DNA of 64,000 nucleotides from Nitrospirota bacterium (GTDB taxonomy: Bacteria > Nitrospirota > JACRHJ01): positions 186,001 through 250,000 of the forward strand of contig JAJYHX010000002.1 in assembly GCA_021784575.1 (NCBI GenBank), read 5' to 3'. A program made the translations under genes and the position numbers. Under the pieces are notes generated by a model that was not told the DNA's origin, searched no databases, and was given only the letters and a program-made list of their open reading frames with translations. This document shows positions 1 to 64,000 of this stretch, in pieces; the first letter of the stretch is position 1, and each line of letters begins with the position of its first letter.

Positions 1-309
1 GTCCGCTTCCTCGACCGTTACCGTCATGGGCTTCTCAAGGAGGACGTCGATTCCGGCTGAGAGAAAGTCTTTGGCGATGCTGTAGTGATGCACCGTCGGC
101 GCGGCTATGGAAACCGCCTGGACTTTTCCGATTAATTCTTCATGCGAACCGAACGGGACGGTCTTTGCGGATTTGGCAATCTCTCTCGCCTGCTCCGCGT
201 TCACGTCGCATACGCCGACAAGCTCGGCATCGGGAAGCTCCGAGTATATCCTTGCGTGGTGCCTGCCCAGGTATCCAACGCCCACTACGCCGACTTTGAT
301 TTTATTCAT
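1..309 (-). CDS. Gfo/Idh/MocA family NAD(P)-dependent oxidoreductase, 3' part missing
   Basis: N-terminal 103 residues of a Rossmann-fold sugar or amino-acid dehydrogenase; the rest lies outside the window. Seen: a GVGYLG nucleotide-binding loop at about residues 10-15 and the family's EKP motif near residue 92, whose Lys is normally catalytic. The ATG overlaps the stop of the preceding lpxI (ATGA), so it is the last visible gene of the lipid A operon. In this position such proteins are often assigned to lipopolysaccharide sugar metabolism, but the substrate cannot be read from this fragment. Confidence 0.85.
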   Translation of the reverse strand, partial: MNKIKVGVVGVGYLGRHHARIYSELPDAELVGVCDVNAEQAREIAKSAKTVPFGSHEELIGKVQAVSIAAPTVHHYSIAKDFLSAGIDVLLEKPMTVTVEEAD

Positions 310-1112
310 ATCCCCATTATGCAGATTCCGGCCTTGTCCGCGCCCGAAATCAGCTCCTCTTTTTCCAGCATCAGAGTCTTCCCGGCCTCGATTGCCAGCA
401 CGCGCGCCCCGGCGTCTTTCATGGCCTCCAGAGTCCGCATACCCACAACCGGGACATCGAAACGCATGTCGTGGCCCTTCCTGCTGACCTTGACTATCGT
501 TATGCCGCCCTTGCCAAGCTCGCCCGCGCGCCTGATGCAGTTGTCCGTCCCCTCGACGGCCTCGACCGCCACGACGGATAAATCCTTAACCGCGACACTC
601 TGGCCTATGTCGTGCTCCGCAATCACTTTGGCCATCTTAAGGCCGAACTCCACGTCCGCCGCTTCAGGCTTTGTCGGCTTAGACTTCGTCATCACACCCG
701 GCCCGGCAAGAAACGGCTTCATGTGTATTGTCGAGTCGATAAGCTCTATGCCGTTCCTCGACAGCTCGTCCGCCACGGCTTTAAGTATGGTCTCGCCCTT
801 CCTGTCCGGGAGAGACGCCCATAGCCTCGCGGCGGTAAGGTCGAGCTTCAGCAGGTCGGAAGTATACATCCTGCGTTTGACCACCTGGCCGGCCATGACG
901 GCATTTTTAACGCCTTCTTTCTGAAAGACCTTTATAAGCCCGCCAAGCTGCGTTATCGAAAGCCAGTGAACGCTGTCGGCTATATTTTCTATACCCTTGT
1001 CCGCCTCTTCCGACAGTGCGGCGACAACTACACGAAGACCTTCGGCCTTTGCGTTCCCGGCCAAAATTAAGGGGAACTTCCCGTTCCCCGCGATTATTCC
1101 AAGCTTATCCAT
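306..1112 (-). CDS. lpxI: UDP-2,3-diacylglucosamine pyrophosphatase LpxI
   Basis: About 268 residues, the usual LpxI length. LpxI hydrolyses UDP-2,3-diacylglucosamine to lipid X and UMP in the lipid A pathway, replacing LpxH in many bacteria. The N-terminus (KLGIIAGNGKFPL) and the later GPGVMTKSKPTKPE and VEAVEGTD stretches are typical of the family. An in-frame start 8 codons upstream exists, but the ATG used here puts the family N-terminus at residue 1. The gene follows lpxA by 7 bases and overlaps the next gene by 4, so the three are probably co-translated. Confidence 0.9.
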   Translation of the reverse strand: MDKLGIIAGNGKFPLILAGNAKAEGLRVVVAALSEEADKGIENIADSVHWLSITQLGGLIKVFQKEGVKNAVMAGQVVKRRMYTSDLLKLDLTAARLWASLPDRKGETILKAVADELSRNGIELIDSTIHMKPFLAGPGVMTKSKPTKPEAADVEFGLKMAKVIAEHDIGQSVAVKDLSVVAVEAVEGTDNCIRRAGELGKGGITIVKVSRKGHDMRFDVPVVGMRTLEAMKDAGARVLAIEAGKTLMLEKEELISGADKAGICIMGI

Positions 1113-1119
1113 TAATCCG

Positions 1120-1896
1120 TCACCTGCAAACGCCACGCTCGGAAGAGGCGACGAAATCGAGGAGTCTCTTTACCTCCGGGAAATCGCCGCACTCGGCTGC
1201 GGCCTTCTCCACGGCGTCTTTCACCGTGAGGCCGCTTCTGAAAAGAATCCTGTAGGCCTCCTTGAGCGCGGAAACGGTTTCTCTTGAAAACCCCCGCCTC
1301 GAAAGTCCGACTATATTAAGGCCGTGAAGCGTCGCCCTGTTGCCGGTGGCGTTGGTGAAAGGCGGCACGTCCTGGGATACGGCGGAACATGCGCCGACCA
1401 TGCTGTGCGCGCCTATCCGCACGAATTGATGAAGCCCGGTAAGGGCGCCGATTATGGCGTGCTCCTCTATGTGAACGTGTCCGCCTATCTGAACGGAGTT
1501 GGCAAGGATTACGCAATTGCCGATGTGGCAGTCGTGCGGGACATGGGCGTATGCCATTATGAAGCAGTCGTCGCCGATTACCGTGGCGCCGCCGCCGCCC
1601 TCGGTGCCGCGGTTGAGCGTCGTGAACTCCCGGATACGGTTCCTGTTCCCTATGACAAGCTTCGATTCCTCGCCGCCGAATTTCAAATCCTGCGGGATTT
1701 CGCCTATCGACGCGAACTGGTAAATCTCGTTATCCTCGCCTATTTCGACGAATGGTTTTATTACGGCATGGGCTCCGATTTTCGACCCCCTGCCTATTTT
1801 TACGTTGTTTTCTATAACCGCGTATGGGCCGACGATTACATCGTCCGACAGGGCGGCCCCGTCATTGACTATCGCGGTAGGATGTATACTTGGCAT
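1120..1896 (-). CDS. lpxA: Acyl-ACP--UDP-N-acetylglucosamine O-acyltransferase LpxA
   Basis: 258 residues, the normal length. First enzyme of lipid A synthesis: transfers 3-hydroxyacyl from ACP to UDP-GlcNAc. The N-terminal half shows left-handed beta-helix hexapeptide repeats (for example VIVGPY, VKIGRG, IGDDCF, CHIGNC), followed by the GLHQFVRIG segment that holds the catalytic region and a helical C-terminus. It sits directly between fabZ and lpxI in a canonical lipid A order, which makes the assignment secure over other hexapeptide transferases. Confidence 0.95.
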   Translation of the reverse strand: MPSIHPTAIVNDGAALSDDVIVGPYAVIENNVKIGRGSKIGAHAVIKPFVEIGEDNEIYQFASIGEIPQDLKFGGEESKLVIGNRNRIREFTTLNRGTEGGGGATVIGDDCFIMAYAHVPHDCHIGNCVILANSVQIGGHVHIEEHAIIGALTGLHQFVRIGAHSMVGACSAVSQDVPPFTNATGNRATLHGLNIVGLSRRGFSRETVSALKEAYRILFRSGLTVKDAVEKAAAECGDFPEVKRLLDFVASSERGVCR

Positions 1897-1904
1897 GTAG
1901 CAAC

Positions 1905-2336
1905 CTACTCCCTGGTCGTCATGGCCATGAACTCGGCCTCGCAGACAAGCTTCCCTTCGACCTTCGCCTCGCCCTTGAACTTATGGACGCTTCCCCTGCT
2001 CTGGAGCGGCACAACTTCGAGCATGAGCTGGTCTCCCGGCACGACGGGTTTGCGGAACTTCACCTTGTCTATACTCATGAAATAAACCATCTTGTCGTCT
2101 GTCTCGATTGTCTTGTGCACCAGTATCCCCGCAACCTGGGCCATCGCCTCGACAATCAGAACGCCGGGCATTATCGGCCTGCCGGGAAAGTGCCCCTGGA
2201 AAAAATGTTCGTCGAACGTGACGTTCTTAAGGCCGACTATTCTCTTCCCGGGCTCGACTTCAAGAATCCTGTCCACATACAGGAAGGGATAGCGGTGCGG
2301 CAGTATTTTCTGGATCTCCATTATGTCGAGCATCAT
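1905..2336 (-). CDS. fabZ: (3R)-hydroxyacyl-ACP dehydratase FabZ
   Basis: 143 residues with the hot-dog fold signature LPHRYPFLYVDRI near residue 12 and the GHFPGRPIMPGV loop carrying the active-site region. Dehydrates 3-hydroxyacyl-ACP in fatty acid elongation and competes with LpxA/LpxD for the same substrate, which explains the conserved lpxD-fabZ-lpxA linkage. The start ATG overlaps the lpxD stop by ATGA; a second ATG follows immediately and a third is at codon 6, so the exact start is slightly uncertain. Confidence 0.95.
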   Translation of the reverse strand: MMLDIMEIQKILPHRYPFLYVDRILEVEPGKRIVGLKNVTFDEHFFQGHFPGRPIMPGVLIVEAMAQVAGILVHKTIETDDKMVYFMSIDKVKFRKPVVPGDQLMLEVVPLQSRGSVHKFKGEAKVEGKLVCEAEFMAMTTRE

Positions 2337-3361
2337 TCCTCCGTCCGCGTATATTTCTCCAGCTTCTTTTCCAGATATATAACCCGCTTGCGAAGCTCCG
2401 GCAGCTTCCTGAGCGCCGCCTGAATCTTCAGGAATTCCTTATGGGGCATCGCCGGGGAACCCAGGTATGTCTCGCCGGCGTCGATATTATTCATCACGCC
2501 CGATTGCGCGCCGACCTGCACACCGTCGCCTATCTTTATATGCCCCACCAGGCCCACCTGCCCGGCTAAAACCACATAGCGTCCAAGCTCTGTGCTCCCG
2601 GAAATACCCGCCTGGGCGACTATTATCGAATCCTCGCCGACCACGACATTATGCGCTATCTGGACGAGGTTGTCTATCTTTGTCCCGCGCCTGATAACGG
2701 TATCCTCCAGAGCGCCCCGGTCGATTGCCGCGTTGGAGCCGATCTCCACATCGTCCTCTATGACCACGCCGCCTATCTGGGGTATTTTGAAGTGCTTCCC
2801 GCCGTCCGTGGCGTAGCCGAAACCGTCCCCGCCTATGACAGCTCCGCCGTGTATTATGACCCTGTCGCCTATTTTTACCCCTTCCCTGATGACCACGCCC
2901 GGGTAGATTATGCAGTCCGCGCCAAGAGAAGAGCCATCGCCGACATAAACGCCTGGATACAGGACGCTCCGGTCGCCTATCTTGACGCCGGCCTCTAAAA
3001 ATACATCCGCGTAGATTGCGGCGTCCCGTCCGATATGCGCCTCAGGACTGACATGCGCGCCGTCCATGACGCCCGTCGGGAATTTCTTCTTCGGGGTGAA
3101 GAGCGTCAAAACCTTCGCAAAGGCAAAGTACGGGTTCTTCGCGCGGAGACACGGCCTTCCGCCGACGTCTATTCCCGGCGCGGCTATTACCGCCGAGGCG
3201 CGCGTCGAGGCAAGTTCGCCGATGTATTTCATGTTGGCGATAAACGTGATCTCGCCGACGCCCGCCTCTTTTATGCCGGAAACGCCTTTTATTCTGACCT
3301 GGACGTCGCCTTCCGCCTCTCCTCCGACGGATTCCGCAAGCTCCTTGAGCGTCTTTTCCAT
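2333..3361 (-). CDS. lpxD: UDP-3-O-acylglucosamine N-acyltransferase LpxD
   Basis: 342 residues. Third step of lipid A synthesis: adds the second 3-hydroxyacyl chain to UDP-3-O-acylglucosamine. Seen: an N-terminal uridine-binding-like domain (about residues 1-100), a long hexapeptide-repeat beta-helix (about 100-300) including the HGGAVIGGDGFGYA stretch with the conserved His region, and a C-terminal helix ending in KKLEKYTRTEE. Preceded without a gap by the OmpH-like gene. Confidence 0.95.
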   Translation of the reverse strand: MEKTLKELAESVGGEAEGDVQVRIKGVSGIKEAGVGEITFIANMKYIGELASTRASAVIAAPGIDVGGRPCLRAKNPYFAFAKVLTLFTPKKKFPTGVMDGAHVSPEAHIGRDAAIYADVFLEAGVKIGDRSVLYPGVYVGDGSSLGADCIIYPGVVIREGVKIGDRVIIHGGAVIGGDGFGYATDGGKHFKIPQIGGVVIEDDVEIGSNAAIDRGALEDTVIRRGTKIDNLVQIAHNVVVGEDSIIVAQAGISGSTELGRYVVLAGQVGLVGHIKIGDGVQVGAQSGVMNNIDAGETYLGSPAMPHKEFLKIQAALRKLPELRKRVIYLEKKLEKYTRTEE

Positions 3362-3907
3362 TTATTGTTTTATTTTCCCAGTCTGCGCCGGCGCCTTGGT
3401 GTCGTCGTAAGCCTTGATAATCTTATCCGTAATGTCCACGGCCTCCGGGGCGTAAAGCACTACGGAACGGTCGAGAATCAGTGTATAGCCTTCCTGTTTG
3501 CCGTATGTCTTGATGACTTTCGTGACCTCGCCGAACATCTTGTTTGCCAGCTCCTCTTTCTTCTTGGCGAGCTCGTCCCGCGAATCCGAAAAATATCTCT
3601 GGTAATTCTTGTATTCCTTCTGGAGCTTGTCTTCCCTGCGCTGTCTTTCGTCAGAGGAGATTATGGAAGACTGTTTGTCCAGCTCCTTCTGCATCTTCTC
3701 TATCTCCTTTCGGCGCTCTTCTATCTTGGCCTGCTTGTCAGCCGCCATTTTCTCAAGCGTCTTCAGCGCCTGTTTCCCGGCCATCGATTCTTTCTCGACC
3801 TTTAGCATGTTTATATAGCCGAGCTTGATATCCGCCGCCGATGACGCGCCGCAGAAAACCGCTCCCAGAAAGAGCGACACGGCAAAAACCAGAAATATCT
3901 TTTTCAT
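3362..3907 (-). CDS. OmpH/Skp family periplasmic chaperone
   Basis: About 181 residues. The chosen ATG opens a Sec signal peptide (MKKIFLVFAVSLFLGAVFCG, cleavage near SSAAD). The mature part has the IKLGYINMLKV strand and then a long, highly charged coiled coil (about residues 50-125) as in Skp, which holds unfolded outer-membrane proteins on their way to BamA. It lies 17 bases downstream of bamA, a standard arrangement. A longer reading frame upstream overlaps bamA and lacks a signal, so it was rejected. Confidence 0.9.
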   Translation of the reverse strand: MKKIFLVFAVSLFLGAVFCGASSAADIKLGYINMLKVEKESMAGKQALKTLEKMAADKQAKIEERRKEIEKMQKELDKQSSIISSDERQRREDKLQKEYKNYQRYFSDSRDELAKKKEELANKMFGEVTKVIKTYGKQEGYTLILDRSVVLYAPEAVDITDKIIKAYDDTKAPAQTGKIKQ

Positions 3908-3924
3908 ACCGTCAACCTCCGTTT

Positions 3925-6234
3925 TTAAAACATAGAACCCATGGAAAACTCCCACTTGCCGGCCCTCTGCCCTTCTTTCCTGTTCAACACAAACCCGTAC
4001 TCCAGCCTTATAAGGCCCATCGGAGAAGTCCACCTCATCCCGCCTCCCGCGGTATAGCTGAGCTGGCCCAGGTTAATGTTTTCACCCTCGTCGTACGCCC
4101 TGCCGGCGTCAGAAAATATAACGCCTCTGAGTTTTATGGCGGAGAAAAGAGGGAATGTGTATTCTGCGTTGAACACCACTTCCTTGTTGCCTCCCTTTGG
4201 GTCTCCCAAAGGCGACGGCACCAATACCCCGTTCACGTCTATCGGGAAGCGCGGGCCGGCAGTGCCCCAGTCCAGGCCGCGCACGGTGCCCATGCCGCCT
4301 ACGAAGAACCTGTCGTCAAGCGGCAGCAGACGGCCCTGCAATCCGTGCGCATACCCTATCCTTCCGTGAAGCGAGAAGTCCGTGTCGAAATAGAACGGGA
4401 AATACCACGTGGAGTCGCCGATTACCTTGTAAAAGGCGTTGTCCCCGCCAAGGGCTGTCCCGGCGTATTCGGCATAGATAGAATTATTGCTTCCACGCCT
4501 GGGGTCGAGGTAGTTGTCCCTGCTGTCGCGGTAGAAATTTATCCCTACCTTGCCCGTGGTCTTAAACCCTTCGCTCTCGATAAACAACGGGTCCGACTGG
4601 ATTGAGCTATCGACATTGAGATAGTTCTTGTCGGACCAGGAATATGTGCCGGTTATCCCCCAGTATTCCCAGAAACGGCGGCCAAGGCTCAGGCTCGCGC
4701 CGGTCGAGTGCTCGGCATAATCGGTGTATGTCCTTTCCTCCTTGAAGAGGTCGACGCTGAGCGAAACCGGTTTGTCGAGGAGCCACGGCTCCATGAAACT
4801 CAGGACAAAATCCTGCGTGCGGGCGCCAAACTCTCCTTTAAACCTCAGCATCTCGCCCAGGCCGAGGAAGTTGTTCTGCGTAATCTCGCCGATTCCGACA
4901 AGCCTGTCAATCGTGCTGTATCCGCCGCCTATGCTGAAGGACCCGGTGGATTTCTCCTTGACGTTAACGTCGAGGTTCACCTTGTCCTTGCCCTTCCTCT
5001 CCGGGATTATCTGAACATTCGAGAAGAAGTTGAGATTGCGAAGTCTTTCGTATGTGCGCTTCAGACTCGTCGTGTCGTAGATGTCGCCCTCGTCGAACGG
5101 CAGTTCGCGCCGGATGACTTTGTCGCGCGTCTTTACGTTGCCTGTGATGTTTATCCTGTTTATAAATATCTGGTCGCCCTCGCTGATGTCGAACGTTATG
5201 TCCACCAGCCGCTTCGAAACATGAGGTTTGACGACAGGCGAAACGGACGCGAACGCGTAACCCTTTGAGCCGTAGAGGTCGGTAATGGCGACAACGTCTT
5301 TCCTGAGCTGGTCCCGGTTCATTATTTCTCCCGGCTTGCTATTGACCTTGCTCATAAGCTCCTTGTCGCTGAAGACCTTGTTCCCGGAGACTTTTATGCT
5401 GCCATAGCGGAACTGCCTGCCTTCGCGTATGGGTATGGTTATGTAAAGACCTTTTTTATCAGGAGAGAGTTTGACCTCAGGCTCGCCTATGTTCACCTGA
5501 ATATAGCCGTGGTCGTAGTAGAGACCTTTTATACTCTCGATGTCCTGGGAGAGGTCGAGCACCTTATACCTTCCCGTTTTCATTATCCAGGACCATATCG
5601 GGATATACACCCTGGTCTTCATAACCTTCCGTATTCTGGCGGAGCTTATTTTTTTGTTGCCGACAATTGTTATTTTCTTTATCCGGACCTTTGCGCCCTC
5701 TTTTATCTGATATATCACGCGCACTTCGTCCTTTGTCTTCTTGATTATCGGGAGCACCTGCGCGTTGTAGTATCCCTCGTCCTGGTAATAAAGCCTCACC
5801 TTCTCGGCGTTGTCTTCCACAAGGGACGGGTTGTATACCGAATATGCGGAAAGATTTACCTTCCCCCTCAGCTTGGAACTTTTAATCTTGGTATTGCCCT
5901 CGAAATCAAACGATGCAAGTATCGGCCTCTCGACAACAGTGAACGTAAGCTTCAAACCGCCCTGGTAGCCCTGCGCGTCCACCTTGACATCGCTGAAATA
6001 ACCCATGCGGTAGATGTTTATGACATCCCGGCGAACCATGGAAGGGATAAACTTGTCTCCCACTTTCTCTATCATCCTGGAACGGATAGTGCCGGTTTCT
6101 ATCTTCTTGTTGCCGGCTATCTCGATATCCGTTATTTTAGCCGCTTCATCAGCCGCGAAAGCTGAAATGGAAATGGCTAAATATAAAATGGGAAGGATGA
6201 ATATCAGAATTTTTTTGCTGCGGGGGAAAAACAA
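3925..6234 (-). CDS. bamA: Outer-membrane protein assembly factor BamA
   Basis: About 769 residues. Central subunit of the BAM machine that inserts beta-barrel proteins. Seen: signal peptide (FFPRSKKILIFILPILYL...SAFA), five POTRA-type repeats up to roughly residue 420 (ITDIEIAGNKKIETGTIRS, IKKITIVGNKKI, INRINITGNVKT), and a C-terminal barrel containing GGMGTVRGLD (the VRGF/Y-like lid motif), ending in a terminal aromatic (Phe). The start is a TTG 6 bases after a strong AAGGAGG; earlier in-frame codons run into hemW and through the promoter. Confidence 0.95.
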   Translation of the reverse strand: MFFPRSKKILIFILPILYLAISISAFAADEAAKITDIEIAGNKKIETGTIRSRMIEKVGDKFIPSMVRRDVINIYRMGYFSDVKVDAQGYQGGLKLTFTVVERPILASFDFEGNTKIKSSKLRGKVNLSAYSVYNPSLVEDNAEKVRLYYQDEGYYNAQVLPIIKKTKDEVRVIYQIKEGAKVRIKKITIVGNKKISSARIRKVMKTRVYIPIWSWIMKTGRYKVLDLSQDIESIKGLYYDHGYIQVNIGEPEVKLSPDKKGLYITIPIREGRQFRYGSIKVSGNKVFSDKELMSKVNSKPGEIMNRDQLRKDVVAITDLYGSKGYAFASVSPVVKPHVSKRLVDITFDISEGDQIFINRINITGNVKTRDKVIRRELPFDEGDIYDTTSLKRTYERLRNLNFFSNVQIIPERKGKDKVNLDVNVKEKSTGSFSIGGGYSTIDRLVGIGEITQNNFLGLGEMLRFKGEFGARTQDFVLSFMEPWLLDKPVSLSVDLFKEERTYTDYAEHSTGASLSLGRRFWEYWGITGTYSWSDKNYLNVDSSIQSDPLFIESEGFKTTGKVGINFYRDSRDNYLDPRRGSNNSIYAEYAGTALGGDNAFYKVIGDSTWYFPFYFDTDFSLHGRIGYAHGLQGRLLPLDDRFFVGGMGTVRGLDWGTAGPRFPIDVNGVLVPSPLGDPKGGNKEVVFNAEYTFPLFSAIKLRGVIFSDAGRAYDEGENINLGQLSYTAGGGMRWTSPMGLIRLEYGFVLNRKEGQRAGKWEFSMGSMF

Positions 6235-6271
6235 AAATTGCCTCCTTGATGCATACCCTTCAAAGTGCCAT

Positions 6272-6300
6272 AATATAGCATTACGACGCGATGCTGTAAA
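6272..6300 (-). promoter_or_regulatory. sigma70 promoter of the bamA-lpx operon
   Basis: Minus-strand TTTACA (6295-6300) and TATATT (6272-6277) separated by exactly 17 bases. It sits about 40 bases upstream of the bamA TTG start and just inside the gap after hemW. A Shine-Dalgarno AAGGAGG follows at 6241-6247. Close match to consensus; activity is inferred. Confidence 0.75.
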
Positions 6301-6311
6301 CAAAAAAATTC

Positions 6312-7430
6312 TTAGAAAAACTCCATAATTACCCTGTTTGACGCAAGGACTCCCTTCATTGTGAGACACGCAAAGGCGCTGTCCGTGGAGATATATCCCG
6401 CATACGCCATTCCGGCCGCCGTGAGGCCGTATTTACTCATGAAATCCGTCCCGAAAGCGGCCCTGAAATCCTCGAAAGAAAGTCCCCGGCGTTTCCTCAG
6501 TCCCAGCATTATGAACTCACGCTCGCGCTCCGCTTCAGTCAGTATCTCCTCCGCCTCGCGCGGGTCTTCTCCGTTTTCGAGCCGCCCGATATACTCTTCG
6601 ACGCCGGATACGTTCCGGGCGGCCCTTGCCCCGGCACGGGAGTGCGCGCCCACGCCAAGACCCGTGAAATCGCCCGCAGACCAGTAGTTCAGGTTGTGGA
6701 GACACTCGTATCCCGGCCGCGCGAAGTTTGAAATCTCGTAACGCCCGTACCCCGCCTCTTCAAGTCGGTTTACAGCATAAAGATACATTTCCGCCTGCGC
6801 GTCCTCCGGCGGAAGGGCTATGCGCCCGGCCTTTTCCATCGCGTGGAATTCCGTGCCTTCCTCTATCGACAGGCCATACAACGAGATGTGTTCCGGAGAG
6901 AGTTTTGTTGCCTCGTCGAGGGATTTTTCCCACTGGCACATGTCCTGCCCCGGAAGAGAATAGATGAGATCCAGGCCGATGTTGGCTATACCGGCTTCCC
7001 GAAGCGTATCCACGGCCCGTATTATCTCGCCCGGGCCGTGAATCCTGCCAAGCGCGGCAAGCTCTTCCGGGTTGAACGACTGCGCGCCCAGGCTTACCCG
7101 GTTGACGCCAAGGCCGCCAAGCGCCGCGAAATCGACTCCGCCAAGCGTCCCAGGGTTTGCCTCTATGGTCATTTCCGTCCCCGGCGCAGGATTAAAATGC
7201 TCCCTGACGCCTTCAAGGATAATGCGCAGGCTTTCCATCGGCAGGACGGTCGGAGTGCCGCCGCCGAAGTAGACGCTTGAAGGTTCGATTCCGCCGCGCA
7301 GGTTCATTTCCTTCAGGAGCGCGGACACATATTTCCCGGCGGGTTCTTTGTCGTACGGTATGGAATTAAAGGAGCAGTAGCGGCATTTCCTGATGCAGAA
7401 TGGAATGTGGAAATAAAGCCCGGCCTTCAT
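6312..7430 (-). CDS. hemW: Radical SAM family heme chaperone HemW
   Basis: About 372 residues. HemW binds heme and is proposed to deliver it to target proteins; it is a relative of the anaerobic coproporphyrinogen dehydrogenase HemN. Seen: YFHIPFCIRKCRYCSF at the N-terminus (Cys12, Cys16, Cys19 for the [4Fe-4S] cluster), the GGGTPTVL motif, and the C-terminal HemW domain (FIMLGLRKRRGL). It lacks the extra N-terminal stretch and Cys of true HemN. The start overlaps the stop of the upstream acetyltransferase (TGATG). Confidence 0.88.
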   Translation of the reverse strand: MKAGLYFHIPFCIRKCRYCSFNSIPYDKEPAGKYVSALLKEMNLRGGIEPSSVYFGGGTPTVLPMESLRIILEGVREHFNPAPGTEMTIEANPGTLGGVDFAALGGLGVNRVSLGAQSFNPEELAALGRIHGPGEIIRAVDTLREAGIANIGLDLIYSLPGQDMCQWEKSLDEATKLSPEHISLYGLSIEEGTEFHAMEKAGRIALPPEDAQAEMYLYAVNRLEEAGYGRYEISNFARPGYECLHNLNYWSAGDFTGLGVGAHSRAGARAARNVSGVEEYIGRLENGEDPREAEEILTEAEREREFIMLGLRKRRGLSFEDFRAAFGTDFMSKYGLTAAGMAYAGYISTDSAFACLTMKGVLASNRVIMEFF

Positions 7431-7888
7431 CAATCGAGTTTCAGCGTCATGGCGGTCTCGTTGCATTTGTCCGGATACTTCACGCATTTGTTGCGGCACT
7501 CGGTCCAGACCTTCTGCAGAAACCTTCCTCTGTTTGTTTTGTTGAAACCGACTTTCTCAAAAAACCCCTGCACGTAAGTAAGGACGAATATCTCTCTGAC
7601 GCCCATCATGGAGGCATCTTTTATACAAGCCTTTACCAGCCGCCGGCCCACTCCTTTTTTAAGGGAATCTTTATCAACTGCGACAGAGCGAAGTTCTGCA
7701 AGGCCTTCCCATCCGACGTGCAGAGCCGCCGTGCCCAGGACTTTCCCATCCTTTTCGTATACGCTGAAGTCGCGGATCGACTCATACAGCTCGCCCAAAG
7801 ACCTGTTGAGCATCTGGTCTTTTTCGGCATAGTGGCTTATCAGCGTCTTTATGGCCTTAACGTCCTGGACTTTTGCCTTGCGTATCAT
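7430..7888 (-). CDS. GNAT N-acetyltransferase, possibly short ArgA-type
   Basis: 152 residues with one GNAT domain: IRKAKVQDVKAIKTLI at the N-terminus, then LRSVAVDKDSLKKGVGRRLV, which carries the acetyl-CoA pyrophosphate-binding R-x-x-G-x-G/A-type loop. Cys-rich tail (ECRNKCVKYPDKC). In anaerobic delta-type bacteria, stand-alone GNAT proteins of this size often serve as N-acetylglutamate synthase for arginine synthesis; that role is an inference. It is translationally coupled on both sides (TGATG to hemW; ATGA-type contact with the oxidoreductase gamma subunit). Confidence 0.75.
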   Translation of the reverse strand: MIRKAKVQDVKAIKTLISHYAEKDQMLNRSLGELYESIRDFSVYEKDGKVLGTAALHVGWEGLAELRSVAVDKDSLKKGVGRRLVKACIKDASMMGVREIFVLTYVQGFFEKVGFNKTNRGRFLQKVWTECRNKCVKYPDKCNETAMTLKLD

Positions 7889-8424
7889 CAGCCGACCTGC
7901 GAGTAACCTTTTTCGAGCGCGGAGAGGTTCGCGTCAAGTAGATGTCTGTTCCTGGATGGCAAAGATTCTTCGAGAGCCCTGGTTATCTGGCCTATCGAGG
8001 CCGCGCCGGAGACCTTGAGGTATGCGCCGAGCATCGCCATGTTCACCACGCGCAGGTTGCCAATCTCCGCGGCGATCTCGTTTGCGCGGATTTTGTATAT
8101 CCTCCTGCCGGGTCTTTTGATTTCCGTTTTGACAAGCGAGGAATTCAGTATTATTAATCCGCCGCGCCCCACACTGCCCGAAAACCTGACCGCGGAGGCC
8201 TCGTTCATGGCCACAAGAGCGCCGGGACTGTCCACCACCGGGGAGCCTATCTCATCATCGGAGATTATGACCGTGCAGTTGGCCGTGCCGCCGCGCATCT
8301 CCGCGCCGTAGGACGGGAACCACGTGACGAACTTCCCGCCAAGCATCCCGGCCCATGCCAGAAGCTTCCCTGCCAGCAACACGCCCTGGCCGCCGAAACC
8401 GGCTATGATCACGTCGCTTCTCAT
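7888..8424 (-). CDS. korC: 2-oxoacid:ferredoxin oxidoreductase gamma subunit
   Basis: 178 residues of the pyruvate/ketoisovalerate:ferredoxin oxidoreductase gamma domain: IAGFGGQGVLLAGKLLAWAG at residues 6-25, then SYGAEMRGGTANCTVIIS, both highly typical. The complex oxidatively decarboxylates 2-oxoacids such as 2-oxoglutarate to acyl-CoA and reduces ferredoxin. The beta subunit lies just upstream, separated by 87 bases that carry hairpins; the alpha subunit is not in the window next to them. Substrate is inferred only from the small gamma/beta format. Confidence 0.85.
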   Translation of the reverse strand: MRSDVIIAGFGGQGVLLAGKLLAWAGMLGGKFVTWFPSYGAEMRGGTANCTVIISDDEIGSPVVDSPGALVAMNEASAVRFSGSVGRGGLIILNSSLVKTEIKRPGRRIYKIRANEIAAEIGNLRVVNMAMLGAYLKVSGAASIGQITRALEESLPSRNRHLLDANLSALEKGYSQVG

Positions 8425-8438
8425 GTAATCCCTTGTAG

Positions 8439-8500
8439 TCCCCGAATGCTTTGGTCGGGGGCCCAGGGTTAAATCCCCGGATTCCCGCCTTCGCGGGAAT
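8439..8500. repeat. Pair of short palindromic elements between korB and korC
   Basis: Two hairpins: TCCCCGA...TCGGGG with an imperfect loop at 8439-8460, and a perfect 8-bp stem ATTCCCGC-CTTC-GCGGGAAT at 8481-8500 followed by GAC. The second type is similar to palindromes at 25667-25691 and 52590-52616. They lie inside an otherwise tight gene pair and could stabilise or attenuate the transcript. Confidence 0.6.
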
Positions 8501-8511
8501 GACGAAAAGAA

Positions 8512-9258
8512 TTATAAATATTTACCATTATCCTTGAAAACTCTTACCGGGAAGACCTCCTGCATCGGCCCGGCCGCCCACTCCATCGCCTTGAGCGGCT
8601 CCATGCCCCAGTTCGTCGGACATAACGAAAGGACCTCGACAAACGTGAACCCCTTGCCCGCAAGCTGATATTCAAAGGCCTTCCTTATCGCGTTCTTTGT
8701 CCTCACCACGTTCTTCTTGCCGTCGAGCGCAGTCCGTTCCACATAATAAGGGGCTTCGAGCGCCGCGATCAATTCCGCCGCCTTCAGGGGGTATCCGTCC
8801 TCCGAAGACTTCCTGCCGCGCGGAGTGGTGGTGGTCTTCTGCCCTATGAGCGTCGTGGGGGCCATCTGGCCGCCGGTCATCCCGTAGGTTGCGTTATTCA
8901 CGAATATGACCGTGAAGTTTTCGCCCCTGTTCGCGGCATGGATTATCTCGGCTGTCCCGATTGCGGCAAGGTCGCCGTCTCCCTGGTAGCTGAATATCAG
9001 CCTGTCCGGAAGCGCTCTTTTCATACCGGTGCATGCGGCGGGCGGACGTCCGTGAGCGACTTCGAGCACGTCGAAATTGAAATAGTCGTACGCGAAGACC
9101 GCGCATCCGACGGGAGCGATTCCTATGGTCTTGCCGCGCATACCCAGGTCGTCTATAGCCTGGGCTATCATCCTGTGCAGGGTGCCGTGGCTGCATCCCG
9201 GACAGAACCTAAACGGCACAGGCTTCAAGGACTTTGGCCTTCCGGAAATCCGCTTCAA
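8512..9258 (-). CDS. korB: 2-oxoacid:ferredoxin oxidoreductase beta subunit (TPP-binding)
   Basis: About 248 residues. Seen: FRFCPGCSHGTLHRMI near the N-terminus (a cluster/TPP-site Cys pair), GCAVFAYDYFNFD, and the TPP-Mg motif GDGDLAAIG...NNATYGMTGGQMAPTT. This is the thiamine pyrophosphate subunit of the KorAB/VorAB class. The TTG start follows GAGGT by 6 bases and begins MKRISGRPKSLKPVPFRFCPG, matching the family; the upstream in-frame codons are unlike it. No alpha subunit lies upstream, where instead there is a tRNA gene. Confidence 0.85.
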   Translation of the reverse strand: MKRISGRPKSLKPVPFRFCPGCSHGTLHRMIAQAIDDLGMRGKTIGIAPVGCAVFAYDYFNFDVLEVAHGRPPAACTGMKRALPDRLIFSYQGDGDLAAIGTAEIIHAANRGENFTVIFVNNATYGMTGGQMAPTTLIGQKTTTTPRGRKSSEDGYPLKAAELIAALEAPYYVERTALDGKKNVVRTKNAIRKAFEYQLAGKGFTFVEVLSLCPTNWGMEPLKAMEWAAGPMQEVFPVRVFKDNGKYL

Positions 9259-9343
9259 ATAGTAACCTCGAGAAGATGGCTGGTGGGGATGTGCTGGAAA
9301 AGCCCGTAAGCCCCGTAGCTGCAATTTGCCCGCTATAATTTTC

Positions 9344-9372
9344 TTGACAAACCGTCGGACGCTCTGTTAATT
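9344..9372 (+). promoter_or_regulatory. Probable promoter of the tRNA-Phe gene
   Basis: Perfect TTGACA at 9344-9349 and a weaker TTAATT at 9367-9372, spacing 17 bases, placed about 12 bases before the mature 5' end of the tRNA. The -10 is only a partial match, so the call rests mainly on the -35 and the position. Confidence 0.5.
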
Positions 9373-9383
9373 TAAGACTTCGT

Positions 9384-9459
9384 GCCGAGGTAGCTCAGTT
9401 GGTAGAGCAGAGGCCTGAAAAGCCTCGTGTCCGCAGTTCGATTCTGCGCCTCGGCACCA
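9384..9459 (+). tRNA. tRNA-Phe (anticodon GAA)
   Basis: 76 bases with an encoded CCA end. Acceptor stem GCCGAGG pairs with CCTCGGC, D-arm GCTCAGTTGGTAGAGC, anticodon stem GAGGC/GCCTC with loop CTGAAAA giving anticodon GAA, and T-arm CGCAG-TTCGATT-CTGCG. It is one of few plus-strand features in the first 42 kb and separates the korB operon from the radical SAM gene, whose 3' end lies 9 bases away. Confidence 0.97.
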
Positions 9460-9468
9460 TCTTTTCGC

Positions 9469-10860
9469 CTATTTCTTCACCTCCGTATAAACCCCTTCGG
9501 AGGCCTCCTTCTCCGCTTTCATCTTCTCCCAGACAATATCGGCAATCCCGCAGTATTCCTCGGAATACCTGTCCAGGTCCTTCGCCAGGTCGGTCAGTAT
9601 CTTCTCCGCGCCCTCGTGCGTGGCCCGCGCGCCCGAGGCCAGGACGGCCTCGCGGATAAACCCCGGCTTGTCTATCATCATGCAGGGCGTAAGCATGTTC
9701 TTGTTCGTCTTTTGCCGCTCGCGTATCGTCCTGAAGAAAGGCGACATCAGGGCGTCCTTTATTTTCGTCCGCCTGATGTTGTCCACGGCGAAGTGGCAGA
9801 ACACGCACGGCTCAATATCTCCGTGCGCGTTTATGTGCAGATATTTCCTGCCTCCCGCGAGGCATCCGCCCACGACATGGCCGTCGTTCCAGAAGTCGGC
9901 GAGCAGTATCGGTTTGGTGCGCCGCATACGCCAGACAGTCTCCCGAAGCGCGCTTCTCTGGACAGGCGTGGGCATAAGCTCCATGTTCGGCTCCCTGCCT
10001 ATCGGTATATACGAGAAGAACCAGCCCACCGTGCAGCCCTTCTCTATCATCAGGTCGTAATACCGCTCCGATGTGATGGTATCGAAGTTCTTCCTCGTGG
10101 CGGTGCAGGAGAATCCGAAAAGCACCCCCGCGTCCTTCAGGAGGTCCATCGCGCGCATGACCTTCCGGAAGTGGCCTTTGCCGCGCCTTGCGTCCGTCTC
10201 CTCCTCGAAACCTTCCACGCTTATGCAGGGCAGGACGTTGCCGAGCTCGGCAACCTCCCTCACCTTTTTCTCGTCGAGAAGCCCGCCGTGCGTAAAGACA
10301 AGGAACGCGACGTCGTCGTGTTTCTCGAAAATCTTCAGCAAATCTTTTCTGAAGAACGGCTCTCCGCCGGAGACGACGCAGAAAAATACCCCCATCTCCT
10401 TCATCTGGTTTATGACGCCGTCAACCTCGTCGAAAGAGAGTTCGTCCGTCCTATTGTAGCTCCCGGCATAACACCCGAAACAGTTGAGATTGCAGCGCAT
10501 GGAGGGCGATATGACGTAAAGGCCGGGCGGGTAGAAACCGCCGCCTTCGTCCTGGAACGCCTTCCGCCTGTTCGTTCCGACAAGCATCTGGCCTACTATG
10601 AACGTCTTCACCAGCCTCTTGCGGACGTTCGGGTGGGTATCCCTCAGTATCTTCTTCGCAACCTGGAGGCTGGGGTGGCCGTCCATGAACATCTGGCGGA
10701 TGGAGCGGATTGCCCTGACGTAATGATCCTTCTTTGCGAATTTCTCGGCAAGGTATGTAAACCTTATGAGATTTTCGTCAGAACTGTTCCCGATAATACC
10801 CAGCAGGGCGTCCGCCGCCTGGGTAATGGTATAATTTTTAATCTGCTCAAAATAACTCAT
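9469..10860 (-). CDS. Radical SAM protein with SPASM-like C-terminal cysteines
   Basis: 463 residues. An N-terminal helical region of about 110 residues precedes the radical SAM core with Cys123, Cys127, Cys130 (MRCNLNCFGC) and a GGEPF motif. A later segment, CLAGGRKYLHINAHGDIEPCVFC, resembles a SPASM-type auxiliary cluster region, suggesting peptide or protein modification or another tailoring reaction; the substrate is unknown. It has its own candidate promoter and a GGAGGG Shine-Dalgarno, so it may be transcribed apart from the polyketide operon upstream. Confidence 0.75.
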   Translation of the reverse strand: MSYFEQIKNYTITQAADALLGIIGNSSDENLIRFTYLAEKFAKKDHYVRAIRSIRQMFMDGHPSLQVAKKILRDTHPNVRKRLVKTFIVGQMLVGTNRRKAFQDEGGGFYPPGLYVISPSMRCNLNCFGCYAGSYNRTDELSFDEVDGVINQMKEMGVFFCVVSGGEPFFRKDLLKIFEKHDDVAFLVFTHGGLLDEKKVREVAELGNVLPCISVEGFEEETDARRGKGHFRKVMRAMDLLKDAGVLFGFSCTATRKNFDTITSERYYDLMIEKGCTVGWFFSYIPIGREPNMELMPTPVQRSALRETVWRMRRTKPILLADFWNDGHVVGGCLAGGRKYLHINAHGDIEPCVFCHFAVDNIRRTKIKDALMSPFFRTIRERQKTNKNMLTPCMMIDKPGFIREAVLASGARATHEGAEKILTDLAKDLDRYSEEYCGIADIVWEKMKAEKEASEGVYTEVKK

Positions 10861-10897
10861 TAATCAAACACCCTCCGCTACTTTACCAGTAGCGTAA

Positions 10898-10926
10898 TTT
10901 TTACAGGATGGAGGGCGTCAAGTCAA
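10898..10926 (-). promoter_or_regulatory. Candidate promoter of the radical SAM gene
   Basis: Minus-strand TTGACT (10921-10926), 17-base spacer, TAAAAA (10898-10903). The leader then holds a small stem GCTAC-tttacca-GTAGC before the Shine-Dalgarno. It lies in the 69-base gap after the LpxL-like gene. The -10 match is moderate. Confidence 0.45.
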
Positions 10927-10929
10927 GGA

Positions 10930-11829
10930 TTAATCCCAAAAATAATAAAAATTAAACCATTGTTCAGGATGGCGGCGGATATATTTCTCAAATATTATAG
11001 CTATTTTGCTTATATTTATCCTCAAGTCGGCCTCGGTGTCTCCGGTATTCGTCATTTCAATCGGAGGCTCGGCCACGGGGTGGTATCTGCCGTCATTGCC
11101 CATAATCGTAAACGCTGGTATCAGCGGCGCGCCGGTCTTCATGGCAAGGAGCGCAGGCCCTTTGGGGAACATGGCCGGTTTTCCGAAGAAATCCGCCATA
11201 ATCCCGGATTTATTCAATACCCTGTCCCCTTGTATTGCCACAAGTTCGTTTCTTTTCAGGGCATTATACGCGCCGAGGGCGAACCCGGCGGGATTGTCAG
11301 GAGAGATTATCTTTATCCCCCGGATCGCCTTGTTTTTGTCGAGTAGCCGGTTCTGCTCCTCGGAGTCGTACAGATACTGCACGACGTTCACCTTAAACCC
11401 AAGATATTTCAGGAGTATCCCGCCAAGTTCCCAATGGCCTATGTGCGCGGTGAGGATTATCGCCCCCTTTCCCGCCTCGATCGCATTTTTTATATTCTCT
11501 ACGCCCAGGAATTCCGGGACTCGCGCCGCAATCTCCGCGTCGCTCATGCGCTCGAAACGGAAGAGGTCGAGCAGGAACCTCCCGTGCCTGCGCCAGAGCC
11601 TGCGCACCACCTTTCGCTTCTCCCGCGCGGAGACATCCGGGCCGAGGACGTGGTCGAGGTTTTTTACCTGCTCCGGGACGATATTTTCCGATTTATAGTG
11701 GAAAAGCCAGTCGGCGATCCTGTCGCCGATGAAATTGGCAACCGGCGCGGGAATGTATTTTGCCCCCCAGGAAATCCACCAGTAGATGGAATGCCTGTCC
11801 AGCCGGTAGGAATGCGTCCCCTTAACCAT
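10930..11829 (-). CDS. LpxL/HtrB-type acyltransferase
   Basis: About 299 residues of the lysophospholipid/lipid A late acyltransferase family. Seen: the catalytic HX4E motif in AHIGHWELGG, GAIILTAHIGHWE context, and the AIQGDRVLN...FFGKPAMFPKGPALLA block that forms the acyl-acceptor site. Usual role: adding a secondary acyl chain to Kdo2-lipid A at the inner membrane. Because it overlaps the 3' end of the polyketide-associated B12 radical SAM gene, it could instead acylate a lipid with the cluster product, as related enzymes do in aryl polyene clusters; that is inference. Confidence 0.82.
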   Translation of the reverse strand: MVKGTHSYRLDRHSIYWWISWGAKYIPAPVANFIGDRIADWLFHYKSENIVPEQVKNLDHVLGPDVSAREKRKVVRRLWRRHGRFLLDLFRFERMSDAEIAARVPEFLGVENIKNAIEAGKGAIILTAHIGHWELGGILLKYLGFKVNVVQYLYDSEEQNRLLDKNKAIRGIKIISPDNPAGFALGAYNALKRNELVAIQGDRVLNKSGIMADFFGKPAMFPKGPALLAMKTGAPLIPAFTIMGNDGRYHPVAEPPIEMTNTGDTEADLRINISKIAIIFEKYIRRHPEQWFNFYYFWD

Positions 11830-13363
11830 CCAAAAGCCCAAGCCTGCCCAAGGCTTCCTTCATCGGCCCCTGAAAAGGGCGTGGAGTCTCGGAGAGAAAC
11901 GCGTCCCTCACGTCTTTCGCCAGGACCTTCCCCGAACCCAGGGAGGCAGCCGTTTGCGCCTTTTTCCCGACCGCCTTGCGCGCGATTGGCCGCAAAAGCG
12001 CCGGAACCTCCGACAGCACTTTCTCGAAGACCTCTCTGGCGAACGCGTCCCATGAGACATCTCCCGATTTTAACTCCGGACGCCCTTGAAGGATGCCTTT
12101 CGCGGGATAGCAGACCCAGTCCGGATGCGTCCTGAAATAATCTTCGGCTGCCGGATACAGGTTATCCCCCAGCCTGCCGGAGACATAAAACTTCGGCTCC
12201 AGAAGCGGGTCGTCCGAAGCGACGAGCCTTTCCTTCACGGCGAGGCGGGCAAGAGGCGTGCCGGGGTATATCCGGATTCCGGCGACGGCGAAGACCTTGT
12301 CGGGCCGGACGTCTTCCAGTGTGTCGAAGGTCTCCCTCAAAGTGTCAATATCCTCGCCCGGGCCGCCGAGGATGAGGAAAACAAGGCACATCAACCCCGC
12401 TTCTTTCGCGGCGGTTATTGACCTTGCGGCCTCTTTCTTATCGAAGTTCTTGCCTAGCCTCGAAAGAACGCTGTCCGACAGCGAATCCGCGCCGACCTCC
12501 ACGCTCCCGCATCCCGCCCGTTTCATCTTCTCAAGGAGTTTTGCGTCGAGACCGACCGGGCTTGCGAGGCATCCGAAAGACGGCCTTATGCCGCGGCTGA
12601 TTATTTCGCCGCATATTGCAAGGGCGTGTTCAGGCGGGTTGTTGAAGATATTGTCCACAAAATAAAAAGGCGCGGAAAGTCCGCTGTCCATGGCGCCGGC
12701 CATTTCCCGCACGACATCCGCCGGGGGCCTGAGGCGCATTTTCACCCCTTCCAGGCCGGGATATGTGCAATAGACGCACGAGAACGAACAACCGCGCTTG
12801 GACTGTATGCCGAGCATGTCGTATTTTTCGGCCGGAAACATGTCCCATGCGGGCATGAGGAACGAATCTGCGGCAAGCCGGCTTGGCGGGTTCTGAATAT
12901 AAGAGCCGCCCTCGAACCTGCAAAGGCCGGGAACGGAAGCGTATGGGATTTTACCCTGAAGGGCGTCCGCAAGCATCGGCGCGGACATCTCGCCCTCTCC
13001 GGCTATCCCGTAATCCGCCCCCAGAAATTCGAGCGCGGCCTTCGGCATAATGGAATAGCCCGGCCCGCCTACAACAACCGGGGCGTTCGTCTCGCGCTTT
13101 ATCAGGGCTATGGTTTCTTTGTAATCGGGCAGGAGGAAACGGCTGGAAGACTCTATATTTCGTATCGAGACGGCTATAAGCTCCGGCGAGGCGGAAGCGA
13201 TGGCGTCCTTTAGCGCCGCGTCCGGTTCTTCCGCGAAAAGGAGGTCGAGCACGCGCACGTCGTGCCCCGCCCGGCGAAGCGCCGAGGCTACAAGCGCAAG
13301 ACCGAGCGGGGCCGCCGTGAACGGTTCCGTTTCACGGTTGACAGATACCAGCAAAGCCTTCAC
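11822..13363 (-). CDS. B12-binding-type radical SAM enzyme with C-terminal PCP_red-like domain
   Basis: 513 residues. N-terminal B12-binding-like Rossmann domain (about 1-150; no clear DxHxxG, so cobalamin is uncertain), radical SAM core with Cys192, Cys196, Cys199 (CSFSCVYC), HemN/Elp3-type barrel, then a tail (about 430-513) that matches the stand-alone protein at 25699-25944 and the C-terminus of the U32 protein at 26429-27835, including the shared TPRPF motif. Such enzymes do methylations, cyclisations or C-C bond changes on natural products. The shared tail ties it to the polyketide cluster. Confidence 0.8.
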   Translation of the reverse strand: MKALLVSVNRETEPFTAAPLGLALVASALRRAGHDVRVLDLLFAEEPDAALKDAIASASPELIAVSIRNIESSSRFLLPDYKETIALIKRETNAPVVVGGPGYSIMPKAALEFLGADYGIAGEGEMSAPMLADALQGKIPYASVPGLCRFEGGSYIQNPPSRLAADSFLMPAWDMFPAEKYDMLGIQSKRGCSFSCVYCTYPGLEGVKMRLRPPADVVREMAGAMDSGLSAPFYFVDNIFNNPPEHALAICGEIISRGIRPSFGCLASPVGLDAKLLEKMKRAGCGSVEVGADSLSDSVLSRLGKNFDKKEAARSITAAKEAGLMCLVFLILGGPGEDIDTLRETFDTLEDVRPDKVFAVAGIRIYPGTPLARLAVKERLVASDDPLLEPKFYVSGRLGDNLYPAAEDYFRTHPDWVCYPAKGILQGRPELKSGDVSWDAFAREVFEKVLSEVPALLRPIARKAVGKKAQTAASLGSGKVLAKDVRDAFLSETPRPFQGPMKEALGRLGLLDG

Positions 13364-13386
13364 TCTGCCTTATCCTCCGTAACGGT

Positions 13387-13971
13387 CTACCTGCTCAGCT
13401 TCTGCACGAACTCGACTATCTTGTCGCCAGTTGCCCCGACCCTGCTTTCCACCATCTGCCACTTATCGCCGTTCTGGAGTCCGGAGGTGCTCTCGTGCCG
13501 GAACGTGGCGAGGACTTTCCCGGTCTTGGCGTCAACGAGCTTGCCCTTCACGGTGATTCCCGCCTGACCGGCGCCAAACCCCCAGAATACCCTGCTGAAC
13601 GCGCTCCCCATGTTAACCTGCGTGAACTCGCCCTCGATTATCATGTCGGCCTTGTCCGCGTTCTTGCCGTCCGAATCAATGATAAAGGCGGTGACATTGC
13701 CCCCGTTAAGCTCGTTTTTAATAGTATTGGCGAGCAGTTTCTGCCAGTCCTTGAGGTAGTTCTTGAGCTGTCTTTTCTCATCCTTGTCCACGTTGTTGTA
13801 TTTTATGTTATCCGTGGTGAATATCTTGATGCCGATGCTCTTGTACTTTGCGAGGCTCTCATCCGTCATCACGTTCTCTTTGTCGAGGACTCCCGGGGCC
13901 TTCATCCCGGCCAAGGCATTAATGGGAGTCAAAAGCGCTACGACTGCCATTATCAAAAGCATTTTTTTCAT
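13387..13971 (-). CDS. DUF4410-like exported protein
   Basis: 194 residues with a Sec signal peptide (MKKMLLIMAVVALLTPINALA). The mature part resembles DUF4410/GNA1162-like proteins: a predicted alpha/beta domain with SIGIKIFTTDNI, a helix LLANTIKNELN, and KLVDAKTGKVLATFRHESTSG near the end. No lipobox Cys is present, so it is likely periplasmic. It has a good AGGAG Shine-Dalgarno and 68 bases upstream of it. Function is unknown; it may be unrelated to the polyketide genes around it. Confidence 0.65.
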   Translation of the reverse strand: MKKMLLIMAVVALLTPINALAGMKAPGVLDKENVMTDESLAKYKSIGIKIFTTDNIKYNNVDKDEKRQLKNYLKDWQKLLANTIKNELNGGNVTAFIIDSDGKNADKADMIIEGEFTQVNMGSAFSRVFWGFGAGQAGITVKGKLVDAKTGKVLATFRHESTSGLQNGDKWQMVESRVGATGDKIVEFVQKLSR

Positions 13972-14039
13972 TGAGTCTCCTGTCGGTTAATCGGTTAATA
14001 AATGAAAACGCGGATAAAGTTGTTCGCCTCCTTTCGTTT

Positions 14040-15395
14040 TTATTTGTCTTTTAATATGTGCCTGGCCACAGCCCTGCCGGAGAGTATCGACGATGCGGTG
14101 CATCCGCCGACCGGCAGCACCGTCGAGCCTGCGCAATACAGCCCGCGCACCGGGGTCGCCACGGGCATCTTTTCGTAATTCACGCTCTCGGCAACCGGCG
14201 ATATAGAACTTGTGAAACCAAATCTGGCCGCGTAATCGGCGGGCGTGCAGAGCCTGCTGTCCACGACGTTTTCACTGAAGCCTTCTATCAGCGAATCCGC
14301 TCTGCCCGTTATCCTCCCGGCCTCGGCTTCAATCGCCTCCCTTGAGACGGCGCCTTTCGGAACAAGGAATTTTATCGTCCCGGCCAGGTGTTCGTCCCGC
14401 GTGCCGTACGCCGCATCCGGGACGGAAACCACGAACATGTTGTCTTCCGGGAACGCCCCATCTTTCAGCGTCCTGAACATCCCGCTGACACTGGCCGGGA
14501 ACATGGCATAGATATGCGCGCCGGGCGTTATTTTAGCATCTCTCCTGAACACTGTAAACACGCTCGCCATACTGAATCCCTCTTTGTAGTAGCCGAGCGT
14601 GTCAATGAATCCGGGCGGGAAATCTTTTCTGTCCGCAAGAGAATACACCGTGTGAAGGATCCCGGTCCCGCTTATTACGTTTTCCGCCTCCATCTCCCTG
14701 CCTTCGAGCAGCACTCCACGCGCCCTGCCGTCCCGGATTATTATCCTGTCGGGTTGAGCGTTATACACTATTCCCCCGCCGTTCTCGCGTATGACAGAGG
14801 CCAGAAGCTCCGGCAGCCTGCCGGAGCCTGCCCTGGGTATGAACGGCCTGTCATATCCGTACGTCCTGCCGAAAACGAGGTTGAACCAGTGCGATGGCAT
14901 GTTCTCGGGATTGTTGCCGGAAAAAAACGCCCCGACGCTGAATATCTCCCTGAGGCTGCCGTTCTGCGTGAGCCTGTTTACAAGCTCGCCATAGCCGGAG
15001 ATTTTCCTGTAGCGGTTGAACATTATCTGGCCGCCCATCCGAAGCCCAAGTTTTCCGATCTCTCCGGCGTTCATGCCCATGCCCCTGAAATCACGGAAGG
15101 TATGGAGTCCGGGCGGAATGCTCATGGATGAATTTCCGCGTTTCGCAATCACCCTGAACCATACGGGGTCAAGCTCCTTTTTCTTGCCGAGTTCAGCATA
15201 TATATCCAGTATCTTTTTCCCGAAATAGTCCGCGCCTATGTCGAAGCGATGGCCCATAAGCTCCACACTACGGCAGCGTCCGCCCGGCCCGGACATCTTT
15301 TCCAGCACAAGCGCCCTCTTCCCGGCCCGCGCAAGATACGCCCCGGCGGAAAGCCCGCCCAATCCCGCGCCGATTATTATCGCGTCATATTTCAT
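14040..15395 (-). CDS. FAD-dependent phytoene desaturase/CrtI-like oxidoreductase
   Basis: 451 residues. The N-terminus has the dinucleotide-binding GAGLGGLSAGAYLARAG motif and the E31-type acidic residue of an FAD Rossmann fold; the C-terminus shows GLYCAGSTVLPVGGCTASSILSGR, the second FAD contact of the CrtI/retinol saturase group. These enzymes desaturate, saturate or isomerise long conjugated or cyclic chains without O2 being obligatory. It overlaps the next flavoprotein gene, so the pair is probably co-translated as late tailoring enzymes. Substrate unknown. Confidence 0.82.
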   Translation of the reverse strand: MKYDAIIIGAGLGGLSAGAYLARAGKRALVLEKMSGPGGRCRSVELMGHRFDIGADYFGKKILDIYAELGKKKELDPVWFRVIAKRGNSSMSIPPGLHTFRDFRGMGMNAGEIGKLGLRMGGQIMFNRYRKISGYGELVNRLTQNGSLREIFSVGAFFSGNNPENMPSHWFNLVFGRTYGYDRPFIPRAGSGRLPELLASVIRENGGGIVYNAQPDRIIIRDGRARGVLLEGREMEAENVISGTGILHTVYSLADRKDFPPGFIDTLGYYKEGFSMASVFTVFRRDAKITPGAHIYAMFPASVSGMFRTLKDGAFPEDNMFVVSVPDAAYGTRDEHLAGTIKFLVPKGAVSREAIEAEAGRITGRADSLIEGFSENVVDSRLCTPADYAARFGFTSSISPVAESVNYEKMPVATPVRGLYCAGSTVLPVGGCTASSILSGRAVARHILKDK

Positions 15396-16590
15396 TCTTT
15401 ATTCTCTCGACCGCAAGCCTTGCCGTATAAACGCAAGATTCGATGCACGGCAGACGATAGAAATCTCCGACGACATAAGCTCCCGGGACTTCCGTCTCCA
15501 CTCCCCTTGTCCTGCTTGCCGGAGGGATAAGCGTTATCGCGGGCGACCAGCCGACTTTGGGCAGCTCCCTGTATTTCCCGAACACGGCTTCAATATCAGC
15601 GCCGGGCCTGTAGAGGAACATCCCGGCTATCGTCCTGCCGTCCGGCAGGTGCTTCATCTCTCCGCCGTGGACGCCGTGCGGGTTATTGAACTTCGAGAAG
15701 AGGAGGACGTCGTATTTCCTGTATTGCGGACAGCGCGCCTCGAATATGACGCCGCGCGTCTTGGTGCACTTCGTGTCGAAATTTATCTCCGGCATGATTC
15801 TGCCGAGGCTCTCCTGTCCGGTGGCGAATACTATATTATCCGCGGTCTCCTTAAACGGCTTTCCGCCCGGCCCAAGGATATTCACGTCAAAGGCTCCAGA
15901 TGAGTTCTTCCTGGCGCTCTCTATCCTGAACCCCGTCTTCACCACGCCCGGCATACGCCGGATAAGCTCTTCCGCCACCTCCTTCATGCCCTTGTGCGGC
16001 ACACGGATCGGCGTATCGCCGTAGGCGAGCAGGAAGAGGCCGTGGTCGGCGGCGATGTGCGGCGGGTCTATGTATCCGAAGCTCGAGAACGGCTGGACAA
16101 TATAATCGAGCATCTTACCGGAATATCCCATGTCCCTGACGCAGAACTCTTCAAGGGAGACGGAATGCAGCTCCTTAAGCTTCGCGTCCCAGCTCTCAAG
16201 GCGAAAATCGAGGCCCTTTATAAATTTTTTAAGCCGCCTCCATTTCAGATATTCGGAGAGCGAGAAAAGACCGCTCTTAAACATCGACCATGAATCGAGT
16301 CCGGTGATTTTATCGCCTATCTGAAGCGCGAATTTCTTAAGACTGACAGGCCCGTGCGAGACTCCAAGCTCGGCAATCAGTTCCGTAAACCCGCGGTTCA
16401 GCTCCGGCGCGAACATCATCGCGCCCTTGTTTATGTATACGCCCTCATATTCAAGCGTCGCAAAACGTCCGCCGGCTTCCGGCCTCTTTTCGTACACGAC
16501 CGGCTCGAAGCCTTCTTTCCTGAGGTAATATGCGGCGGACAGCCCCGCTATCCCCGCGCCGAATATCAAAATCCTTTTATTCAATCGCAT
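15385..16590 (-). CDS. FAD-dependent amine oxidase/protoporphyrinogen oxidase-like flavoprotein
   Basis: 401 residues. Opens with FGAGIAGLSAAYYLRKEGF, the FAD-binding GxGxxG, followed by VVYEKRPEAGGRFAT (GG-R motif of the amine oxidase/protoporphyrinogen oxidase superfamily). The C-terminal PGAYVVGDFYRLPCIESCVYTARLA is the second FAD site. Distinct in sequence from the neighbouring CrtI-like protein. In a polyketide context it could oxidise a hydroaromatic intermediate. Its start overlaps the end of the amidohydrolase gene by 10 bases. Confidence 0.78.
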   Translation of the reverse strand: MRLNKRILIFGAGIAGLSAAYYLRKEGFEPVVYEKRPEAGGRFATLEYEGVYINKGAMMFAPELNRGFTELIAELGVSHGPVSLKKFALQIGDKITGLDSWSMFKSGLFSLSEYLKWRRLKKFIKGLDFRLESWDAKLKELHSVSLEEFCVRDMGYSGKMLDYIVQPFSSFGYIDPPHIAADHGLFLLAYGDTPIRVPHKGMKEVAEELIRRMPGVVKTGFRIESARKNSSGAFDVNILGPGGKPFKETADNIVFATGQESLGRIMPEINFDTKCTKTRGVIFEARCPQYRKYDVLLFSKFNNPHGVHGGEMKHLPDGRTIAGMFLYRPGADIEAVFGKYRELPKVGWSPAITLIPPASRTRGVETEVPGAYVVGDFYRLPCIESCVYTARLAVERIKNEI

Positions 16591-17495
16591 AAGAGAAGCT
16601 TCTCAAGATTGCCCGAAAATATGTTCGCTTTCGACGTGCCGCTTATTGGAAGACTCCCGACCGCGTCTATAGACGCGCGTATCTCCCTGTTCGCCGGGAA
16701 GTCGCTGCCCCACAGCACTCTTCCCTCCCCGAAAACATTAATCGCCAGGTCGAGCATTCTCACGTCCGGCGAGCCGGAAGTGTCAATATAAATTTTTTTC
16801 AGAACCTCTTCCGGCCCTTCACCCATGTCTTTCACAATTCCGCGGTCCAGGAGCATTTTGTATGTCCTACCGTATCTCCCGGCGAGGAACGGCATGACGC
16901 CGGCAAAGCTTGCGAATACAAGCTTCAGCCTCGGTAATTTCTCAAGCAGCCCGCAGCCGATAATCCTTGCAAGACAGAGCGTGGTATCGAACGCATACTG
17001 GAATACGGGCGTGATGAGCGGATGGCGGAGTCTTTCAAAACCGAATGGCGTAAGCGTCGTCGGGTGGAAAAATACAGGCCTGCCCCAGGCTTCGGCTTTC
17101 TCGAAAAACGGCAGATACCCCGCATCGTCCGGATAAACTCCGCCGCCGTTTGTCGGCATTGTAAAACCGGACGCGCCTCCCCGCAGCGCCTCTTCTCCAA
17201 GCGAGATCATCCCGCCGGAGTCCGTCAATGGGACCGCCGCGAGCCAGGACAGGCGCCCGTTTGAGCTCGCTGCAATATCCTTCACGCCACGGTTATAAGC
17301 CGCAGCCGCGGCAATCTCCGTCATGGCGGCCCGGACATGAAAATCCGTAGTCGGATATGAGATCAGCGCGCGTGATACGCCGGCCTCGTCCATCGCCCTA
17401 AGATGGCCGTCCATGCCGCCCCAGGATTCGTTGTAGAACGAGGCGTTTTTTATTACTTCGCCGGGCAGCAGATGAAAATGGGCGTCGAATACCAT
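16581..17495 (-). CDS. Amidohydrolase-2 family protein (ACMSD-like), key His changed
   Basis: 304 residues, TIM-barrel metal hydrolase/decarboxylase family. The ATG at 17495 forms TGATG with the upstream gene and starts MVFDAHFHLL, with the HxH metal motif. Other expected ligands are visible: FFHP (His) and WGSDFP (Asp). The region where ACMSD-type enzymes have AHGGG, whose His acts in catalysis, reads ASFAG here. Members decarboxylate or hydrolyse beta-keto, pyrone or carboxylated aromatic substrates; here a polyketide decarboxylase or cyclase role is possible but the missing His may mean altered chemistry. Confidence 0.75.
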   Translation of the reverse strand: MVFDAHFHLLPGEVIKNASFYNESWGGMDGHLRAMDEAGVSRALISYPTTDFHVRAAMTEIAAAAAYNRGVKDIAASSNGRLSWLAAVPLTDSGGMISLGEEALRGGASGFTMPTNGGGVYPDDAGYLPFFEKAEAWGRPVFFHPTTLTPFGFERLRHPLITPVFQYAFDTTLCLARIIGCGLLEKLPRLKLVFASFAGVMPFLAGRYGRTYKMLLDRGIVKDMGEGPEEVLKKIYIDTSGSPDVRMLDLAINVFGEGRVLWGSDFPANREIRASIDAVGSLPISGTSKANIFSGNLEKLLLCD

Positions 17496-18220
17496 CAGTA
17501 TCTCAACACTTCCTTTATAGTTTGGTAAAGCTCGGAGTTCCACACGTCGCAAACCTGTTCGCCGACGGCGCGGGCCATGGCGAGCGCCGGCTTGTTTTCC
17601 TCATACGACGGCATCGGTTTGTCCAGTAGAGATTTGAAACCCGGATGCTCCATCGCAAAGCGCTTTCCCACCATGCAGAGATTTTTCATCTCCGCCTCCA
17701 TCAAAGCAATCCCCGCGCAGGCGACGGACGTCGCAGTCATGGCCTTTAGGTAATGGAAGAGGTAGTAGAGCGCGCCCTCCATGCCGATGGCCGCGCCGAC
17801 GGCGATGTTGCCCACGGGCGCGCCCTTGAACGGATTTTTCGGATAAGCCGTTATCGTCGTGCCCCATATCTCGGAGCGTTCCTGCTCGTGCAGCGGACGC
17901 GTCCTGTGCAAAAGATTGATTACAATCGCCGGCTGCTGATATGCATAGACGGGCGATGAAAAGATAAACGCGTCGGACTCGGACATCTTGTCGAAGATAA
18001 ATCTGCCGTCGTCGTCCTTGTCTTCAAGGAGCGGACAGCTGAGGCCGCAAAGACATCGGTTACAAGCAAGACACGGCTTCACGTTATAATTAATAAGCCT
18101 GATAACCTCCGACTCCGCGCCCTTTTCCTCTGCGGCTTCGAGCGCCTTGCGCAGGAAATAATCGCTTGCGGATTTCTGCTTTCCTCTTTTATGCGTGCCG
18201 CATATACCGAGAATTTTCAT
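17495..18220 (-). CDS. Iron-sulfur flavoprotein / NADPH-dependent FMN reductase family
   Basis: 241 residues with a flavodoxin-like fold: GICGTHKRGKQKSAS near the N-terminus for FMN phosphate binding, then a compact Cys motif CLACNRCLCGLSC at about residues 50-62, as in archaeal-type iron-sulfur flavoproteins, and SSPVYAYQQPA as the FMN isoalloxazine contact. Likely an anaerobic electron carrier or quinone/polyketide reductase. Tightly coupled to the aromatase gene upstream (4-base overlap) and the amidohydrolase downstream. Confidence 0.8.
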   Translation of the reverse strand: MKILGICGTHKRGKQKSASDYFLRKALEAAEEKGAESEVIRLINYNVKPCLACNRCLCGLSCPLLEDKDDDGRFIFDKMSESDAFIFSSPVYAYQQPAIVINLLHRTRPLHEQERSEIWGTTITAYPKNPFKGAPVGNIAVGAAIGMEGALYYLFHYLKAMTATSVACAGIALMEAEMKNLCMVGKRFAMEHPGFKSLLDKPMPSYEENKPALAMARAVGEQVCDVWNSELYQTIKEVLRY

Positions 18221-18645
18221 TTTCCCTCTATTATCTCTTTTATCCTCTGCATGTTTTTCTTCGAGTGCTCGTTTATCCGGCCTTCTGCCGTCTTGTCATC
18301 CACCGGCGCTTTCTCGTCCATGGAAAAATCCTGCTCCCAGGTCATCTCCACGCCGCCGTCTTTCTCTTCATATGTCCAGAGCAGGTCCATATATTTGAAC
18401 GGGAACATCGGCTCCTCGCGCTTCGCCGCGCATCTGTGCCCGGCCTTGTCGAGGATGCGGCTGGAGCGCCAGGACTTCCCTTCTTTATTTGTGAGCTGAA
18501 ATGTTATTCTGTCCCCTTCGCGCGAAAGAATCTTCGCGTCGGAGTATTCGTCGAAAAGCTCCGGCCAGCGTTCGATGTTGTTGGTAACATCGAATACTTT
18601 TTCGTACGGCGCGTCGATGAATATGGAATTTTTAGTATGTGCCAT
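18217..18645 (-). CDS. SRPBCC polyketide aromatase/cyclase, TcmN-ARO/CYC-like
   Basis: 142 residues. The pattern NSIFIDAPYEKVFDVTNNIERWPELF, then WRSSRILDKAGHRCAAKR, FKYMDLLWTYE and GGVEMTWEQDF, follows the first-ring aromatase/cyclase family exemplified by TcmN and WhiE-ORFVI, which fold a poly-beta-ketone bound to ACP and aromatise the first rings. It lies four bases after the metal-dependent cyclase gene and downstream of the ketosynthase pair and ACP, the classic type II polyketide context. Which cyclisation it directs cannot be read. Confidence 0.85.
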   Translation of the reverse strand: MAHTKNSIFIDAPYEKVFDVTNNIERWPELFDEYSDAKILSREGDRITFQLTNKEGKSWRSSRILDKAGHRCAAKREEPMFPFKYMDLLWTYEEKDGGVEMTWEQDFSMDEKAPVDDKTAEGRINEHSKKNMQRIKEIIEGK

Positions 18646-18649
18646 TTTT

Positions 18650-19417
18650 TCAGTCCTCGATTATCGCCACAGCGCGCGCCCATGCCGCGCCAGCATCTTT
18701 TATCTTTACCGGGAAACAGGCGAACCTGAAACCGTGCGGCGGCAGCGAGGCGAGGTTTGCGAGCCGCTCGATATGGCAGTATTCTTTTTCCCGGCCGAGC
18801 AGATGAACAGGCCAGAGCTTCGATGCGTCCGCCGTCTGTTGATAATCCGAGGCCATATTCATAAACGGCCTGTCCAGGCCCGGCGCGTCGGTTCCGATGG
18901 TCCTGATGCCAAGGCCGAAAAGATATTCCGCCGCATCAATGCCCAAACCGGCAAATTTCAGGAAATACTCCCTGCTTCCGAAATGCCTGTCCGCGCCTGT
19001 CATTATTAGCGCAATGTCGCCGGGCTTCGGATTATATTTTATGGCTTCCAGCCCGCGGCGGATGTCTTCCGCCGTTATCTCGCCGCCCGGCGGCAGGGCA
19101 GTAGCGTCGATTACAAAACCGTTTCCGTAGCACCATTCAAGCGGGACATCGGATATCTTCTTCGCTGGCAGTCCTTCGGACTCCGGGCCGAAGTGCCAGG
19201 GCGCATCCATGTGAGTCCCGCAATGAACCGACGCCTCCACCGTCTCATGCGAAAGGAACATGCCGCCGGGAAACGCATCCGCGCCTATTTTCTTCTCGCC
19301 GGGGAATTTGTCCCCTATCTTTCCCGCGCCTTCCGCATGGCCGATGCGCGCTATCCGCACCGGGAAAGGTTCCGGCGCGCAGTCGTCTATTGGAATGCTC
19401 AGGTCTATTATTCTCAA
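18650..19417 (-). CDS. Cyclase family protein (PF04199-type metal-dependent hydrolase fold)
   Basis: 255 residues. Seen: HCGTHMDAPWHF (the HxGTHxDxPxH metal-binding signature) at about residues 64-75, and GIRTIGTDAPGLDRPF. The family includes bacterial kynurenine formamidase and polyketide cyclases. Within this cluster a ring-closing or hydrolytic step on the polyketide is the likely role. The start overlaps the ACP stop (ATGA). No tryptophan-degradation genes are nearby, which argues against formamidase. Confidence 0.82.
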   Translation of the reverse strand: MRIIDLSIPIDDCAPEPFPVRIARIGHAEGAGKIGDKFPGEKKIGADAFPGGMFLSHETVEASVHCGTHMDAPWHFGPESEGLPAKKISDVPLEWCYGNGFVIDATALPPGGEITAEDIRRGLEAIKYNPKPGDIALIMTGADRHFGSREYFLKFAGLGIDAAEYLFGLGIRTIGTDAPGLDRPFMNMASDYQQTADASKLWPVHLLGREKEYCHIERLANLASLPPHGFRFACFPVKIKDAGAAWARAVAIIED

Positions 19418-19650
19418 GGCCTTGCCGCCGCGTTGGAGAAATATTCGATTATCTCGCGGACCGTGCTCCCGCCGTTTATCGCCCCGTCCGGAATCCTGAC
19501 CGAGAACTCCTTTTCCAGCGCAACCAGCAGTTCAACCATCTCCGTCGAGTCAACTCCAAGGCCGGTCTTCAGAGCCGCTTCCGGACGCAGCTCGCTTCTG
19601 TCTATGCCAATCTCACCGAAGACCTTCTCTATTTTATCTTCCACCGGCAT
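19414..19650 (-). CDS. Acyl carrier protein of the polyketide cluster
   Basis: 78 residues. Contains LGVDSTEMVELLVALE, with Ser35 as the expected 4'-phosphopantetheine site (DST instead of the common DSL), and the four-helix ACP pattern ending in TVREIIEYF. It lies directly after the ketosynthase/chain-length-factor pair, so it is the probable carrier for the growing polyketide. No phosphopantetheinyl transferase and no malonyl-CoA:ACP transferase are seen in the window; these would be borrowed from fatty acid synthesis. Confidence 0.9.
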   Translation of the reverse strand: MPVEDKIEKVFGEIGIDRSELRPEAALKTGLGVDSTEMVELLVALEKEFSVRIPDGAINGGSTVREIIEYFSNAAARP

Positions 19651-19665
19651 CGCTGCGCTCCTTGC

Positions 19666-20874
19666 TCAGGGCCTGCCTATTAAAAGACAGGCGTTCACTC
19701 CGCCACGCCCGATTGAGTTAATGATAACGTTCTCTTTGGTTAATTTCCTTGTCCCGCCGCCAAAAACAAAAAAATCAAACTCCGGCTCGTCCACGCTCAG
19801 GCATGGCGTCTGCCCGTTATTCAGCGCCATGCATGCGAAAGCCGCATCGAGCGCGCCGGATGCGCCGAGAGAGTTCCCTATCTGCGGCTTCGGAGAATAA
19901 AACGGAAGTTCGCCGGCCATGTCTCCGAATATCCTTGAGAACGCCCTGCCCTCGGATAAATCGGCATATTTCCCGGCGTTGGCCGACGGGATAGCCATGC
20001 CGATTCCGGACGCGGCAACGCCAGCCTCGCGCATGGCGAGTGTCATGGCGCGGGCCATGCCGTCGCCGGAGGCGTCGGAAATTATCGGGTGCATCCCGTC
20101 GCTCGTATGCCCGAATCCCTTTATCTCGGCGTATATCCTGGCGTCTCTTTTGAGCGCCCTGTCCATCTCCTCGACAACGAGCGCCGCCGCGCCCTCTCCG
20201 ATTATGCAGCCGTCGCGGTCTTTGCAAAACGGCCTGTAGCGCCCTGTCCGGCTCAGTTCGCCGGAGGTGTTGCAGCATAAAAGCGCGTAGGGCGATACCG
20301 GCGCCTCGGCGCCTCCCGCGAGCATCACGTCCGCCCTGCCCGTCTTTATCGCGCGCGCGGCATATGATATGGCCATGTGCGAGCTGGCGACGTCGGAGAT
20401 TATGGTCTTGGAAAAACCCTTCAGTCCGTAGAAAATGGACACCTGTCCCTGCGGCGCCGCAGGGAACCACGCGGTCGCCTGGTACGGGCTTACCTCCCGC
20501 AGGCCTTGCGTCCAGAGGTCCCGAAGCTCTTCCTCCGCAAACGCCCAGCCGCCGAGGGCGTTGCCGAAAGTTATGCCGATACGGTTCTTGTCTTCCGCGT
20601 CAAGGTCTATCCCGCTGTCCCTGAATGCGGCGTCGGAAGCCGAGAGCGCCATATGGGAGAACCTGTCGAGCTTCTTGATGAGTCTTTTGGAGAAAATCTC
20701 TTCGCCTCCGGGGCCGGATACCAGGCCCGCATGGCGCGAAGGATAGCGCGATGCGTCGAAACGGTCTATCTCGCCGATAAAGCTCCCGCCGGACGACAAT
20801 CTTCCAAAAAACTCATTCAGGGTATTCCCGGCGGGGCTTGTCAGGCCGATGCCCGTTATGACCGCGCGTCTCAT
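19666..20874 (-). CDS. Ketosynthase-beta / chain-length-factor-like protein, active site lost
   Basis: 402 residues with the full thiolase fold of a beta-ketoacyl synthase (RRAVITGIGLTSPAGNT, GGAEAPVSPYALL, QIGNSLGASGALDAAFA). The catalytic triad is gone: the nucleophile region reads ISDVASSHMAISYA (residues 159-172) with no Cys, the first His region reads IPSANAGK, and the second His is Asn334. This is the expected state for a chain-length factor, which pairs with an active ketosynthase in type II polyketide synthases. It overlaps the ketosynthase gene by ATGA, supporting heterodimer formation. Actinobacterial factors usually have Gln in place of Cys; here the substitution differs. Confidence 0.85.
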   Translation of the reverse strand: MRRAVITGIGLTSPAGNTLNEFFGRLSSGGSFIGEIDRFDASRYPSRHAGLVSGPGGEEIFSKRLIKKLDRFSHMALSASDAAFRDSGIDLDAEDKNRIGITFGNALGGWAFAEEELRDLWTQGLREVSPYQATAWFPAAPQGQVSIFYGLKGFSKTIISDVASSHMAISYAARAIKTGRADVMLAGGAEAPVSPYALLCCNTSGELSRTGRYRPFCKDRDGCIIGEGAAALVVEEMDRALKRDARIYAEIKGFGHTSDGMHPIISDASGDGMARAMTLAMREAGVAASGIGMAIPSANAGKYADLSEGRAFSRIFGDMAGELPFYSPKPQIGNSLGASGALDAAFACMALNNGQTPCLSVDEPEFDFFVFGGGTRKLTKENVIINSIGRGGVNACLLIGRP

Positions 20875-22145
20875 GCCCGCCTCAATATCATGGATGAGTG
20901 GATTCCGGAAAACCCGCTGCTCGTCTTTATCAGCACGTTCACTTGTTTGTCCCTGGCCTCGTTAGGCACATAGTCGAGATCGCATTCAGGGTCTCGCTCC
21001 CTGTAATTCGCCGTCGGCGGGATTACGCCGCGCTCAATGACCATCGCCGACACCGCGAGTTCAATGGAGTTCGCCGCCGAGAGCGGATGTCCTATCATGG
21101 ATTTTATGGAGCTTACCGGCGCATGGTATGCCATGTCTCCGAGGGCGGATTTTATCGCGTTCGTCTCGAAGACGTCGTTCTGCTCCGTTGAGCTTCCGTG
21201 CGAGTTTATGTAGTCTATGCCTAAGGCGTCAACCCGCGCCTCGTCCATTGCGAGTTTTATCGAACGCGCCAGCGCGTCGCCGTCTTTCGGCAGGTCGGTC
21301 ATGTGATATGCGTTCGACGTCGAGCCGAAGCCCGCTATCTCCGCATATATTCTCGCGCCCCGCCGGGCTGCGTGGCCGTATTCCTCGAGGACGAGTATCC
21401 CCGCGCCTTCCGAGATGACAAAACCGTTCCTTGTCCTGTCGAACGGGCGCGACGCCGCCTCAGGCTCGTCGTTATGCTTCGAGAGCGCCTTTATGACGTC
21501 GAAGGCCGCAAGGGCTATCGGCGTAATCGGGGCCTCGGACGCCCCGGTTATCATAACATCGCACAGGCCAAGCTGGATGTTTTCGTATGCGTAGGCCACG
21601 GAATCGGTCCCGGCCGTGCAGCCGGTCGAGATGACGCACGCCCCGCCTTTCAGCCCGTAGCGCGCGGCGATGAAGTTGGCGGGAGAATTGAATATCGACG
21701 CATCGTAGAGAAACGGCGAAGCGAGGGCCGGGTCTATAGGCTCACGACCGTTATGCGTAACTCTCAGGAACTCCTCCTCCATCCACTTCGTGCCGCATAT
21801 GGCGTTCGCAAGCGCCACGCCGCACCGCTCGCGGTTCGTCCTGTCAAGCTCCAGACCCGCGTCCTCCACCGCAAGCTTCGCCCCGGCCAGGGCGAATTGC
21901 AGATACCTGTCCATTCCCGATGCGTCTTCATGCGGAATGCCGAATGACGCGGGATCAAAACCATTCACCTCCGCCGCGACCTTCGACAGGAACCCGGTCG
22001 TATCGAACGCCGTGATTAATCCAGTCTGGGTGCGCGCGTTTATCATGGAGTCCCAGAATGCATCCTTGCCGATGCCGCCCGGAGCGATGACGCCGAGGCC
22101 CGTTATGACCACCCTGCGGACGGTCGACCGTCTGCTGAGATTCAA
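20871..22145 (-). CDS. Ketosynthase-alpha of a type II polyketide synthase
   Basis: 424 residues from a TTG start that overlaps the upstream stop (TTGA). Complete Cys-His-His triad: Cys176 in STGCTAGTDSVAYA, His316 in NSHGSSTEQND, His353 in MIGHPLSAANS. The TGCTAG-x-D context is typical of polyketide ketosynthases rather than housekeeping FabF (TACA). It condenses malonyl-ACP units with the adjacent chain-length factor. GTG or ATG starts giving the same N-terminus are absent, so TTG is the best choice although its Shine-Dalgarno (GAGG) is unusually close. Confidence 0.9.
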   Translation of the reverse strand: MNLSRRSTVRRVVITGLGVIAPGGIGKDAFWDSMINARTQTGLITAFDTTGFLSKVAAEVNGFDPASFGIPHEDASGMDRYLQFALAGAKLAVEDAGLELDRTNRERCGVALANAICGTKWMEEEFLRVTHNGREPIDPALASPFLYDASIFNSPANFIAARYGLKGGACVISTGCTAGTDSVAYAYENIQLGLCDVMITGASEAPITPIALAAFDVIKALSKHNDEPEAASRPFDRTRNGFVISEGAGILVLEEYGHAARRGARIYAEIAGFGSTSNAYHMTDLPKDGDALARSIKLAMDEARVDALGIDYINSHGSSTEQNDVFETNAIKSALGDMAYHAPVSSIKSMIGHPLSAANSIELAVSAMVIERGVIPPTANYRERDPECDLDYVPNEARDKQVNVLIKTSSGFSGIHSSMILRRA

Positions 22146-22411
22146 GCCTCGACCCGCCTGACCTTGAACCGCACGTACCCGCCGTCCGGGCATGTCACGG
22201 TGTTGATGGAGTCCGGGTCTTCCATGAACGGATACTTTGCGCCGAAGTTCAGCGCGAAGAGCACCGGGAAGAGCGTGTGGTATGCCGCCCCGCAGAAGCC
22301 TTCCGGCGTCCTGAGCCCCAGCACCTCCACCTCCTGGCCCTGCCGGTATTTATAAAAACACGGCCCGGAGACCTCTTCGACGGATATGACCATTTTCTTT
22401 GGATTTGCCAT
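22142..22411 (-). CDS. TIGR04076-like small protein, copy 2
   Basis: 89 residues. Paralogue of the next gene upstream: both share a FCxxAYHxLFPVL core, an FGAxxPF segment, and a C-terminal TCPDGGxxxFKVR motif (TCPDGGYVRFKVRR here). The family occurs in anaerobes and has no known function; the invariant Cys pair suggests metal or thiol chemistry. The start ATG sits at the stop of copy 1, and its own stop overlaps the ketosynthase TTG start, so it is translationally locked to the polyketide synthase. Confidence 0.75.
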   Translation of the reverse strand: MANPKKMVISVEEVSGPCFYKYRQGQEVEVLGLRTPEGFCGAAYHTLFPVLFALNFGAKYPFMEDPDSINTVTCPDGGYVRFKVRRVEA

Positions 22412-22674
22412 TATAACTTCCTCACTTTGAATGTAAGATTCCCGCCGTCCGGGCATGTCGTCCGGACACAGCCTTCGCTGTCCCGGAACGGAAATTCCGC
22501 GCCGAACGTCCAGGCGTAAAGGACAGGGAACAGCGAATGATACGCGCCGTAACAGAAGCCGTCCGGCGGCGTCACGAAGTCCTTTACCTCGAACGTGTCG
22601 CCTTCTTTCAACCCTTTGAAGCATTCCTTGCCGACTTTATCCACCGTCAGGATAAAACCCGGGAATTCCATCAT
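22411..22674 (-). CDS. TIGR04076-like small protein, copy 1
   Basis: 87 residues. Shows GFCYGAYHSLFPVLYAWTFG and CPDGGNLTFKVRKL, the same core as copy 2 with conserved Cys, His and Asp. The two copies differ enough (about half the residues in the core identical) to suggest an old duplication or a heterodimer. Overlaps the stop of nothing but the start of its neighbour; the gene itself begins inside the last codons of the PanE-like gene (ATGA). Function unknown; co-translation with the ketosynthase is the main clue. Confidence 0.75.
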   Translation of the reverse strand: MMEFPGFILTVDKVGKECFKGLKEGDTFEVKDFVTPPDGFCYGAYHSLFPVLYAWTFGAEFPFRDSEGCVRTTCPDGGNLTFKVRKL

Positions 22675-23669
22675 AATCCGAACCTCCTTAACATTTCATC
22701 GACCGACAGATATTTATTCGTTCTCTCCGTCTCCTTCACAAGCTCGACGGCCTTGCCGTTAAGCCTCGCCTTGCGCCCCGCCTCTTCGGCCTCCCTGACA
22801 ACCTCGCCGTTTAGATAATCCACTTCCGAGGCCCTCCCGCGCATGACGCTCTGAAGGACTGAGCCGGGCAGCGGCAGGTGGGAAAGCCCGCGCATTATGT
22901 TCCCGTATATCTTCGGCCCTATATCCGCGGGCGCGTGCAGGAGCGACTTGAGTTTTTCGAGCGGCAGGTCGGGGAGGTCGGCCATCTCCATGCCCGCGGC
23001 CTCGAAAACATCCCATGCCTCGCGCATGAGCGAGAGGCCAAGGGAAGAGACCCCGTCTTCCGAGAACGCCTCCTGGAGGTCTTTGCCGAGTATGCAGGCG
23101 ACAGCGTTATTGAGGTTCAGTATCAGCTTCGCCCGGTGCACGGCCTGTATGTTTCCAGCAACATGAACCTCGAAGGCCGTGGACAAAATCTTCCCGACCT
23201 TCTTCACAATACCATCGCCGTCATGTCCGAAAGCCTTGCCGATGACAAGCCCGCCGGGGAAATTATACGTAACGTGTCCCGGCTCCCTGTATGTGGCGCC
23301 GAACATCACGACGGCGGACACTATCCGCTCTCTGCCGAGGATTTCCCCGGCTATCTCGTCGGCCATCATGCCGTTCTGCATCGTAAGCGCCGGGAAGTTT
23401 CCCATGCCCTTCATCTGACCGCAGGCGGATTCCATGTCATGCGTCTTTACGGCAATCAGCGCAAGGTCGGGGATGAACTCCAGGGCTCTCGCGGCGTAGA
23501 TTACATAATTTCTCCCGCCAGCCACGCCGTCAATTGAAAGGCCGTTATGATTTATCGCCCTTACCTGGCGCGGGTCCCGGCTGATGAGCGTAACCGCATG
23601 CCCCTTTTCATGGAGCAGAGCGCCCGCGACACACCCTACGGCGCCCGCGCCTATAACTGCAATTTTCAT
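22671..23669 (-). CDS. Ketopantoate reductase (PanE/ApbA) family oxidoreductase
   Basis: 332 residues. N-terminal NADP-binding GAGAVGCVAGALLHEKGH, then IAVKTHD and LTMQNGM, which carry the family's Lys and Asn active-site residues, and HRAKLILNLNNAVACIL in the C-terminal domain (Lys and Asn of the catalytic set). True PanE makes pantoate for coenzyme A, but no pantothenate gene is adjacent; inside this cluster a ketoreductase acting on a polyketide carbonyl is more likely. Overlaps both neighbours by 4 bases. Confidence 0.8.
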   Translation of the reverse strand: MKIAVIGAGAVGCVAGALLHEKGHAVTLISRDPRQVRAINHNGLSIDGVAGGRNYVIYAARALEFIPDLALIAVKTHDMESACGQMKGMGNFPALTMQNGMMADEIAGEILGRERIVSAVVMFGATYREPGHVTYNFPGGLVIGKAFGHDGDGIVKKVGKILSTAFEVHVAGNIQAVHRAKLILNLNNAVACILGKDLQEAFSEDGVSSLGLSLMREAWDVFEAAGMEMADLPDLPLEKLKSLLHAPADIGPKIYGNIMRGLSHLPLPGSVLQSVMRGRASEVDYLNGEVVREAEEAGRKARLNGKAVELVKETERTNKYLSVDEMLRRFGL

Positions 23670-25618
23670 AAGTTCAGGTTCTTCGTTTCGCTCGTAATGA
23701 CATCTATCTCTTTTTTTATTTCAACCCGCGGCGCTCGGCTGAAATCCGCGGTCAAACCAGGTCTTCCCGTCTTTATGTCCCAGCCGTGGCAGGCGTAGTA
23801 TTCGTCGAGCATCCCGTCGTAGAGCGCCCTGTCGAGCTTCATCCCCTTAGACTCTTCGTCCAGCCCGTCCTGCCAGGCAAGCGGTTCGAAATACCTCGCG
23901 GGCGGATAGTCGTCCTTGCGTCCCACGCCTTCGCGGCAGATGAACATGCGCTCCACGTCCGTAATCGCGTTCCCGGCCCCGAACACCTCTTCCGGTGTCA
24001 TATGTATGCCGCTTGCCGTTTTTATCAGGTCGCTGAAGACCCTGAAGCCGAATACGCCCGGTTCCGGCAGCGTATGAAACGCAAGGAGCTTGCAAAGGCC
24101 GAGGGCGTCGAAAAGCGCGAGGTAGCACTCCCACCACCAGACCACGCGCCCCTTGCCGCCGTATTTCAGCGGGTCCGGCTCCACGGGGCCGCCGTAGATC
24201 CCCTCCAGGAAATTCCTGTCGAACTCGAAGGCCTCCCACGGGCACCGGCTACGCAGGTGATCCGCGCCCCTCGTGGACGTGGAAACTCCAAGGGCGAACG
24301 CCTTGATGAAGCGGAGATCGACAGGGTCGGACTGCGGGAGGTTCTTTACCCATATCAGGCGGCTTTTCGATGCCTCGCCGAGCGTTGCCGACGCTTCCTT
24401 CGCGCCGTTGGCAAGGAAACCTCCAAAGCCTCTTCGGAATGCAATATCCTCCAGGAGTCCGGCGACCATCTCCGGGTCGTTCCAATCGAGCCTGACACCG
24501 CCCGTTTCGGCGTCTCCTATAATGCCTTCCCTGTATAATTCTATCGCCCAGGCGATGATGTTCCCGGCGGAGCTTGCGTCTATCCCAAGGCGGTTCAGCC
24601 TGTCGTTAAGCATCAACACGGCCTCGGCGGAATTGATGCCCAGGACAGGCCCCATGTGCCCCATGACGCCGTATTCGGGGCCTTCGCCGTAAAGCCCGGC
24701 GCGCTTTCCCGCGGTTATTTTGTATGAATGCCTGCATGAGACGGCGCAGTTCCTGCACCCGCGCCTGCCGGAATAAAACCCGGCCTCCAGCGTCTCCGGG
24801 GAGAGGTCGCCCGGCTCTTTCATTTTCGTGGACAGGCCGTTATACGCCCGGCCCATCTCGATATTCGTGTTTATGACGTTATAGAGATGCGCCGTCCCGT
24901 AGCGCGAAAGGTCCTGCGTAAGGAACTCCGCCTTCAGCTTCTTGTTTATTTCGCGCGTAAGGGACGCGAAATTTTCGGCGTCGCTCGGATGCGTTTTCCC
25001 GCTATCGACCGCCGCGACCGCCTTAAGGTTTTTGCTCCCCATCAAACAGCCCATGCCTGTGCGGCCCGCGGCGTTTTTCCTGCCGTGCATGATGCAGGCG
25101 AAGCGCACGAGATTCTCTCCCGCCGGGCCTATGCACGCGATCTGAACCCCCTCGCCGCACTGCTCCTCTATCGCTTCCTGCGCATCAAAGGAGTCCATGC
25201 CCCAGATTTGCGAGGCGTCCTTTATCTCGGCGGCCGTCCCGTTGCCGTTTTTACGGATAACCAGGTAAACGGGTTTTTCCGATTTCCCCGTAATGAAGAG
25301 GTGCCTGACGCCCGTGGAAACGAGGGCGCACCCGAAATCTCCGCCGATATTGGCGTCTCCGAAAAGGCCGCTTTCCGGGCTTTTGCCGGTAACGGTCAGC
25401 CTCGCCGACGACGGCCCCGGCATCCCCGTAAGAAGCCCGGCGCCGAATATCAACGGGTTTTCCGGGCCAAGGGGGTCAAGCCCGGCCTCGGTATTTTCAA
25501 GGAGAAGCGCGCTGTTTATCCCCCGCCCGCCGACATACCTGCGAATCAGGGCGTCAGGCAGGTCTCTGGTCTCGTAAGAGCCTGAAGATAAGTTTATGTA
25601 TAATATCTTATGGTTCAT
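23666..25618 (-). CDS. Aldehyde:ferredoxin oxidoreductase family (tungsten/molybdopterin enzyme)
   Basis: About 650 residues. N-terminal AFOR domain (KILYINLSSGSYE, YVGGRGINSALL), pterin-binding GKSPESGLFGDANIGGDFG and GRKNAAGRTGMGCLMGSKNLKA, and the [4Fe-4S] motif CRNCAVSC with a fourth Cys near GLCKLL. The family uses ferredoxin to oxidise aldehydes or, in relatives such as BamB of class II benzoyl-CoA reductase, to reduce aromatic rings. In this cluster either aldehyde handling or reduction of an aromatic polyketide is possible. TTG-ATG precede the reading frame; the ATG is used. Confidence 0.88.
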   Translation of the reverse strand: MNHKILYINLSSGSYETRDLPDALIRRYVGGRGINSALLLENTEAGLDPLGPENPLIFGAGLLTGMPGPSSARLTVTGKSPESGLFGDANIGGDFGCALVSTGVRHLFITGKSEKPVYLVIRKNGNGTAAEIKDASQIWGMDSFDAQEAIEEQCGEGVQIACIGPAGENLVRFACIMHGRKNAAGRTGMGCLMGSKNLKAVAAVDSGKTHPSDAENFASLTREINKKLKAEFLTQDLSRYGTAHLYNVINTNIEMGRAYNGLSTKMKEPGDLSPETLEAGFYSGRRGCRNCAVSCRHSYKITAGKRAGLYGEGPEYGVMGHMGPVLGINSAEAVLMLNDRLNRLGIDASSAGNIIAWAIELYREGIIGDAETGGVRLDWNDPEMVAGLLEDIAFRRGFGGFLANGAKEASATLGEASKSRLIWVKNLPQSDPVDLRFIKAFALGVSTSTRGADHLRSRCPWEAFEFDRNFLEGIYGGPVEPDPLKYGGKGRVVWWWECYLALFDALGLCKLLAFHTLPEPGVFGFRVFSDLIKTASGIHMTPEEVFGAGNAITDVERMFICREGVGRKDDYPPARYFEPLAWQDGLDEESKGMKLDRALYDGMLDEYYACHGWDIKTGRPGLTADFSRAPRVEIKKEIDVITSETKNLNL

Positions 25619-25621
25619 CAA

Positions 25622-25694
25622 TATCCGGCTGTCATACCCGTGAAAACGGGTATCCGGCGACTTTAAATTCCCGATTAAACCGTTCGGGAATGAC
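25622..25694. repeat. Two palindromic hairpins in the polyketide operon
   Basis: A perfect stem ATACCCGT-GAAA-ACGGGTAT (25634-25653) inside TATCCGG arms, followed by ATTCCCGA...TCGGGAAT (25667-25691) and GAC. They fill the only sizeable gap inside the overlapping gene run, between the PCP_red-like gene and the aldehyde:ferredoxin oxidoreductase gene. The second hairpin resembles those at 8481-8500 and 52590-52616. Confidence 0.6.
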
Positions 25695-25698
25695 GGAC

Positions 25699-25944
25699 TT
25701 ATATTGCCGGCATATCAAACCCGGCGCCCCTTGCCGCATCGCGCATACTCTTCTGGAACGGCGCCGGGGTTTCGGAGATAAACGCGGCGACAATATCCCG
25801 CTCTTCCACCAGCGCCGCTCCGCGCGCGGAGGCGTTTTCCTCCGCCTTCTTCCCGGCCAGCTTCTCCGCCATCTTCCTCTGGAAAAAAGGTATCATGGAG
25901 ATCATCTTGTCGAACTTCGCCCTGCCGCCACGCTCCCAGTCCAT
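25699..25944 (-). CDS. Stand-alone PCP_red-like domain protein
   Basis: 81 residues from an ATG 8 bases after AAGGAG; an ATG 14 codons earlier overlaps the upstream stop but has no Shine-Dalgarno. The body, FDKMISMIPFFQRKMAEKLAGKKAEENASARG, follows the PCP_red pattern known from the C-terminus of light-independent protochlorophyllide reductase B subunits (L-x2-IP-F-x-R, E-x2-A-x3-G). It continues into VAAFISETPAPFQKSM, a segment shared with the tails of the B12 radical SAM and U32 proteins. Possibly a docking or cluster/protein-interaction module for the cluster's enzymes. Confidence 0.75.
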   Translation of the reverse strand: MDWERGGRAKFDKMISMIPFFQRKMAEKLAGKKAEENASARGAALVEERDIVAAFISETPAPFQKSMRDAARGAGFDMPAI

Positions 25945-25982
25945 AACACTATCTCCTTTTATTTTGTATTCCCGGCCTGCCC

Positions 25983-26432
25983 TCATCCGGGAATTTGAGC
26001 GCCCTCAAGGGCGGATTTCATCGCGTTCAGTATCCGGACAATGTTCCCGTCGTGCATACGGCGGTACGCGAGCCTCCATAAAATCCGGTTCATGCCTCCT
26101 GTAATTTCATAGTCCATCAGGAAATGGACTTCGCTCGATTTTTCGCCCGGTTTTATATACACTTTGTCCGTGCCCCGGAACATCCCGCTTATAAACCTCC
26201 TCGATATTCCGTGCCCGGGAGTTATCGATACGACTTCAACCTCCCATTCCGGCGCGAACGGCCTGTAAACCTTCTGGTGAAAGCGTGTGCCGACCCTTAC
26301 CTCTGCGGAATCCTTCCGGCTGTATTTCATGGGAGATTCATCCGGCCACCACCTGCTCTCGCCCCAGAGGACGACTTCCCTGTATATCGCGTCCACGGGA
26401 GCGTTTATCGTTACAAAATGGTGGTTTATCAA
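25983..26432 (-). CDS. SRPBCC (START-like) family protein
   Basis: About 149 residues. TTG start overlapping the U32 stop (TTGA), with GGAG 8 bases upstream; a longer frame inside the U32 gene is rejected. Begins INHHFVTINAPVDAIYREVVLWGESRWWP, the standard SRPBCC opening strand and helix, and ends with a long helix (MHDGNIVRILNAMKSALEG). The fold forms a hydrophobic cavity; relatives include polyketide cyclases and lipid-binding proteins. It is only distantly similar to the TcmN-like protein at 18217-18645, so it may bind or cyclise a later intermediate. Confidence 0.72.
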   Translation of the reverse strand: MINHHFVTINAPVDAIYREVVLWGESRWWPDESPMKYSRKDSAEVRVGTRFHQKVYRPFAPEWEVEVVSITPGHGISRRFISGMFRGTDKVYIKPGEKSSEVHFLMDYEITGGMNRILWRLAYRRMHDGNIVRILNAMKSALEGAQIPG

Positions 26433-27835
26433 CCCGTAAGCTCCGTTATTTTTTCCTCTATAAGTTTCCTGAAAGGCGCGGGAGTGGCCCTCAGCCATGC
26501 GGCGCATATGTCGTCCACGCCAACCCTTCCGCCGCCTGAGGCGCGAACCTCGGATGCGACCTTTTTCCCGGCGGCCTGGCGGAATATCGCAGGCACAAAG
26601 CCGAGGAGCTTATTATGCGCTTCCCTGGCGCCGGCGTCCCATTCATCCACGGAACTCGTTGAATCTTCGAGGTAAATCTCGCCTGTCGCCAAGGATTCAA
26701 GGAGCGCTTCATACCTCTCAGCCGCCGCTTCGACCATCCCTTCGTCCACCTTCAGCGCCTTTTTTGCAATCAACCCGCAATAGCCGCACTCGCCGCAGTC
26801 GCTCGTTCTACAGTCTTTCGTCTTGAAAAAGCTGAGGAAATTCGACGGGATTTTTGAGTTGTCCAGCACAAGGCCTTCCGTGACCGGATAGTCCGTAATG
26901 TCGGCGAATTCCATTAATTTCGCAGTATTTATGTATTCATCCCTCAGTATATACTTTATATTTGCCGGCAGGAACGCCTTCTTCCGGGGAAGGTTTAAAA
27001 GTTCTACAATATTTCCCTCAAAGCGCCTCCCGGAATAGGCCTTGAGGTAGGAAAGGAGCGTCTCTGTCGTTTTGTAGCGGTCGATAATCTTCAGGCAGTC
27101 AACCCCCGCCATCTCGTAATCCTCGATGTCTTCCGGGCGTATCCATCTGATTTTTATAAGTTCTTCCGGATGCCGGACCTTTTCGTCCGTGCAGGAAAAA
27201 TAGCAGTGATCCACCAGAAACCCCTCGGAGGAATGCCCGCCCTGCGAGCCGTGCGTCATTACGTTGGCGTGATAGAAGGAGCGCGGGCACCCGTAGAGAC
27301 AGCCGGGATTGGCAATCAGGATGAGCTTGCACTTCACGGCCCTTCTTATGGCCTCCAACGTCTTGAAATCCCTGTTTATTTCCTCGGAGAGCACAATGGC
27401 GTCCGCGCCGAGGGATTCCCAGTACTGGGCCTTCCGCACGCTCTCGACCCTCGCCCAGCTCGATACGGCAATCTTAAGCTCCGGGAAATGCCTCTTTATT
27501 ATTTCAAGGAGATAGGGGATTGTTACGGTTACCCAATCGGCGCCGGTGGACTTCACCCACTCTATGTGCCGGATTATCCTGGCGAATTCATCTTTTCTGT
27601 ACTCCCTGTTGTCGAGACAGGAGGCGTTCAGCAGGAAGTTGAAGGAGTGTCCGGCGGCCCTTGCGGATTCGATATATCTCCCGGCATCCGGTTCAGTTAT
27701 TTCCGGGGCGACAAAGGACGCCCTGCCGCCCGCGATAAGGCTTCCGGGGATGCCTCCAAAAAGCTCCACATCAGGGAAATTTTCCAATCCTTTCAGGAGG
27801 TTGACATCCCAGTTGCATGCCAGCTCGAACCTCAT
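26429..27835 (-). CDS. U32 peptidase family protein with C-terminal PCP_red-like domain
   Basis: 468 residues. N-terminal U32-type TIM barrel (about 1-250) with Cys179, Cys183, Cys211 and Cys215 placed like the [4Fe-4S] ligands of UbiU/UbiV, a middle region with a second Cys group (CRTSDCGECGYC, about 340-352), and a PCP_red-like tail (about 395-468) with the shared TPAPF motif. UbiU, UbiV and RhlA are O2-independent hydroxylases rather than proteases. In an anaerobe's aromatic polyketide cluster, anaerobic ring hydroxylation is an attractive inference. Overlaps padR by ATGA. Confidence 0.78.
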   Translation of the reverse strand: MRFELACNWDVNLLKGLENFPDVELFGGIPGSLIAGGRASFVAPEITEPDAGRYIESARAAGHSFNFLLNASCLDNREYRKDEFARIIRHIEWVKSTGADWVTVTIPYLLEIIKRHFPELKIAVSSWARVESVRKAQYWESLGADAIVLSEEINRDFKTLEAIRRAVKCKLILIANPGCLYGCPRSFYHANVMTHGSQGGHSSEGFLVDHCYFSCTDEKVRHPEELIKIRWIRPEDIEDYEMAGVDCLKIIDRYKTTETLLSYLKAYSGRRFEGNIVELLNLPRKKAFLPANIKYILRDEYINTAKLMEFADITDYPVTEGLVLDNSKIPSNFLSFFKTKDCRTSDCGECGYCGLIAKKALKVDEGMVEAAAERYEALLESLATGEIYLEDSTSSVDEWDAGAREAHNKLLGFVPAIFRQAAGKKVASEVRASGGGRVGVDDICAAWLRATPAPFRKLIEEKITELTG

Positions 27836-28389
27836 GCCGCATCCTTTCCGGCCTCAAGCCTGGCTATTATGCCTTCGAGGAACTTGATTTCCGCCGCGGA
27901 GTGGGCGAGGTAATGCTCCGGAATAAAAAGGAAATTCTCCGGCACACCCCTTGAGATGAGTTCCTCCCTGAACCTCTCGGCCTCGGCATGGTATTCCCTA
28001 AGTCTTACAAGGAGTTCCCGTATCTGGGCAAGGAAACTGCCCCGGTCAGACTCCCGGAGAAAATAAAAAGATATGTCGAGCGCCAGGTGCGGACGCTCGA
28101 AATTCGTAATGTTTTCCTGGAGTAAGCTGTCGAAGGTGGATGCGCCCTCGTCGGTGATGTGGTATATCTGCTTTTCCGGGTGCGCGGTGTCCTTGAGGGC
28201 GCTTTTGGTTACAAGACCGCGTTTTTCAAGGGTTTTAAGGTTATGATAGAGGGAGCCGGAGGTGATGGGCGCCACATGGACGAGCTCTTCGTCCACAAGC
28301 TGCTTTATCTCATAGCCGTACATGGGCTTTTTCTTGAGAAGCCCAAGAAGAAGCACCTCTTTTGACATGGTCGTGTAAAGACCTGCCAT
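27832..28389 (-). CDS. PadR family transcriptional regulator
   Basis: 185 residues. Winged helix at residues 8-90 (LLLGLLKKKPMYGYEIKQLV, ITSGSLYHNLKTLEKRGLV) followed by a helical dimerisation tail, as in PadR proteins that sense phenolic acids or drugs and repress nearby genes. First gene of the polyketide run; the start follows GGGGGG by 5 bases. A near-consensus promoter and an 8-bp direct repeat lie just upstream, suggesting autoregulation and control of the cluster by its product or a related aromatic. Confidence 0.9.
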   Translation of the reverse strand: MAGLYTTMSKEVLLLGLLKKKPMYGYEIKQLVDEELVHVAPITSGSLYHNLKTLEKRGLVTKSALKDTAHPEKQIYHITDEGASTFDSLLQENITNFERPHLALDISFYFLRESDRGSFLAQIRELLVRLREYHAEAERFREELISRGVPENFLFIPEHYLAHSAAEIKFLEGIIARLEAGKDAA

Positions 28390-28420
28390 GCCATCCCCCC
28401 TTCGATATGATATTACGGCC

Positions 28421-28442
28421 TAAAATAGTTTATGTAAAATAG
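28421..28442 (-). promoter_or_regulatory. Candidate PadR operator (direct repeat)
   Basis: Minus-strand CTATTTTA-cataaa-CTATTTTA: two identical 8-bp repeats with a 14-base period. They begin right at the expected transcription start of the padR promoter, the position where a bound repressor would block RNA polymerase. Binding by this PadR is inferred. Confidence 0.5.
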
Positions 28443-28449
28443 TCTGCGT

Positions 28450-28478
28450 ATAATATCAGGCAAAATCCGGCATGTCAA
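28450..28478 (-). promoter_or_regulatory. sigma70 promoter of the padR-polyketide operon
   Basis: Minus-strand TTGACA (28473-28478, perfect), 17-base spacer, TATTAT (28450-28455). The predicted start is near 28443, at the edge of the direct repeat. The genes that follow run to 14040 with only one gap over 20 bases (77 bases at 25622-25698), so this is the likely promoter for most of the cluster. Confidence 0.75.
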
Positions 28479-28503
28479 GAAGAAGAGCGCAAAAAACCGC
28501 ACC

Positions 28504-28761
28504 GTCTCCGCACCCCCTTTTTGGCCAGAAATTGCCAAAAAACGGCCCGTTTTTGAGCCACTTTAGATACCGGCGGAAAAACGCAATTTTTTCCTATTTT
28601 TAGTTTAAAAATCAACAGGTTGTATGACTAATCCATAATAGCCACTAACAATGAACTTCGCCGACCGATGAGGATTGCTCACGGGAGTTTGATCTGTTTT
28701 ATGAGTAAATTTCGGGCGCAATAAATTGCGCCCCTACGATGAGCAGGAGGGGCGGGAATGA
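28504..28761. repeat. Dispersed repeat, copy A (about 258 bp)
   Basis: This noncoding stretch matches 50855-51118 in the same orientation. Shared blocks include gatacc-GC-ggaaaaacgc (from 28566 and 50921), atgaacttcgcc (28651, 51006), cgatgaggatt, ttttatgagtaaa (28697, 51052), gggcgcaataaattg (28714, 51069) and cgatgagc at the end. Copy A holds a perfect palindrome GGGCGCAAT-AA-ATTGCGCCC (28714-28733) and AAAAACGG-C-CCGTTTTT. No reading frame is conserved. It fills most of the 437-base gap between padR and the aminotransferase gene and may also end the latter's transcript. Confidence 0.8.
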
Positions 28762-28826
28762 CATGCGAAAGGTGGATTCTTCGCGCTGCTAAGAATTAGG
28801 GGCGTGGAGGGCGGGAGGATAGCCGC

Positions 28827-30020
28827 TTACGACAGCGCCTTTACCGCTTTCTCTATCCTGTCGATGCCCTTTTCGATGGCAGCCATCGAAGTCGCGTAGG
28901 AGAGGCGGATGTAATCGTCCGCGCCGAACGCGTCGCCGGAAACCACTGCCACCTTCGCCTCTTCCAGCAGGTATGCCGCCATGTCGGAGGAGCCTTTTAT
29001 CTCCCTGCCGTTGAACTTCCTGCCGTAAAGCGGCGACACGCGCGGGAAGGCGTAGAACGCGCCGACAGGCATCGGGCACGACACGCCGGGTATGGAGTTC
29101 AGGCGCGCCACGATATACTTCCGGCGCTTGTCGAACTCCGCGACCATCGCGGGCAGAAAATCCTGCGGGCCGTTCAACGCCTCGACGGCGGCCTTCTGAG
29201 TGATGGAACACGGGTTAGACGTGCTCTGGGACTGTATCTTCGTCATCGCGCCTATGACTTCCTTCGGCCCGGCGGCATAGCCGAGCCGCCAGCCGGTCAT
29301 GGCGTGGGACTTCGACAATCCGTTTATCGTGATGGTAAGCGCTTCGATTTCCTTTCCGAGCGACGCTATGCTTACGTGCCGGAAGCCGTCGTAGGTGATC
29401 TTCTCGTAAATCTCGTCGGAGATTACCATGACCTTGTGCTTAACCGCCACTTCCGCGATGGCCTGAAGCGCCTCTTTCGAGTAGCCGAGGCCGGTGGGAT
29501 TCGACGGGCTGTTGAGTATGAGCGCCTTCGTCCTTGGCGTAATGGCCTTCTCGAACGCCTCCGCCGTAAGGACGAATCCGGCCTTCTCCTCCGTCCGGAC
29601 GATAACCGGCTTTGCGTCGTTCAGGATGACCTGGTCGGGATACGAGACCCAGTATGGGGCCGGTATGATGACCTCGTCCCCGGGGCCGTAGAGCGCCTGT
29701 GCGGCGTTGTAGAGCGAGTGTTTCGCGCCTGTCGAGACGATTATCCGGGAGCGGTCGTAGGTTATGCCGTTATCGTTTTTGAGCTTGTTGATTATGGCGT
29801 CCTTCAGCTCGTCCGTGCCGCCGACGGGGGTATATTTCGTAAACCCGCTCTTCAGGGCCTTTACCGCGGCCTCTTTTATGTTCTCCGGCGTGTCAAAATC
29901 CGGCTCTCCCGCGCCGAAGCCCACCACGTCTATTCCTTCCGCCTTCATCGCCTTCGCCCTCGCGTCCACCGCGAGTGTCGGAGAGGGCTTTATACCTTTT
30001 ACGCGTTCAGCCAAAGACAT
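28827..30020 (-). CDS. Class I pyridoxal-phosphate aminotransferase (aspartate aminotransferase type)
   Basis: 397 residues, standard length. Transfers amino groups between aspartate or aromatic amino acids and 2-oxoacids. Seen: VGFGAGEPDFDTPENI near the N-terminus, NSPSNPTG (substrate-carboxylate Asn), SDEIYEKI, and NGLSKSHAMTGWRLGY, where the Lys forms the PLP Schiff base and the Arg follows. Last gene of the ACP-ExbB-ExbD-cobH operon, separated from cobH by a palindromic repeat. Specificity between aspartate and prephenate/aromatic substrates cannot be settled by eye. Confidence 0.9.
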   Translation of the reverse strand: MSLAERVKGIKPSPTLAVDARAKAMKAEGIDVVGFGAGEPDFDTPENIKEAAVKALKSGFTKYTPVGGTDELKDAIINKLKNDNGITYDRSRIIVSTGAKHSLYNAAQALYGPGDEVIIPAPYWVSYPDQVILNDAKPVIVRTEEKAGFVLTAEAFEKAITPRTKALILNSPSNPTGLGYSKEALQAIAEVAVKHKVMVISDEIYEKITYDGFRHVSIASLGKEIEALTITINGLSKSHAMTGWRLGYAAGPKEVIGAMTKIQSQSTSNPCSITQKAAVEALNGPQDFLPAMVAEFDKRRKYIVARLNSIPGVSCPMPVGAFYAFPRVSPLYGRKFNGREIKGSSDMAAYLLEEAKVAVVSGDAFGADDYIRLSYATSMAAIEKGIDRIEKAVKALS

Positions 30021-30042
30021 GTGAAATACCTCCTTATTTACC

Positions 30043-30128
30043 CCCTCTCCCCGCCCTCTCCCACGAGGGGCGAGGGTTAAATCATTTCACCCCTCTACCG
30101 CTACTGGGAGAGGGGACGGGGGAGAGGG
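30043..30128. repeat. Large palindromic repeat overlapping the end of cobH
   Basis: CCCTCTCCCC-G-CCCTCTCCCA (30043 on) is mirrored by TGGGAGAGGGGACGGGGGAGAGGG ending at 30128, with a second nested GAGGGG/CCCCTC pair between, giving a nearly 86-base hairpin. It supplies the last 13 codons of the cobH-like gene (PSPPSPLPVAVEG). Similar GC-rich hairpins are common mobile palindromic elements in proteobacterial genomes. Confidence 0.7.
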
Positions 30129-30749
30129 CTTATTCGCCAGTTTTATTAACGCATTTACAATCGCCGCCGCGACGGGAGTGCCGCCCTTTACGCCGCGGTT
30201 GGTGATGAACGGGACTTCGCGTATCTTTTCCAGCTCTTCCTTCGACTCCGCCGCGCCGACGAACCCCACCGGCACGCCCACAATGAGCGCGGGCCGGGCG
30301 CCGCCTTGCACAAGCCTAATAACCTCGAAGAGCGCAGTCGGCGCGTTGCCGATTGCCACGATGGAGCCGTCGATAAGCCCGAGTTTCGCGGCCTTGCTCA
30401 TGGCCGCCGCGGAGCGGGTAATGCCGCTTCCGCGCGCGGACTCCTTCACGTCATCGTCCGAGACGAAACACATGGCCTCCACGCCGCCCGGCCTGTTTTT
30501 CGTTATGCCCGCGCGCAGCATGTTTACGTCGGTTATTATGTTGCAGGAGGATGCAACGGCGCAGACGCCGGAGGAAAGAGAGCCTTTCGAGAAGACTATG
30601 GTGTCGGCGAAGTCCGGGTCGGCCGTGGCGTGGACGGCCCGCTTTACGACTTCCTTCTCCGGCCCATGAAGACCCTTGCCGGAGAGAAGCGTTTCTATGA
30701 TTTCAAAGCTCCTGGACTCGATCGAACGGGGGTCGTGGAGGAATTGCAA
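30087..30749 (-). CDS. cobH: Precorrin-8X methylmutase (CobH/CbiC)
   Basis: 220 residues from a TTG start. Moves the methyl group from C-11 to C-12 in cobalamin synthesis, forming hydrogenobyrinate or cobyrinate. Seen: RAVHATADPDFADTIVFS (His and Asp near the active site), GRIVAIGNAPTALFEV-type stretch (IVAIGNAPTALFEVIRL), and IVGVPVGFVGAAESKE, all family hallmarks. The C-terminal tail is derived from a palindromic repeat and is probably dispensable. It is the only clear corrin gene in the window besides the SUMT at 52626; B12 would serve the cluster's B12-type radical SAM enzyme. Confidence 0.9.
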   Translation of the reverse strand: MQFLHDPRSIESRSFEIIETLLSGKGLHGPEKEVVKRAVHATADPDFADTIVFSKGSLSSGVCAVASSCNIITDVNMLRAGITKNRPGGVEAMCFVSDDDVKESARGSGITRSAAAMSKAAKLGLIDGSIVAIGNAPTALFEVIRLVQGGARPALIVGVPVGFVGAAESKEELEKIREVPFITNRGVKGGTPVAAAIVNALIKLANKPSPPSPLPVAVEG

Positions 30750-30751
30750 TC

Positions 30752-31180
30752 CTACTGTGCCCCCTGTTTCTCGCGTTCGGTGGCGATGGCGAGCTTCAGG
30801 GCCCCGGCCTGTTTCGCCACGTCCAGGATTTTCACGACCTCGCCTTCCATGACCGTCCTGTCGGCCTTTATGACGACGGTCTTGTCCGGGCTTGTCGCCA
30901 TGCGGGAGGTAAGGAGACCTTTCAGGTCGTCCATGCTGACCTGCGCCCTGTTCAGGTAGATTATATTCGGCGGCGCAATGGACACGACCGTCGTCTGCGT
31001 CTCCTGCGGCTGGGCCGTCGCGGCCTTCGGGAGCTTGATCTTGAAGGCGTTATTCATCATGAGCGGAGTCGTGACCATGAATATGACCAGGAGCACCATC
31101 ACGACGTCCGTAAGCGGGGTGATGTTGATGTCCGACATAAGCTTGGTCTTGCCGGTCCTGGTAATGCTCCATCGCCTCAT
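30752..31180 (-). CDS. ExbD/TolR family protein
   Basis: 142 residues: short cytoplasmic N-terminus, one membrane helix (LTDVVMVLLVIFMVTTPLM) holding the proton-path Asp, then a periplasmic domain (VVSIAPPNIIYLNRAQVSMDD). Works with ExbB/TolQ to couple the proton gradient to outer-membrane processes. Genes for ExbB and an acyl carrier protein lie directly upstream and cobH directly downstream, with gaps of 3 bases, so all are probably one transcript. Which TonB or Tol partner it serves is unknown. Confidence 0.9.
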   Translation of the reverse strand: MRRWSITRTGKTKLMSDINITPLTDVVMVLLVIFMVTTPLMMNNAFKIKLPKAATAQPQETQTTVVSIAPPNIIYLNRAQVSMDDLKGLLTSRMATSPDKTVVIKADRTVMEGEVVKILDVAKQAGALKLAIATEREKQGAQ

Positions 31181-31183
31181 AAT

Positions 31184-31813
31184 TTATGCCTTCCTCTCCA
31201 GAAGCATGTCCATGGCCTCGGAGGCGGTCGTCTCCATCTCGGAGACCATCCTGTTGACGCGGTGCGTGTAGTAGTTGAACATTATGACCGCCGGGACGGC
31301 GACGAAAAGGCCGGACGCCGTGGCGACGAGAGCCTCGGCTATGCCGTTGGCGACGACCATAGGGCCGCCGCCGCCCGTCGAGAGGGAGAGGTCGTGAAAC
31401 GCCCGGATGATGCCGATGACCGTGCCGAAGAGGCCGACAAACGGCGTGACGCTGCCGGTCGTGCCTATGATGCCCAGGTTCTTCTCAAGGTGCAGCGTCT
31501 CCTTCATCGCGGCCTTTTCCATAGACTCGCCCATGGCCTCCTCGCCGTGATTGAAAGAGTGAAGCCCGGCCTTTACGATTGCCGCAAGCGACGTTGTGGA
31601 ACTCTCACAGAGTTCCATGGCCTCGGAGATATTGCCGGAGTGCAGGATTTTTTTGAGTTTCTTCAAGAATTCCGGCTTCCCTTTCTCGGCCTTGTGGAAC
31701 ACCCACCCGCGTTCCAGCATTACCGCGACAGAAAGAATGGAAAAACCGGCCAGAACGATCATAGTCCAGCCGCCTTTCGACAGGAGCTGAAAAAAACTTA
31801 ATTCCTGAAACAT
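31184..31813 (-). CDS. MotA/TolQ/ExbB proton channel family protein
   Basis: 209 residues from the ATG giving MFQELSFFQLLSKGGWTM. Three membrane helices: about residues 15-37, then a cytoplasmic stretch with KAAMKETLHLEKNLGIIGTTGSVTPFVGLFGTVIGII and VANGIAEALVATASGLFVAVPAVIMFNYY, the classic ExbB/TolQ core. Partner of the ExbD-like protein. An earlier in-frame start overlaps the ACP gene and would add a non-membrane extension, so it is not used. Confidence 0.9.
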   Translation of the reverse strand: MFQELSFFQLLSKGGWTMIVLAGFSILSVAVMLERGWVFHKAEKGKPEFLKKLKKILHSGNISEAMELCESSTTSLAAIVKAGLHSFNHGEEAMGESMEKAAMKETLHLEKNLGIIGTTGSVTPFVGLFGTVIGIIRAFHDLSLSTGGGGPMVVANGIAEALVATASGLFVAVPAVIMFNYYTHRVNRMVSEMETTASEAMDMLLERKA

Positions 31814-31838
31814 TGCGCCAAGACCTCCATGCTCTGTG

Positions 31839-32105
31839 TTATTTTGAATTTTCCAGGACGAACCTGGCAAGGGCGTTTATGGAAGCGAACGCCTCCCGCC
31901 CCACCGCCTCGTCCGGAACCTGCACGCCGAATTCCTGCTCCAGTCCGACGACAAGCTCCAGGGCGTCGATGGAATCAAGACCGAGCCCTTCGCCGAAAAG
32001 CGGCGCGTCGTCGCTTATGCTGTCCGGCTCCATCTGGAGCTTGAGCCTCTGGATTATCAATTTTTTAAGCCTGACTTTTACGTCGAGCAACTCCACTTCC
32101 TGCAT
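31839..32105 (-). CDS. Acyl carrier protein (second in window)
   Basis: About 88 residues with GEGLGLDSIDALELVVGLEQEFG; Ser45 is the phosphopantetheine site and the DSIDALE context resembles ACPs of aryl polyene or lipid-modifying systems more than AcpP. An ATG three codons upstream is also possible but sits only one base after GGAGG, while this one is 10 bases away. First gene of the ACP-ExbB-ExbD-cobH-aminotransferase run behind a strong promoter. Its acyl or polyketide substrate is unknown. Confidence 0.88.
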   Translation of the reverse strand: MQEVELLDVKVRLKKLIIQRLKLQMEPDSISDDAPLFGEGLGLDSIDALELVVGLEQEFGVQVPDEAVGREAFASINALARFVLENSK

Positions 32106-32146
32106 TACGCCCATGCCTCCCAGGGTCTATGGAAAAACGAGAGTTT

Positions 32147-32176
32147 ATTTTATTACCGGCGGCATAATCTTGTCAA
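32147..32176 (-). promoter_or_regulatory. sigma70 promoter of the ACP-ExbB-ExbD operon
   Basis: Minus-strand TTGACA (32171-32176) and TAAAAT (32147-32152) with an 18-base spacer, about 40 bases upstream of the ACP start. A GC-rich stem CCCGC-CACTTT-GCGGG near 32202-32218 lies between it and the end of the glycosyltransferase gene and may end that transcript. Confidence 0.7.
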
Positions 32177-32233
32177 GCCAAAGTTATAACGCCCGCCTAT
32201 CCCGCAAAGTGGCGGGGGTAAAACGCAAGAGTC

Positions 32234-32902
32234 CTACCACAGGAAGCTCCTAAGGAACATTATGCATATCCGATACGTGTCCGGAACAGTCCTGAAGTGG
32301 CTTTTCTTAAGCGCCTCTTCGTCGTAGATTGTCCTGACCGGGACGCTTGTTATCTTAAACCCCATCCTGCCCGCCCGCATGAGCATCTCCGATTCCGCCT
32401 CGAAACCGTTCGAGCGGACATTCATAACCCGCAGGAGCTCCGCCATGTATAGCCGGAAGCCGGACTGGGAGTCCAGTAGCGCGTTCCCCGCCCTCCAGGA
32501 GATGCACTTCACCCCGACCATGTTCGCCCAATACCGGGCGGGCGGTATCCTGTCCTTATCCGAGAGCCTCGCGCCCATGACTATCCCGGCGCCGGGCGAC
32601 GCGGCGGACAGGAGCTTCGGAATCTCGTCCGGGTCGTGCTGGCCGTCCGCGTCGAGCGTAAGGACGGCGTCGTATCCGTTTTCGAGGCCGTATTTAAAAC
32701 CGGTTTTGAGCGCAGCGCCCTTTCCCATGTTGCGCGGATGGGAGATTACCTTCGCGCCCGCCCCGGCCGCCTCGGCCGCCGTATCGTCGGCGCTTCCGTC
32801 GTTTACGACCAGCGCCTCCGGGAGATATTTCAGTGCGCCGCCGACTACCCGCCCCACCGACCCCTGGGCGTCGTACGCCGGTATCAACCCCATCACCTTC
32901 AA
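32234..32902 (-). CDS. Glycosyltransferase family 2 protein
   Basis: 222 residues. GT-A fold with LIPAYDAQGSVGRVV at the N-terminus, ALVVNDGSADDTA (nucleotide-sugar Asp), and LTLDADGQHDP (DXD-like metal site). The LSDKDRIPPARYWAN and SWRAGNALLDSQSGFRLYMAELL stretches match dolichyl-phosphate mannosyltransferase-like bacterial enzymes. Probably transfers a sugar to a polyprenyl phosphate or lipid in the inner-membrane leaflet. Its start overlaps the NTPase gene by 4 bases. Confidence 0.85.
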   Translation of the reverse strand: MKVMGLIPAYDAQGSVGRVVGGALKYLPEALVVNDGSADDTAAEAAGAGAKVISHPRNMGKGAALKTGFKYGLENGYDAVLTLDADGQHDPDEIPKLLSAASPGAGIVMGARLSDKDRIPPARYWANMVGVKCISWRAGNALLDSQSGFRLYMAELLRVMNVRSNGFEAESEMLMRAGRMGFKITSVPVRTIYDEEALKKSHFRTVPDTYRICIMFLRSFLW

Positions 32903-33561
32903 GGGATGTCGCCCCTTAGGTGCCTCACCGCCTCTTCAAGGAGTTCGTCCCTGTTGGCCGCGGTCAGCGTGAGGAGATGCGCGTCCAAACGCGCCTTTAT
33001 CTCCTCGACGAACGCCGGGCCTTCAGCCGGGACTGTCGCCACGAGCGGTTTGTCCCCTTCCAGCGCGGCCACGGCAATATCCCTGAAATGGACGCTCATA
33101 AGCTCCATCTTCCCTATTTCGTCGATGACCACGACATCGTCATGGGCGAGCGCGTGCTCGACGGACTTCACGCCGATATTCTCAAGGGCATCCATGTTCA
33201 CGGTATACTTCCCGACTTTCTGATGGCCGGGGATATTCTCGTGCGCGAGTACGCCCTCGCGCTTGTCGAGCGTGATTATCTTGAATCCCTTCCGCTCGCC
33301 GCGCTCCCGTATCTCGCGGGTGACGAAACCGCCGAGCCTCATGTCATTGAGCTTCGTTATCAGCCGTTCGACAAGCGTAGTCTTGCCGGATCCGGGCGCT
33401 CCCTGGATAATTAGCTTGACCCCCTTTTTGCCGGGATAGTCCTTTATGCTCACGTCACGCGAGAACTCCGGGCAGCGGGAAGGGTCCGCCATGACGAACT
33501 GTTTGTTGCACGTCTGTCTCCATGCGCATATCACGCAGGAGGGTTTTACACCGCTTGCCAT
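32899..33561 (-). CDS. NTPase, THEP1-like, with N-terminal Cys motif
   Basis: About 220 residues from the ATG giving MASGVKPSCVICAWRQTCNKQF. The N-terminus carries Cys-x2-Cys-x5-Cys, then a P-loop (IIQGAPGSGKTTLVERL, about residues 58-74) and VVVIDEIGKMEL (Walker B), as in the THEP1 nucleoside-triphosphatase family. A longer frame upstream runs inside the next gene and is rejected. The Cys-rich N-terminal extension is unusual for THEP1 proteins and may bind a metal. Role unknown. Confidence 0.78.
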   Translation of the reverse strand: MASGVKPSCVICAWRQTCNKQFVMADPSRCPEFSRDVSIKDYPGKKGVKLIIQGAPGSGKTTLVERLITKLNDMRLGGFVTREIRERGERKGFKIITLDKREGVLAHENIPGHQKVGKYTVNMDALENIGVKSVEHALAHDDVVVIDEIGKMELMSVHFRDIAVAALEGDKPLVATVPAEGPAFVEEIKARLDAHLLTLTAANRDELLEEAVRHLRGDIP

Positions 33562-34481
33562 GCCGTCTCCTTGAGGAACGCCGATATTACTTCCTTTATG
33601 TTCCGGATAAGCCCGCCCTTGCTGTTCACGATGAATATCCCGTTCCCGGCGCGGAAAAGCTCGTCCTTCCACCTGACGACCGGCGTCCCGGAAAGCGGCG
33701 TCTTCGGAAGAACCTGCTCGAACATGAATACGATTTTATCCTTCATCCGAAGCTCCGTGTCCACGACGAAAAGCGACAGGTGCGGGCAGAGGCCGAAGAC
33801 CCTGTCTATGAACGCGGCGATTTCCGTCTCGTATATCTGCCTGGGCGGGGAGGACTTCACCTCCGCGTAAAGGAGGCGCCCCTCCAGGGCCGCAAGAAGG
33901 TCGTAATCCCCGCCGCCGGTGCCGGTAGACCGGCTTCGGGCTGAGCCGTCAGACCGGTCTCGGACCGGCCGGTTTCCTGGCGTCCCGCCGCCCCTGTTCC
34001 TGAAGCTCACGCCCCAGACCGCGCTGGCGAAGAGCTCGCGCCTCATAACCTCGGCAAGAAACCACTCGAGCGTCGGCCCGAAGTTCTTGACTTGTCCGCG
34101 CAGAAGCGAGATATTTCCGTCCCCTGTTTCCCTCGCAAGCCCGGCCCTTACCAGGAAAGCGCCGAACCCGCCCGCCGCTTCGTCTCCGATAAATTTCGAC
34201 AGGCCCTCGGGCCTGAATGATTCCCGGTGTTTTATCGCGTCCCTCAGGAAGAGCCGGAACGAATATCTTCCCATGAGGGAGTAGAACTCTTCCCGGAAAT
34301 TGTCGTCCGGCCTCAGGACGTCCCTGTCCCGCTCCTTCCTGTATATCGCAAAACCCCGCCTGGCCAGCATCTCTTCCACCGCGCCGCCCAAGGCCGTCCT
34401 TAGCCTTGCCGCTTCGCCCCTGAGTTCCATGACCTCGCGTTCGAGGTCTTTTATTCTTTTCGCGGGGGCGTCCTCCTCCAT
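33546..34481 (-). CDS. Uncharacterised protein with PD-(D/E)XK-like region
   Basis: 311 residues. N-terminal coiled coil (about 1-45), a helical middle region, then a Gly/Arg/Ser-rich low-complexity linker (about 168-190) followed by GGGDYDLLAALEGRLLYAEVKSSPP. The spacing of Asp and the EVK triplet resembles a PD-(D/E)XK nuclease core, so a DNA-cleaving or nuclease-fold role is possible. No immunity or methyltransferase gene is beside it. It precedes the NTPase with a 16-base overlap; the two may form a unit. Confidence 0.55.
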   Translation of the reverse strand: MEEDAPAKRIKDLEREVMELRGEAARLRTALGGAVEEMLARRGFAIYRKERDRDVLRPDDNFREEFYSLMGRYSFRLFLRDAIKHRESFRPEGLSKFIGDEAAGGFGAFLVRAGLARETGDGNISLLRGQVKNFGPTLEWFLAEVMRRELFASAVWGVSFRNRGGGTPGNRPVRDRSDGSARSRSTGTGGGDYDLLAALEGRLLYAEVKSSPPRQIYETEIAAFIDRVFGLCPHLSLFVVDTELRMKDKIVFMFEQVLPKTPLSGTPVVRWKDELFRAGNGIFIVNSKGGLIRNIKEVISAFLKETAWQAV

Positions 34482-34682
34482 CTATTTCCTCGCAAAGGAC
34501 TTCACGAACCGCTCATACGAGCGGTCGTACGACCTCTCGTCCTCCGGCGCGAAAAAACAGCCCGGAAGCTCTCCGGATTTCCTGTGGTAAGAGACGCACT
34601 CGCAGCACATGCCCTTACGCGGGCACGGCTCATAGGTGCATGTGCACTTGGATTTGTTTTTATCGACATTGCACTGGTGCAT
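34482..34682 (-). CDS. Small Cys-rich protein, DUF6485-like
   Basis: 66 residues. Begins MHQCNVDKNKSKC and shows KCTCTYEPCPRKGMCCECVSYH, seven Cys in the first 29 residues after the start, typical of a small metal or Fe-S binding protein (DUF6485-type). Its stop abuts the start of the nuclease-like gene. Function unknown; the pattern, length and placement are clear. A much longer frame upstream is antisense-like and not used. Confidence 0.75.
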   Translation of the reverse strand: MHQCNVDKNKSKCTCTYEPCPRKGMCCECVSYHRKSGELPGCFFAPEDERSYDRSYERFVKSFARK

Positions 34683-34694
34683 AGATAACCTCAA

Positions 34695-34745
34695 AGTAAC
34701 GCCCCCTCTTAAGATAAGAGAGGGAAGCGAAGCAGTGGGAGTTAT
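34695..34745. repeat. Palindromic repeat related to 54065-54116
   Basis: Read on the minus strand: AACTCCC..., then CCCTCTCTTATCTTAAGAG, then GGGGGCGTTACTTTGAG. The same order (AACTCCCC, CCCTCTTATCTTAAGA, GGGGGCGTTACCTT) appears on the plus strand at 54065-54120, so the copies are inverted relative to each other. Here it fills the gap between YjbQ and the Cys-rich gene. Confidence 0.65.
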
Positions 34746-35131
34746 GATACTTTTACGAATACCCTCCTGCTTCGCGGGCCGTCGAACTCGCAGAAGTATA
34801 TCCCCTGCCACGTGCCGAGGACAAGCTTCCCGCCCTCGACGAATACGGTCTCGGAGCAGCCGAAGAGGCTGGACTTTATATGCCCGTCGGAATTGCCTTC
34901 CGAATGCCGGAAACCGCCGGCCTGCGGCACAAGCCTCGACATGTGCGTCTCGATGTCCCGGACGACGTCCGGGTCGGCGTTCTCGTTTATGGTAACCGCG
35001 GCGGTGGTGTGCGGCACGAAGACATGGCATACGCCGTCATTCACGCCGCTCCCGGAGACCGCACGCCGCACATCGTCGGTAATATTAACCATCTCCACGC
35101 GCCTCTTAGTGCGGAGCGTTATCTCCTTCAA
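34742..35131 (-). CDS. YjbQ family protein (secondary thiamine-phosphate synthase type)
   Basis: About 129 residues from a TTG start overlapping the upstream stop (TTGA). Contains VFVPHTTAAVTINENADPDV, DVVRDIETHMSRLVPQAG and LVLGTWQGIYFCEFDGPRSRRV, the conserved YjbQ/UPF0047 blocks with HTTA and GTWQ. The family has weak thiamine-phosphate synthase activity in E. coli; a thiE gene lies two genes upstream, but a binding-protein gene sits between, so the link is only suggestive. Confidence 0.9.
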   Translation of the reverse strand: MKEITLRTKRRVEMVNITDDVRRAVSGSGVNDGVCHVFVPHTTAAVTINENADPDVVRDIETHMSRLVPQAGGFRHSEGNSDGHIKSSLFGCSETVFVEGGKLVLGTWQGIYFCEFDGPRSRRVFVKVS

Positions 35132-36243
35132 TTCGCCACCTGGACGAACTTGCCACCCTCGACTTCCCACATGACGTAGCGGGCGTTTTCGTTGTCGCCG
35201 TTTTTGCTGAACTTTATTTTGCCAAGCGGCGTGTCGAAGGTGTTTTTCCGGAGATAGGCCGCAAGGACCTTGCCGTCCGTGGACTTAGTGTCGTTTATCG
35301 CCTGAAGCATGATGTCCGCCGCGACATAGGCATAGATGGAATACGGGCCGGGCGTGCCATACTTCGCCTTGTAACCGGCGAGAAAACCCTTCGCGCCCGG
35401 CATGCTCGACGGGTCGGGGGTGAACGTCACGTAAAAGCCGTTCGCGTCGTCTCCGGCTATGTCGATCAGCTTCTGGTCCATCGCGCCGTCTCCGCCGACA
35501 AATATCGCGTCGAGGCCAATCTCGCGCGCCTGCTTCACGAGGAGGCCCGCCTCCGGATACATCCCGCCAAAGTATATCACTTCCGGATTCACGTTCTTGA
35601 TGCTTGCCAGGACGCTTTTGAAGTCCTTGTCTCCCTGGATGATGCTGCCGTCGTATACGACGCTGGCCTGCGGAGGGAGGTTCTTCTTGAACTCGTCCGC
35701 TATCCCCTGGCCGTATGTCGTCCTGTCGTTTATGACGGCGATTCGCGTCTTCTTCAGCACCCCGGTTACGAAATCCGCCGCGACCTTCCCCTGCTGGTCG
35801 TCCCTTCCGCATACCCGGAAGGTGTTCCAGTATCCTTGTTCGGTGAACTGCGGTTCCGTCGTGGACGGGCTTATCATCAGCATGTCTCCGTCCATGTAAA
35901 TCTTGGAGGCCGGGATAGAGCAGGACGAGTTGAAATGTCCGATTAGGCCCGCTATGCCTTCGTTTGTTAGCTTGTCCGCCACGGACACGGCCTGCTTGGG
36001 GTCGTGCTGGTCGTCCTCCGGAAGGACTTCGACCTTCCTGCCCATCACGCCGCCCTTGGCCATCCATTCGTCAACGGCCATGCCGACGCCGTTTTTAAAG
36101 TCCACGCCGTAGCGGCTCTGGTCTCCGGTCATCGGCCCGGCGACGCCGATTTTTATGACATTGCCGCCGCCCTTGGAGCAGCCGGACACCAGGGAAAACA
36201 CAGCCGCAAGACACGCAAAAAACATCGAAACCCGGCGCATCAA
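35128..36243 (-). CDS. Branched-chain amino acid ABC transporter substrate-binding lipoprotein (LivJ type)
   Basis: 371 residues. Lipoprotein signal ending in SLVSGC (lipobox Cys at about residue 22), followed by a type 1 periplasmic binding fold: IKIGVAGPMTGDQSRYG, LIGHFNSSCSIPASKIY, INDRTTYGQG, IYFGGMYPEAGLLVKQA. Binds leucine/isoleucine/valine or other small ligands and passes them to an ABC permease, which is not in the window. Overlaps thiE by 4 bases (ATGA). Confidence 0.92.
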   Translation of the reverse strand: MMRRVSMFFACLAAVFSLVSGCSKGGGNVIKIGVAGPMTGDQSRYGVDFKNGVGMAVDEWMAKGGVMGRKVEVLPEDDQHDPKQAVSVADKLTNEGIAGLIGHFNSSCSIPASKIYMDGDMLMISPSTTEPQFTEQGYWNTFRVCGRDDQQGKVAADFVTGVLKKTRIAVINDRTTYGQGIADEFKKNLPPQASVVYDGSIIQGDKDFKSVLASIKNVNPEVIYFGGMYPEAGLLVKQAREIGLDAIFVGGDGAMDQKLIDIAGDDANGFYVTFTPDPSSMPGAKGFLAGYKAKYGTPGPYSIYAYVAADIMLQAINDTKSTDGKVLAAYLRKNTFDTPLGKIKFSKNGDNENARYVMWEVEGGKFVQVAN

Positions 36244-36869
36244 GACCTCCCGTTGAATAATTCCAGAAACCTTCTCGCAGTATCCGCCGCGTCTTTCGCC
36301 CCGGATATTGCGGATATTACCGCCACGGCGTCCGCTCCGGCGTCTATGACTTCCGGCGCATTTTGTAAATTTATGCCGCCGATTGCGGCGATGGGGATTT
36401 TTACTTTATCCCTGATATGCCGTATCGCGCCCGGCCCCCTGGCCTCGCCCGCGTCCTTTGTGGCCGTCTTGAATATCGGGCCGAAACCGATGTAGTCCGC
36501 GCCGCCCGCCTGGGCCGCCAGGGCCTCTTCGAGCGAGTGCGTTGAAATGCCGATTAAAAGCCTGTCCCCTGCAATCTTCCGCGCAGTCGAAAGCGGCATG
36601 TCGTCCTGCCCCAGGTGAACGCCGTCCGCCCCGCAGAGGAGCGCGGTCTCGATGTCGTCGTTTACGATAAGGGCCGCGAGACCGCTCGTAATATCCCGAA
36701 GCCTGAAGGCCGTCTCGCGGAACTCGCCACCGGGAAGCGACTTGTCCCGGAACTGGATTAGTTTTGCGCCCCCGGCAAGCGCCTCGCGGACAATCTCCTC
36801 GTGCCCCCCCGCCTCGCGCGCATCCGTTATGACATACAGGCCGCTGATTATTTCCTTATGGCGCGCCAT
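36240..36869 (-). CDS. thiE: Thiamine phosphate synthase ThiE
   Basis: 209 residues. Joins the hydroxymethylpyrimidine and thiazole moieties. Seen: YVITDAREAG, QFRDKSLPGGEF (R and K bind pyrophosphate), LIVNDDIETALLCGADGVHLGQDD, and GADYIGFGPIFKTATKD, then PIAAIGGINLQN. All core TIM-barrel motifs are present. It follows accC by 7 bases. Thiamine pyrophosphate is needed by the KorB subunit at 8512. Confidence 0.95.
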   Translation of the reverse strand: MARHKEIISGLYVITDAREAGGHEEIVREALAGGAKLIQFRDKSLPGGEFRETAFRLRDITSGLAALIVNDDIETALLCGADGVHLGQDDMPLSTARKIAGDRLLIGISTHSLEEALAAQAGGADYIGFGPIFKTATKDAGEARGPGAIRHIRDKVKIPIAAIGGINLQNAPEVIDAGADAVAVISAISGAKDAADTARRFLELFNGRS

Positions 36870-36876
36870 GACGCAT

Positions 36877-38214
36877 TCACGGCTTGTTGAATATTTCGAG
36901 GAACGAGGTGCTGTACCTCCCGGAGCGGAAGACCGGGTCCATGAATATCCGCCTGTGGAGCGGGACGGTCGTCTTGATGCCCTCGATTACAAATTCCTCC
37001 AGCGCCCGCGACATCCTCGCCATGGCCTCTTCCCTGTCATTTCCGTGGACGATGAGCTTCGCAATCATGGAGTCGTAGTTGGGCGGGACGGAGTAGTTGG
37101 AGTAGACCGCGGTATCGACGCGCACGCCGGGGCCGCCGGGGGCGTTGTAGGTGGTTATTTTGCCGGGGCACGGGGTGAACTTCTGCGGGTCTTCCGCGTT
37201 TATCCTGCACTCGAAGCTGTGCCCGTTTATTTTTATGTCGTCCTGCCGGTACTTCAGCGTAAGACCCGCCGCCGCCTTTATCTGCTCCTTTATGAGGTCT
37301 ATCCCCGTGACCATCTCCGTGACGGGGTGCTCCACCTGTATGCGGGTGTTCATCTCCATGAAGAAGAACTTATCTCCGGAGACTATAAACTCCACGGTGC
37401 CGGCGTTACGGTATTTTACCGCCTTCGCCGCGGCTATGGCCGCCTCGCCCATCTTCTTCCTCATCTTCGGCGTAAGGATGGGGGACGGAGATTCCTCGAT
37501 GAGCTTCTGGTGCCGCCTCTGCACGGAACAGTCCCTCTCGCCGAGATGGATTATGTTGCCCTTTTCGTCGGCGAGTATCTGCACCTCTACATGCCTGGGT
37601 TCCATCACGAACTTCTCGATGTATACCTCCGGGTTCCCGAAGGAGGACATCGCCTCGGCCTGGGCCATGAGGAAGGAGTTTATCAGACTCCCCGCGGAAT
37701 GCACGACGCGCATCCCCCGCCCTCCTCCGCCCGCAGACGCCTTGATTATCACGGGATAGCCTGTCTTAGACGCGAGCGCAAGGATTTCGTCCTCGCTCCC
37801 GACCGTCCCCTTGCTGCCGGGTATTACGGGGATGCCGGATTTGGACATCGTCTCCTTGGCCTTAGCCTTGTCCCCCATGAGGCGGATATTCTCGGGCGTC
37901 GGGCCTATGAACTTTATCCCCGCGGTCTCGCACATCTCGGCGAAATTCGCGTTCTCGGCAAGGAACCCGTAGCCCGGATGTATGGCCTCGGAGTCCGTAA
38001 TCTCGGCGGCGGAGAGTATGGCCGGGATGTTCCTGTAGCTCCCGGCGGAGTCGGCAGGGCCGATGCAGATGGACTCGTCCGCGAAACGGACGTGCAGAGA
38101 TTCGGCGTCAACGGTGGAGTGCACCGTGACGGTCTTGATGCCCATCTCCTTGCAGGCGCGGATTATGCGTAGGGCAATCTCGCCCCGGTTGGCAATCAGT
38201 ATTTTTTTGAACAC
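36877..38214 (-). CDS. accC: Acetyl-CoA carboxylase biotin carboxylase subunit AccC
   Basis: 445 residues. ATP-dependent carboxylation of the biotin on AccB, first step of malonyl-CoA formation and thus the precursor supply for both fatty acids and the polyketide cluster. Seen: [28 protein letters not shown]-grasp loop, [20 protein letters not shown], and [15 protein letters not shown] with the catalytic Glu/Arg set. Directly downstream of accB. Confidence 0.97.
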
Positions 38215-38239
38215 GCTTTACCTCGGGCTCCCGGCAGGT

Positions 38240-38698
38240 TCAGACAGGCTCGATATGGAAAAGCGGCTCGCCATACTCGACAGGCTGGGCGTTCTCCACG
38301 AGTATGGCCGCGATCTTCCCGCTTACTTCGGCCTCTATTTCGTTCATAAGTTTCATGGCCTCGATGATGCAGAGTATCTGCCCCTTCTTGACGACATCGC
38401 CCACCTCGACATAAACCGCCGCGTCCGGGGAGGGCGAGCGGTAGAAGGTCCCGACGATGGGGGAATTCACGACGAAGAGGTTCTTTCCCGCCTCCGCCGG
38501 AGGCTCCGGCGCGGGCGCGGCAATCTGCTGCGGGGCCTGAACGGCCGGCGCCTCCTTCACGGGAGGCAGCGGGGCCTTTTCGCGGCCCGCTTGGCCTTTT
38601 CTTAGCCTGATCCTAGTCCCGGCCTTTTCCAGTTCTATCTCGGCAATATCCGAGTCCTTAAGAACTTCTATAAGCTCTTTTATCTCTTTGAGGTTCAT
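38240..38698 (-). CDS. accB: Biotin carboxyl carrier protein AccB
   Basis: 152 residues: helical N-terminus ([16 protein letters not shown]), a proline/alanine-rich linker (about 45-75), and a biotinyl domain with [15 protein letters not shown], where the Lys of EAMKLM carries biotin. Works with AccC as part of acetyl-CoA carboxylase; the carboxyltransferase genes accA/accD are elsewhere. Spaced 25 bases from accC and 27 from efp. Confidence 0.95.
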
Positions 38699-38725
38699 TT
38701 ATTATCCGCTCCGTTTTTGGGCAGA

Positions 38726-39286
38726 CTACTTGACCCTTTCCAGATATTCGCCGGTCCTGGTGTCGATTTTTATGACCTCGCCCTCTTCGAGATACAGGGG
38801 GACTTTTACCACCGCGCCCGTCTCGAGAGTCGCGGGCTTCGTCCCGCCGGAGGCCGTGTCGCCCTTCACGCCTGGGTCTGCCTTTACAACCTTCAGTTCG
38901 ACGAACATGGGGACTTCCACGTTTATAGGTTCGCCGTTATGATACAGGACCTGCACCGTTAGATTCTCCTTGAGCCACTTCGCCCCGTCGCCGATATGGT
39001 CCGCAGTGAGCGAGAACTGTTCGTAGCTCTCCGAGTCCATGAAGAAGTATTCCTCGCCGGTATTGTAAAGATACTGCATCGTCCGCTCTTCGAGGTTCGG
39101 CGTCTCCACCTTCTCGCCGGAACGGTAGGTGCGGTCTATGACGTTGCCGGTCTTCAGGCTCTTGAGCTTCGTCCGGACGAACGCGCCGCCCTTGCCCGGT
39201 TTTACGTGCTGGAACTCGACTATTACAAACGGCTCGCCGTCTATCTCTATCTTGGCGCCGTTACGGAACTCCGCGGTCGAAATCAC
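38726..39286 (-). CDS. efp: Translation elongation factor EF-P
   Basis: 186 residues, three beta-barrel domains. Rescues ribosomes stalled at polyproline. The loop VKPGKGGAFVRTKLK contains the Lys34-equivalent that is modified in many bacteria (PGKGGA). C-terminal GEVIKIDTRTGEYLERVK is standard. Its upstream gap to the M24 peptidase gene (77 bases) carries two perfect or near-perfect hairpins. Confidence 0.96.
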   Translation of the reverse strand: MISTAEFRNGAKIEIDGEPFVIVEFQHVKPGKGGAFVRTKLKSLKTGNVIDRTYRSGEKVETPNLEERTMQYLYNTGEEYFFMDSESYEQFSLTADHIGDGAKWLKENLTVQVLYHNGEPINVEVPMFVELKVVKADPGVKGDTASGGTKPATLETGAVVKVPLYLEEGEVIKIDTRTGEYLERVK

Positions 39287-39305
39287 TATGGATTACCTCC
39301 TGTCA

Positions 39306-39354
39306 GGCCGGTAGTCCCGGCCTCGTTTGCGATACGGCCGGAAACATTCCGGCC
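39306..39354. repeat. Two hairpins between the M24 peptidase gene and efp
   Basis: GGCCGG-TAGT-CCGGCC-like stem near 39306-39322 and a perfect GGCCGGAA-ACA-TTCCGGCC at 39336-39354. There is no T-run after either on the minus strand, so termination is not obvious; they may tune the downstream efp-accB-accC part of the operon. Confidence 0.5.
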
Positions 39355-39363
39355 CGCCCGGTA

Positions 39364-40443
39364 TTATTTGAAATCAATGCCTCTGGGAAGCGACGTCATA
39401 ACCTCGCATCCTTCCGACGTCACAAGGACCATGTCCTCTATCCTGAAACCGCCCCAGCCGGGTATGTATATCCCCGGCTCTATCGTTATCACCATCCCCT
39501 CTTCAAGAATATCTTCGCTCATGTATGATACCGCCGGTGCCTCGTGCACCTCAAGGCCGACCCCGTGCCCAAGCCCGTGGCCGAAATAATCCCCGAAGCC
39601 CCTGGAGGCGATATAGCCGCGGGCCGCATCGTCAACCTCCCTGCATGACACCCCGGCCCTGACCTTATCTATCGCGCGCCTCTGGGCCTCCAGGACTATG
39701 TCGTAGATATCGGACTGCTTCCTGTCCGCCTCGCCCAGGACTCCGCTTCTGGTCAAGTCCGACTGGTAGCCGTAGGCCTCGCCGCCGAAGTCAACTATCA
39801 GGGTCTCGCCTTCCTTCATCTCTTTGGCGGAGGCTATGCCGTGCGGAAGGGCGGCGCGCTCCCCGGAGGCGACGATTATGTCGAACGGGACTTTCCTGGC
39901 CCCAAGGCCGCGGATATTGAACTCCAGCCCGAGCGCGGTCTCGCTCTCGACCATTCCGGGAGCAATCCTTGAGATGTTTTCGCGGAACCCTCCCTCGGCG
40001 CGCCTGACGGCCTCGGAGATCCTGTCTATCTCGCTCTCGTCCTTTACGGCCCGGAGCTTTTCCACCGCGTCTTTAAGCGGCAGGAACCGCGCCCCGGCCA
40101 TTTCCTTGAAAAGCGCCTCGTGAAAATCGAACGAGACGTTCCTCGATTCAAAGGCTATCCTGTGCGCCCCGAGGTCTTTCAGGAGCTTGCCGAACTCTTC
40201 CGCGATGCGCCCTTTCTGGATGACTATGTCATAGCCTTCCACCTCGTCTTCGCTCTGCGTCTGATACCTCGAATCGGTAATGAACACGGCCTTTCTGTCC
40301 GTCACGACGGCATAGCCCGACGAGCCGGTAAAGCCGGTAAGGTATGAGACGTTGACAAGGTTCGTTGCAATGAACGCGTCCGCGCCTTCGGAGGAGAGCC
40401 GCGCCTTAAGGGCCTCCAGCCTCTTTTCTCTCATTTCAGACAT
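39364..40443 (-). CDS. M24 family Xaa-Pro aminopeptidase
   Basis: 359 residues. N-terminal creatinase-type domain (about 1-125) and a pita-bread catalytic domain with metal ligands in [17 protein letters not shown] (Asp pair), [14 protein letters not shown] (His) and [14 protein letters not shown] (Glu). Removes N-terminal residues before proline. In the conserved aroQ-pepP-efp-accB-accC order seen in many anaerobic delta-type genomes. Overlaps aroQ by 8 bases. Confidence 0.93.
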
Positions 40444-40891
40444 CCGTATGCCCGCCGGTCTTTATGATGCTCAAGGCTGCGCGGATTCCGAGCAGGTAGC
40501 TGTTTATTCCGAAGCCGGACACAACTCCCGCGGCGACAGCGGATATGCAGGATTTACGCCTGAACTCTTCGCGGCCGTAGATGTTGGATATGTGGACTTC
40601 GACAGCCGGGACGCCCACGGCGGCGATGGCGTCCCGTATGGCGACGCTGGTGTGGGTATACGCGCCGGGGTTTATTATTATCGCATCGAATTTTCCGTCC
40701 GCATCCTGTATGGTATCGACTATGTCTCCCTCGTGGTTGGACTGGAATATTTCAAGCTCCACATCAGCCTTTGCCGCGGATTTCCGAAGCAGGACGTTCA
40801 GTTCATCGAAGGTAACGCGCCCGTACGTCTGCGGCTCCCTTTTGCCGAGGAGGTTCAGGTTCGGGCCGTGAATCACGAGCATCTTTTTCAT
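40436..40891 (-). CDS. aroQ: Type II 3-dehydroquinate dehydratase AroQ
   Basis: 151 residues, class II length. Third step of the shikimate pathway. Seen: [19 protein letters not shown] (Arg/Tyr of the active site), [16 protein letters not shown], and [18 protein letters not shown], all conserved. Chorismate and prephenate from this route would be needed if the U32 protein of the polyketide cluster uses prephenate as an oxygen donor, as UbiU/V do; this is a remote link only. Confidence 0.96.
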
Positions 40892-40901
40892 CCGGGTCTC
40901 C

Positions 40902-41258
40902 TTAAAACTCTTTTAACAGTTTATCCGCGGCCATCCGAAGCAGGAAGCGGCCCTTGCCCATGTTGGATTCGGGGGAGAGCAGCAGGGCCACGAAATAGTC
41001 TTCGTTAATCCTGCGCATGACGAGCCACGCCCTCTCGGCGGAGACGGTTATCTCTTCCGTCTTTCCCATCTGGAGGGAGCTCGACGCGGCCTGGGCGCCT
41101 TTCAGGAGGTTCCCGTATTCCGCGCCAACGGACTGAAGGTCCACCCCGGGCTCGACCGCCGCTTCCTCGACGATAATTCCGTCCATGCCCACGACCGCCG
41201 CACCTCTCGAACCCGGCACGCCTTCCGACAGCTCTTTAAGGACTTCCGAGAAGCTCAT
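40902..41258 (-). CDS. Roadblock/LC7 domain protein
   Basis: 118 residues, single roadblock/LC7 fold ([67 protein letters not shown]). Such proteins act as regulators of small Ras-like GTPases such as MglA in motility and polarity. No GTPase gene is in the window. Overlaps the TPR gene by 4 bases, so the two are co-translated and probably act together. Confidence 0.85.
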
Positions 41259-42634
41259 TGTCCGGCCTTTCTCTTGATTTTATCAAGGAATTTTTCCAGC
41301 CTGTCCACCGCTTCCAGGTCTGCGGATTTCGCCTCCGCCTGCGGCGGCTCAATCCCCTTTTCCACTCTCTTAGATTCTTCGCCGTAAAACTCCCAGGAAT
41401 TCATTGCGTCGTCTTCCGGCGATTCCGAAGGCCCGTCCCGCAAGACCTCCTGCGGCGCGTCAATATCCGCGCTGTCCTCGGCCGGAGCCGCCGACTCTTC
41501 TTTCCGGACCCTCTTGCCGATATTAGCGAGGAGGTATAGGTCTTCGAGCTTCTGCCTGAGATTCATGTCGGACGGGGATTCGGCGATAAGGTTTTTGTAA
41601 ATATTTATCGCCCTGTCGTAGAACCCCTGGGTAATATAAAGCTCGGCCAGCGTCTCGGTCTCGAAGGCCTCCTTGCCGGCGCTCTCCGGGGCCGGCTGCG
41701 GAGCCGTCAGCTCCCCGGACGGCTGAAAGGTAACACCGTCTATTTCAAGGGACGATATGTCGTCCGTTATCTCGTAAACCGGTTCCTTGCTTTCCTCCTC
41801 GTCGGCCGATGCGTCCTTGTATGCCGCGAATATGTCCTCCGCCTCGGCCTGGCCTTCCGTTCCCCCCGCCGTATCGGCCAGGATTTCCGGCTCCGGCAGA
41901 AGGTCCATTCCGGGGAAGACATCCGGCGTGGGCAGAACCTCGATTACCTCCGGGATCCCGCCCTCCGGTGCCGGCTCCTGCCCAGGAACGGCAGGCTCTT
42001 CCGCGTCGATTGCCTCCGCCGGAAACTGCGGCTCAGGGATATTGCTCCCCGCCGCGAACTGGTCTGCGGGCAGAGGGATGTCGCTTTCGGCCTCCGGTTC
42101 TTTTCCGGCGGCATCCGTCTCGGAGATGTCGAACATGGGGACGGTCTGCGGCTCGGAAGCCTCTTCTTCGGCCTTTTCGGGAGCAGGCTCTTCGCGTTTC
42201 TCCGCCACGGGAGATTCCGCTTCCTTAAGCAGCGCGGCGGCCTCTTCGTCCCTGGGGTTTAAGAGCGTTATTATCTTGAAAGAGCGGGCGGCCTCGGCAT
42301 TCATCCCCATTCCCAGGTAGATCTCGCCGAGTTTCCTCTGTGCGACGAGGTTGTCGGGATTTACCTTTACTACCGCCTCTAACTGCTCCCTGGCCTTTTC
42401 GGCCTCTCCGTTCTCAAGGTATGCCTTGCCAAGCATTACCTTTGCGCTCATGTAATGAGGAGTGGCCTTCAGGCCGTTTTCCAGCGTCGAGACGGCCTCG
42501 GAGGTCATGCCGGCCTTGAGATACAGCTCCGCAAGCTGGAGGAAAACCCTGGAACCAGGTTCCCCGGCAACCTGCGCCGATAAACGTTCAATCTCCGGGG
42601 AGATGCCCCCCGCCATGTCGTCAGACGCGGCCAT
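41255..42634 (-). CDS. TPR-repeat protein with acidic disordered middle
   Basis: 459 residues. N-terminal TPR units (about residues 10-150: FLQLAELYLKAGMTSEAVSTLENGLK, AKVMLGKAYLENGEAEKAREQLE, AQRKLGEIYLGMGMNAEAARSFK), then about 150 acidic, Pro/Glu-rich residues, another TPR-like unit (LAELYITQGFYDRAINIYKNLI, about 330-355), and a charged tail. Likely a scaffold for the co-translated roadblock protein. No signal peptide, so cytoplasmic. First gene of the long roadblock-to-YjbQ operon. Confidence 0.85.
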   Translation of the reverse strand: MAASDDMAGGISPEIERLSAQVAGEPGSRVFLQLAELYLKAGMTSEAVSTLENGLKATPHYMSAKVMLGKAYLENGEAEKAREQLEAVVKVNPDNLVAQRKLGEIYLGMGMNAEAARSFKIITLLNPRDEEAAALLKEAESPVAEKREEPAPEKAEEEASEPQTVPMFDISETDAAGKEPEAESDIPLPADQFAAGSNIPEPQFPAEAIDAEEPAVPGQEPAPEGGIPEVIEVLPTPDVFPGMDLLPEPEILADTAGGTEGQAEAEDIFAAYKDASADEEESKEPVYEITDDISSLEIDGVTFQPSGELTAPQPAPESAGKEAFETETLAELYITQGFYDRAINIYKNLIAESPSDMNLRQKLEDLYLLANIGKRVRKEESAAPAEDSADIDAPQEVLRDGPSESPEDDAMNSWEFYGEESKRVEKGIEPPQAEAKSADLEAVDRLEKFLDKIKRKAGQ

Positions 42635-42669
42635 AGATGCAATTCCTCAATAATTTCCTAAGCTTTCCT

Positions 42670-42697
42670 ATTCTACCAGAGGCGGATTCAAAGTCAA
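42670..42697 (-). promoter_or_regulatory. sigma70 promoter of the TPR-aroQ-acc operon
   Basis: Minus-strand TTGACT (42692-42697), 16-base spacer, TAGAAT (42670-42675) with a TG one base upstream (extended -10). It is about 36 bases from the TPR gene start and faces away from the regulator gene on the other strand. Confidence 0.7.
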
Positions 42698-42773
42698 GAA
42701 AAAGTTTTTCCTTGCTTAAAGCCGGTCGGGATGGTAAATTCTTAATATTGAAGGTTTTTTCCTGAGGTCATCC

Positions 42774-44141
42774 GTGCGCGAAACCATCCTTCTGGTAGAC
42801 GACGAACAAAACACACGCGAGGCCCTTTCCATAGCGCTCGGACGTGAGGGTTACAACATAATCCCGGCCAGAAGCGGCTCCGATGGCATGAAAACCCTCG
42901 AAAAAGAGTCGGTTGACCTGATAATCACCGACATGATTATGCCCGGCGTGTCCGGGATGGACCTGTTGCAGTTCGCAAGGAAACGCCATCCGGACGTCAT
43001 GGTAATCATGATTACAGGCCACGCCTCCGTCGAGACGGCAATCGCCGCCATGAAGGACGGCGCCTTCGATTATGTCACAAAGCCCATAAAGCTCGACGAG
43101 GTGAAGATAATAATCCAGCAGGCCGCCGACAAGCGGAACCTCCTGCTGGAAAACCTCCTGTTAAAGCAGGAACTCAGGGGCAAATATACCTTCGACAACA
43201 TCATCGGGACAAGCACGGTCATGCAGGAGATATTCTCCGTAATGGCGAGGGTGGTAAACTCCGACAGCACGGTGCTCATAACAGGCGATTCCGGCACCGG
43301 AAAAGAGCTTGTAGCCAGGGCGCTTCATTATAACGGCCCCAGGAAGGAAAACCCGTTCGTCGCCATAAACTGCGCCGCCATCCCAAGCGAACTTCTCGAA
43401 TCCGAGCTTTTCGGCCATGTGAAAGGCTCGTTCACCGGCGCGGTCGCCAACAAGTCCGGCAAATTCGAGCAGGCCAACACCGGGACGATGTTCCTCGACG
43501 AAATAGGCTCGATGTCAATGGCGCTCCAGGGCAAACTGCTCCGGGTGCTCCAGGAAAAGGAGATAGAGCGGGTCGGCGGCGCGAAACCCATGAAGGTTGA
43601 CGTCAGGATAATCTCGGCCACGAATACCGACCTCGAAAAGGCCGTCAAAAAAAGCCTGTTCAGAGACGACCTTTACTACCGCCTGAACGTCATCCCGATA
43701 CACCTTCCCTCCCTGAAGGACCGCGCGGAGGACATACCGCTTCTTGCCGCGCATTTCATAAAAAAATACAACGAAAAGCTGAACAAGAAAATAAAAGGGC
43801 TTGCGCACGGCGTCATGGACTACTTCGTGGCGTACGAGTGGCCCGGGAATATCCGTGAACTCGAAAACGTAATCGAACGCGCGTTAACCCTGACTGACGG
43901 GGAATACATCATGGAAGGCGCCCTGCCGCAGTCCATACTCGGAGCTTCGGGGCAGGACTTTTATAACGTGCCGCAGATACCGGACAAGGGAACGGACCTT
44001 GAAAGGGAGCTCGAGGGTTTCGAGGCGGCGATGATCAAGATGGCCCTGAAAAAATCAGGCGGCGTGAAATCGAGGGCCGCCGAGTTATTGAATTTAAAGC
44101 GTACTACTCTGATAGAAAAGATGCGCAGGCTAAACCTCTGA
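42774..44141 (+). CDS. NtrC-family sigma54-dependent response regulator
   Basis: 455 residues from a GTG start 6 bases after GAGG. Receiver domain (1-120) with phosphoacceptor Asp53 (IITDMIMPG) and Lys103; AAA+ domain with GDSGTGKE Walker A, GSFTGA (218-223) in place of the usual GAFTGA loop that contacts sigma54, and DEIG Walker B; C-terminal Fis-type helix-turn-helix (GGVKSRAAELLNLKRTTLIEK). Turns on sigma54 promoters when phosphorylated. No kinase gene is adjacent and no obvious target is seen here. Confidence 0.93.
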   Translation: MRETILLVDDEQNTREALSIALGREGYNIIPARSGSDGMKTLEKESVDLIITDMIMPGVSGMDLLQFARKRHPDVMVIMITGHASVETAIAAMKDGAFDYVTKPIKLDEVKIIIQQAADKRNLLLENLLLKQELRGKYTFDNIIGTSTVMQEIFSVMARVVNSDSTVLITGDSGTGKELVARALHYNGPRKENPFVAINCAAIPSELLESELFGHVKGSFTGAVANKSGKFEQANTGTMFLDEIGSMSMALQGKLLRVLQEKEIERVGGAKPMKVDVRIISATNTDLEKAVKKSLFRDDLYYRLNVIPIHLPSLKDRAEDIPLLAAHFIKKYNEKLNKKIKGLAHGVMDYFVAYEWPGNIRELENVIERALTLTDGEYIMEGALPQSILGASGQDFYNVPQIPDKGTDLERELEGFEAAMIKMALKKSGGVKSRAAELLNLKRTTLIEKMRRLNL

Positions 44142-44146
44142 CTCTC

Positions 44147-44248
44147 TCAGAAAAGAACTCCCGTCCATATCCTGTACATGCTTACGAGCAGGTAAAGAAA
44201 TATGGCGCAGGCTACATAGTTCCTGCCGCAACCTATGTCCTTTTCCAT
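44147..44248 (-). CDS. Short membrane ORF, 33 residues
   Basis: A small reading frame with an ATG 5 bases after GGAGG. The predicted product is MEKDIGCGRNYVACAIFLYL and continues with a hydrophobic stretch ending LF; one membrane helix (about residues 11-24) and Cys7 and Cys14. A possible -10 (TATATT) lies about 40 bases upstream, without a clear -35. It sits between the NtrC-type regulator and ahcY, convergent with the regulator, and overlaps neither. Coding status is inferred from Shine-Dalgarno and hydrophobicity only. Confidence 0.5.
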   Translation of the reverse strand: MEKDIGCGRNYVACAIFLYLLVSMYRIWTGVLF

Positions 44249-44350
44249 GGCAGCCTCCGTTTTCCATATTGATTTTGGTAATAATATAGCACATAAATAT
44301 TAAAAACCCATTAACGATAAGTTAAATAGTTTTAAGGAAAAACCCTTTAA

Positions 44351-44378
44351 AAACAAAAAGGCGCCGCAAGGCGCCTTT
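44351..44378 (-). terminator. Rho-independent terminator after ahcY
   Basis: Stem AAAGGCGCC/GGCGCCTTT (44357-44365 and 44370-44378) with a four-base loop. On the minus strand it is followed by TTTTTGTTTTT, a good T-run. It lies 28 bases past the ahcY stop. Confidence 0.8.
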
Positions 44379-44405
44379 AACAGCAGATTTTAGTAACCGG
44401 AACTT

Positions 44406-46809
<2,404 letters not shown>

Positions 46810-46813
<4 letters not shown>

Positions 46814-48042
46814 TTTATGGGTCTCCCTTTCGATTTGATTTCCTTTAACCGCAACAGTCCGGCGGCCGCGTCCAGAAGCCGGCTCGCGGCCTCGTCCTTC
46901 GAGACAAGCCCCGTATCCGTTACAAGCCCTTTTTTGTCGTATATGTAAAGCCTGTTGGTTGCGCCTCCGAAACCCGTGTCTTCCCCGATAACATTCGCCG
47001 CGATAAGGTCGGCGTTCTTTTCCTTGAGTTTCTTAAGCGCGTTCGGGCCGATGTCGTCCGTCTCCGCGGCGAAACCGACAACCGCCTGCCACCGTTTTTT
47101 GTCTTTCCCGAAGGCGCTTAATATATCAGGAGTCTTGACGAGCTTCAACGAATAATTTTGCAGGCCATCTTTTTTTATTTTGGAACCGGAATATTTTTCC
47201 GGGGCGAAATCCGAAACGGCGGCGGCCATGATTGCCAGGTCCGCGTCCCTGAAGGCTTCAAGCGCCGCCTTCGCCATCTCTTTGGCGGAACGGACGGCTA
47301 CGGCCTTTACGCCCGAAGGCGGGACAAGCGCGGTCGGCCCGTAAATCAGCGTAACATCCGCCCCGCGGGAGAGCGCCTCTTTTGCCACCGCGAAGCCCAT
47401 CCTGCCCGTGGAGCGGTTCCCGATGAACCGCACGGGGTCGAGGTCTTCGTACGTCGGCCCCGCGCTCACCAGCGCCCTGACGCCGGAGAGCGTCTTCTCC
47501 CGGAAAAGCGAAACGGCCGCCCGCAGAATATCTTCCGGCTCGCTCATCCTGCCCGGGCCGAACTCGCCGCAGGCCATCGGGCCAACCTCCGGCCCGACAA
47601 AGAAGACGCCCCGGTCTCTCAGTTTTTTCAGATTTTCCCGGAGGGCCGGGCTGTCGAACATCCGGCAGTTCATCGCCGGGGCGAAGAGGGTAGGACATCT
47701 TGCGGCCATGAGCATGGTTGAGAGCAGGTCGTCCGCTATGCCGCTTGCCGCCTTGCCGATAATATTCGCCGTTGCCGGGGCGATGATGAATGCGTCCGCC
47801 CTGGCGGTCATGTCGATATGCGGCATCGTGCCGCGCGAAGCGAAGATGTCGGTTTCCGCGTCCCTGCCTGAGAGCGCGGAGAACGTAAGCGGCGAGACGA
47901 ACCTGCACGCGGCCCTTGTCATGACGACGCTTACCGACGCGCCGTTTTCGCGCAGGCCCCTGACAAGCTCGCAGGACTTGTATGCGGCTATGCCGCCGGT
48001 AACTCCAAGAATAATCTCTTTACCGTCGAGCGGCAGGCCCAT
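46810..48042 (-). CDS. coaBC: Bifunctional phosphopantothenoylcysteine decarboxylase/phosphopantothenate-cysteine ligase CoaBC
   Basis: 410 residues. Steps two and three of coenzyme A synthesis. N-terminal flavoprotein domain: [29 protein letters not shown] with the PxMN motif; C-terminal ligase domain from [27 protein letters not shown] onward. Supplies CoA and phosphopantetheine, needed for both acyl carrier proteins in the window. Confidence 0.95.
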
Positions 48043-48048
48043 GTAAGA

Positions 48049-48471
48049 TTATTCCTCGAAATCCTCTTCCGGGGACTCTTCGTCTTCCGGAAGCATTTCT
48101 TCCCCAAGGCCCTCTTCCGGCTCTTTCCCGGACATGGAAGCCGTCTCCGCCTTGTACGCCTCTTTTATCTCTTCCATCTTCTCAAGCGACACGGCCGCGG
48201 CCTCTTCCATGCTCTCCCTGGCCATCCTCTCGCGGCGCATCCGGTATTCGTAGGACCTGGCGCGTTTTGCGTCTTCCCCGGTAAGATATTTCAACTGGCC
48301 TTCGATGCCCTCGTCCAGCGCGAGGCTTATGTTCTTAACATATCTCTTCTTCACCAGCACGGGCGAGCCCTCCGTGAGCTGTCTTGCCCTCTGGGCGGTC
48401 ACAAGCACCAGCCTGAAGCGGCTGTCGAAGAGTTCGTTCCTGTATTCTATAGGCAGTTTAATGATTTCCAA
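48049..48471 (-). CDS. rpoZ: RNA polymerase omega subunit with acidic tail
   Basis: 140 residues, longer than the usual 70-90. N-terminal omega-type domain (EYRNELFDSRFRLVLVTAQRARQL) up to about residue 85, then a helical region and an acidic tail (EEMLPEDEESPEEDFEE). Omega assists assembly of the RNA polymerase core. It lies between coaBC and gmk, the classic gmk-rpoZ-coaBC arrangement, which supports the name. The tail is an unusual extension. Confidence 0.82.
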   Translation of the reverse strand: MEIIKLPIEYRNELFDSRFRLVLVTAQRARQLTEGSPVLVKKRYVKNISLALDEGIEGQLKYLTGEDAKRARSYEYRMRRERMARESMEEAAAVSLEKMEEIKEAYKAETASMSGKEPEEGLGEEMLPEDEESPEEDFEE

Positions 48472-48497
48472 TTCTTCTCCCTCCGGTTATTTTATAA

Positions 48498-49109
48498 TTA
48501 TGCAAGTCCGAAATTCTTTTTGACGGCGGCGGTGTCCGTGTTGACAATCCTGCACCTCTCGGCGATTATGACGGATTTCAGCGCGTCGAGGGCCTTGCCG
48601 AGGTTGTCGTTTATGATTACGTAATCGTACATCTCGAAACTTTCCAGTTCTTCAAGCGCCCTTTTAAGTCTCCTCGCAATCTCGGCCTCGTCGTCCGAAT
48701 CCCTGCCCTTAAGCCGCCTTTCGAGCTCCTCCATCGAAGGCGGAAGTATAAAAATAAACACGCCCTTTATGCCTGCGTTCCTTATCTGCGACGCGCCCTG
48801 GGTGTCGATGTCGAGTATGACGTCCTTGCCCTGTCCGAATATGCGTTCAAGCTCCTTCTTCGACGTCCCGTACAGGTGGCCGTGAACGGTGGCGTGTTCC
48901 ACGAAACCGCCGCTCTCGGCGAGTTTTTTAAACTCCGCCTCCGGGACGAAATAATAATGTTCGCCTTCCTTTTCCGTCGGGCGCGGCGCCCTCGTGGTAT
49001 GGGATATTGCGTGAGATATATCCGGCAGGAAACCCGAGAGCTCCTTGCAGAGGGTGGTCTTGCCGGCGCCGGAAGGCGCGGATACGATAAACAGGAGGCC
49101 CTTACTCAA
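48498..49109 (-). CDS. gmk: Guanylate kinase
   Basis: 203 residues. Phosphorylates GMP to GDP. P-loop FIVSAPSGAGKTTLCKEL, GMP-binding SHTTRAPRPTEKEGEHYYFV, and VILDIDTQGASQIRN. Overlaps yicC by 8 bases. Normal length and motifs. Confidence 0.97.
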   Translation of the reverse strand: MSKGLLFIVSAPSGAGKTTLCKELSGFLPDISHAISHTTRAPRPTEKEGEHYYFVPEAEFKKLAESGGFVEHATVHGHLYGTSKKELERIFGQGKDVILDIDTQGASQIRNAGIKGVFIFILPPSMEELERRLKGRDSDDEAEIARRLKRALEELESFEMYDYVIINDNLGKALDALKSVIIAERCRIVNTDTAAVKKNFGLA

Positions 49110-49968
49110 TATTCTGCACCTGTTCCCGGATCTTTTCCATCTCGGATTTCATTTCGATTACGCGCCTTGCAATCTCGAAATCGGACGCCTTGCTCCCGAT
49201 GGTGTTCAGTTCCCTGTTTAGTTCCTGTATCAGGAAATCAAGCTTCCTGCCCACGGGGCCGCCTTCGTCGAGCATCTTGTGCAGTTGGGCCAGGTGGCTT
49301 TTGCCGCGGACGACTTCCTCCGTGATGTCGCACCTGTCTGCCATGAGGGCCGTTTCCTGCGCGAGTCTTTCACCGTCGAGCTCCACCCCCTGCGCAAGCC
49401 TTTCCACGCGCTCCTTGAGCTTTGCCCGGTATTCCTTCACCACCTCCGGAGAGCGCCTTGCGACTTCGTCGAGGCCGAGTGAGATATTCATGGAGCGGCT
49501 CCGGATGTCGGCGTCGAGGTTTGCGCCTTCCTCCGCGCGCATTTTCTCCAGCGCGCTCATGGCCTCCGCAAGCGGCGCTTCCAGGGCCGTCCAGAGCGCC
49601 TCGATGTCGCCCGTTTCCTCCTGGACGATAATTATATCCTTCAGCGATCCGACCATGCTTAAATCAACCTCTCCGGGCAGGCCGAACCGGGACTTAAGCT
49701 CCGTCAAAAGCTCAATATATAGCTTCGCCGCCGGGGCATCGAGCTTGAGCGCCCTGGGGCCTTCCTGAGAGCCGCCGGAGGTGACGAAGACGTCTATCCT
49801 GCCGCGTGAGAAACGCTCTCCCATGGCCTTCTTGAGCCGCCCCTCAAGCGGCGAGAGGGACTTCGGAAGCCTCGGCGCGATGTCGAGGAACTTGTGGTTT
49901 ACAGAGCGCATTTCGACGACAAAACCGCCGCCCTCGCCCTTGCCGAAGCCGGTCATGCTTCTTATCAT
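49102..49968 (-). CDS. yicC: YicC/YloC family endoribonuclease
   Basis: 288 residues. Begins MIRSMTGFGKGEG and MRSVNHKFLDIAPRLP, then a long coiled coil and the C-terminal GRKLDFLIQELNRELNTIGSKASD block, the defining features of the family. E. coli YicC is a ribonuclease that affects small RNA stability. First gene of the yicC-gmk-rpoZ-coaBC-metK-ahcY operon, behind a consensus promoter. Confidence 0.95.
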   Translation of the reverse strand: MIRSMTGFGKGEGGGFVVEMRSVNHKFLDIAPRLPKSLSPLEGRLKKAMGERFSRGRIDVFVTSGGSQEGPRALKLDAPAAKLYIELLTELKSRFGLPGEVDLSMVGSLKDIIIVQEETGDIEALWTALEAPLAEAMSALEKMRAEEGANLDADIRSRSMNISLGLDEVARRSPEVVKEYRAKLKERVERLAQGVELDGERLAQETALMADRCDITEEVVRGKSHLAQLHKMLDEGGPVGRKLDFLIQELNRELNTIGSKASDFEIARRVIEMKSEMEKIREQVQNIE

Positions 49969-49991
49969 GTATCAGTCCCTTAAAATCAGGA

Positions 49992-50020
49992 ATCATATTA
50001 TAAAAAATCCCTTTTGTCAA
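49992..50020 (-). promoter_or_regulatory. sigma70 promoter of the yicC-ahcY operon
   Basis: Minus-strand TTGACA (50015-50020, perfect), 17-base spacer, TATGAT (49992-49997). The start point would be about 20 bases before yicC, with AAGGGA as Shine-Dalgarno. Its -35 box overlaps the -35 of the divergent promoter on the plus strand. Confidence 0.8.
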
Positions 50021-50040
50021 CGGCGCTTTTATGCTATCTT
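50014..50040 (+). promoter_or_regulatory. Divergent promoter of the lipoate/octanoate transferase gene
   Basis: TTGTCA (50014-50019) and TATCTT (50035-50040) with TG one base before the -10 (extended -10); spacer 15 bases. The expected start point is within about 2 bases of the ATG at 50048, and no Shine-Dalgarno precedes that ATG, so the mRNA could be leaderless. Confidence 0.45.
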
Positions 50041-50047
50041 TCGGCAC

Positions 50048-50884
50048 ATGCGCGGACGATTCAGGCTTATAGATTCGGGGGCCGGGGGCGCCGCATGGAA
50101 CATGGCGGTGGACGAGGCGCTTCTGCTTTCGTGCGGCCGTGAGCCTGTCCTGCGGTTCTATTCCTGGAACGCCCCGTCGCTCTCAATCGGTTCATTTCAA
50201 AAGGTTTTTGCCCTCGACCTGGACGGCATCTCGGCCAGGGGTATCCCCCTTGTCAGGAGGCCGACGGGCGGGCGCGCCGTCCTGCACGACTCGGAGCTTA
50301 CATACAGCCTAACATGCGGAATTCCCAGCGTTTTTTTCCCTTCCGACCTCATGGGCTCCTATAAGAAAATCGGCGCGTGTTTTCTTCGCGGGCTGAATTC
50401 CCTCGGGCTTGCGGCGGAGCTTGTTCCGGTTAAAAAAGGCAATAATACCAATAGGTTCGGCGGGCCGTTATGCTTTTCGTCGCCGTCTTGGCACGAAGTC
50501 CTTGCGGGCGGGAAAAAGCTTATCGGGAGCGCGCAGAGGAGGCTTAAAAACTCTTTTCTTCAGCAGGGTTCCATCATTATCGATAAAGATTACGATGCGC
50601 TTTTGTCCCTTATGAAGTTCGAGGACGAATCGGACCGGGAAACCGCGCTGGAGGCGCTTTCCCGGAAGATGACAGCCCTCAGGGAACACCTGCCAAAAGT
50701 CGATATTGACGAGCTTAAGTCTTCAATTACAAAGGGGTTTTATGATGAACTCGGAGCGGATTTCATACCCGGATTCCTGACGCGTGAGGAGGAGACCCTG
50801 GCCAGCGAGCTTCTTAAGAACAAGTATTCACGCCCGGAATGGAACCTCGAAAGACGTCTTCCCCGCACCCCCCTTTTGCCCTGA
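50048..50884 (+). CDS. Lipoate-protein ligase / octanoyltransferase (LplA/LipM family)
   Basis: 278 residues. Attaches lipoyl or octanoyl groups to lipoyl domains. Seen: AAWNMAVDEALL, RRPTGGRAVLHDSELTYS (ligand pocket), and GGPLCFSSPSWHEVLAGGKKLIGSAQRR, where the Cys in this position is the nucleophile in LipM-type transferases. The last 10 codons (RLPRTPLLP region) lie within dispersed repeat copy B, so the native end was probably replaced. Longer upstream frames overlap yicC on the other strand and are rejected. Confidence 0.85.
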   Translation: MRGRFRLIDSGAGGAAWNMAVDEALLLSCGREPVLRFYSWNAPSLSIGSFQKVFALDLDGISARGIPLVRRPTGGRAVLHDSELTYSLTCGIPSVFFPSDLMGSYKKIGACFLRGLNSLGLAAELVPVKKGNNTNRFGGPLCFSSPSWHEVLAGGKKLIGSAQRRLKNSFLQQGSIIIDKDYDALLSLMKFEDESDRETALEALSRKMTALREHLPKVDIDELKSSITKGFYDELGADFIPGFLTREEETLASELLKNKYSRPEWNLERRLPRTPLLP

Positions 50885-51118
50885 AATTGCCCGAAAATGG
50901 CCCGTTTTTCAGCCGCTTTCGATACCGCCGGAAAAACGCTATTTTTAATTATTTTTACTTTAATAATCAATTGGTTGCATGACTAATCCGGAATAGCCTC
51001 CGGCAATGAACTTCGCCTACCGATGAGGATTACTCACTGGCGTAGGGGTCGTTTTATGAGTAAAAGGCGGGCGCAATAAATTGCCCCCCCTGCGATGAGC
51101 GGGCTGGGCAGGGGATGA
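50855..51118. repeat. Dispersed repeat, copy B (about 264 bp)
   Basis: Second copy of the element at 28504-28761, same orientation, with many substitutions and small indels. The palindrome of copy A is degenerate here (GGGCGCAATAAATTGCCCCCC). It starts inside the last codons of the octanoyltransferase gene and fills almost the whole 298-base gap before the Memo-like gene. No conserved reading frame is seen. Confidence 0.8.
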
Positions 51119-51150
51119 GTTATAAAATTTGCGTTCTGGCGGCGGGTTTA

Positions 51151-51159
51151 TGGTATAAT
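51151..51159 (+). promoter_or_regulatory. Extended -10 promoter of the Memo-like gene
   Basis: TGG-TATAAT at 51151-51159, a perfect -10 with an upstream TG, and no good -35 at normal spacing (TTGCGT at 19 bases). It lies just past repeat copy B and 24 bases before the GTG start, which follows GGAGGT by 5 bases. Confidence 0.5.
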
Positions 51160-51182
51160 ACGCAGAATTCCGGAGGTGGCCC

Positions 51183-52028
51183 GTGTCTGTAAGGGTTCCT
51201 GTAGCCGCGCCGTTTTATTCCGGAGACGTTCGTGCGCAGATGGAGATATATGAGCGCGAGTTCACGCCTCCTCCCGGCCTTCCTGATGTGATTTCTGGCG
51301 GGATTGTCCCCCATGCCGGGTGGTATTACTCGGGCAGGACGGCATCGAAGGTCTATCTTTCCATAAAGCTCAGGCGCGCCCCCAAGACCTTTGTCCTGTT
51401 CGGGGCCGTGCATGTCCCCGCCGTCCATTCTTTCGCGGTCTATCCCGACGGCTCCTGGCAGACGCCGCTCGGCGAGGCAAGGGTAGACCGCGCGCTTGCC
51501 GAAATATTCCTTGAAGAGATACCGGACCTGCTCGTGTCCGACACGCATGCCCACGCCTTGGAGCACTCGATAGAAGTCCAGCTCCCGATGATAAAATACC
51601 TGTTTCCCGATGCCATGATTGTGCCCGTCGCGGCGCCGCCGCTCGAAGAGGCCGTGAAGATCGGCGGCAGGATAGGAAGGCTGATTGCCGGGATGGATGT
51701 TGCGGTCATAGGCTCGTCCGACCTCACGCATTACGGAGACGATTACGGCTTTGCGCCAGCCGGGTATGGCGCGGACGCAAGGACGTGGATGCGGTCTAAC
51801 GACATGAAGATTATCGGGGCCGCGCTCGAAATGCAGGCGGAGAGGATAATACCGGAGGCCGAGGCGGACTGGAACGCATGCGGTGCGGGCGCGATGGCCG
51901 CGGCCATCGCCGCCGCGAAATCCCTCGGCGCCGAGAAAGGGATTCTACTGGAGCACACGACAAGCTTCGACGTGCATCCTGAGGGCGAGTTCCGTATGGC
52001 GGTGGGCTATGCCGGGATTATTTTCTGA
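51183..52028 (+). CDS. AmmeMemoRadiSam system protein B (Memo-like)
   Basis: 281 residues from a GTG. Memo family: related to class III extradiol dioxygenases, with putative metal ligands in GGIVPHAGWYYSGRTA, VLFGAVHVPAVHSFAV and THAHALEHSIEVQLPM, and VIGSSDLTHYGDDYGF. The system's other parts (AMMECR1-like and a radical SAM protein) are not adjacent in this window. Function unknown in bacteria. The 3' end is followed by a duplicated tail (52060-52083). Confidence 0.88.
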   Translation: MSVRVPVAAPFYSGDVRAQMEIYEREFTPPPGLPDVISGGIVPHAGWYYSGRTASKVYLSIKLRRAPKTFVLFGAVHVPAVHSFAVYPDGSWQTPLGEARVDRALAEIFLEEIPDLLVSDTHAHALEHSIEVQLPMIKYLFPDAMIVPVAAPPLEEAVKIGGRIGRLIAGMDVAVIGSSDLTHYGDDYGFAPAGYGADARTWMRSNDMKIIGAALEMQAERIIPEAEADWNACGAGAMAAAIAAAKSLGAEKGILLEHTTSFDVHPEGEFRMAVGYAGIIF

Positions 52029-52083
52029 TATGCAGCTGCGGAAAGACCATGCCGCCGCAGGTTACGCGGGGATTATTTTCTGA
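52004..52083 (+). repeat. Local duplication of the Memo gene's 3' end
   Basis: The last 25 bases of the gene (GGCTATGCCGGGATTATTT then TCTGA) recur 55 bases on as GGTTACGCGGGGATTATTT then TCTGA, giving the peptide ending GYAGIIF twice, each with a stop. The second copy overlaps the last codons of the convergent osmC-like gene. It looks like a partial tandem duplication left after the first stop. Confidence 0.65.
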
Positions 52084-52555
52084 CGTCGCGCGGCGGCTCC
52101 ACGTCCGTGATGGTCCAGCCGACCTTTACCTTCAGGTCTTTCCTGAGGGAGTGATACACGGAGCAGTATTTATCCTGGGAGAGCGCGACGGCGCGCTCGA
52201 TGCGCCGCTCCGTGATCCCGCTCCCGCTCACGTGTATGTGCATCGTTATGGACTTGAAATACTGCGGCGGTGTGACGTTCCTTTCGGCGTCGATGTCCAC
52301 CTTGAACTTCTCGATATGGCACTTCATTTTTTTCAGGAAGCTCAGGACGTCTATCCCCATGCAGCCGGCGAGCGAGAGCATAAGGGACTCCGTCGGCATA
52401 CAGCCCCACTGGACCTCGGCGTCGAATTCGATCTCGTAGCCGGACTGCGTCATGCCCTTGAAGAGCAGATCCTTCTCCCAGAAGAGGAAGCCCTTCATCT
52501 GGCCCCTCACCTTGTTCTTGTATTCTTCGAGCTGAAGTTCCGCGTCGTGCGACAT
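52073..52555 (-). CDS. OsmC family peroxiredoxin-like protein
   Basis: 160 residues. The two Cys of the OsmC/Ohr fold are present: one in LSLAGCMGIDVLSFLKKM and one in SQDKYCSVYHSL. The family reduces organic hydroperoxides or related thiol compounds. In a sulfur-metabolising anaerobe it may handle sulfane or peroxide stress. Convergent with the Memo-like gene; its last codons overlap the duplicated tail there. Confidence 0.88.
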   Translation of the reverse strand: MSHDAELQLEEYKNKVRGQMKGFLFWEKDLLFKGMTQSGYEIEFDAEVQWGCMPTESLMLSLAGCMGIDVLSFLKKMKCHIEKFKVDIDAERNVTPPQYFKSITMHIHVSGSGITERRIERAVALSQDKYCSVYHSLRKDLKVKVGWTITDVEPPRDVRK

Positions 52556-52589
52556 AACCTGAACGGCTCCTTAGCGCAATGCAATAATT

Positions 52590-52616
52590 GTCATCCCGCG
52601 CCTGACACGGGGATAG
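52590..52616. repeat. Short palindromic repeat upstream of cobA
   Basis: GTCATCCCG-cgcctgaca-CGGGGATAG, a hairpin of the same GTCAT/CGGGAAT type as those at 8481-8500 and 25622-25691. It lies between the osmC-like gene start and the cobA stop. Confidence 0.5.
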
Positions 52617-52625
52617 TTTACCGGA

Positions 52626-53417
52626 TTATTTTACGCTCTTCTCCGGCCTGGCCTCCGGCACATATACCGAAAGCAGCGTTTTAAATTCCTTCCGAAGCCC
52701 CACCACCTCGCCTATCACGATAAGCGCCGGGGTATCGAGCCCCGAGGCGGATGCCGCCTGAAAAAGCTCGGAAAGCGGCGCGATGACCTGCCTCTGGCCG
52801 CGCGAAGTCCCGTGGCTTATCACCGCCGCGGGCGTGCTCCCGGGGCGTCCGGCGGAGATGAGGCGTTCCGCTATCTCGGGCAGGCGGGTAAGGCCCATGT
52901 AGATTACAATCGTGCCCACGGCGGTCGCCAGTTTCTCCCAGTCCACCGGGTCTTCCAGGCCGCTGCCCGGATGCCCCGTGACGAACGCGACGCTGCCCGA
53001 TACGCCCCTGTGCGTGACAGGTATGCCGAGCGAGCCGGGGACGGCCACGCCGGATGTCACGCCGGGGACAACCTCGCATGGCACGCCGGCCCCGCCGAGC
53101 GCCATGACTTCCTCGCCGCCGCGTCCGAAGACGAACGGGTCTCCGCCTTTGAGCCGCACGACCGTATTGCCGGCCTGCGCCTGCTCTATGAGGGTGCGGT
53201 TGATCTCTTCCTGTGAAGGGCACATCCTTCCGGCGCGCTTGCCCATATACATAAGCTTCGCGTCAGGAGGCGCAAGCTTGAGGAGGGATTCCTGCACAAG
53301 GGCGTCGTAGACCACCACCCGCGCCTTCCCGAGGATTTCCGCGCCCTTTACGGTTATGAGCTCCGGGTCTCCGGGGCCCGCGCCGACGAGATATACGATT
53401 CCGGTTTTCACTGCCAT
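52626..53417 (-). CDS. cobA: Uroporphyrinogen-III C-methyltransferase (CobA/SUMT)
   Basis: About 263 residues from the ATG giving MAVKTGIVYLVGAGPGDPELIT. Methylates uroporphyrinogen III at C-2 and C-7 to precorrin-2, the branch point to siroheme and cobalamin. Seen: GPGDPELITVKGAEIL, VVYDALV, RLKGGDPFVFGRGGEE and PVTHRG. Siroheme is the prosthetic group of DsrAB nearby, and B12 would come from the cobH route. A longer N-terminal frame was rejected. Confidence 0.93.
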   Translation of the reverse strand: MAVKTGIVYLVGAGPGDPELITVKGAEILGKARVVVYDALVQESLLKLAPPDAKLMYMGKRAGRMCPSQEEINRTLIEQAQAGNTVVRLKGGDPFVFGRGGEEVMALGGAGVPCEVVPGVTSGVAVPGSLGIPVTHRGVSGSVAFVTGHPGSGLEDPVDWEKLATAVGTIVIYMGLTRLPEIAERLISAGRPGSTPAAVISHGTSRGQRQVIAPLSELFQAASASGLDTPALIVIGEVVGLRKEFKTLLSVYVPEARPEKSVK

Positions 53418-53517
53418 AAAAAAACTTCCTTCGCGCGCCCAGGTTATGGTTGCGCCTTTAAACTCCAACTCATTCGGATAAAGCCGCCGCCGGAGGTATG
53501 CGACTCCGAGGCCCTTG

Positions 53518-53961
53518 TTACTGGTAGCCCTCGAACTTGCCTTCGATGTAGTCCTTGAGGTAGCGGTTTTCCGCCTCCACCTTGTGCATCAGGCCGCGCA
53601 CAACGTCCCTGATGGAGATAATGCCGGTAAGGTTCTGGCCTGACATGACGGGCAGATGGCGGATTGTGTTCTTCGTCATGATGTTCATGACATAATCGAG
53701 GTCGTCGTCCACAAGCCCGATAATGATGTTGTTGGACATGACCTCGGACACCTTGCGCGTCCCGTATCCGCCGGGGTTGTCGTGAACCTCGCGTAGCACG
53801 TCTCTCTCCGAAAACATGCCCTTGAGGCTGCCGCTGCCGTCGATGACGGGCAGACAGCTTATCTTGTTGACAATGAGGGTATTAAAAGCTTCCGAGACTT
53901 TCTGGTCAACATTTGCCGTTATCAGGCCCCTGCTGGTATCGAGAATGTCCTTGATCTTCAT
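53518..53961 (-). CDS. CBS-domain pair protein
   Basis: 147 residues with two CBS motifs: IKDILDTSRGLITANVDQKVSEAF to MFSERDVLRE (about 1-60) and VSEVMSNNIIIGLVDDDLDYVMNIM to GIISIRDVVR (about 70-130). CBS pairs bind AMP, ATP or SAM and act as energy sensors. Lone CBS proteins of this size are common near redox genes. A link to the sulfur operon is only suggested by position. Confidence 0.9.
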   Translation of the reverse strand: MKIKDILDTSRGLITANVDQKVSEAFNTLIVNKISCLPVIDGSGSLKGMFSERDVLREVHDNPGGYGTRKVSEVMSNNIIIGLVDDDLDYVMNIMTKNTIRHLPVMSGQNLTGIISIRDVVRGLMHKVEAENRYLKDYIEGKFEGYQ

Positions 53962-54064
53962 TGCCGCCCCCTTTGTCTTTTACCCGTTAATCGTTCCGGC
54001 CAGCATCTCCCTTTCCCGTTCCTCACCGCGATTCCGCATATTGCTTCGCAATCCCGGGTTTCAC

Positions 54065-54116
54065 AACTCCCCCTTTGCCCTCTTATCTTAAGATGGGGAC
54101 AAGAGGGGGCGTTACC
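54065..54116. repeat. Palindromic repeat related to 34695-34745
   Basis: AACTCCCCCTTTGCCCTCTT, then ATCTTAAGATGGGGACAAGA, then GGGGGCGTTACC. Order of blocks matches the minus strand of the element at 34695-34745. Lies in the 260-base gap between the CBS and tusA genes. Apart from this and a hairpin at 54186-54207, nothing else is recognised in that gap. Confidence 0.65.
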
Positions 54117-54185
54117 TTCGGGGTTGCCGCGGGCCAGACTTCGGCCCTCGGAGCGACAGACCTCGTATTCTTACCGACAACCTTA

Positions 54186-54207
54186 AGGCCCCGGAAGGCC
54201 GGGGCCT
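54186..54207 (-). terminator. Possible terminator hairpin after tusA
   Basis: A perfect stem AGGCCCCGG-CCTT-CCGGGGCCT on the minus strand, 15 bases past the tusA stop. The bases that follow (TAAGGTTG) form only a weak T-run, so it may end transcription inefficiently. Confidence 0.45.
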
Positions 54208-54221
54208 CGCGTGTCCTGATA

Positions 54222-54458
54222 CTACTTCGTTTTTTTGATGAAGTAGTGCTGCTTGCCGTCCTTCTCTTCCGTGCCGAGAAGCTCGTTGCCCGTCCTCTTG
54301 GCCCATGCGACGATGTCGTTGACGGTGCCGAGGTCCGTGCCTATCATCTCAAGAATCTTTCCCGTCTCCATCTTCTTCACGGCCATGTTGGTCTTAAGTA
54401 TCGGCTCCGGGCAGACAAGCCCAGAGCAGTCGAGCACCTGGTCAGCCTTGATGTCCAT
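54222..54458 (-). CDS. tusA: TusA-like sulfurtransferase
   Basis: 78 residues. Contains LDCSGLVCPEPILKTNMAVKKM; Cys16 of the CPEP motif carries the persulfide. TusA takes sulfur from a cysteine desulfurase or rhodanese and passes it to DsrEFH and on to DsrC in sulfur oxidisers, or to tRNA thiolation. In sulfate/sulfite-related loci a TusA near dsr genes is expected to move sulfur in dissimilatory metabolism. Sits just downstream of the NfnB-like gene. Confidence 0.9.
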   Translation of the reverse strand: MDIKADQVLDCSGLVCPEPILKTNMAVKKMETGKILEMIGTDLGTVNDIVAWAKRTGNELLGTEEKDGKQHYFIKKTK

Positions 54459-54500
54459 ATCGACCCCCTTTGTGTTACGTGTTTATAGATGCGCCATGAA

Positions 54501-55997
54501 TCATAACGCCCCCTTGCTCCACCACTCGCCGGTCTTCAGGTATTCGTCGATGCCCTTTGCGGCGCTTCTGCCCGCGCCCATCGCAAGGATAACCGTGGCC
54601 GAGCCGGTGACGATGTCGCCGCCGGCGAAGACGCCCTTCTTGGTCGTCCGGCAGGTCTGCTCGCTCTCCACTTCGATATAGCCTCTCTTCGTCTGGCCGA
54701 GGCCCGGAGTCGTCTGGAACAGGAGCGGATTGGAGCTCGTGCCGATGGAGACTACCACGGCGTCCACTTCGAGGGTGAACTCGGAGCCGGGTTTCGGCAC
54801 CGGCCTGCGCCTGCCGGAATCGTCCGGATCGCCAAGCTCCATCTCTATGCACTCAAGGCCCTTGACCCAGCCCTGCTCGTTCCCGAGGACCTTCACCGGC
54901 GCGGTAAGGAGCTTGAACTGCACGCCCTCGTGCATCGCGTGCTCGACCTCTTCCTTACGGGCCGGGAGCTCGTCCTTCGAGCGCCTGTATACGATATAGG
55001 CGTTGTCCGCGCCGAGGCGAAGGGCCGTGCGCACGGCGTCCATGGCGACATTGCCGCCGCCGACCACCGCGACATTCTTGAACCTCTTTATCGGCGTGTC
55101 GAACTCCGGGAACCGGAACGCCTTCATGAGGTTCGAGCGCGTGAGGAACTCGTTGGCGGAATAGACGCCGTTCAGGTTCTCGCCGGGGATGCCCATGAAC
55201 CACGGGAGCCCCGCGCCGTTGCAGATGTACACGGCGTCGAAACCGTCCTCGCTCATGAGCTGGTCGATTGTCTTTATCTTGCCGATGACGTAGTTCAGCT
55301 TTATCTCGACGCCCATCTGTTCGAGCACCTTTACCTCGCGCTCGACGATGGCCTTCGGGAGCCTGAACTCCGGTATGCCGTATACCAGGACGCCGCCCGC
55401 CTTGTGCAGGGCCTCGAATATCGTTACCTTGTGGCCCATGACCGTGAGGTCGAACGCCGCGGTCAGGCCGGACGGCCCCGCGCCGACAATGGCGATCTTT
55501 TTGCCCGTGGGCGCCTCGGCCTTTGGTATCCGGCCACCGCCGTGCTTCGCCTGGAAATCGGCCACGAAACGCTCAAGCCGCCCTATGGCGACGGAATCGC
55601 CCTTCTTGCTGAGGATGCAGACCTTCTCGCACTGCATCTCCTGCGGACATACGCGCCCGCATACGGCGGGCAGAAGGCTCGACTCCTTTATCTTCGCAAG
55701 CGCGGAGAGGTAGTCCTTGCTCTGGATGAGGCCGATAAAAGACTTGATGTCGATACCGACCGGACAGCCCGTGGTGCAGAAAGGCTTCTTGCACTGCAAG
55801 CACCGCGACGCCTCGAGGAGCGCCTGCTCCTCCGTATATCCGAGCGTCACTTCGTCGAAATTTTTTGCCCTTACGAGCGGGGCCTGCTCCGGCATACTCT
55901 GCCTGGGAACCTTGGGCCTGCCCTGACCCTTCCGGCCTCCTTCGCCCCCCTGGCCGCCTTGCCCGGCTGCCCCCTGATCCTTTTTCTCTTCAGTCAT
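54501..55997 (-). CDS. NADPH-binding flavoprotein, NfnB/SudA (GltD-like) large subunit
   Basis: 498 residues. N-terminal low-complexity Gly/Gln stretch, then the glutamate-synthase-small-subunit Fe-S domain (CLQCKKPFCTTGCPVGIDIKSFI, PAVCGRVCPQEMQCEKVCIL), FAD-binding GAGPSGLTAAFDLTVMGHKV and NADPH-binding VVGGGNVAMDAVRTALRLG. With the next gene upstream it forms an NfnAB/SudAB-type pair, which bifurcates electrons between NAD(H), NADPH and ferredoxin. It could feed reductant to, or collect it from, the DsrAB/DsrL system. Confidence 0.85.
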   Translation of the reverse strand: MTEEKKDQGAAGQGGQGGEGGRKGQGRPKVPRQSMPEQAPLVRAKNFDEVTLGYTEEQALLEASRCLQCKKPFCTTGCPVGIDIKSFIGLIQSKDYLSALAKIKESSLLPAVCGRVCPQEMQCEKVCILSKKGDSVAIGRLERFVADFQAKHGGGRIPKAEAPTGKKIAIVGAGPSGLTAAFDLTVMGHKVTIFEALHKAGGVLVYGIPEFRLPKAIVEREVKVLEQMGVEIKLNYVIGKIKTIDQLMSEDGFDAVYICNGAGLPWFMGIPGENLNGVYSANEFLTRSNLMKAFRFPEFDTPIKRFKNVAVVGGGNVAMDAVRTALRLGADNAYIVYRRSKDELPARKEEVEHAMHEGVQFKLLTAPVKVLGNEQGWVKGLECIEMELGDPDDSGRRRPVPKPGSEFTLEVDAVVVSIGTSSNPLLFQTTPGLGQTKRGYIEVESEQTCRTTKKGVFAGGDIVTGSATVILAMGAGRSAAKGIDEYLKTGEWWSKGAL

Positions 55998-56015
55998 CGT
56001 TACCGTCCTTATCGC

Positions 56016-56867
56016 TTAAGCCGAATGGCAGAGTTTTTTCCTGCATATGTCAGCCGCCTGCTTCTCCTCCGGCAGATACTGCCTCTGGCGCGCCATCATC
56101 TCGTCGTAGTCCACCTCGTGTCCGTCAAACTCCGGCCCGTCAACGCATACGAACCTGGTCTTCCCGCCGACTGTCACGCGGCAGGCGCCGCACATCCCGG
56201 TGCCGTCAACCATGATGGTGTTGAGGCTGGCGAAGGTCTTTATCCTGTGCGGCTCCGTGACCTTGCAGACGAACTTCATCATAATCGGCGGGCCGATTAC
56301 GACGACAAGGTCGACAGGGATTTTCTCGACCTCTATCATCTGCTTGAGCTCGTCCGTAACGAAGCCCTTTTTCACGTACGAGCCGTCGTCCGTGGTGATG
56401 CGCACCTCGCTTGAGGCCTTCCTCATCAGGTCTTCGTATATCAAAAGGTCTTTCGTCCTGGCGCCCAGGATGGAGATGACCTTGTTTCCTGCGTCTTTCA
56501 TGGCCTTGGCAATCGGATGGACGGGCGCGATGCCCACGCCGCCTCCGACACAGACTACCGTGCCGAACTTCTCCACGTGCGTCGGCTTGCCGAGCGGCCC
56601 GGCGACATGCGTGAGCCTGTCGCCTTCCTTGAACGAGCCGAGGAGCATTGTGGAGGCCCCGACTTCCTGGAACAGGATGTTTATGGTGCCTGCCCCCGCG
56701 TCCTTGTCGGCAATCGTGAGAGGTATCCTCTCGCCCGATTCCCGCGGGATGATGATGACGAACTGCCCGGCCTTGTGAGCCCTGGCAATCTCCGGAGCGT
56801 TAAGCACGAACTCCGTTATTCTCGGTTCCTGCGCGGACCAAACTGTCTTTTTTAAGATTTCGTACAT
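56016..56867 (-). CDS. Ferredoxin-NADP reductase-like small subunit, NfnA/SudB type
   Basis: 283 residues. FAD-binding GERIPLTIADKDAG-type segment, NAD-binding VVCVGGGVGIAPVHPIAKAMK, and C-terminal [2Fe-2S] Cys set (MVDGTGMCGACRVTVGGKTRFVCVDGPEFDGHEVD), matching the small subunit of the NfnAB/SudAB complexes. Lies 18 bases upstream of the large-subunit gene and 12 bases downstream of the ferritin-like gene, so the group is probably one transcript. Confidence 0.88.
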   Translation of the reverse strand: MYEILKKTVWSAQEPRITEFVLNAPEIARAHKAGQFVIIIPRESGERIPLTIADKDAGAGTINILFQEVGASTMLLGSFKEGDRLTHVAGPLGKPTHVEKFGTVVCVGGGVGIAPVHPIAKAMKDAGNKVISILGARTKDLLIYEDLMRKASSEVRITTDDGSYVKKGFVTDELKQMIEVEKIPVDLVVVIGPPIMMKFVCKVTEPHRIKTFASLNTIMVDGTGMCGACRVTVGGKTRFVCVDGPEFDGHEVDYDEMMARQRQYLPEEKQAADICRKKLCHSA

Positions 56868-56879
56868 TCAGCCCCACCC

Positions 56880-57350
56880 TTAGTTATGTTCTATCTCTCT
56901 CATGAAATCGTCGTATTTCTCCTCGAATCCCCTCAGATGCCTGCTCTCCTCGTCCGCCAGCAGAAGGAACAATTTCCTGGCCTTCGGGTCGTCGGACAGG
57001 GCGGCATATTTCCTGTAAGACTCAAGCGCCTCTTTCTCCTTGGCCATTGCGGCCTGGAGGACGTCCTGGTAGCTCGCCGTCTCGTCAAGCCTCACCGTGC
57101 CTATGTAATCGGCATATCCGAGAGGTTTCGCCACGCCTTGCGACTTCGGTATTTTCCCGCCTTTTTCGACCTTCTTTTCCAGATCGTTCAAGTGGTCGAT
57201 GTGTTTCTGCTCCTCCTTCGCCAGGTGCTGAAGGTATGCCCGGACGTTGCCAACCGAGGACTTTTCAGCGGCCTCAAGGTAGAAACGTCTCGAGTTCTCC
57301 TCGTTTATCCTGGCGTAGTCGATTATCTCTCTCAGCGTGATTTCTTCCAT
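56880..57350 (-). CDS. Rubrerythrin-like ferritin family protein
   Basis: 156 residues, a four-helix bundle with diiron ligand motifs: EENSRRFYLEAAE and EEQKHIDHL in the first half, EKEALESYRKY and DEESRHLRGFE in the second. No rubredoxin domain is present. Family members reduce peroxide or handle iron in anaerobes. It lies between the DsrL terminator and the NfnA-like gene and is probably the first gene of that downstream transcript. No promoter was recognised by eye. Confidence 0.85.
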   Translation of the reverse strand: MEEITLREIIDYARINEENSRRFYLEAAEKSSVGNVRAYLQHLAKEEQKHIDHLNDLEKKVEKGGKIPKSQGVAKPLGYADYIGTVRLDETASYQDVLQAAMAKEKEALESYRKYAALSDDPKARKLFLLLADEESRHLRGFEEKYDDFMREIEHN

Positions 57351-57364
57351 TCAGATCTCCTGAT

Positions 57365-57411
57365 AAAAAACAGCCCGGAGGGTCCGCCCCATGGACAGGC
57401 GGCCCTCCGGG
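57365..57411 (-). terminator. Rho-independent terminator after dsrL
   Basis: Stem CCCGGAGGG/CCCTCCGGG (57374-57382 and 57403-57411) with an inner GC stem and a 20-base loop, followed on the minus strand by CTGTTTTTT. It sits 17 bases past the dsrL stop, in the 77-base gap before the ferritin-like gene, so the dsr transcript can end here. Confidence 0.8.
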
Positions 57412-57427
57412 TAACGGAACGAATATT

Positions 57428-59107
57428 TTAGAACATGTCTATGTAGCCGCAGGGACAGGCTTCAGCGCATTTCTTGCAGCCCTGGCACTTGTCCAGGATG
57501 AACTCGTAATGCGTGCCGCGCGGGGTGGTCTTGGCCTTTTTCTCCACCGCGCCGTCCGAGCAGTACATCCAGCAGTTGTCGCAGTCGAAGCACAGCCCGC
57601 AGCTCATACAGCGCGATACTTCTTCCTTGAACTCCGTGTCGGTAAGTGCGAGCATCGGCTCTTTCGTCATGCTCGTCTTCACCTCGGACGCCGGGATATA
57701 CCTGGTCGGCGTCCTCTCCTTCTTGACAAAGAAGTCGCGGTACATGTTCTGATACCTGACGACCGTAAGCGGGGCCTCGGCGGGCTTCTCATTGTTCCTG
57801 ATGAAGTCGTCGATGGCCTCGGCGGCCTTCCTGCCAAGGCCTATGGCCTCCGTTACAAGGCCAAGCTGGTTCGTGACGTCGCCGCCCGCGAAGACGCCGT
57901 CCGCCGGCGTCTTGCCTGCCGCGTCCGCGGATATCCAGCCCTTTTCGTTCTTCAGGCTCTCAAGGCCGCCGAACTCCGGCTCCTGGCTGATGGACGGGCA
58001 GACGAACGTCGCCTCCACCACGAACTCCGAACCGGGCACCGGGACGGGCCTGCGCCTCCCGGAGGCGTCCGGCTCGCCGAGCTCCATCCTCTGAAGCTTG
58101 AGGCCCGTCGCCTTGCCGTCCTTCACCACGACTTCGACGGGAGCGGTAAGGTATTCGAACTTGACGCCTTCCTCCTCGGCGGAGTGGATCTCGTGCTCGA
58201 TTGCGGGCATCTCGGCGCGGGTCCTGCGGTAGGAGAGGGTAACGTCCGAGCCGAGCCTGAGCGCGACTCTCGCGGCGTCGATGGCGCTGTTGCCGCCGCC
58301 GACCACAATAACCTTCCCGCCTATATCGACCTTTTCGCCTTTATTGACCTTGTGCAGGAATTCCGCGCCTGTCATGACGTTCGGCGCGTTCTCCCCGGGA
58401 ACTCCGAGCTTCTTGCCCGCATGGGCGCCTATGCCCATGAAGACAACGCGGTTGGACTTCCGGATCTCGTCGAGCGCGACGTCTTTGCCTATCTTCGTCT
58501 TCAGCTTGAGCTGCACGCCGAGGTCGAGGATTTTCTTGATCTCCGCGTCGAGCACGTCCTCCGGCAATCTGTAGGAGGGGATGCCGTAGCGGAGCATACC
58601 TCCGGGCTTCTCGAAAGACTCGTAGATCGTTACGCCGTAGCCGCGCCTGGCAAGCTGGTACGCGCAGGAAAGACCCGCCGGACCGGAGCCTACGACCGCG
58701 ACGGATTCGGCCTTCTTCTCCGTCGGCGCCGTGAGCGGCAGGTTGTTCTTGATGCCGTAGTCGCCCATGTAGCGCTCGATGTTGTTGATGTTGAGCGGCC
58801 CTTCGAGGCTTCCCCTGTTGCACTCGCTCTCGCATGGATGCGGGCAGACCCTGCCGGTGGTGGCCGGGAGCGGGTTCTTGTCCGTAAGCATGAGCCATGC
58901 CTCTTTCATGGACTGGTCGAAGGTCCTGCCGTACATCTCCGACTGGCTGACGTGCATCACGTAGCCGCGGATGTCAACGCCTGAAGGGCACTTGAACGTG
59001 CACGGCGGCGTTTTCGGCTGGTACTTGGGCCTCAGCGCGGAAGCCTGCGTCGCGGAGCCGGCTTTTATGCTGTAGTCCTTTTTCTTCTTCTTAACTACAA
59101 TGGCCAT
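57428..59107 (-). CDS. dsrL: DsrL-like NAD(P)H:acceptor iron-sulfur flavoprotein
   Basis: 559 residues. N-terminal glutamate-synthase Fe-S domain (CTFKCPSGVDIRGY, GRVCPHPCESECNRGSLEG), FAD site VVGSGPAGLSCAYQLARRGY, NADPH-binding VVGGGNSAIDAARVALRLG, and a C-terminal ferredoxin domain with two Cys clusters (CMSCGLCFDCDNCWMYC and CQGCKKCAEACPCGY). DsrL links NAD(P)H to DsrAB; it is required for sulfur oxidation in Allochromatium and also occurs with reductive-type Dsr. It is somewhat shorter than the 650-residue type. Directly downstream of dsrD. Confidence 0.72.
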   Translation of the reverse strand: MAIVVKKKKKDYSIKAGSATQASALRPKYQPKTPPCTFKCPSGVDIRGYVMHVSQSEMYGRTFDQSMKEAWLMLTDKNPLPATTGRVCPHPCESECNRGSLEGPLNINNIERYMGDYGIKNNLPLTAPTEKKAESVAVVGSGPAGLSCAYQLARRGYGVTIYESFEKPGGMLRYGIPSYRLPEDVLDAEIKKILDLGVQLKLKTKIGKDVALDEIRKSNRVVFMGIGAHAGKKLGVPGENAPNVMTGAEFLHKVNKGEKVDIGGKVIVVGGGNSAIDAARVALRLGSDVTLSYRRTRAEMPAIEHEIHSAEEEGVKFEYLTAPVEVVVKDGKATGLKLQRMELGEPDASGRRRPVPVPGSEFVVEATFVCPSISQEPEFGGLESLKNEKGWISADAAGKTPADGVFAGGDVTNQLGLVTEAIGLGRKAAEAIDDFIRNNEKPAEAPLTVVRYQNMYRDFFVKKERTPTRYIPASEVKTSMTKEPMLALTDTEFKEEVSRCMSCGLCFDCDNCWMYCSDGAVEKKAKTTPRGTHYEFILDKCQGCKKCAEACPCGYIDMF

Positions 59108-59121
59108 TGATTTTTCTCCGT

Positions 59122-59367
59122 TTATGCGTTCGCGCTTCCCTCTACGTGCGGAAGCTCGATCGTAGTGCCGCCGAAATAGCCATATACGAGCTTCTCCTCG
59201 TCGATAAGCTCCTTAAGGGCCTCCTTCACGTCTTTCTTGGAGCACTCGGCCTCGCCGAAGTGCTCTATGACTTCCTGGGTAAGGTGAGGGACCTTCACCT
59301 GCTTTTTGCCGGCATAGGACTCCACCTTCTGAAACAAGTAGCTTTTTATCTCTTCTAAGGACGCCAT
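59122..59367 (-). CDS. dsrD: DsrD, sulfite reductase activator
   Basis: 81 residues. Winged-helix-like small protein: SLEEIKSYLFQKVESYAGKKQVKV then LTQEVIEHFGEAECSKKDVKEAL and KLVYGYFGGTTIEL. DsrD binds and stimulates DsrAB and occurs almost only in organisms using the reductive pathway, so it is a marker for sulfite reduction or disproportionation. Placed between dsrB and dsrL with 11- and 14-base gaps. Confidence 0.93.
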   Translation of the reverse strand: MASLEEIKSYLFQKVESYAGKKQVKVPHLTQEVIEHFGEAECSKKDVKEALKELIDEEKLVYGYFGGTTIELPHVEGSANA

Positions 59368-59378
59368 TTTCGCACCTC

Positions 59379-60455
59379 TTAAAATTTAACGTGTGTAGAG
59401 GAATTGTACGTGCTGGACGCCAGGGTGTAATCGTCGATATGGTACTTGGTGAATTCCAGGCCCGTCTTCTCGAAGAATTTCTGCCAGCCTATCCTGTTAA
59501 TCCACTCGCCGACCCTCTCATACTTCTTTGCGTCTTTCGCGTAGGTCTCGACAATGTTCTTGACCGCGCCCGTGACTTCCGGCCAGCGGGGCGGATTGTT
59601 CGGGAGATAGGGTATTGCGAGTTTCGAGAACATCGGCGCGTGCCTGGAATTGGAGACCTTGCCGCCCACCCATATCGATATGCCGTCGTTGAGCGGGTTC
59701 GCTATCGGCATAGCCGGGCAGACGGTGTAGCAGTTGCCGCAGTACATGCAGAGGTCCTCGACAACCTCGACTGTCTTCTTGCCCTCGATGACCTTCGGGC
59801 GTATTGCGGCCTTCGGGCAGGAGGCGACGGTTGACGGTATCTCGCAGAGGTTGCCGAGCTTATCATTATCGATTGTCGGCGGCGTCCTGTGGATACCGAG
59901 GATGGCGATGTCGGAGCAGTGAACCGCGCCGCACATGTTAAGGCAGCACGCGACCGCAATCCTCAGATGCGCGGGAAGCTTCATGGACGTGAAGTAATCG
60001 ATCAACTCGTCCATGGTGGCCTTCACAACTCCGGAAGCGTCCGTCGCGGAGCTGTGGCAGTGGACCCAGCCCTGGGTGTGGACGATGTTCGATATGGAGT
60101 TGCCGGTGCCGCCGACCGGGTGTCCCATCTTGCTCAACTCGTCGATGATCGGCTGGACATTGGCTTCCTTGTCCGTCATGAACTCGACGTTGTTGCGGCT
60201 GGTGAACCTGAGGTACCCGTCGCAATACTTGTCGGCCAGATTGCAGAAATCCCTTATCTTGTCGATGCTGACGAGCCTCGATGACGCGGCGCGAACGGTG
60301 TAGAGCTTGTCGCCGGTCTCGGAGACGTGCATCAGCACGCCGGGCTTTACTTTCTCGTGGTATTTCCATTTGCCGTAGTTTGCCTTCACCATCGGGTGAA
60401 GCATTTGTTCGTAATGGGGTGGCCCTATATCTGTCTTTCTCTTCGGAGCTGCCAT
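59379..60455 (-). CDS. dsrB: Dissimilatory sulfite reductase beta subunit DsrB
   Basis: 358 residues. Siroheme-[4Fe-4S] region with [18 protein letters not shown] (Cys170-180) and [11 protein letters not shown] (Cys213), plus a ferredoxin insert [17 protein letters not shown] (236-250). [14 protein letters not shown]-type stretch ([19 protein letters not shown]) and [12 protein letters not shown] are standard. Forms the A2B2 enzyme with DsrA that reduces sulfite to the DsrC-bound trisulfide or runs in reverse. Phylogenetic type is not resolvable by eye. Confidence 0.97.
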
Positions 60456-60557
60456 TTTCTCAATCCCTCCGTTTTATTTGTTCGTCAACCTGTCTGCACA
60501 ATAAAATATCTGAAACCGGGGGACGTTATCCCAACCGCCTCCCTCAAACGCCTCCGC

Positions 60558-61736
60558 CTATTCTTCCTCGAAATACTCTTCGTAGAAGATGTACGGGTTG
60601 GACCTCGGCTCTTTTATCATGGCCGGTAGCGGCTCGAGGCCGATTTCCTCGACAAAATTGCCCTTGCCTATGCGGACGATCATCTCGCCTATACGCTCCC
60701 TGTTCTCGCCGTGCTCATCCCAGAACTCCCATATGCGGCGGATAAGGTCCTTGAACTCCTCGTACGGCGGCTCCATTTTTATGAAGGGCACTATTACGGA
60801 AGAGAGCAGCGCGCCCTGGACAATCGGGGCCTTGGCGCCCAGAAGTATCATCGCGCCCTTGTCCTTGCCGGGGCGAAGGGCCTTCGGCATGACGTTTATG
60901 CAGTGCATGCAACGGTTGCAGTTCTTGTTGTCTATGGAGAGCTTGGAGCCGTCCCACGACATGCAGCCGGTCGGGCATTTCGCCACTACGTCGTTCGCTA
61001 TGTCAACCTTGCCGCCCTTGGCGTACTCTGTGACGGCGGCGTTGTCCTGCTGGATGTCGTCCCTCCAGGTGCCGATAATGGAGCAGTCGGAGCGGGCTAT
61101 CGAGGCGACGCAATCGTTCGGGCAACCGGACATCTTGAACTTGAACTTGTACGGGAACGCCGGCCTGTGGAGCTCGTCCTGATATTCGTTCGTCAGGTCG
61201 TAGCACAGGTTCATGGTGTCGTAGCAGGCGAACTCGCAACGGGCCATGCCGTTGCAGCAGGACGGGGTGCGGACGTCGGAACCGGAGCCGCCCAGGTCCC
61301 AGCCGTGCTCGGAGAGGTCGGTGAATATGGGTTCGAGCTGATCCGTGGTAGTACCGAGCATGACGAAGTCGCCGGTCGAGCCGTGCAGGTTCGTAAGGCC
61401 GGAGCCGTGCTTCTCCCAGAGGTCGCAGAGATAGCGGAGCGCGCCGGTATTGTAGAACCACGCGGAGGGCTGGTTCACGCGGACGGTGTGGAAGTGGGAG
61501 ACGTTCGGGAACTTCTCGGGCGAATCGGAATAGCGGCCTATGATGCCGCCGCCGTAACCGCGGACGCCGACTATACCGCCGTGTTTCCAGTGCGTCCTTT
61601 TGTCCTTGTAGGACATCTCAAGGAGACCCAGGAGGTCTTTGCACATGGCGTTCTTGGCGGCCATCCTCTTGATGTCCTTGATGAAGCTCGGCCATGGGCC
61701 GGTTTCAAGCTGGTCAATCATTGGGGTATCTGACAT
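60558..61736 (-). CDS. dsrA: Dissimilatory sulfite reductase alpha subunit DsrA
   Basis: 392 residues. Siroheme/[4Fe-4S] ligands: Cys161-x5-Cys167 ([15 protein letters not shown]) and Cys205-x3-Cys209 ([16 protein letters not shown]), and a ferredoxin insert around 254-280 (CPTGC, then [18 protein letters not shown]). [19 protein letters not shown] is highly conserved. Upstream gap to the HEAT-repeat gene is 54 bases; no separate promoter was recognised, so the run from dsrE to dsrL may be one transcript. Confidence 0.98.
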
Positions 61737-61790
61737 CTACTTTCTCCTTTTCTGGTTATGAAACTGAACCTAAGAAAATGCCGAACCGGA

Positions 61791-62471
61791 CTATTCCTCA
61801 CCTCCTTCACTGCTGTTTTTTCGAATCTTCACGAGCGCGCCGCCCGCGGCGCGCGCCACACTGATATTTTTCAAGGCATCACCTTCGTAAAGACTGATAA
61901 CGGCGGCGTCCCCCGCAAGTTTCCTTAAGTCCTCTTCCGCCGCCGCGAAACGCATCCTGCCGAGCGCCCACGCGGAGAAGCCTCTTATCACCGGCTCCGG
62001 GTCTTCAAGGAACTTGACGAGCGACGGCCCCATCTCCGAAACCAGCGACGGCTCGTCTTCCGCAAGCGCGCCGATCGCCCAGATGGAACCCGCGAGTATC
62101 GGCGTATTCCTGTTGGACGGGTCGGAAAGCTCCGGGTCGTCCGAGAGATGCAGGACTGGCCGGATTGCATCACGCGCCATGCCCGGATTGTTCCTGTATA
62201 TCTCCGCGATGGCCTGCGCGGAACACCAGCCCACGGTGCTCGATTCCTCGTTCAGGAACCACAGAAGCCGCCTGACCGCCGGCGCCAGCTCCGTCCTTCC
62301 CTCAGCCGCGACCAGCCCGAGCAGCGTAACGGCCCTCCACCTGACAAGCTCCTCCTCGGAATATAAAAGACCGAGCAGAATCCGCAGGTTTCCATGTCTT
62401 TTTTTAACCAGGTCCATCGCTTCCTGATATTTCCGGCCGAGCAGGAGTTCCGACAGGGTTTCCCTGTCCAT
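61791..62471 (-). CDS. HEAT-repeat protein within the dsr cluster
   Basis: 226 residues, predicted all-helical. Repeats of about 35 residues are visible: EELVRWRAVTLLGLVAAEG, STVGWCSAQAIAEIYRNN, LAGSIWAIGALAEDEPSLV and PVIRGFSAWALGRMRFAAAEEDL, with the trp-containing A-helix pattern of HEAT repeats. Likely a protein-interaction scaffold. It lies between dsrH and dsrA, overlapping neither, an unusual location in dsr loci I know. Function unknown; the conserved position suggests a role in sulfur relay or assembly. Confidence 0.7.
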   Translation of the reverse strand: MDRETLSELLLGRKYQEAMDLVKKRHGNLRILLGLLYSEEELVRWRAVTLLGLVAAEGRTELAPAVRRLLWFLNEESSTVGWCSAQAIAEIYRNNPGMARDAIRPVLHLSDDPELSDPSNRNTPILAGSIWAIGALAEDEPSLVSEMGPSLVKFLEDPEPVIRGFSAWALGRMRFAAAEEDLRKLAGDAAVISLYEGDALKNISVARAAGGALVKIRKNSSEGGEE

Positions 62472-62476
62472 GTTTG

Positions 62477-62773
62477 TCAGAGCCAGGTCATCGGCTTGTG
62501 CTGCTCGACAAGATCGACAAAATCGGCGTAGTCGATCACCTTCACGCCGGGGGTAAGATTGCCCGCCAGACCCCTTGCGGAAATGTCCGCGCTCAGCGCG
62601 TAGACCGGGTGGTCTTTCAAAGCGCTCTTGACGAGGGTTTCCGCCCCGCCGCCGGCTGCGGCGCCGAGCACGGCGTCTTCAATCAGCAGTATCGGGGCAT
62701 CCTTCTGCGCCACCCTGATGCAGCTCTCAAGGCTGCTTTTCATATACGGAGATTTGTTTACTATGTGAAGCAC
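62477..62773 (-). CDS. dsrH: DsrH/TusB family sulfur relay protein
   Basis: 98 residues. Small Rossmann-like protein with SSLESCIRVAQ; Cys18 corresponds to the conserved DsrH Cys. Part of the DsrEFH heterohexamer that passes sulfane sulfur from TusA to DsrC. Starts 5 bases after the HEAT-repeat gene in transcription order reversed, that is, 19 bases downstream of dsrF. No DsrC gene is in the window. Confidence 0.85.
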   Translation of the reverse strand: MLHIVNKSPYMKSSLESCIRVAQKDAPILLIEDAVLGAAAGGGAETLVKSALKDHPVYALSADISARGLAGNLTPGVKVIDYADFVDLVEQHKPMTWL

Positions 62774-62791
62774 CTTAAAGACCTCCTAATC

Positions 62792-63148
62792 TTAAAAAGG
62801 CAGGAGCACGTCCTGCTCTTCCATTATTTTGCCTATGCCCGCCGAATCCATCACCTCGACCGGTATGGCGAAATCATCCGTCTTCAGGCCGCGCTTTTCC
62901 ATGGATTCCTTGTCCACGTATATCTTCTCGCAGCCGTAGTCCTCCAGCACCGGCAGGGTCTGAACAAACCCCTTTATGCCGAGGGCCGAGGTATCCTGTC
63001 CTTTTTTGAGGGAGAAAACGGCGTCGTCCATGTAGACGGCGGCAAGCTCGTTTTCGTATGCGCCGAAGATGAGGACGACTTCCAGTCCTTCCCAGGCGTA
63101 TATCGTCCCGTGCGGGGCGTTCCTGTTTACGAACATTATCTTTGCCAC
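62792..63148 (-). CDS. dsrF: DsrF/TusC family sulfur relay protein
   Basis: 118 residues. Fold and length of DsrF/TusC: IMFVNRNAPHGTIYAWEGLEVVLIFGAYENELAAVYMDDAVFSL, GIKGFVQTLPVLEDYGCEKIYVDKESMEKRGL. No catalytic Cys is expected in this subunit. Lies between dsrE and dsrH, which makes the assignment firm. Confidence 0.88.
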   Translation of the reverse strand: MAKIMFVNRNAPHGTIYAWEGLEVVLIFGAYENELAAVYMDDAVFSLKKGQDTSALGIKGFVQTLPVLEDYGCEKIYVDKESMEKRGLKTDDFAIPVEVMDSAGIGKIMEEQDVLLPF

Positions 63149-63199
63149 TTTTTAAATCTCCTTTCCATTAATCGGGATATTGAAAAAACCATATCCCGA

Positions 63200-63556
63200 T
63201 TAGTCTCCGAAGGTGACCACACGCTCCGCCTCGGTGCATATCTCGCTAAGCTGGCCCAGGCCGGATATCCTTGTGTTGTCAACTATAAGTTCCGGTTTCA
63301 TCCCGCGCCTCTTCGCCGCCGCCACGCAGACTACTATGTCCACGCCCTTGGCGCCGAGCTCCGACCACCGCCTTGCGATATGCCTGTCGTCCTGCGGCGG
63401 CTCCATGTGCTTGGCGACGTTCGTCACCGCATCGTCATACATGAACACGCCCTGGATTGTATGGCCCTTGGCCAGCGCCGCTTCGACAAACTTGTAGGCG
63501 GTATCGGAAGCCTCGTGGTTATACGGGCCTTCCTGTATCATTACGCCTATTTTCAT
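63200..63556 (-). CDS. dsrE: DsrE/TusD family sulfurtransferase
   Basis: 118 residues from the ATG giving MKIGVMIQEGPYNHEASDTA, which has an AGGAGG-like Shine-Dalgarno. Cys77 in VDIVVCVAAAKRRGM is the catalytic Cys of DsrE/TusD. First of the dsrE-F-H run. A longer frame upstream lacks family similarity. The 155 bases before it hold no feature I can name. Confidence 0.9.
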   Translation of the reverse strand: MKIGVMIQEGPYNHEASDTAYKFVEAALAKGHTIQGVFMYDDAVTNVAKHMEPPQDDRHIARRWSELGAKGVDIVVCVAAAKRRGMKPELIVDNTRISGLGQLSEICTEAERVVTFGD

Positions 63557-63711
63557 TTCCCCCTCCTCTTGAGATATTCCTTCCGGTATGAATTGCTTTA
63601 AAACGCCATGCCCTGTTCCGTGAAAATAACAGCCCCGCATCGATTCCCCGTCGGGCCGACAACCCTCCGCAACCGGCCTCGTGCCTCACCAGCCACCACG
63701 CCTGCCCGGGA

Positions 63712-64000
63712 TCAGCTTTCCGACGCGCCTATCTTGCCGGCCTTCTGAAGGGCCTTGTCGAAAATGTCGGCGGCCCTGGCCTTGTCGTGCTTCGCGCAGG
63801 CGGAGGCGATATTCGCCAGCAGGTCGGCGGAGACGGCATTGTCGTTCACGGAAGAGGCGGACTTAACCGCCATGTCCCAGACCATCGGGGAGCGGTAATC
63901 GCCCCTGGCCGCGAAATCCGCCGCAATCTCGGAGAGGTAGCCGACCTTCATGTTGTCGCCGCCTTCCAGTTTCGCCGCGTAATAGATGAACTGGTTCGGG
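63712..64000 (-). CDS. Uncharacterised protein, 5' end outside window
   Basis: C-terminal 95 residues of a gene that continues past the window edge (the frame is open to base 64000). The visible part is helical: IAADFAARGDYRSPMVWDMAVKSA, ADLLANIASACAKHDKARAADIFDKALQKAG, a pattern like tetratricopeptide or HEAT-type helical pairs. No domain name can be given. It precedes dsrE by 155 bases on the same strand and could be the start of the same cluster. Confidence 0.55.
   Translation of the reverse strand, partial: PNQFIYYAAKLEGGDNMKVGYLSEIAADFAARGDYRSPMVWDMAVKSASSVNDNAVSADLLANIASACAKHDKARAADIFDKALQKAGKIGASES

Follow-up and report, generated by a model that had tools for sequence, protein, structure and literature searches.

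A PCP_red-related module, free-standing and fused to a radical SAM enzyme and a U32-family protein, in a Nitrospirota type II polyketide synthase cluster

Introduction

The PCP_red domain (PF08369) is the C-terminal domain of ChlB/BchB and has a stand-alone form, Asr4154 (PDB 2L09). In the DPOR literature that we searched no role was found for the C-terminal PCP_red domain of ChlB/BchB, which leaves no function to transfer from there to the module described here; nor did our literature search turn up a function for PCP_red or DUF2621 (PF11084). For characterised members of the U32 family, O2-independent hydroxylation has been reported (PMC6747719, PMC11574389), and the radical SAM family TIGR04072 is connected with gene clusters believed to produce ladderanes (PMC2649909), a lead rather than evidence about the product in the present case. 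KS-CLF pairs are listed for Nitrospirae in a 2023 catalogue (PMC10132072).

Here we analyse a 64,000-nucleotide stretch of a Nitrospirota genome (the window, to which all coordinates refer unless a locus is named), in which a PCP_red-like module stands alone and also forms the tails of a B12-binding radical SAM protein and of a U32-family protein.

Three copies of one module

The free-standing module is an 81-aa protein encoded on the minus strand at 25699..25944 (ATG at 25944, stop at 25699), a gene assignment resting on its translation, Shine-Dalgarno sequence, homology and AlphaFold model. A strong Shine-Dalgarno sequence lies directly upstream of the start (AAAAGGAGATAGTGTT-ATG), and similar ones (AAGGAGA/GAGGAGG/AAGGAGGAA) stand ahead of the orthologues in genomes G001, G045 and G016. 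The fused copies comprise residues 437-513 of the 513-aa radical SAM protein (11825..12055 within 11822..13363, minus strand) and residues 398-468 of the 468-aa U32-family protein (26432..26644 within 26429..27835, minus strand).

Pairwise BLASTP with the full proteins as input aligned the free module with the radical SAM tail at E 2e-14 (40% identity over 70 aa); the free module met the U32 tail at E 4e-11 and the two tails met each other at E 8e-10. After addition of 13 modules from related genomes (16 members in total), profiles of the three module classes aligned with one another at hhalign probabilities of 99.4%, 96.5% and 98.8% and scores of 51-106, where column-shuffled controls gave at most 20, which rules out chance similarity. 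The homology of the three segments, proposed in the initial annotation, is thus confirmed by sequence comparison, the profile check having upheld it. The motifs on which that proposal was built need slight adjustment. Only the free protein shows IP-F to the letter (IPFFQR), its counterparts in the enzymes being VPALLR and VPAIFR; E-x2-A-x3-G, too, is found to the letter in the free protein alone; and the final motif, in which TP and PF are indeed common to the copies, reads [EA]TP[AR]PF instead of [SA]TP[RA]PF.

Searches of the whole genome with PF08369 and with PF11084 each singled out the three module sites, leaving a single further PF08369 match, at E = 1. The PCP_red domain search found no DPOR gene in this genome, and a true DPOR remnant is ruled out, as the genome has no other PCP_red match of weight.

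Relationship to PCP_red and DUF2621

By Pfam's rule the module is a superfamily relative rather than a member of PF08369, since its scores (16.2 bits for the free copy, 12.4 for the radical SAM tail, no match for the U32 tail) lie below the curated cut-off of 32.5. PF11084 scores of 13.8 and 13.5 bits are likewise under that model's curated cut-off of 27.7. Across the 16 module members, PCP_red matched 12 (best E 3.4e-6) and DUF2621 all 16 (best E 1.3e-6), the latter match taking in the C-terminal helix. The module profile aligned with tandem PCP_red proteins of other Nitrospirota, themselves bona fide PCP_red (PF08369 E 1.8e-18), at an hhalign probability of 96.2% and a score of 46.5, against maxima of 31% and 22.5 among 200 shuffled controls, and with ChlB/BchB/Asr4154 segments at 85.6% and a score of 31.1 (shuffles at most 17.0). 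Both comparisons thus reach far beyond the shuffles. In a PDB sequence search the PCP_red domain of ChlB (2KRU) was the second match, at E 0.087.

The resemblance to PCP_red noted initially therefore stands as kinship, but the module is not plain PCP_red: it falls below the cut-off, DUF2621 fits it equally well, and it has an extra helix. A fair statement, as far as sequence goes, is that it represents a divergent branch of a PCP_red superfamily that also includes DUF2621, with one helix more. PCP_red and DUF2621 match the same module stretches (11825-12055, 25699-25944, 26432-26644), and the comparisons suggest that these two families are mutually related.

The tandem proteins are a feature of many Nitrospirota genomes. 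They are about 250-270 aa long, with two PCP_red domains (L042-L061, e.g. L059:910-1662 and L051:871-1665) and an N-terminal four-cysteine part resembling a zinc ribbon (C-x2-C ... C-x2-C).

Predicted fold and conserved residues

AlphaFold2, given an alignment of 18 natural modules, modelled the free module with a pLDDT of 90.3 and predicted a strand at residues 2-3 and helices at 7-15, 20-40, 48-58 and 61-73. The fourth helix comes after the conserved TP, behind [EA]TPxPF, and is the portion beyond PCP_red. The top Foldseek match of the model was Asr4154 (2L09), with a probability of 0.89 and a TM of 0.44-0.54 at a non-significant E of 0.4, and 2KRU was found at rank 20. Most matches after 2L09 were histones (H2B, 48 residues at 1.3 A), at E 0.4 and higher, none significant; against viral models there was no significant match.

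Perhaps, then, the modules pair mutually, as histone-type helical dimers that would cross-link the radical SAM protein, the U32 protein and the free protein. The predicted short-long-short order of helices, with one helix extra, and the run of histones among the fold matches would suit such pairing, as would the existence of tandem PCP_red proteins in Nitrospirota. However, the fold matches are not significant, and comparison of sequences with two archaeal histones gave hhalign probabilities of 2-11%, within or barely above shuffled controls, the modules falling within them and ChlB barely above. We regard mutual pairing as unlikely. As to homology with histones, the resemblance in fold is a hint that the sequence comparison did not bear out, which leaves a likeness of topology only, and nothing in the literature searched connects the histone fold with protochlorophyllide reductase.

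The invariant residues of the module are W, P, A, D, T, P and F, and its conserved aromatic or hydrophobic positions include W3 and F63. None of the invariant positions in the module alignment is a Cys or His. This bears on the possibility that oxygen-sensitive enzymes receive a cofactor or Fe-S cluster through the module, by binding or insertion, a role that its hosts might invite, since they depend on Fe-S clusters, cobalamin and probably tungsten. With Cys and His conserved nowhere in the module, a direct cofactor role lacks support, and direct cofactor binding was set aside on that ground; moreover, oxygen-sensitive enzymes elsewhere in the genome, tail-less paralogues of the two hosts among them, manage without the module. 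We consider such a function very improbable.

Host enzymes, linkers and selection

The radical SAM protein, identified by TIGR04072 and Foldseek, has its [4Fe-4S] motif CSFSCVYC at residue 192, and its best fold match is TsrM (6WTE, Foldseek E 1.1e-30). It scores 328.7 bits against TIGR04072, below the NCBIfam cut-off of 360. Its relatives straddle that line: orthologues from a second Nitrospirota family pass at 362-364, G007, G016 and G032 are among the genomes whose proteins pass, and that of G024 fails at 356.5. Judged by these scores, the radical SAM proteins are a borderline TIGR04072 subfamily. A further TIGR04072 protein, at 369.8 bits above the cut-off, is encoded at L113:9924-12242 (G000:C5, at a contig end); by eye, the gene directly after it resembles one for a malonyl-CoA:ACP transacylase, and the two may belong to another cluster for a lipid or polyketide.

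When the radical SAM protein was modelled over its full length (from 32 natural sequences), the core was confident up to residue 425, residues 426-434 had a pLDDT below 50, and the module recurred as a separate domain at residues 437-507. Confidence in the tail helices is moderate (about 67-85), so the tail may possibly pack onto the radical SAM core. The linker (residues 425-436; 12056..12091, minus strand) is predicted to be disordered and is fast evolving.

The U32-family protein (PF01136 E 3.9e-14) keeps ten cysteines in the four orthologues aligned, among them 179/183/211/215 and 342/347/350/353. Its putative linker (residues 386-397; 26645..26680, minus strand) is recognised by its sequence divergence and is fast evolving. 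The genome also encodes a tail-less U32 paralogue with 39% identity, and tail-less TIGR04072 paralogues as well. A tail-less U32 paralogue, at L107:8467-10182 (G000:C10), is followed by an SRPBCC-like gene, a pairing of the cluster met here in another context.

Comparison of the window genome with its sister species gave dN/dS values of 0.56 for the radical SAM linker and 0.52 for the U32 linker (12 codons each), against 0.11 and 0.18 for the respective tails and 0.06-0.16 for the catalytic domains. Identity between the two Nitrospirota families follows the same division, at 0% and 8% for the radical SAM and U32 linkers and 48% and 34% for the tails. These rates indicate that the tails are under purifying selection and that the linkers evolve fast. 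Since the linkers diverge, the tails are constrained and tail-less paralogues exist, the tails can be regarded as selected, movable additions.

A type II polyketide synthase cluster

The module genes lie among genes that all share one strand over about 19 kb, and it is plausible that they belong to one operon. The central genes, all on the minus strand, encode a ketosynthase alpha with an active-site Cys and two His (KS-alpha, 20871..22193), whose nearest solved structure is the actinorhodin KS (1TQY_A, E 1.1e-120); a chain-length-factor-like ketosynthase beta with neither the active-site Cys nor the two His (KS-beta, 19666..20874); and an acyl carrier protein with the Ser of the DS motif (ACP, 19414..19650). 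The cluster thus has the active KS-alpha, inactive KS-beta and ACP that define a type II PKS, and these assignments identify the surroundings as a type II polyketide synthase cluster. Two putative cyclases, one of PF04199 (18650..19417, minus strand) and one a polyketide cyclase/SRPBCC protein (18217..18645, minus strand; PF10604, 2.5e-11), are followed by a CrtI-like FAD protein, an amine-oxidase-like FAD protein, an amidohydrolase-2 and an FMN reductase (14040..18220, minus strand).

On the other side of the ketosynthase genes are two TIGR04076 proteins and an ApbA-type reductase (22142..23669, minus strand) and an aldehyde:ferredoxin oxidoreductase family protein (AFOR, 23666..25621, minus strand; assigned by Pfam, 1AOR E 7.8e-83). 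In both Nitrospirota families the AFOR gene is the next one downstream of the free module, and AFOR is a possible partner of that module. Between the free module and the U32 gene is an SRPBCC-like protein (25983..26507, minus strand), named by eye, with no Pfam or NCBIfam match; it has orthologues at L024 and L027, and its true start is probably near 26432. The tandem TIGR04076 pair (22142-22674, about 90 aa each) is kept beside the KS genes in two families. Elsewhere in the window, 30087-30749 looks by eye like a precorrin-8X methylmutase, possibly a cobalamin gene near this B12-dependent cluster.

Candidates for tailoring are the B12 radical SAM protein, a SPASM radical SAM protein, the U32 protein, the AFOR-type protein, the two FAD proteins, the FMN reductase and the ApbA reductase; no obvious O2-dependent oxygenase is present among the annotated cluster genes. 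The cluster looks built for an aromatic polyketide made without oxygen. A ladderane-type cluster is what the radical SAM family would point to, but this was rejected in favour of an aromatic polyketide because KS-alpha is nearest to the actinorhodin KS.

Distribution and age

Among the 296 Nitrospirota genomes searched, ten had strong modules, five from the genus of the window and five from the second family, and the remainder had none; the weak matches inspected outside these two groups were ordinary tandem PCP_red proteins. Cluster-type KS-alpha (above 60% identity) was confined, among 396 genomes, to the same genus and family. Tails and cluster thus show near-complete co-occurrence, being found in nearly the same surveyed Nitrospirota genomes. 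Cluster KS and U32 were not detected in G024, a fragmented MAG in which a tailed radical SAM protein was found, and U32 was not detected in G007 and G032; the MAGs are incomplete, and these gaps may reflect assembly loss. Outside Nitrospirota the search for the U32 protein was a single contig scan with two short peptide patterns, a weak negative that returned four Nitrospirota MAGs only.

The second family keeps the order U32 - SRPBCC - free module - AFOR - ApbA - TIGR04076 pair, followed by KS-alpha - KS-beta - ACP - cyclase - SRPBCC - FMN reductase. Its cluster is spread over several contigs, with the radical SAM gene on another contig than the rest, and the segment from U32 to ApbA shows about 50% identity between families. 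Each of the free, radical SAM and U32 modules has orthologues in the second family, and the module tree groups them by host protein, not by genome (support 99/99 for the free and 89/87 for the U32 modules), although the radical SAM modules are not resolved as one clade. Because of this grouping by host, the three forms are probably older than the family split, or else moved together.

It could be argued that the tail is an appendage for folding or stability, or a hitch-hiker spread by recombination, with no shared partner; all three copies do belong to a single cluster, within which they could have been duplicated by recombination. Against this, the copies appear to have diverged before the two families split, the tails are under purifying selection, and in the free copy there is no host protein for the module to stabilise. 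Such an origin seems to us very improbable.

Discussion

The initial annotation had spoken of a common docking or cofactor-handling device. Its docking half gains from the flexible linkers, the selection on the tails, the tail-less paralogues and the shared occurrence; its cofactor half gains nothing, none of the invariant residues being a Cys or His. A helical domain that is flexibly tethered, under selection and apparently free of cofactors is shared, within one assembly-line pathway, by catalytic domains of two unrelated kinds and by a free protein, and recruitment to a shared partner is the simplest account of this. Our working proposal, to which we give about even credence, is that the module is a tethered docking part that gathers oxygen-independent tailoring enzymes on such a partner.

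On this view a single anaerobic cluster for an aromatic type II polyketide would employ a small helical recruitment module in three places, with a flexible linker tethering it to the cobalamin-dependent radical SAM enzyme and to the U32 Fe-S protein, and as a free protein encoded beside the AFOR-type enzyme. All three copies would bind the same component of the assembly line, for which the ACP-bound chain and the KS-alpha/KS-beta pair are the likeliest candidates and another module a further one, through a helical surface bearing the conserved W, P, D and TPxxF. The reactive polyketide and its oxygen-independent tailoring enzymes would so be held in one complex, in which the B12 radical SAM enzyme might perform methyl transfer or another radical reaction and the U32 protein a hydroxylation. 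Gene order suggests that the free copy either serves the neighbouring AFOR in trans, as its tail, or is an adaptor. More tentatively, and as something we think doubtful for now, the PCP_red-derived domain could be a common plug that assembles radical SAM, U32 and AFOR enzymes on one line, amounting to an anaerobic tailoring metabolon.

The main rival to docking is substrate binding, whereby the module would be a substrate-binding or lid domain for a planar aromatic polyketide and the free copy a substrate chaperone. Kinship with PCP_red would fit, since in ChlB/BchB this domain might help to hold protochlorophyllide, and so would the conserved W3 and F63 and a cluster product that is aromatic by KS type. 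Yet a linker predicted to be disordered and evolving freely is odd in a fixed lid, the module is common to a free protein and to catalytic domains that differ greatly from each other, and substrate contact by PCP_red in DPOR was not found in the literature searched; on balance we think this reading unlikely.

If docking is correct, the module would be a portable tag that brings oxygen-independent tailoring, methylation and hydroxylation included, to polyketide carriers. With PCP_red on two unrelated enzymes and tail-less paralogues in the same genome, the function of PCP_red becomes directly testable. In its own right, the cluster may represent a route to aromatic polyketides that is entirely independent of oxygen, of which, to our knowledge, few examples are known.

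Comparison with known systems

With PCP_red the module shares a W at the start, (I/V)P ahead of the long helix, A and G near the end of that helix, and a short strand and helix after it. It differs in being about 30 residues longer, with TPxPF and the fourth helix, and in being fused to radical SAM and U32 enzymes. The DUF2621 model differs in turn by about 50 extra N-terminal positions that the module lacks.

The radical SAM host has the B12-binding and radical SAM core in common with TIGR04072 (rSAM_ladder_B12) over profile positions 1-415 (E 4.7e-98), but the module stands in place of the GxLWxxL-type C-terminal end of tail-less members, and the gene context of the window protein is that of a type II PKS instead of being FASII-like. 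The U32 host resembles the U32 oxidases (UbiU/UbiV, TrhP, RlhA) in its U32 domain and conserved cysteines, whereas its cysteine pattern is CX3CX27CX3C plus a second four-Cys group, as against CX6CX15CX3/4C, and it bears the module. Finally, KS-alpha, an inactive KS-beta, ACP and cyclase are what the cluster has in common with aromatic type II PKS systems (actinorhodin, 1TQY; 6SMO), from which it is set apart by predicted tailoring through radical SAM, U32, AFOR and flavin enzymes.
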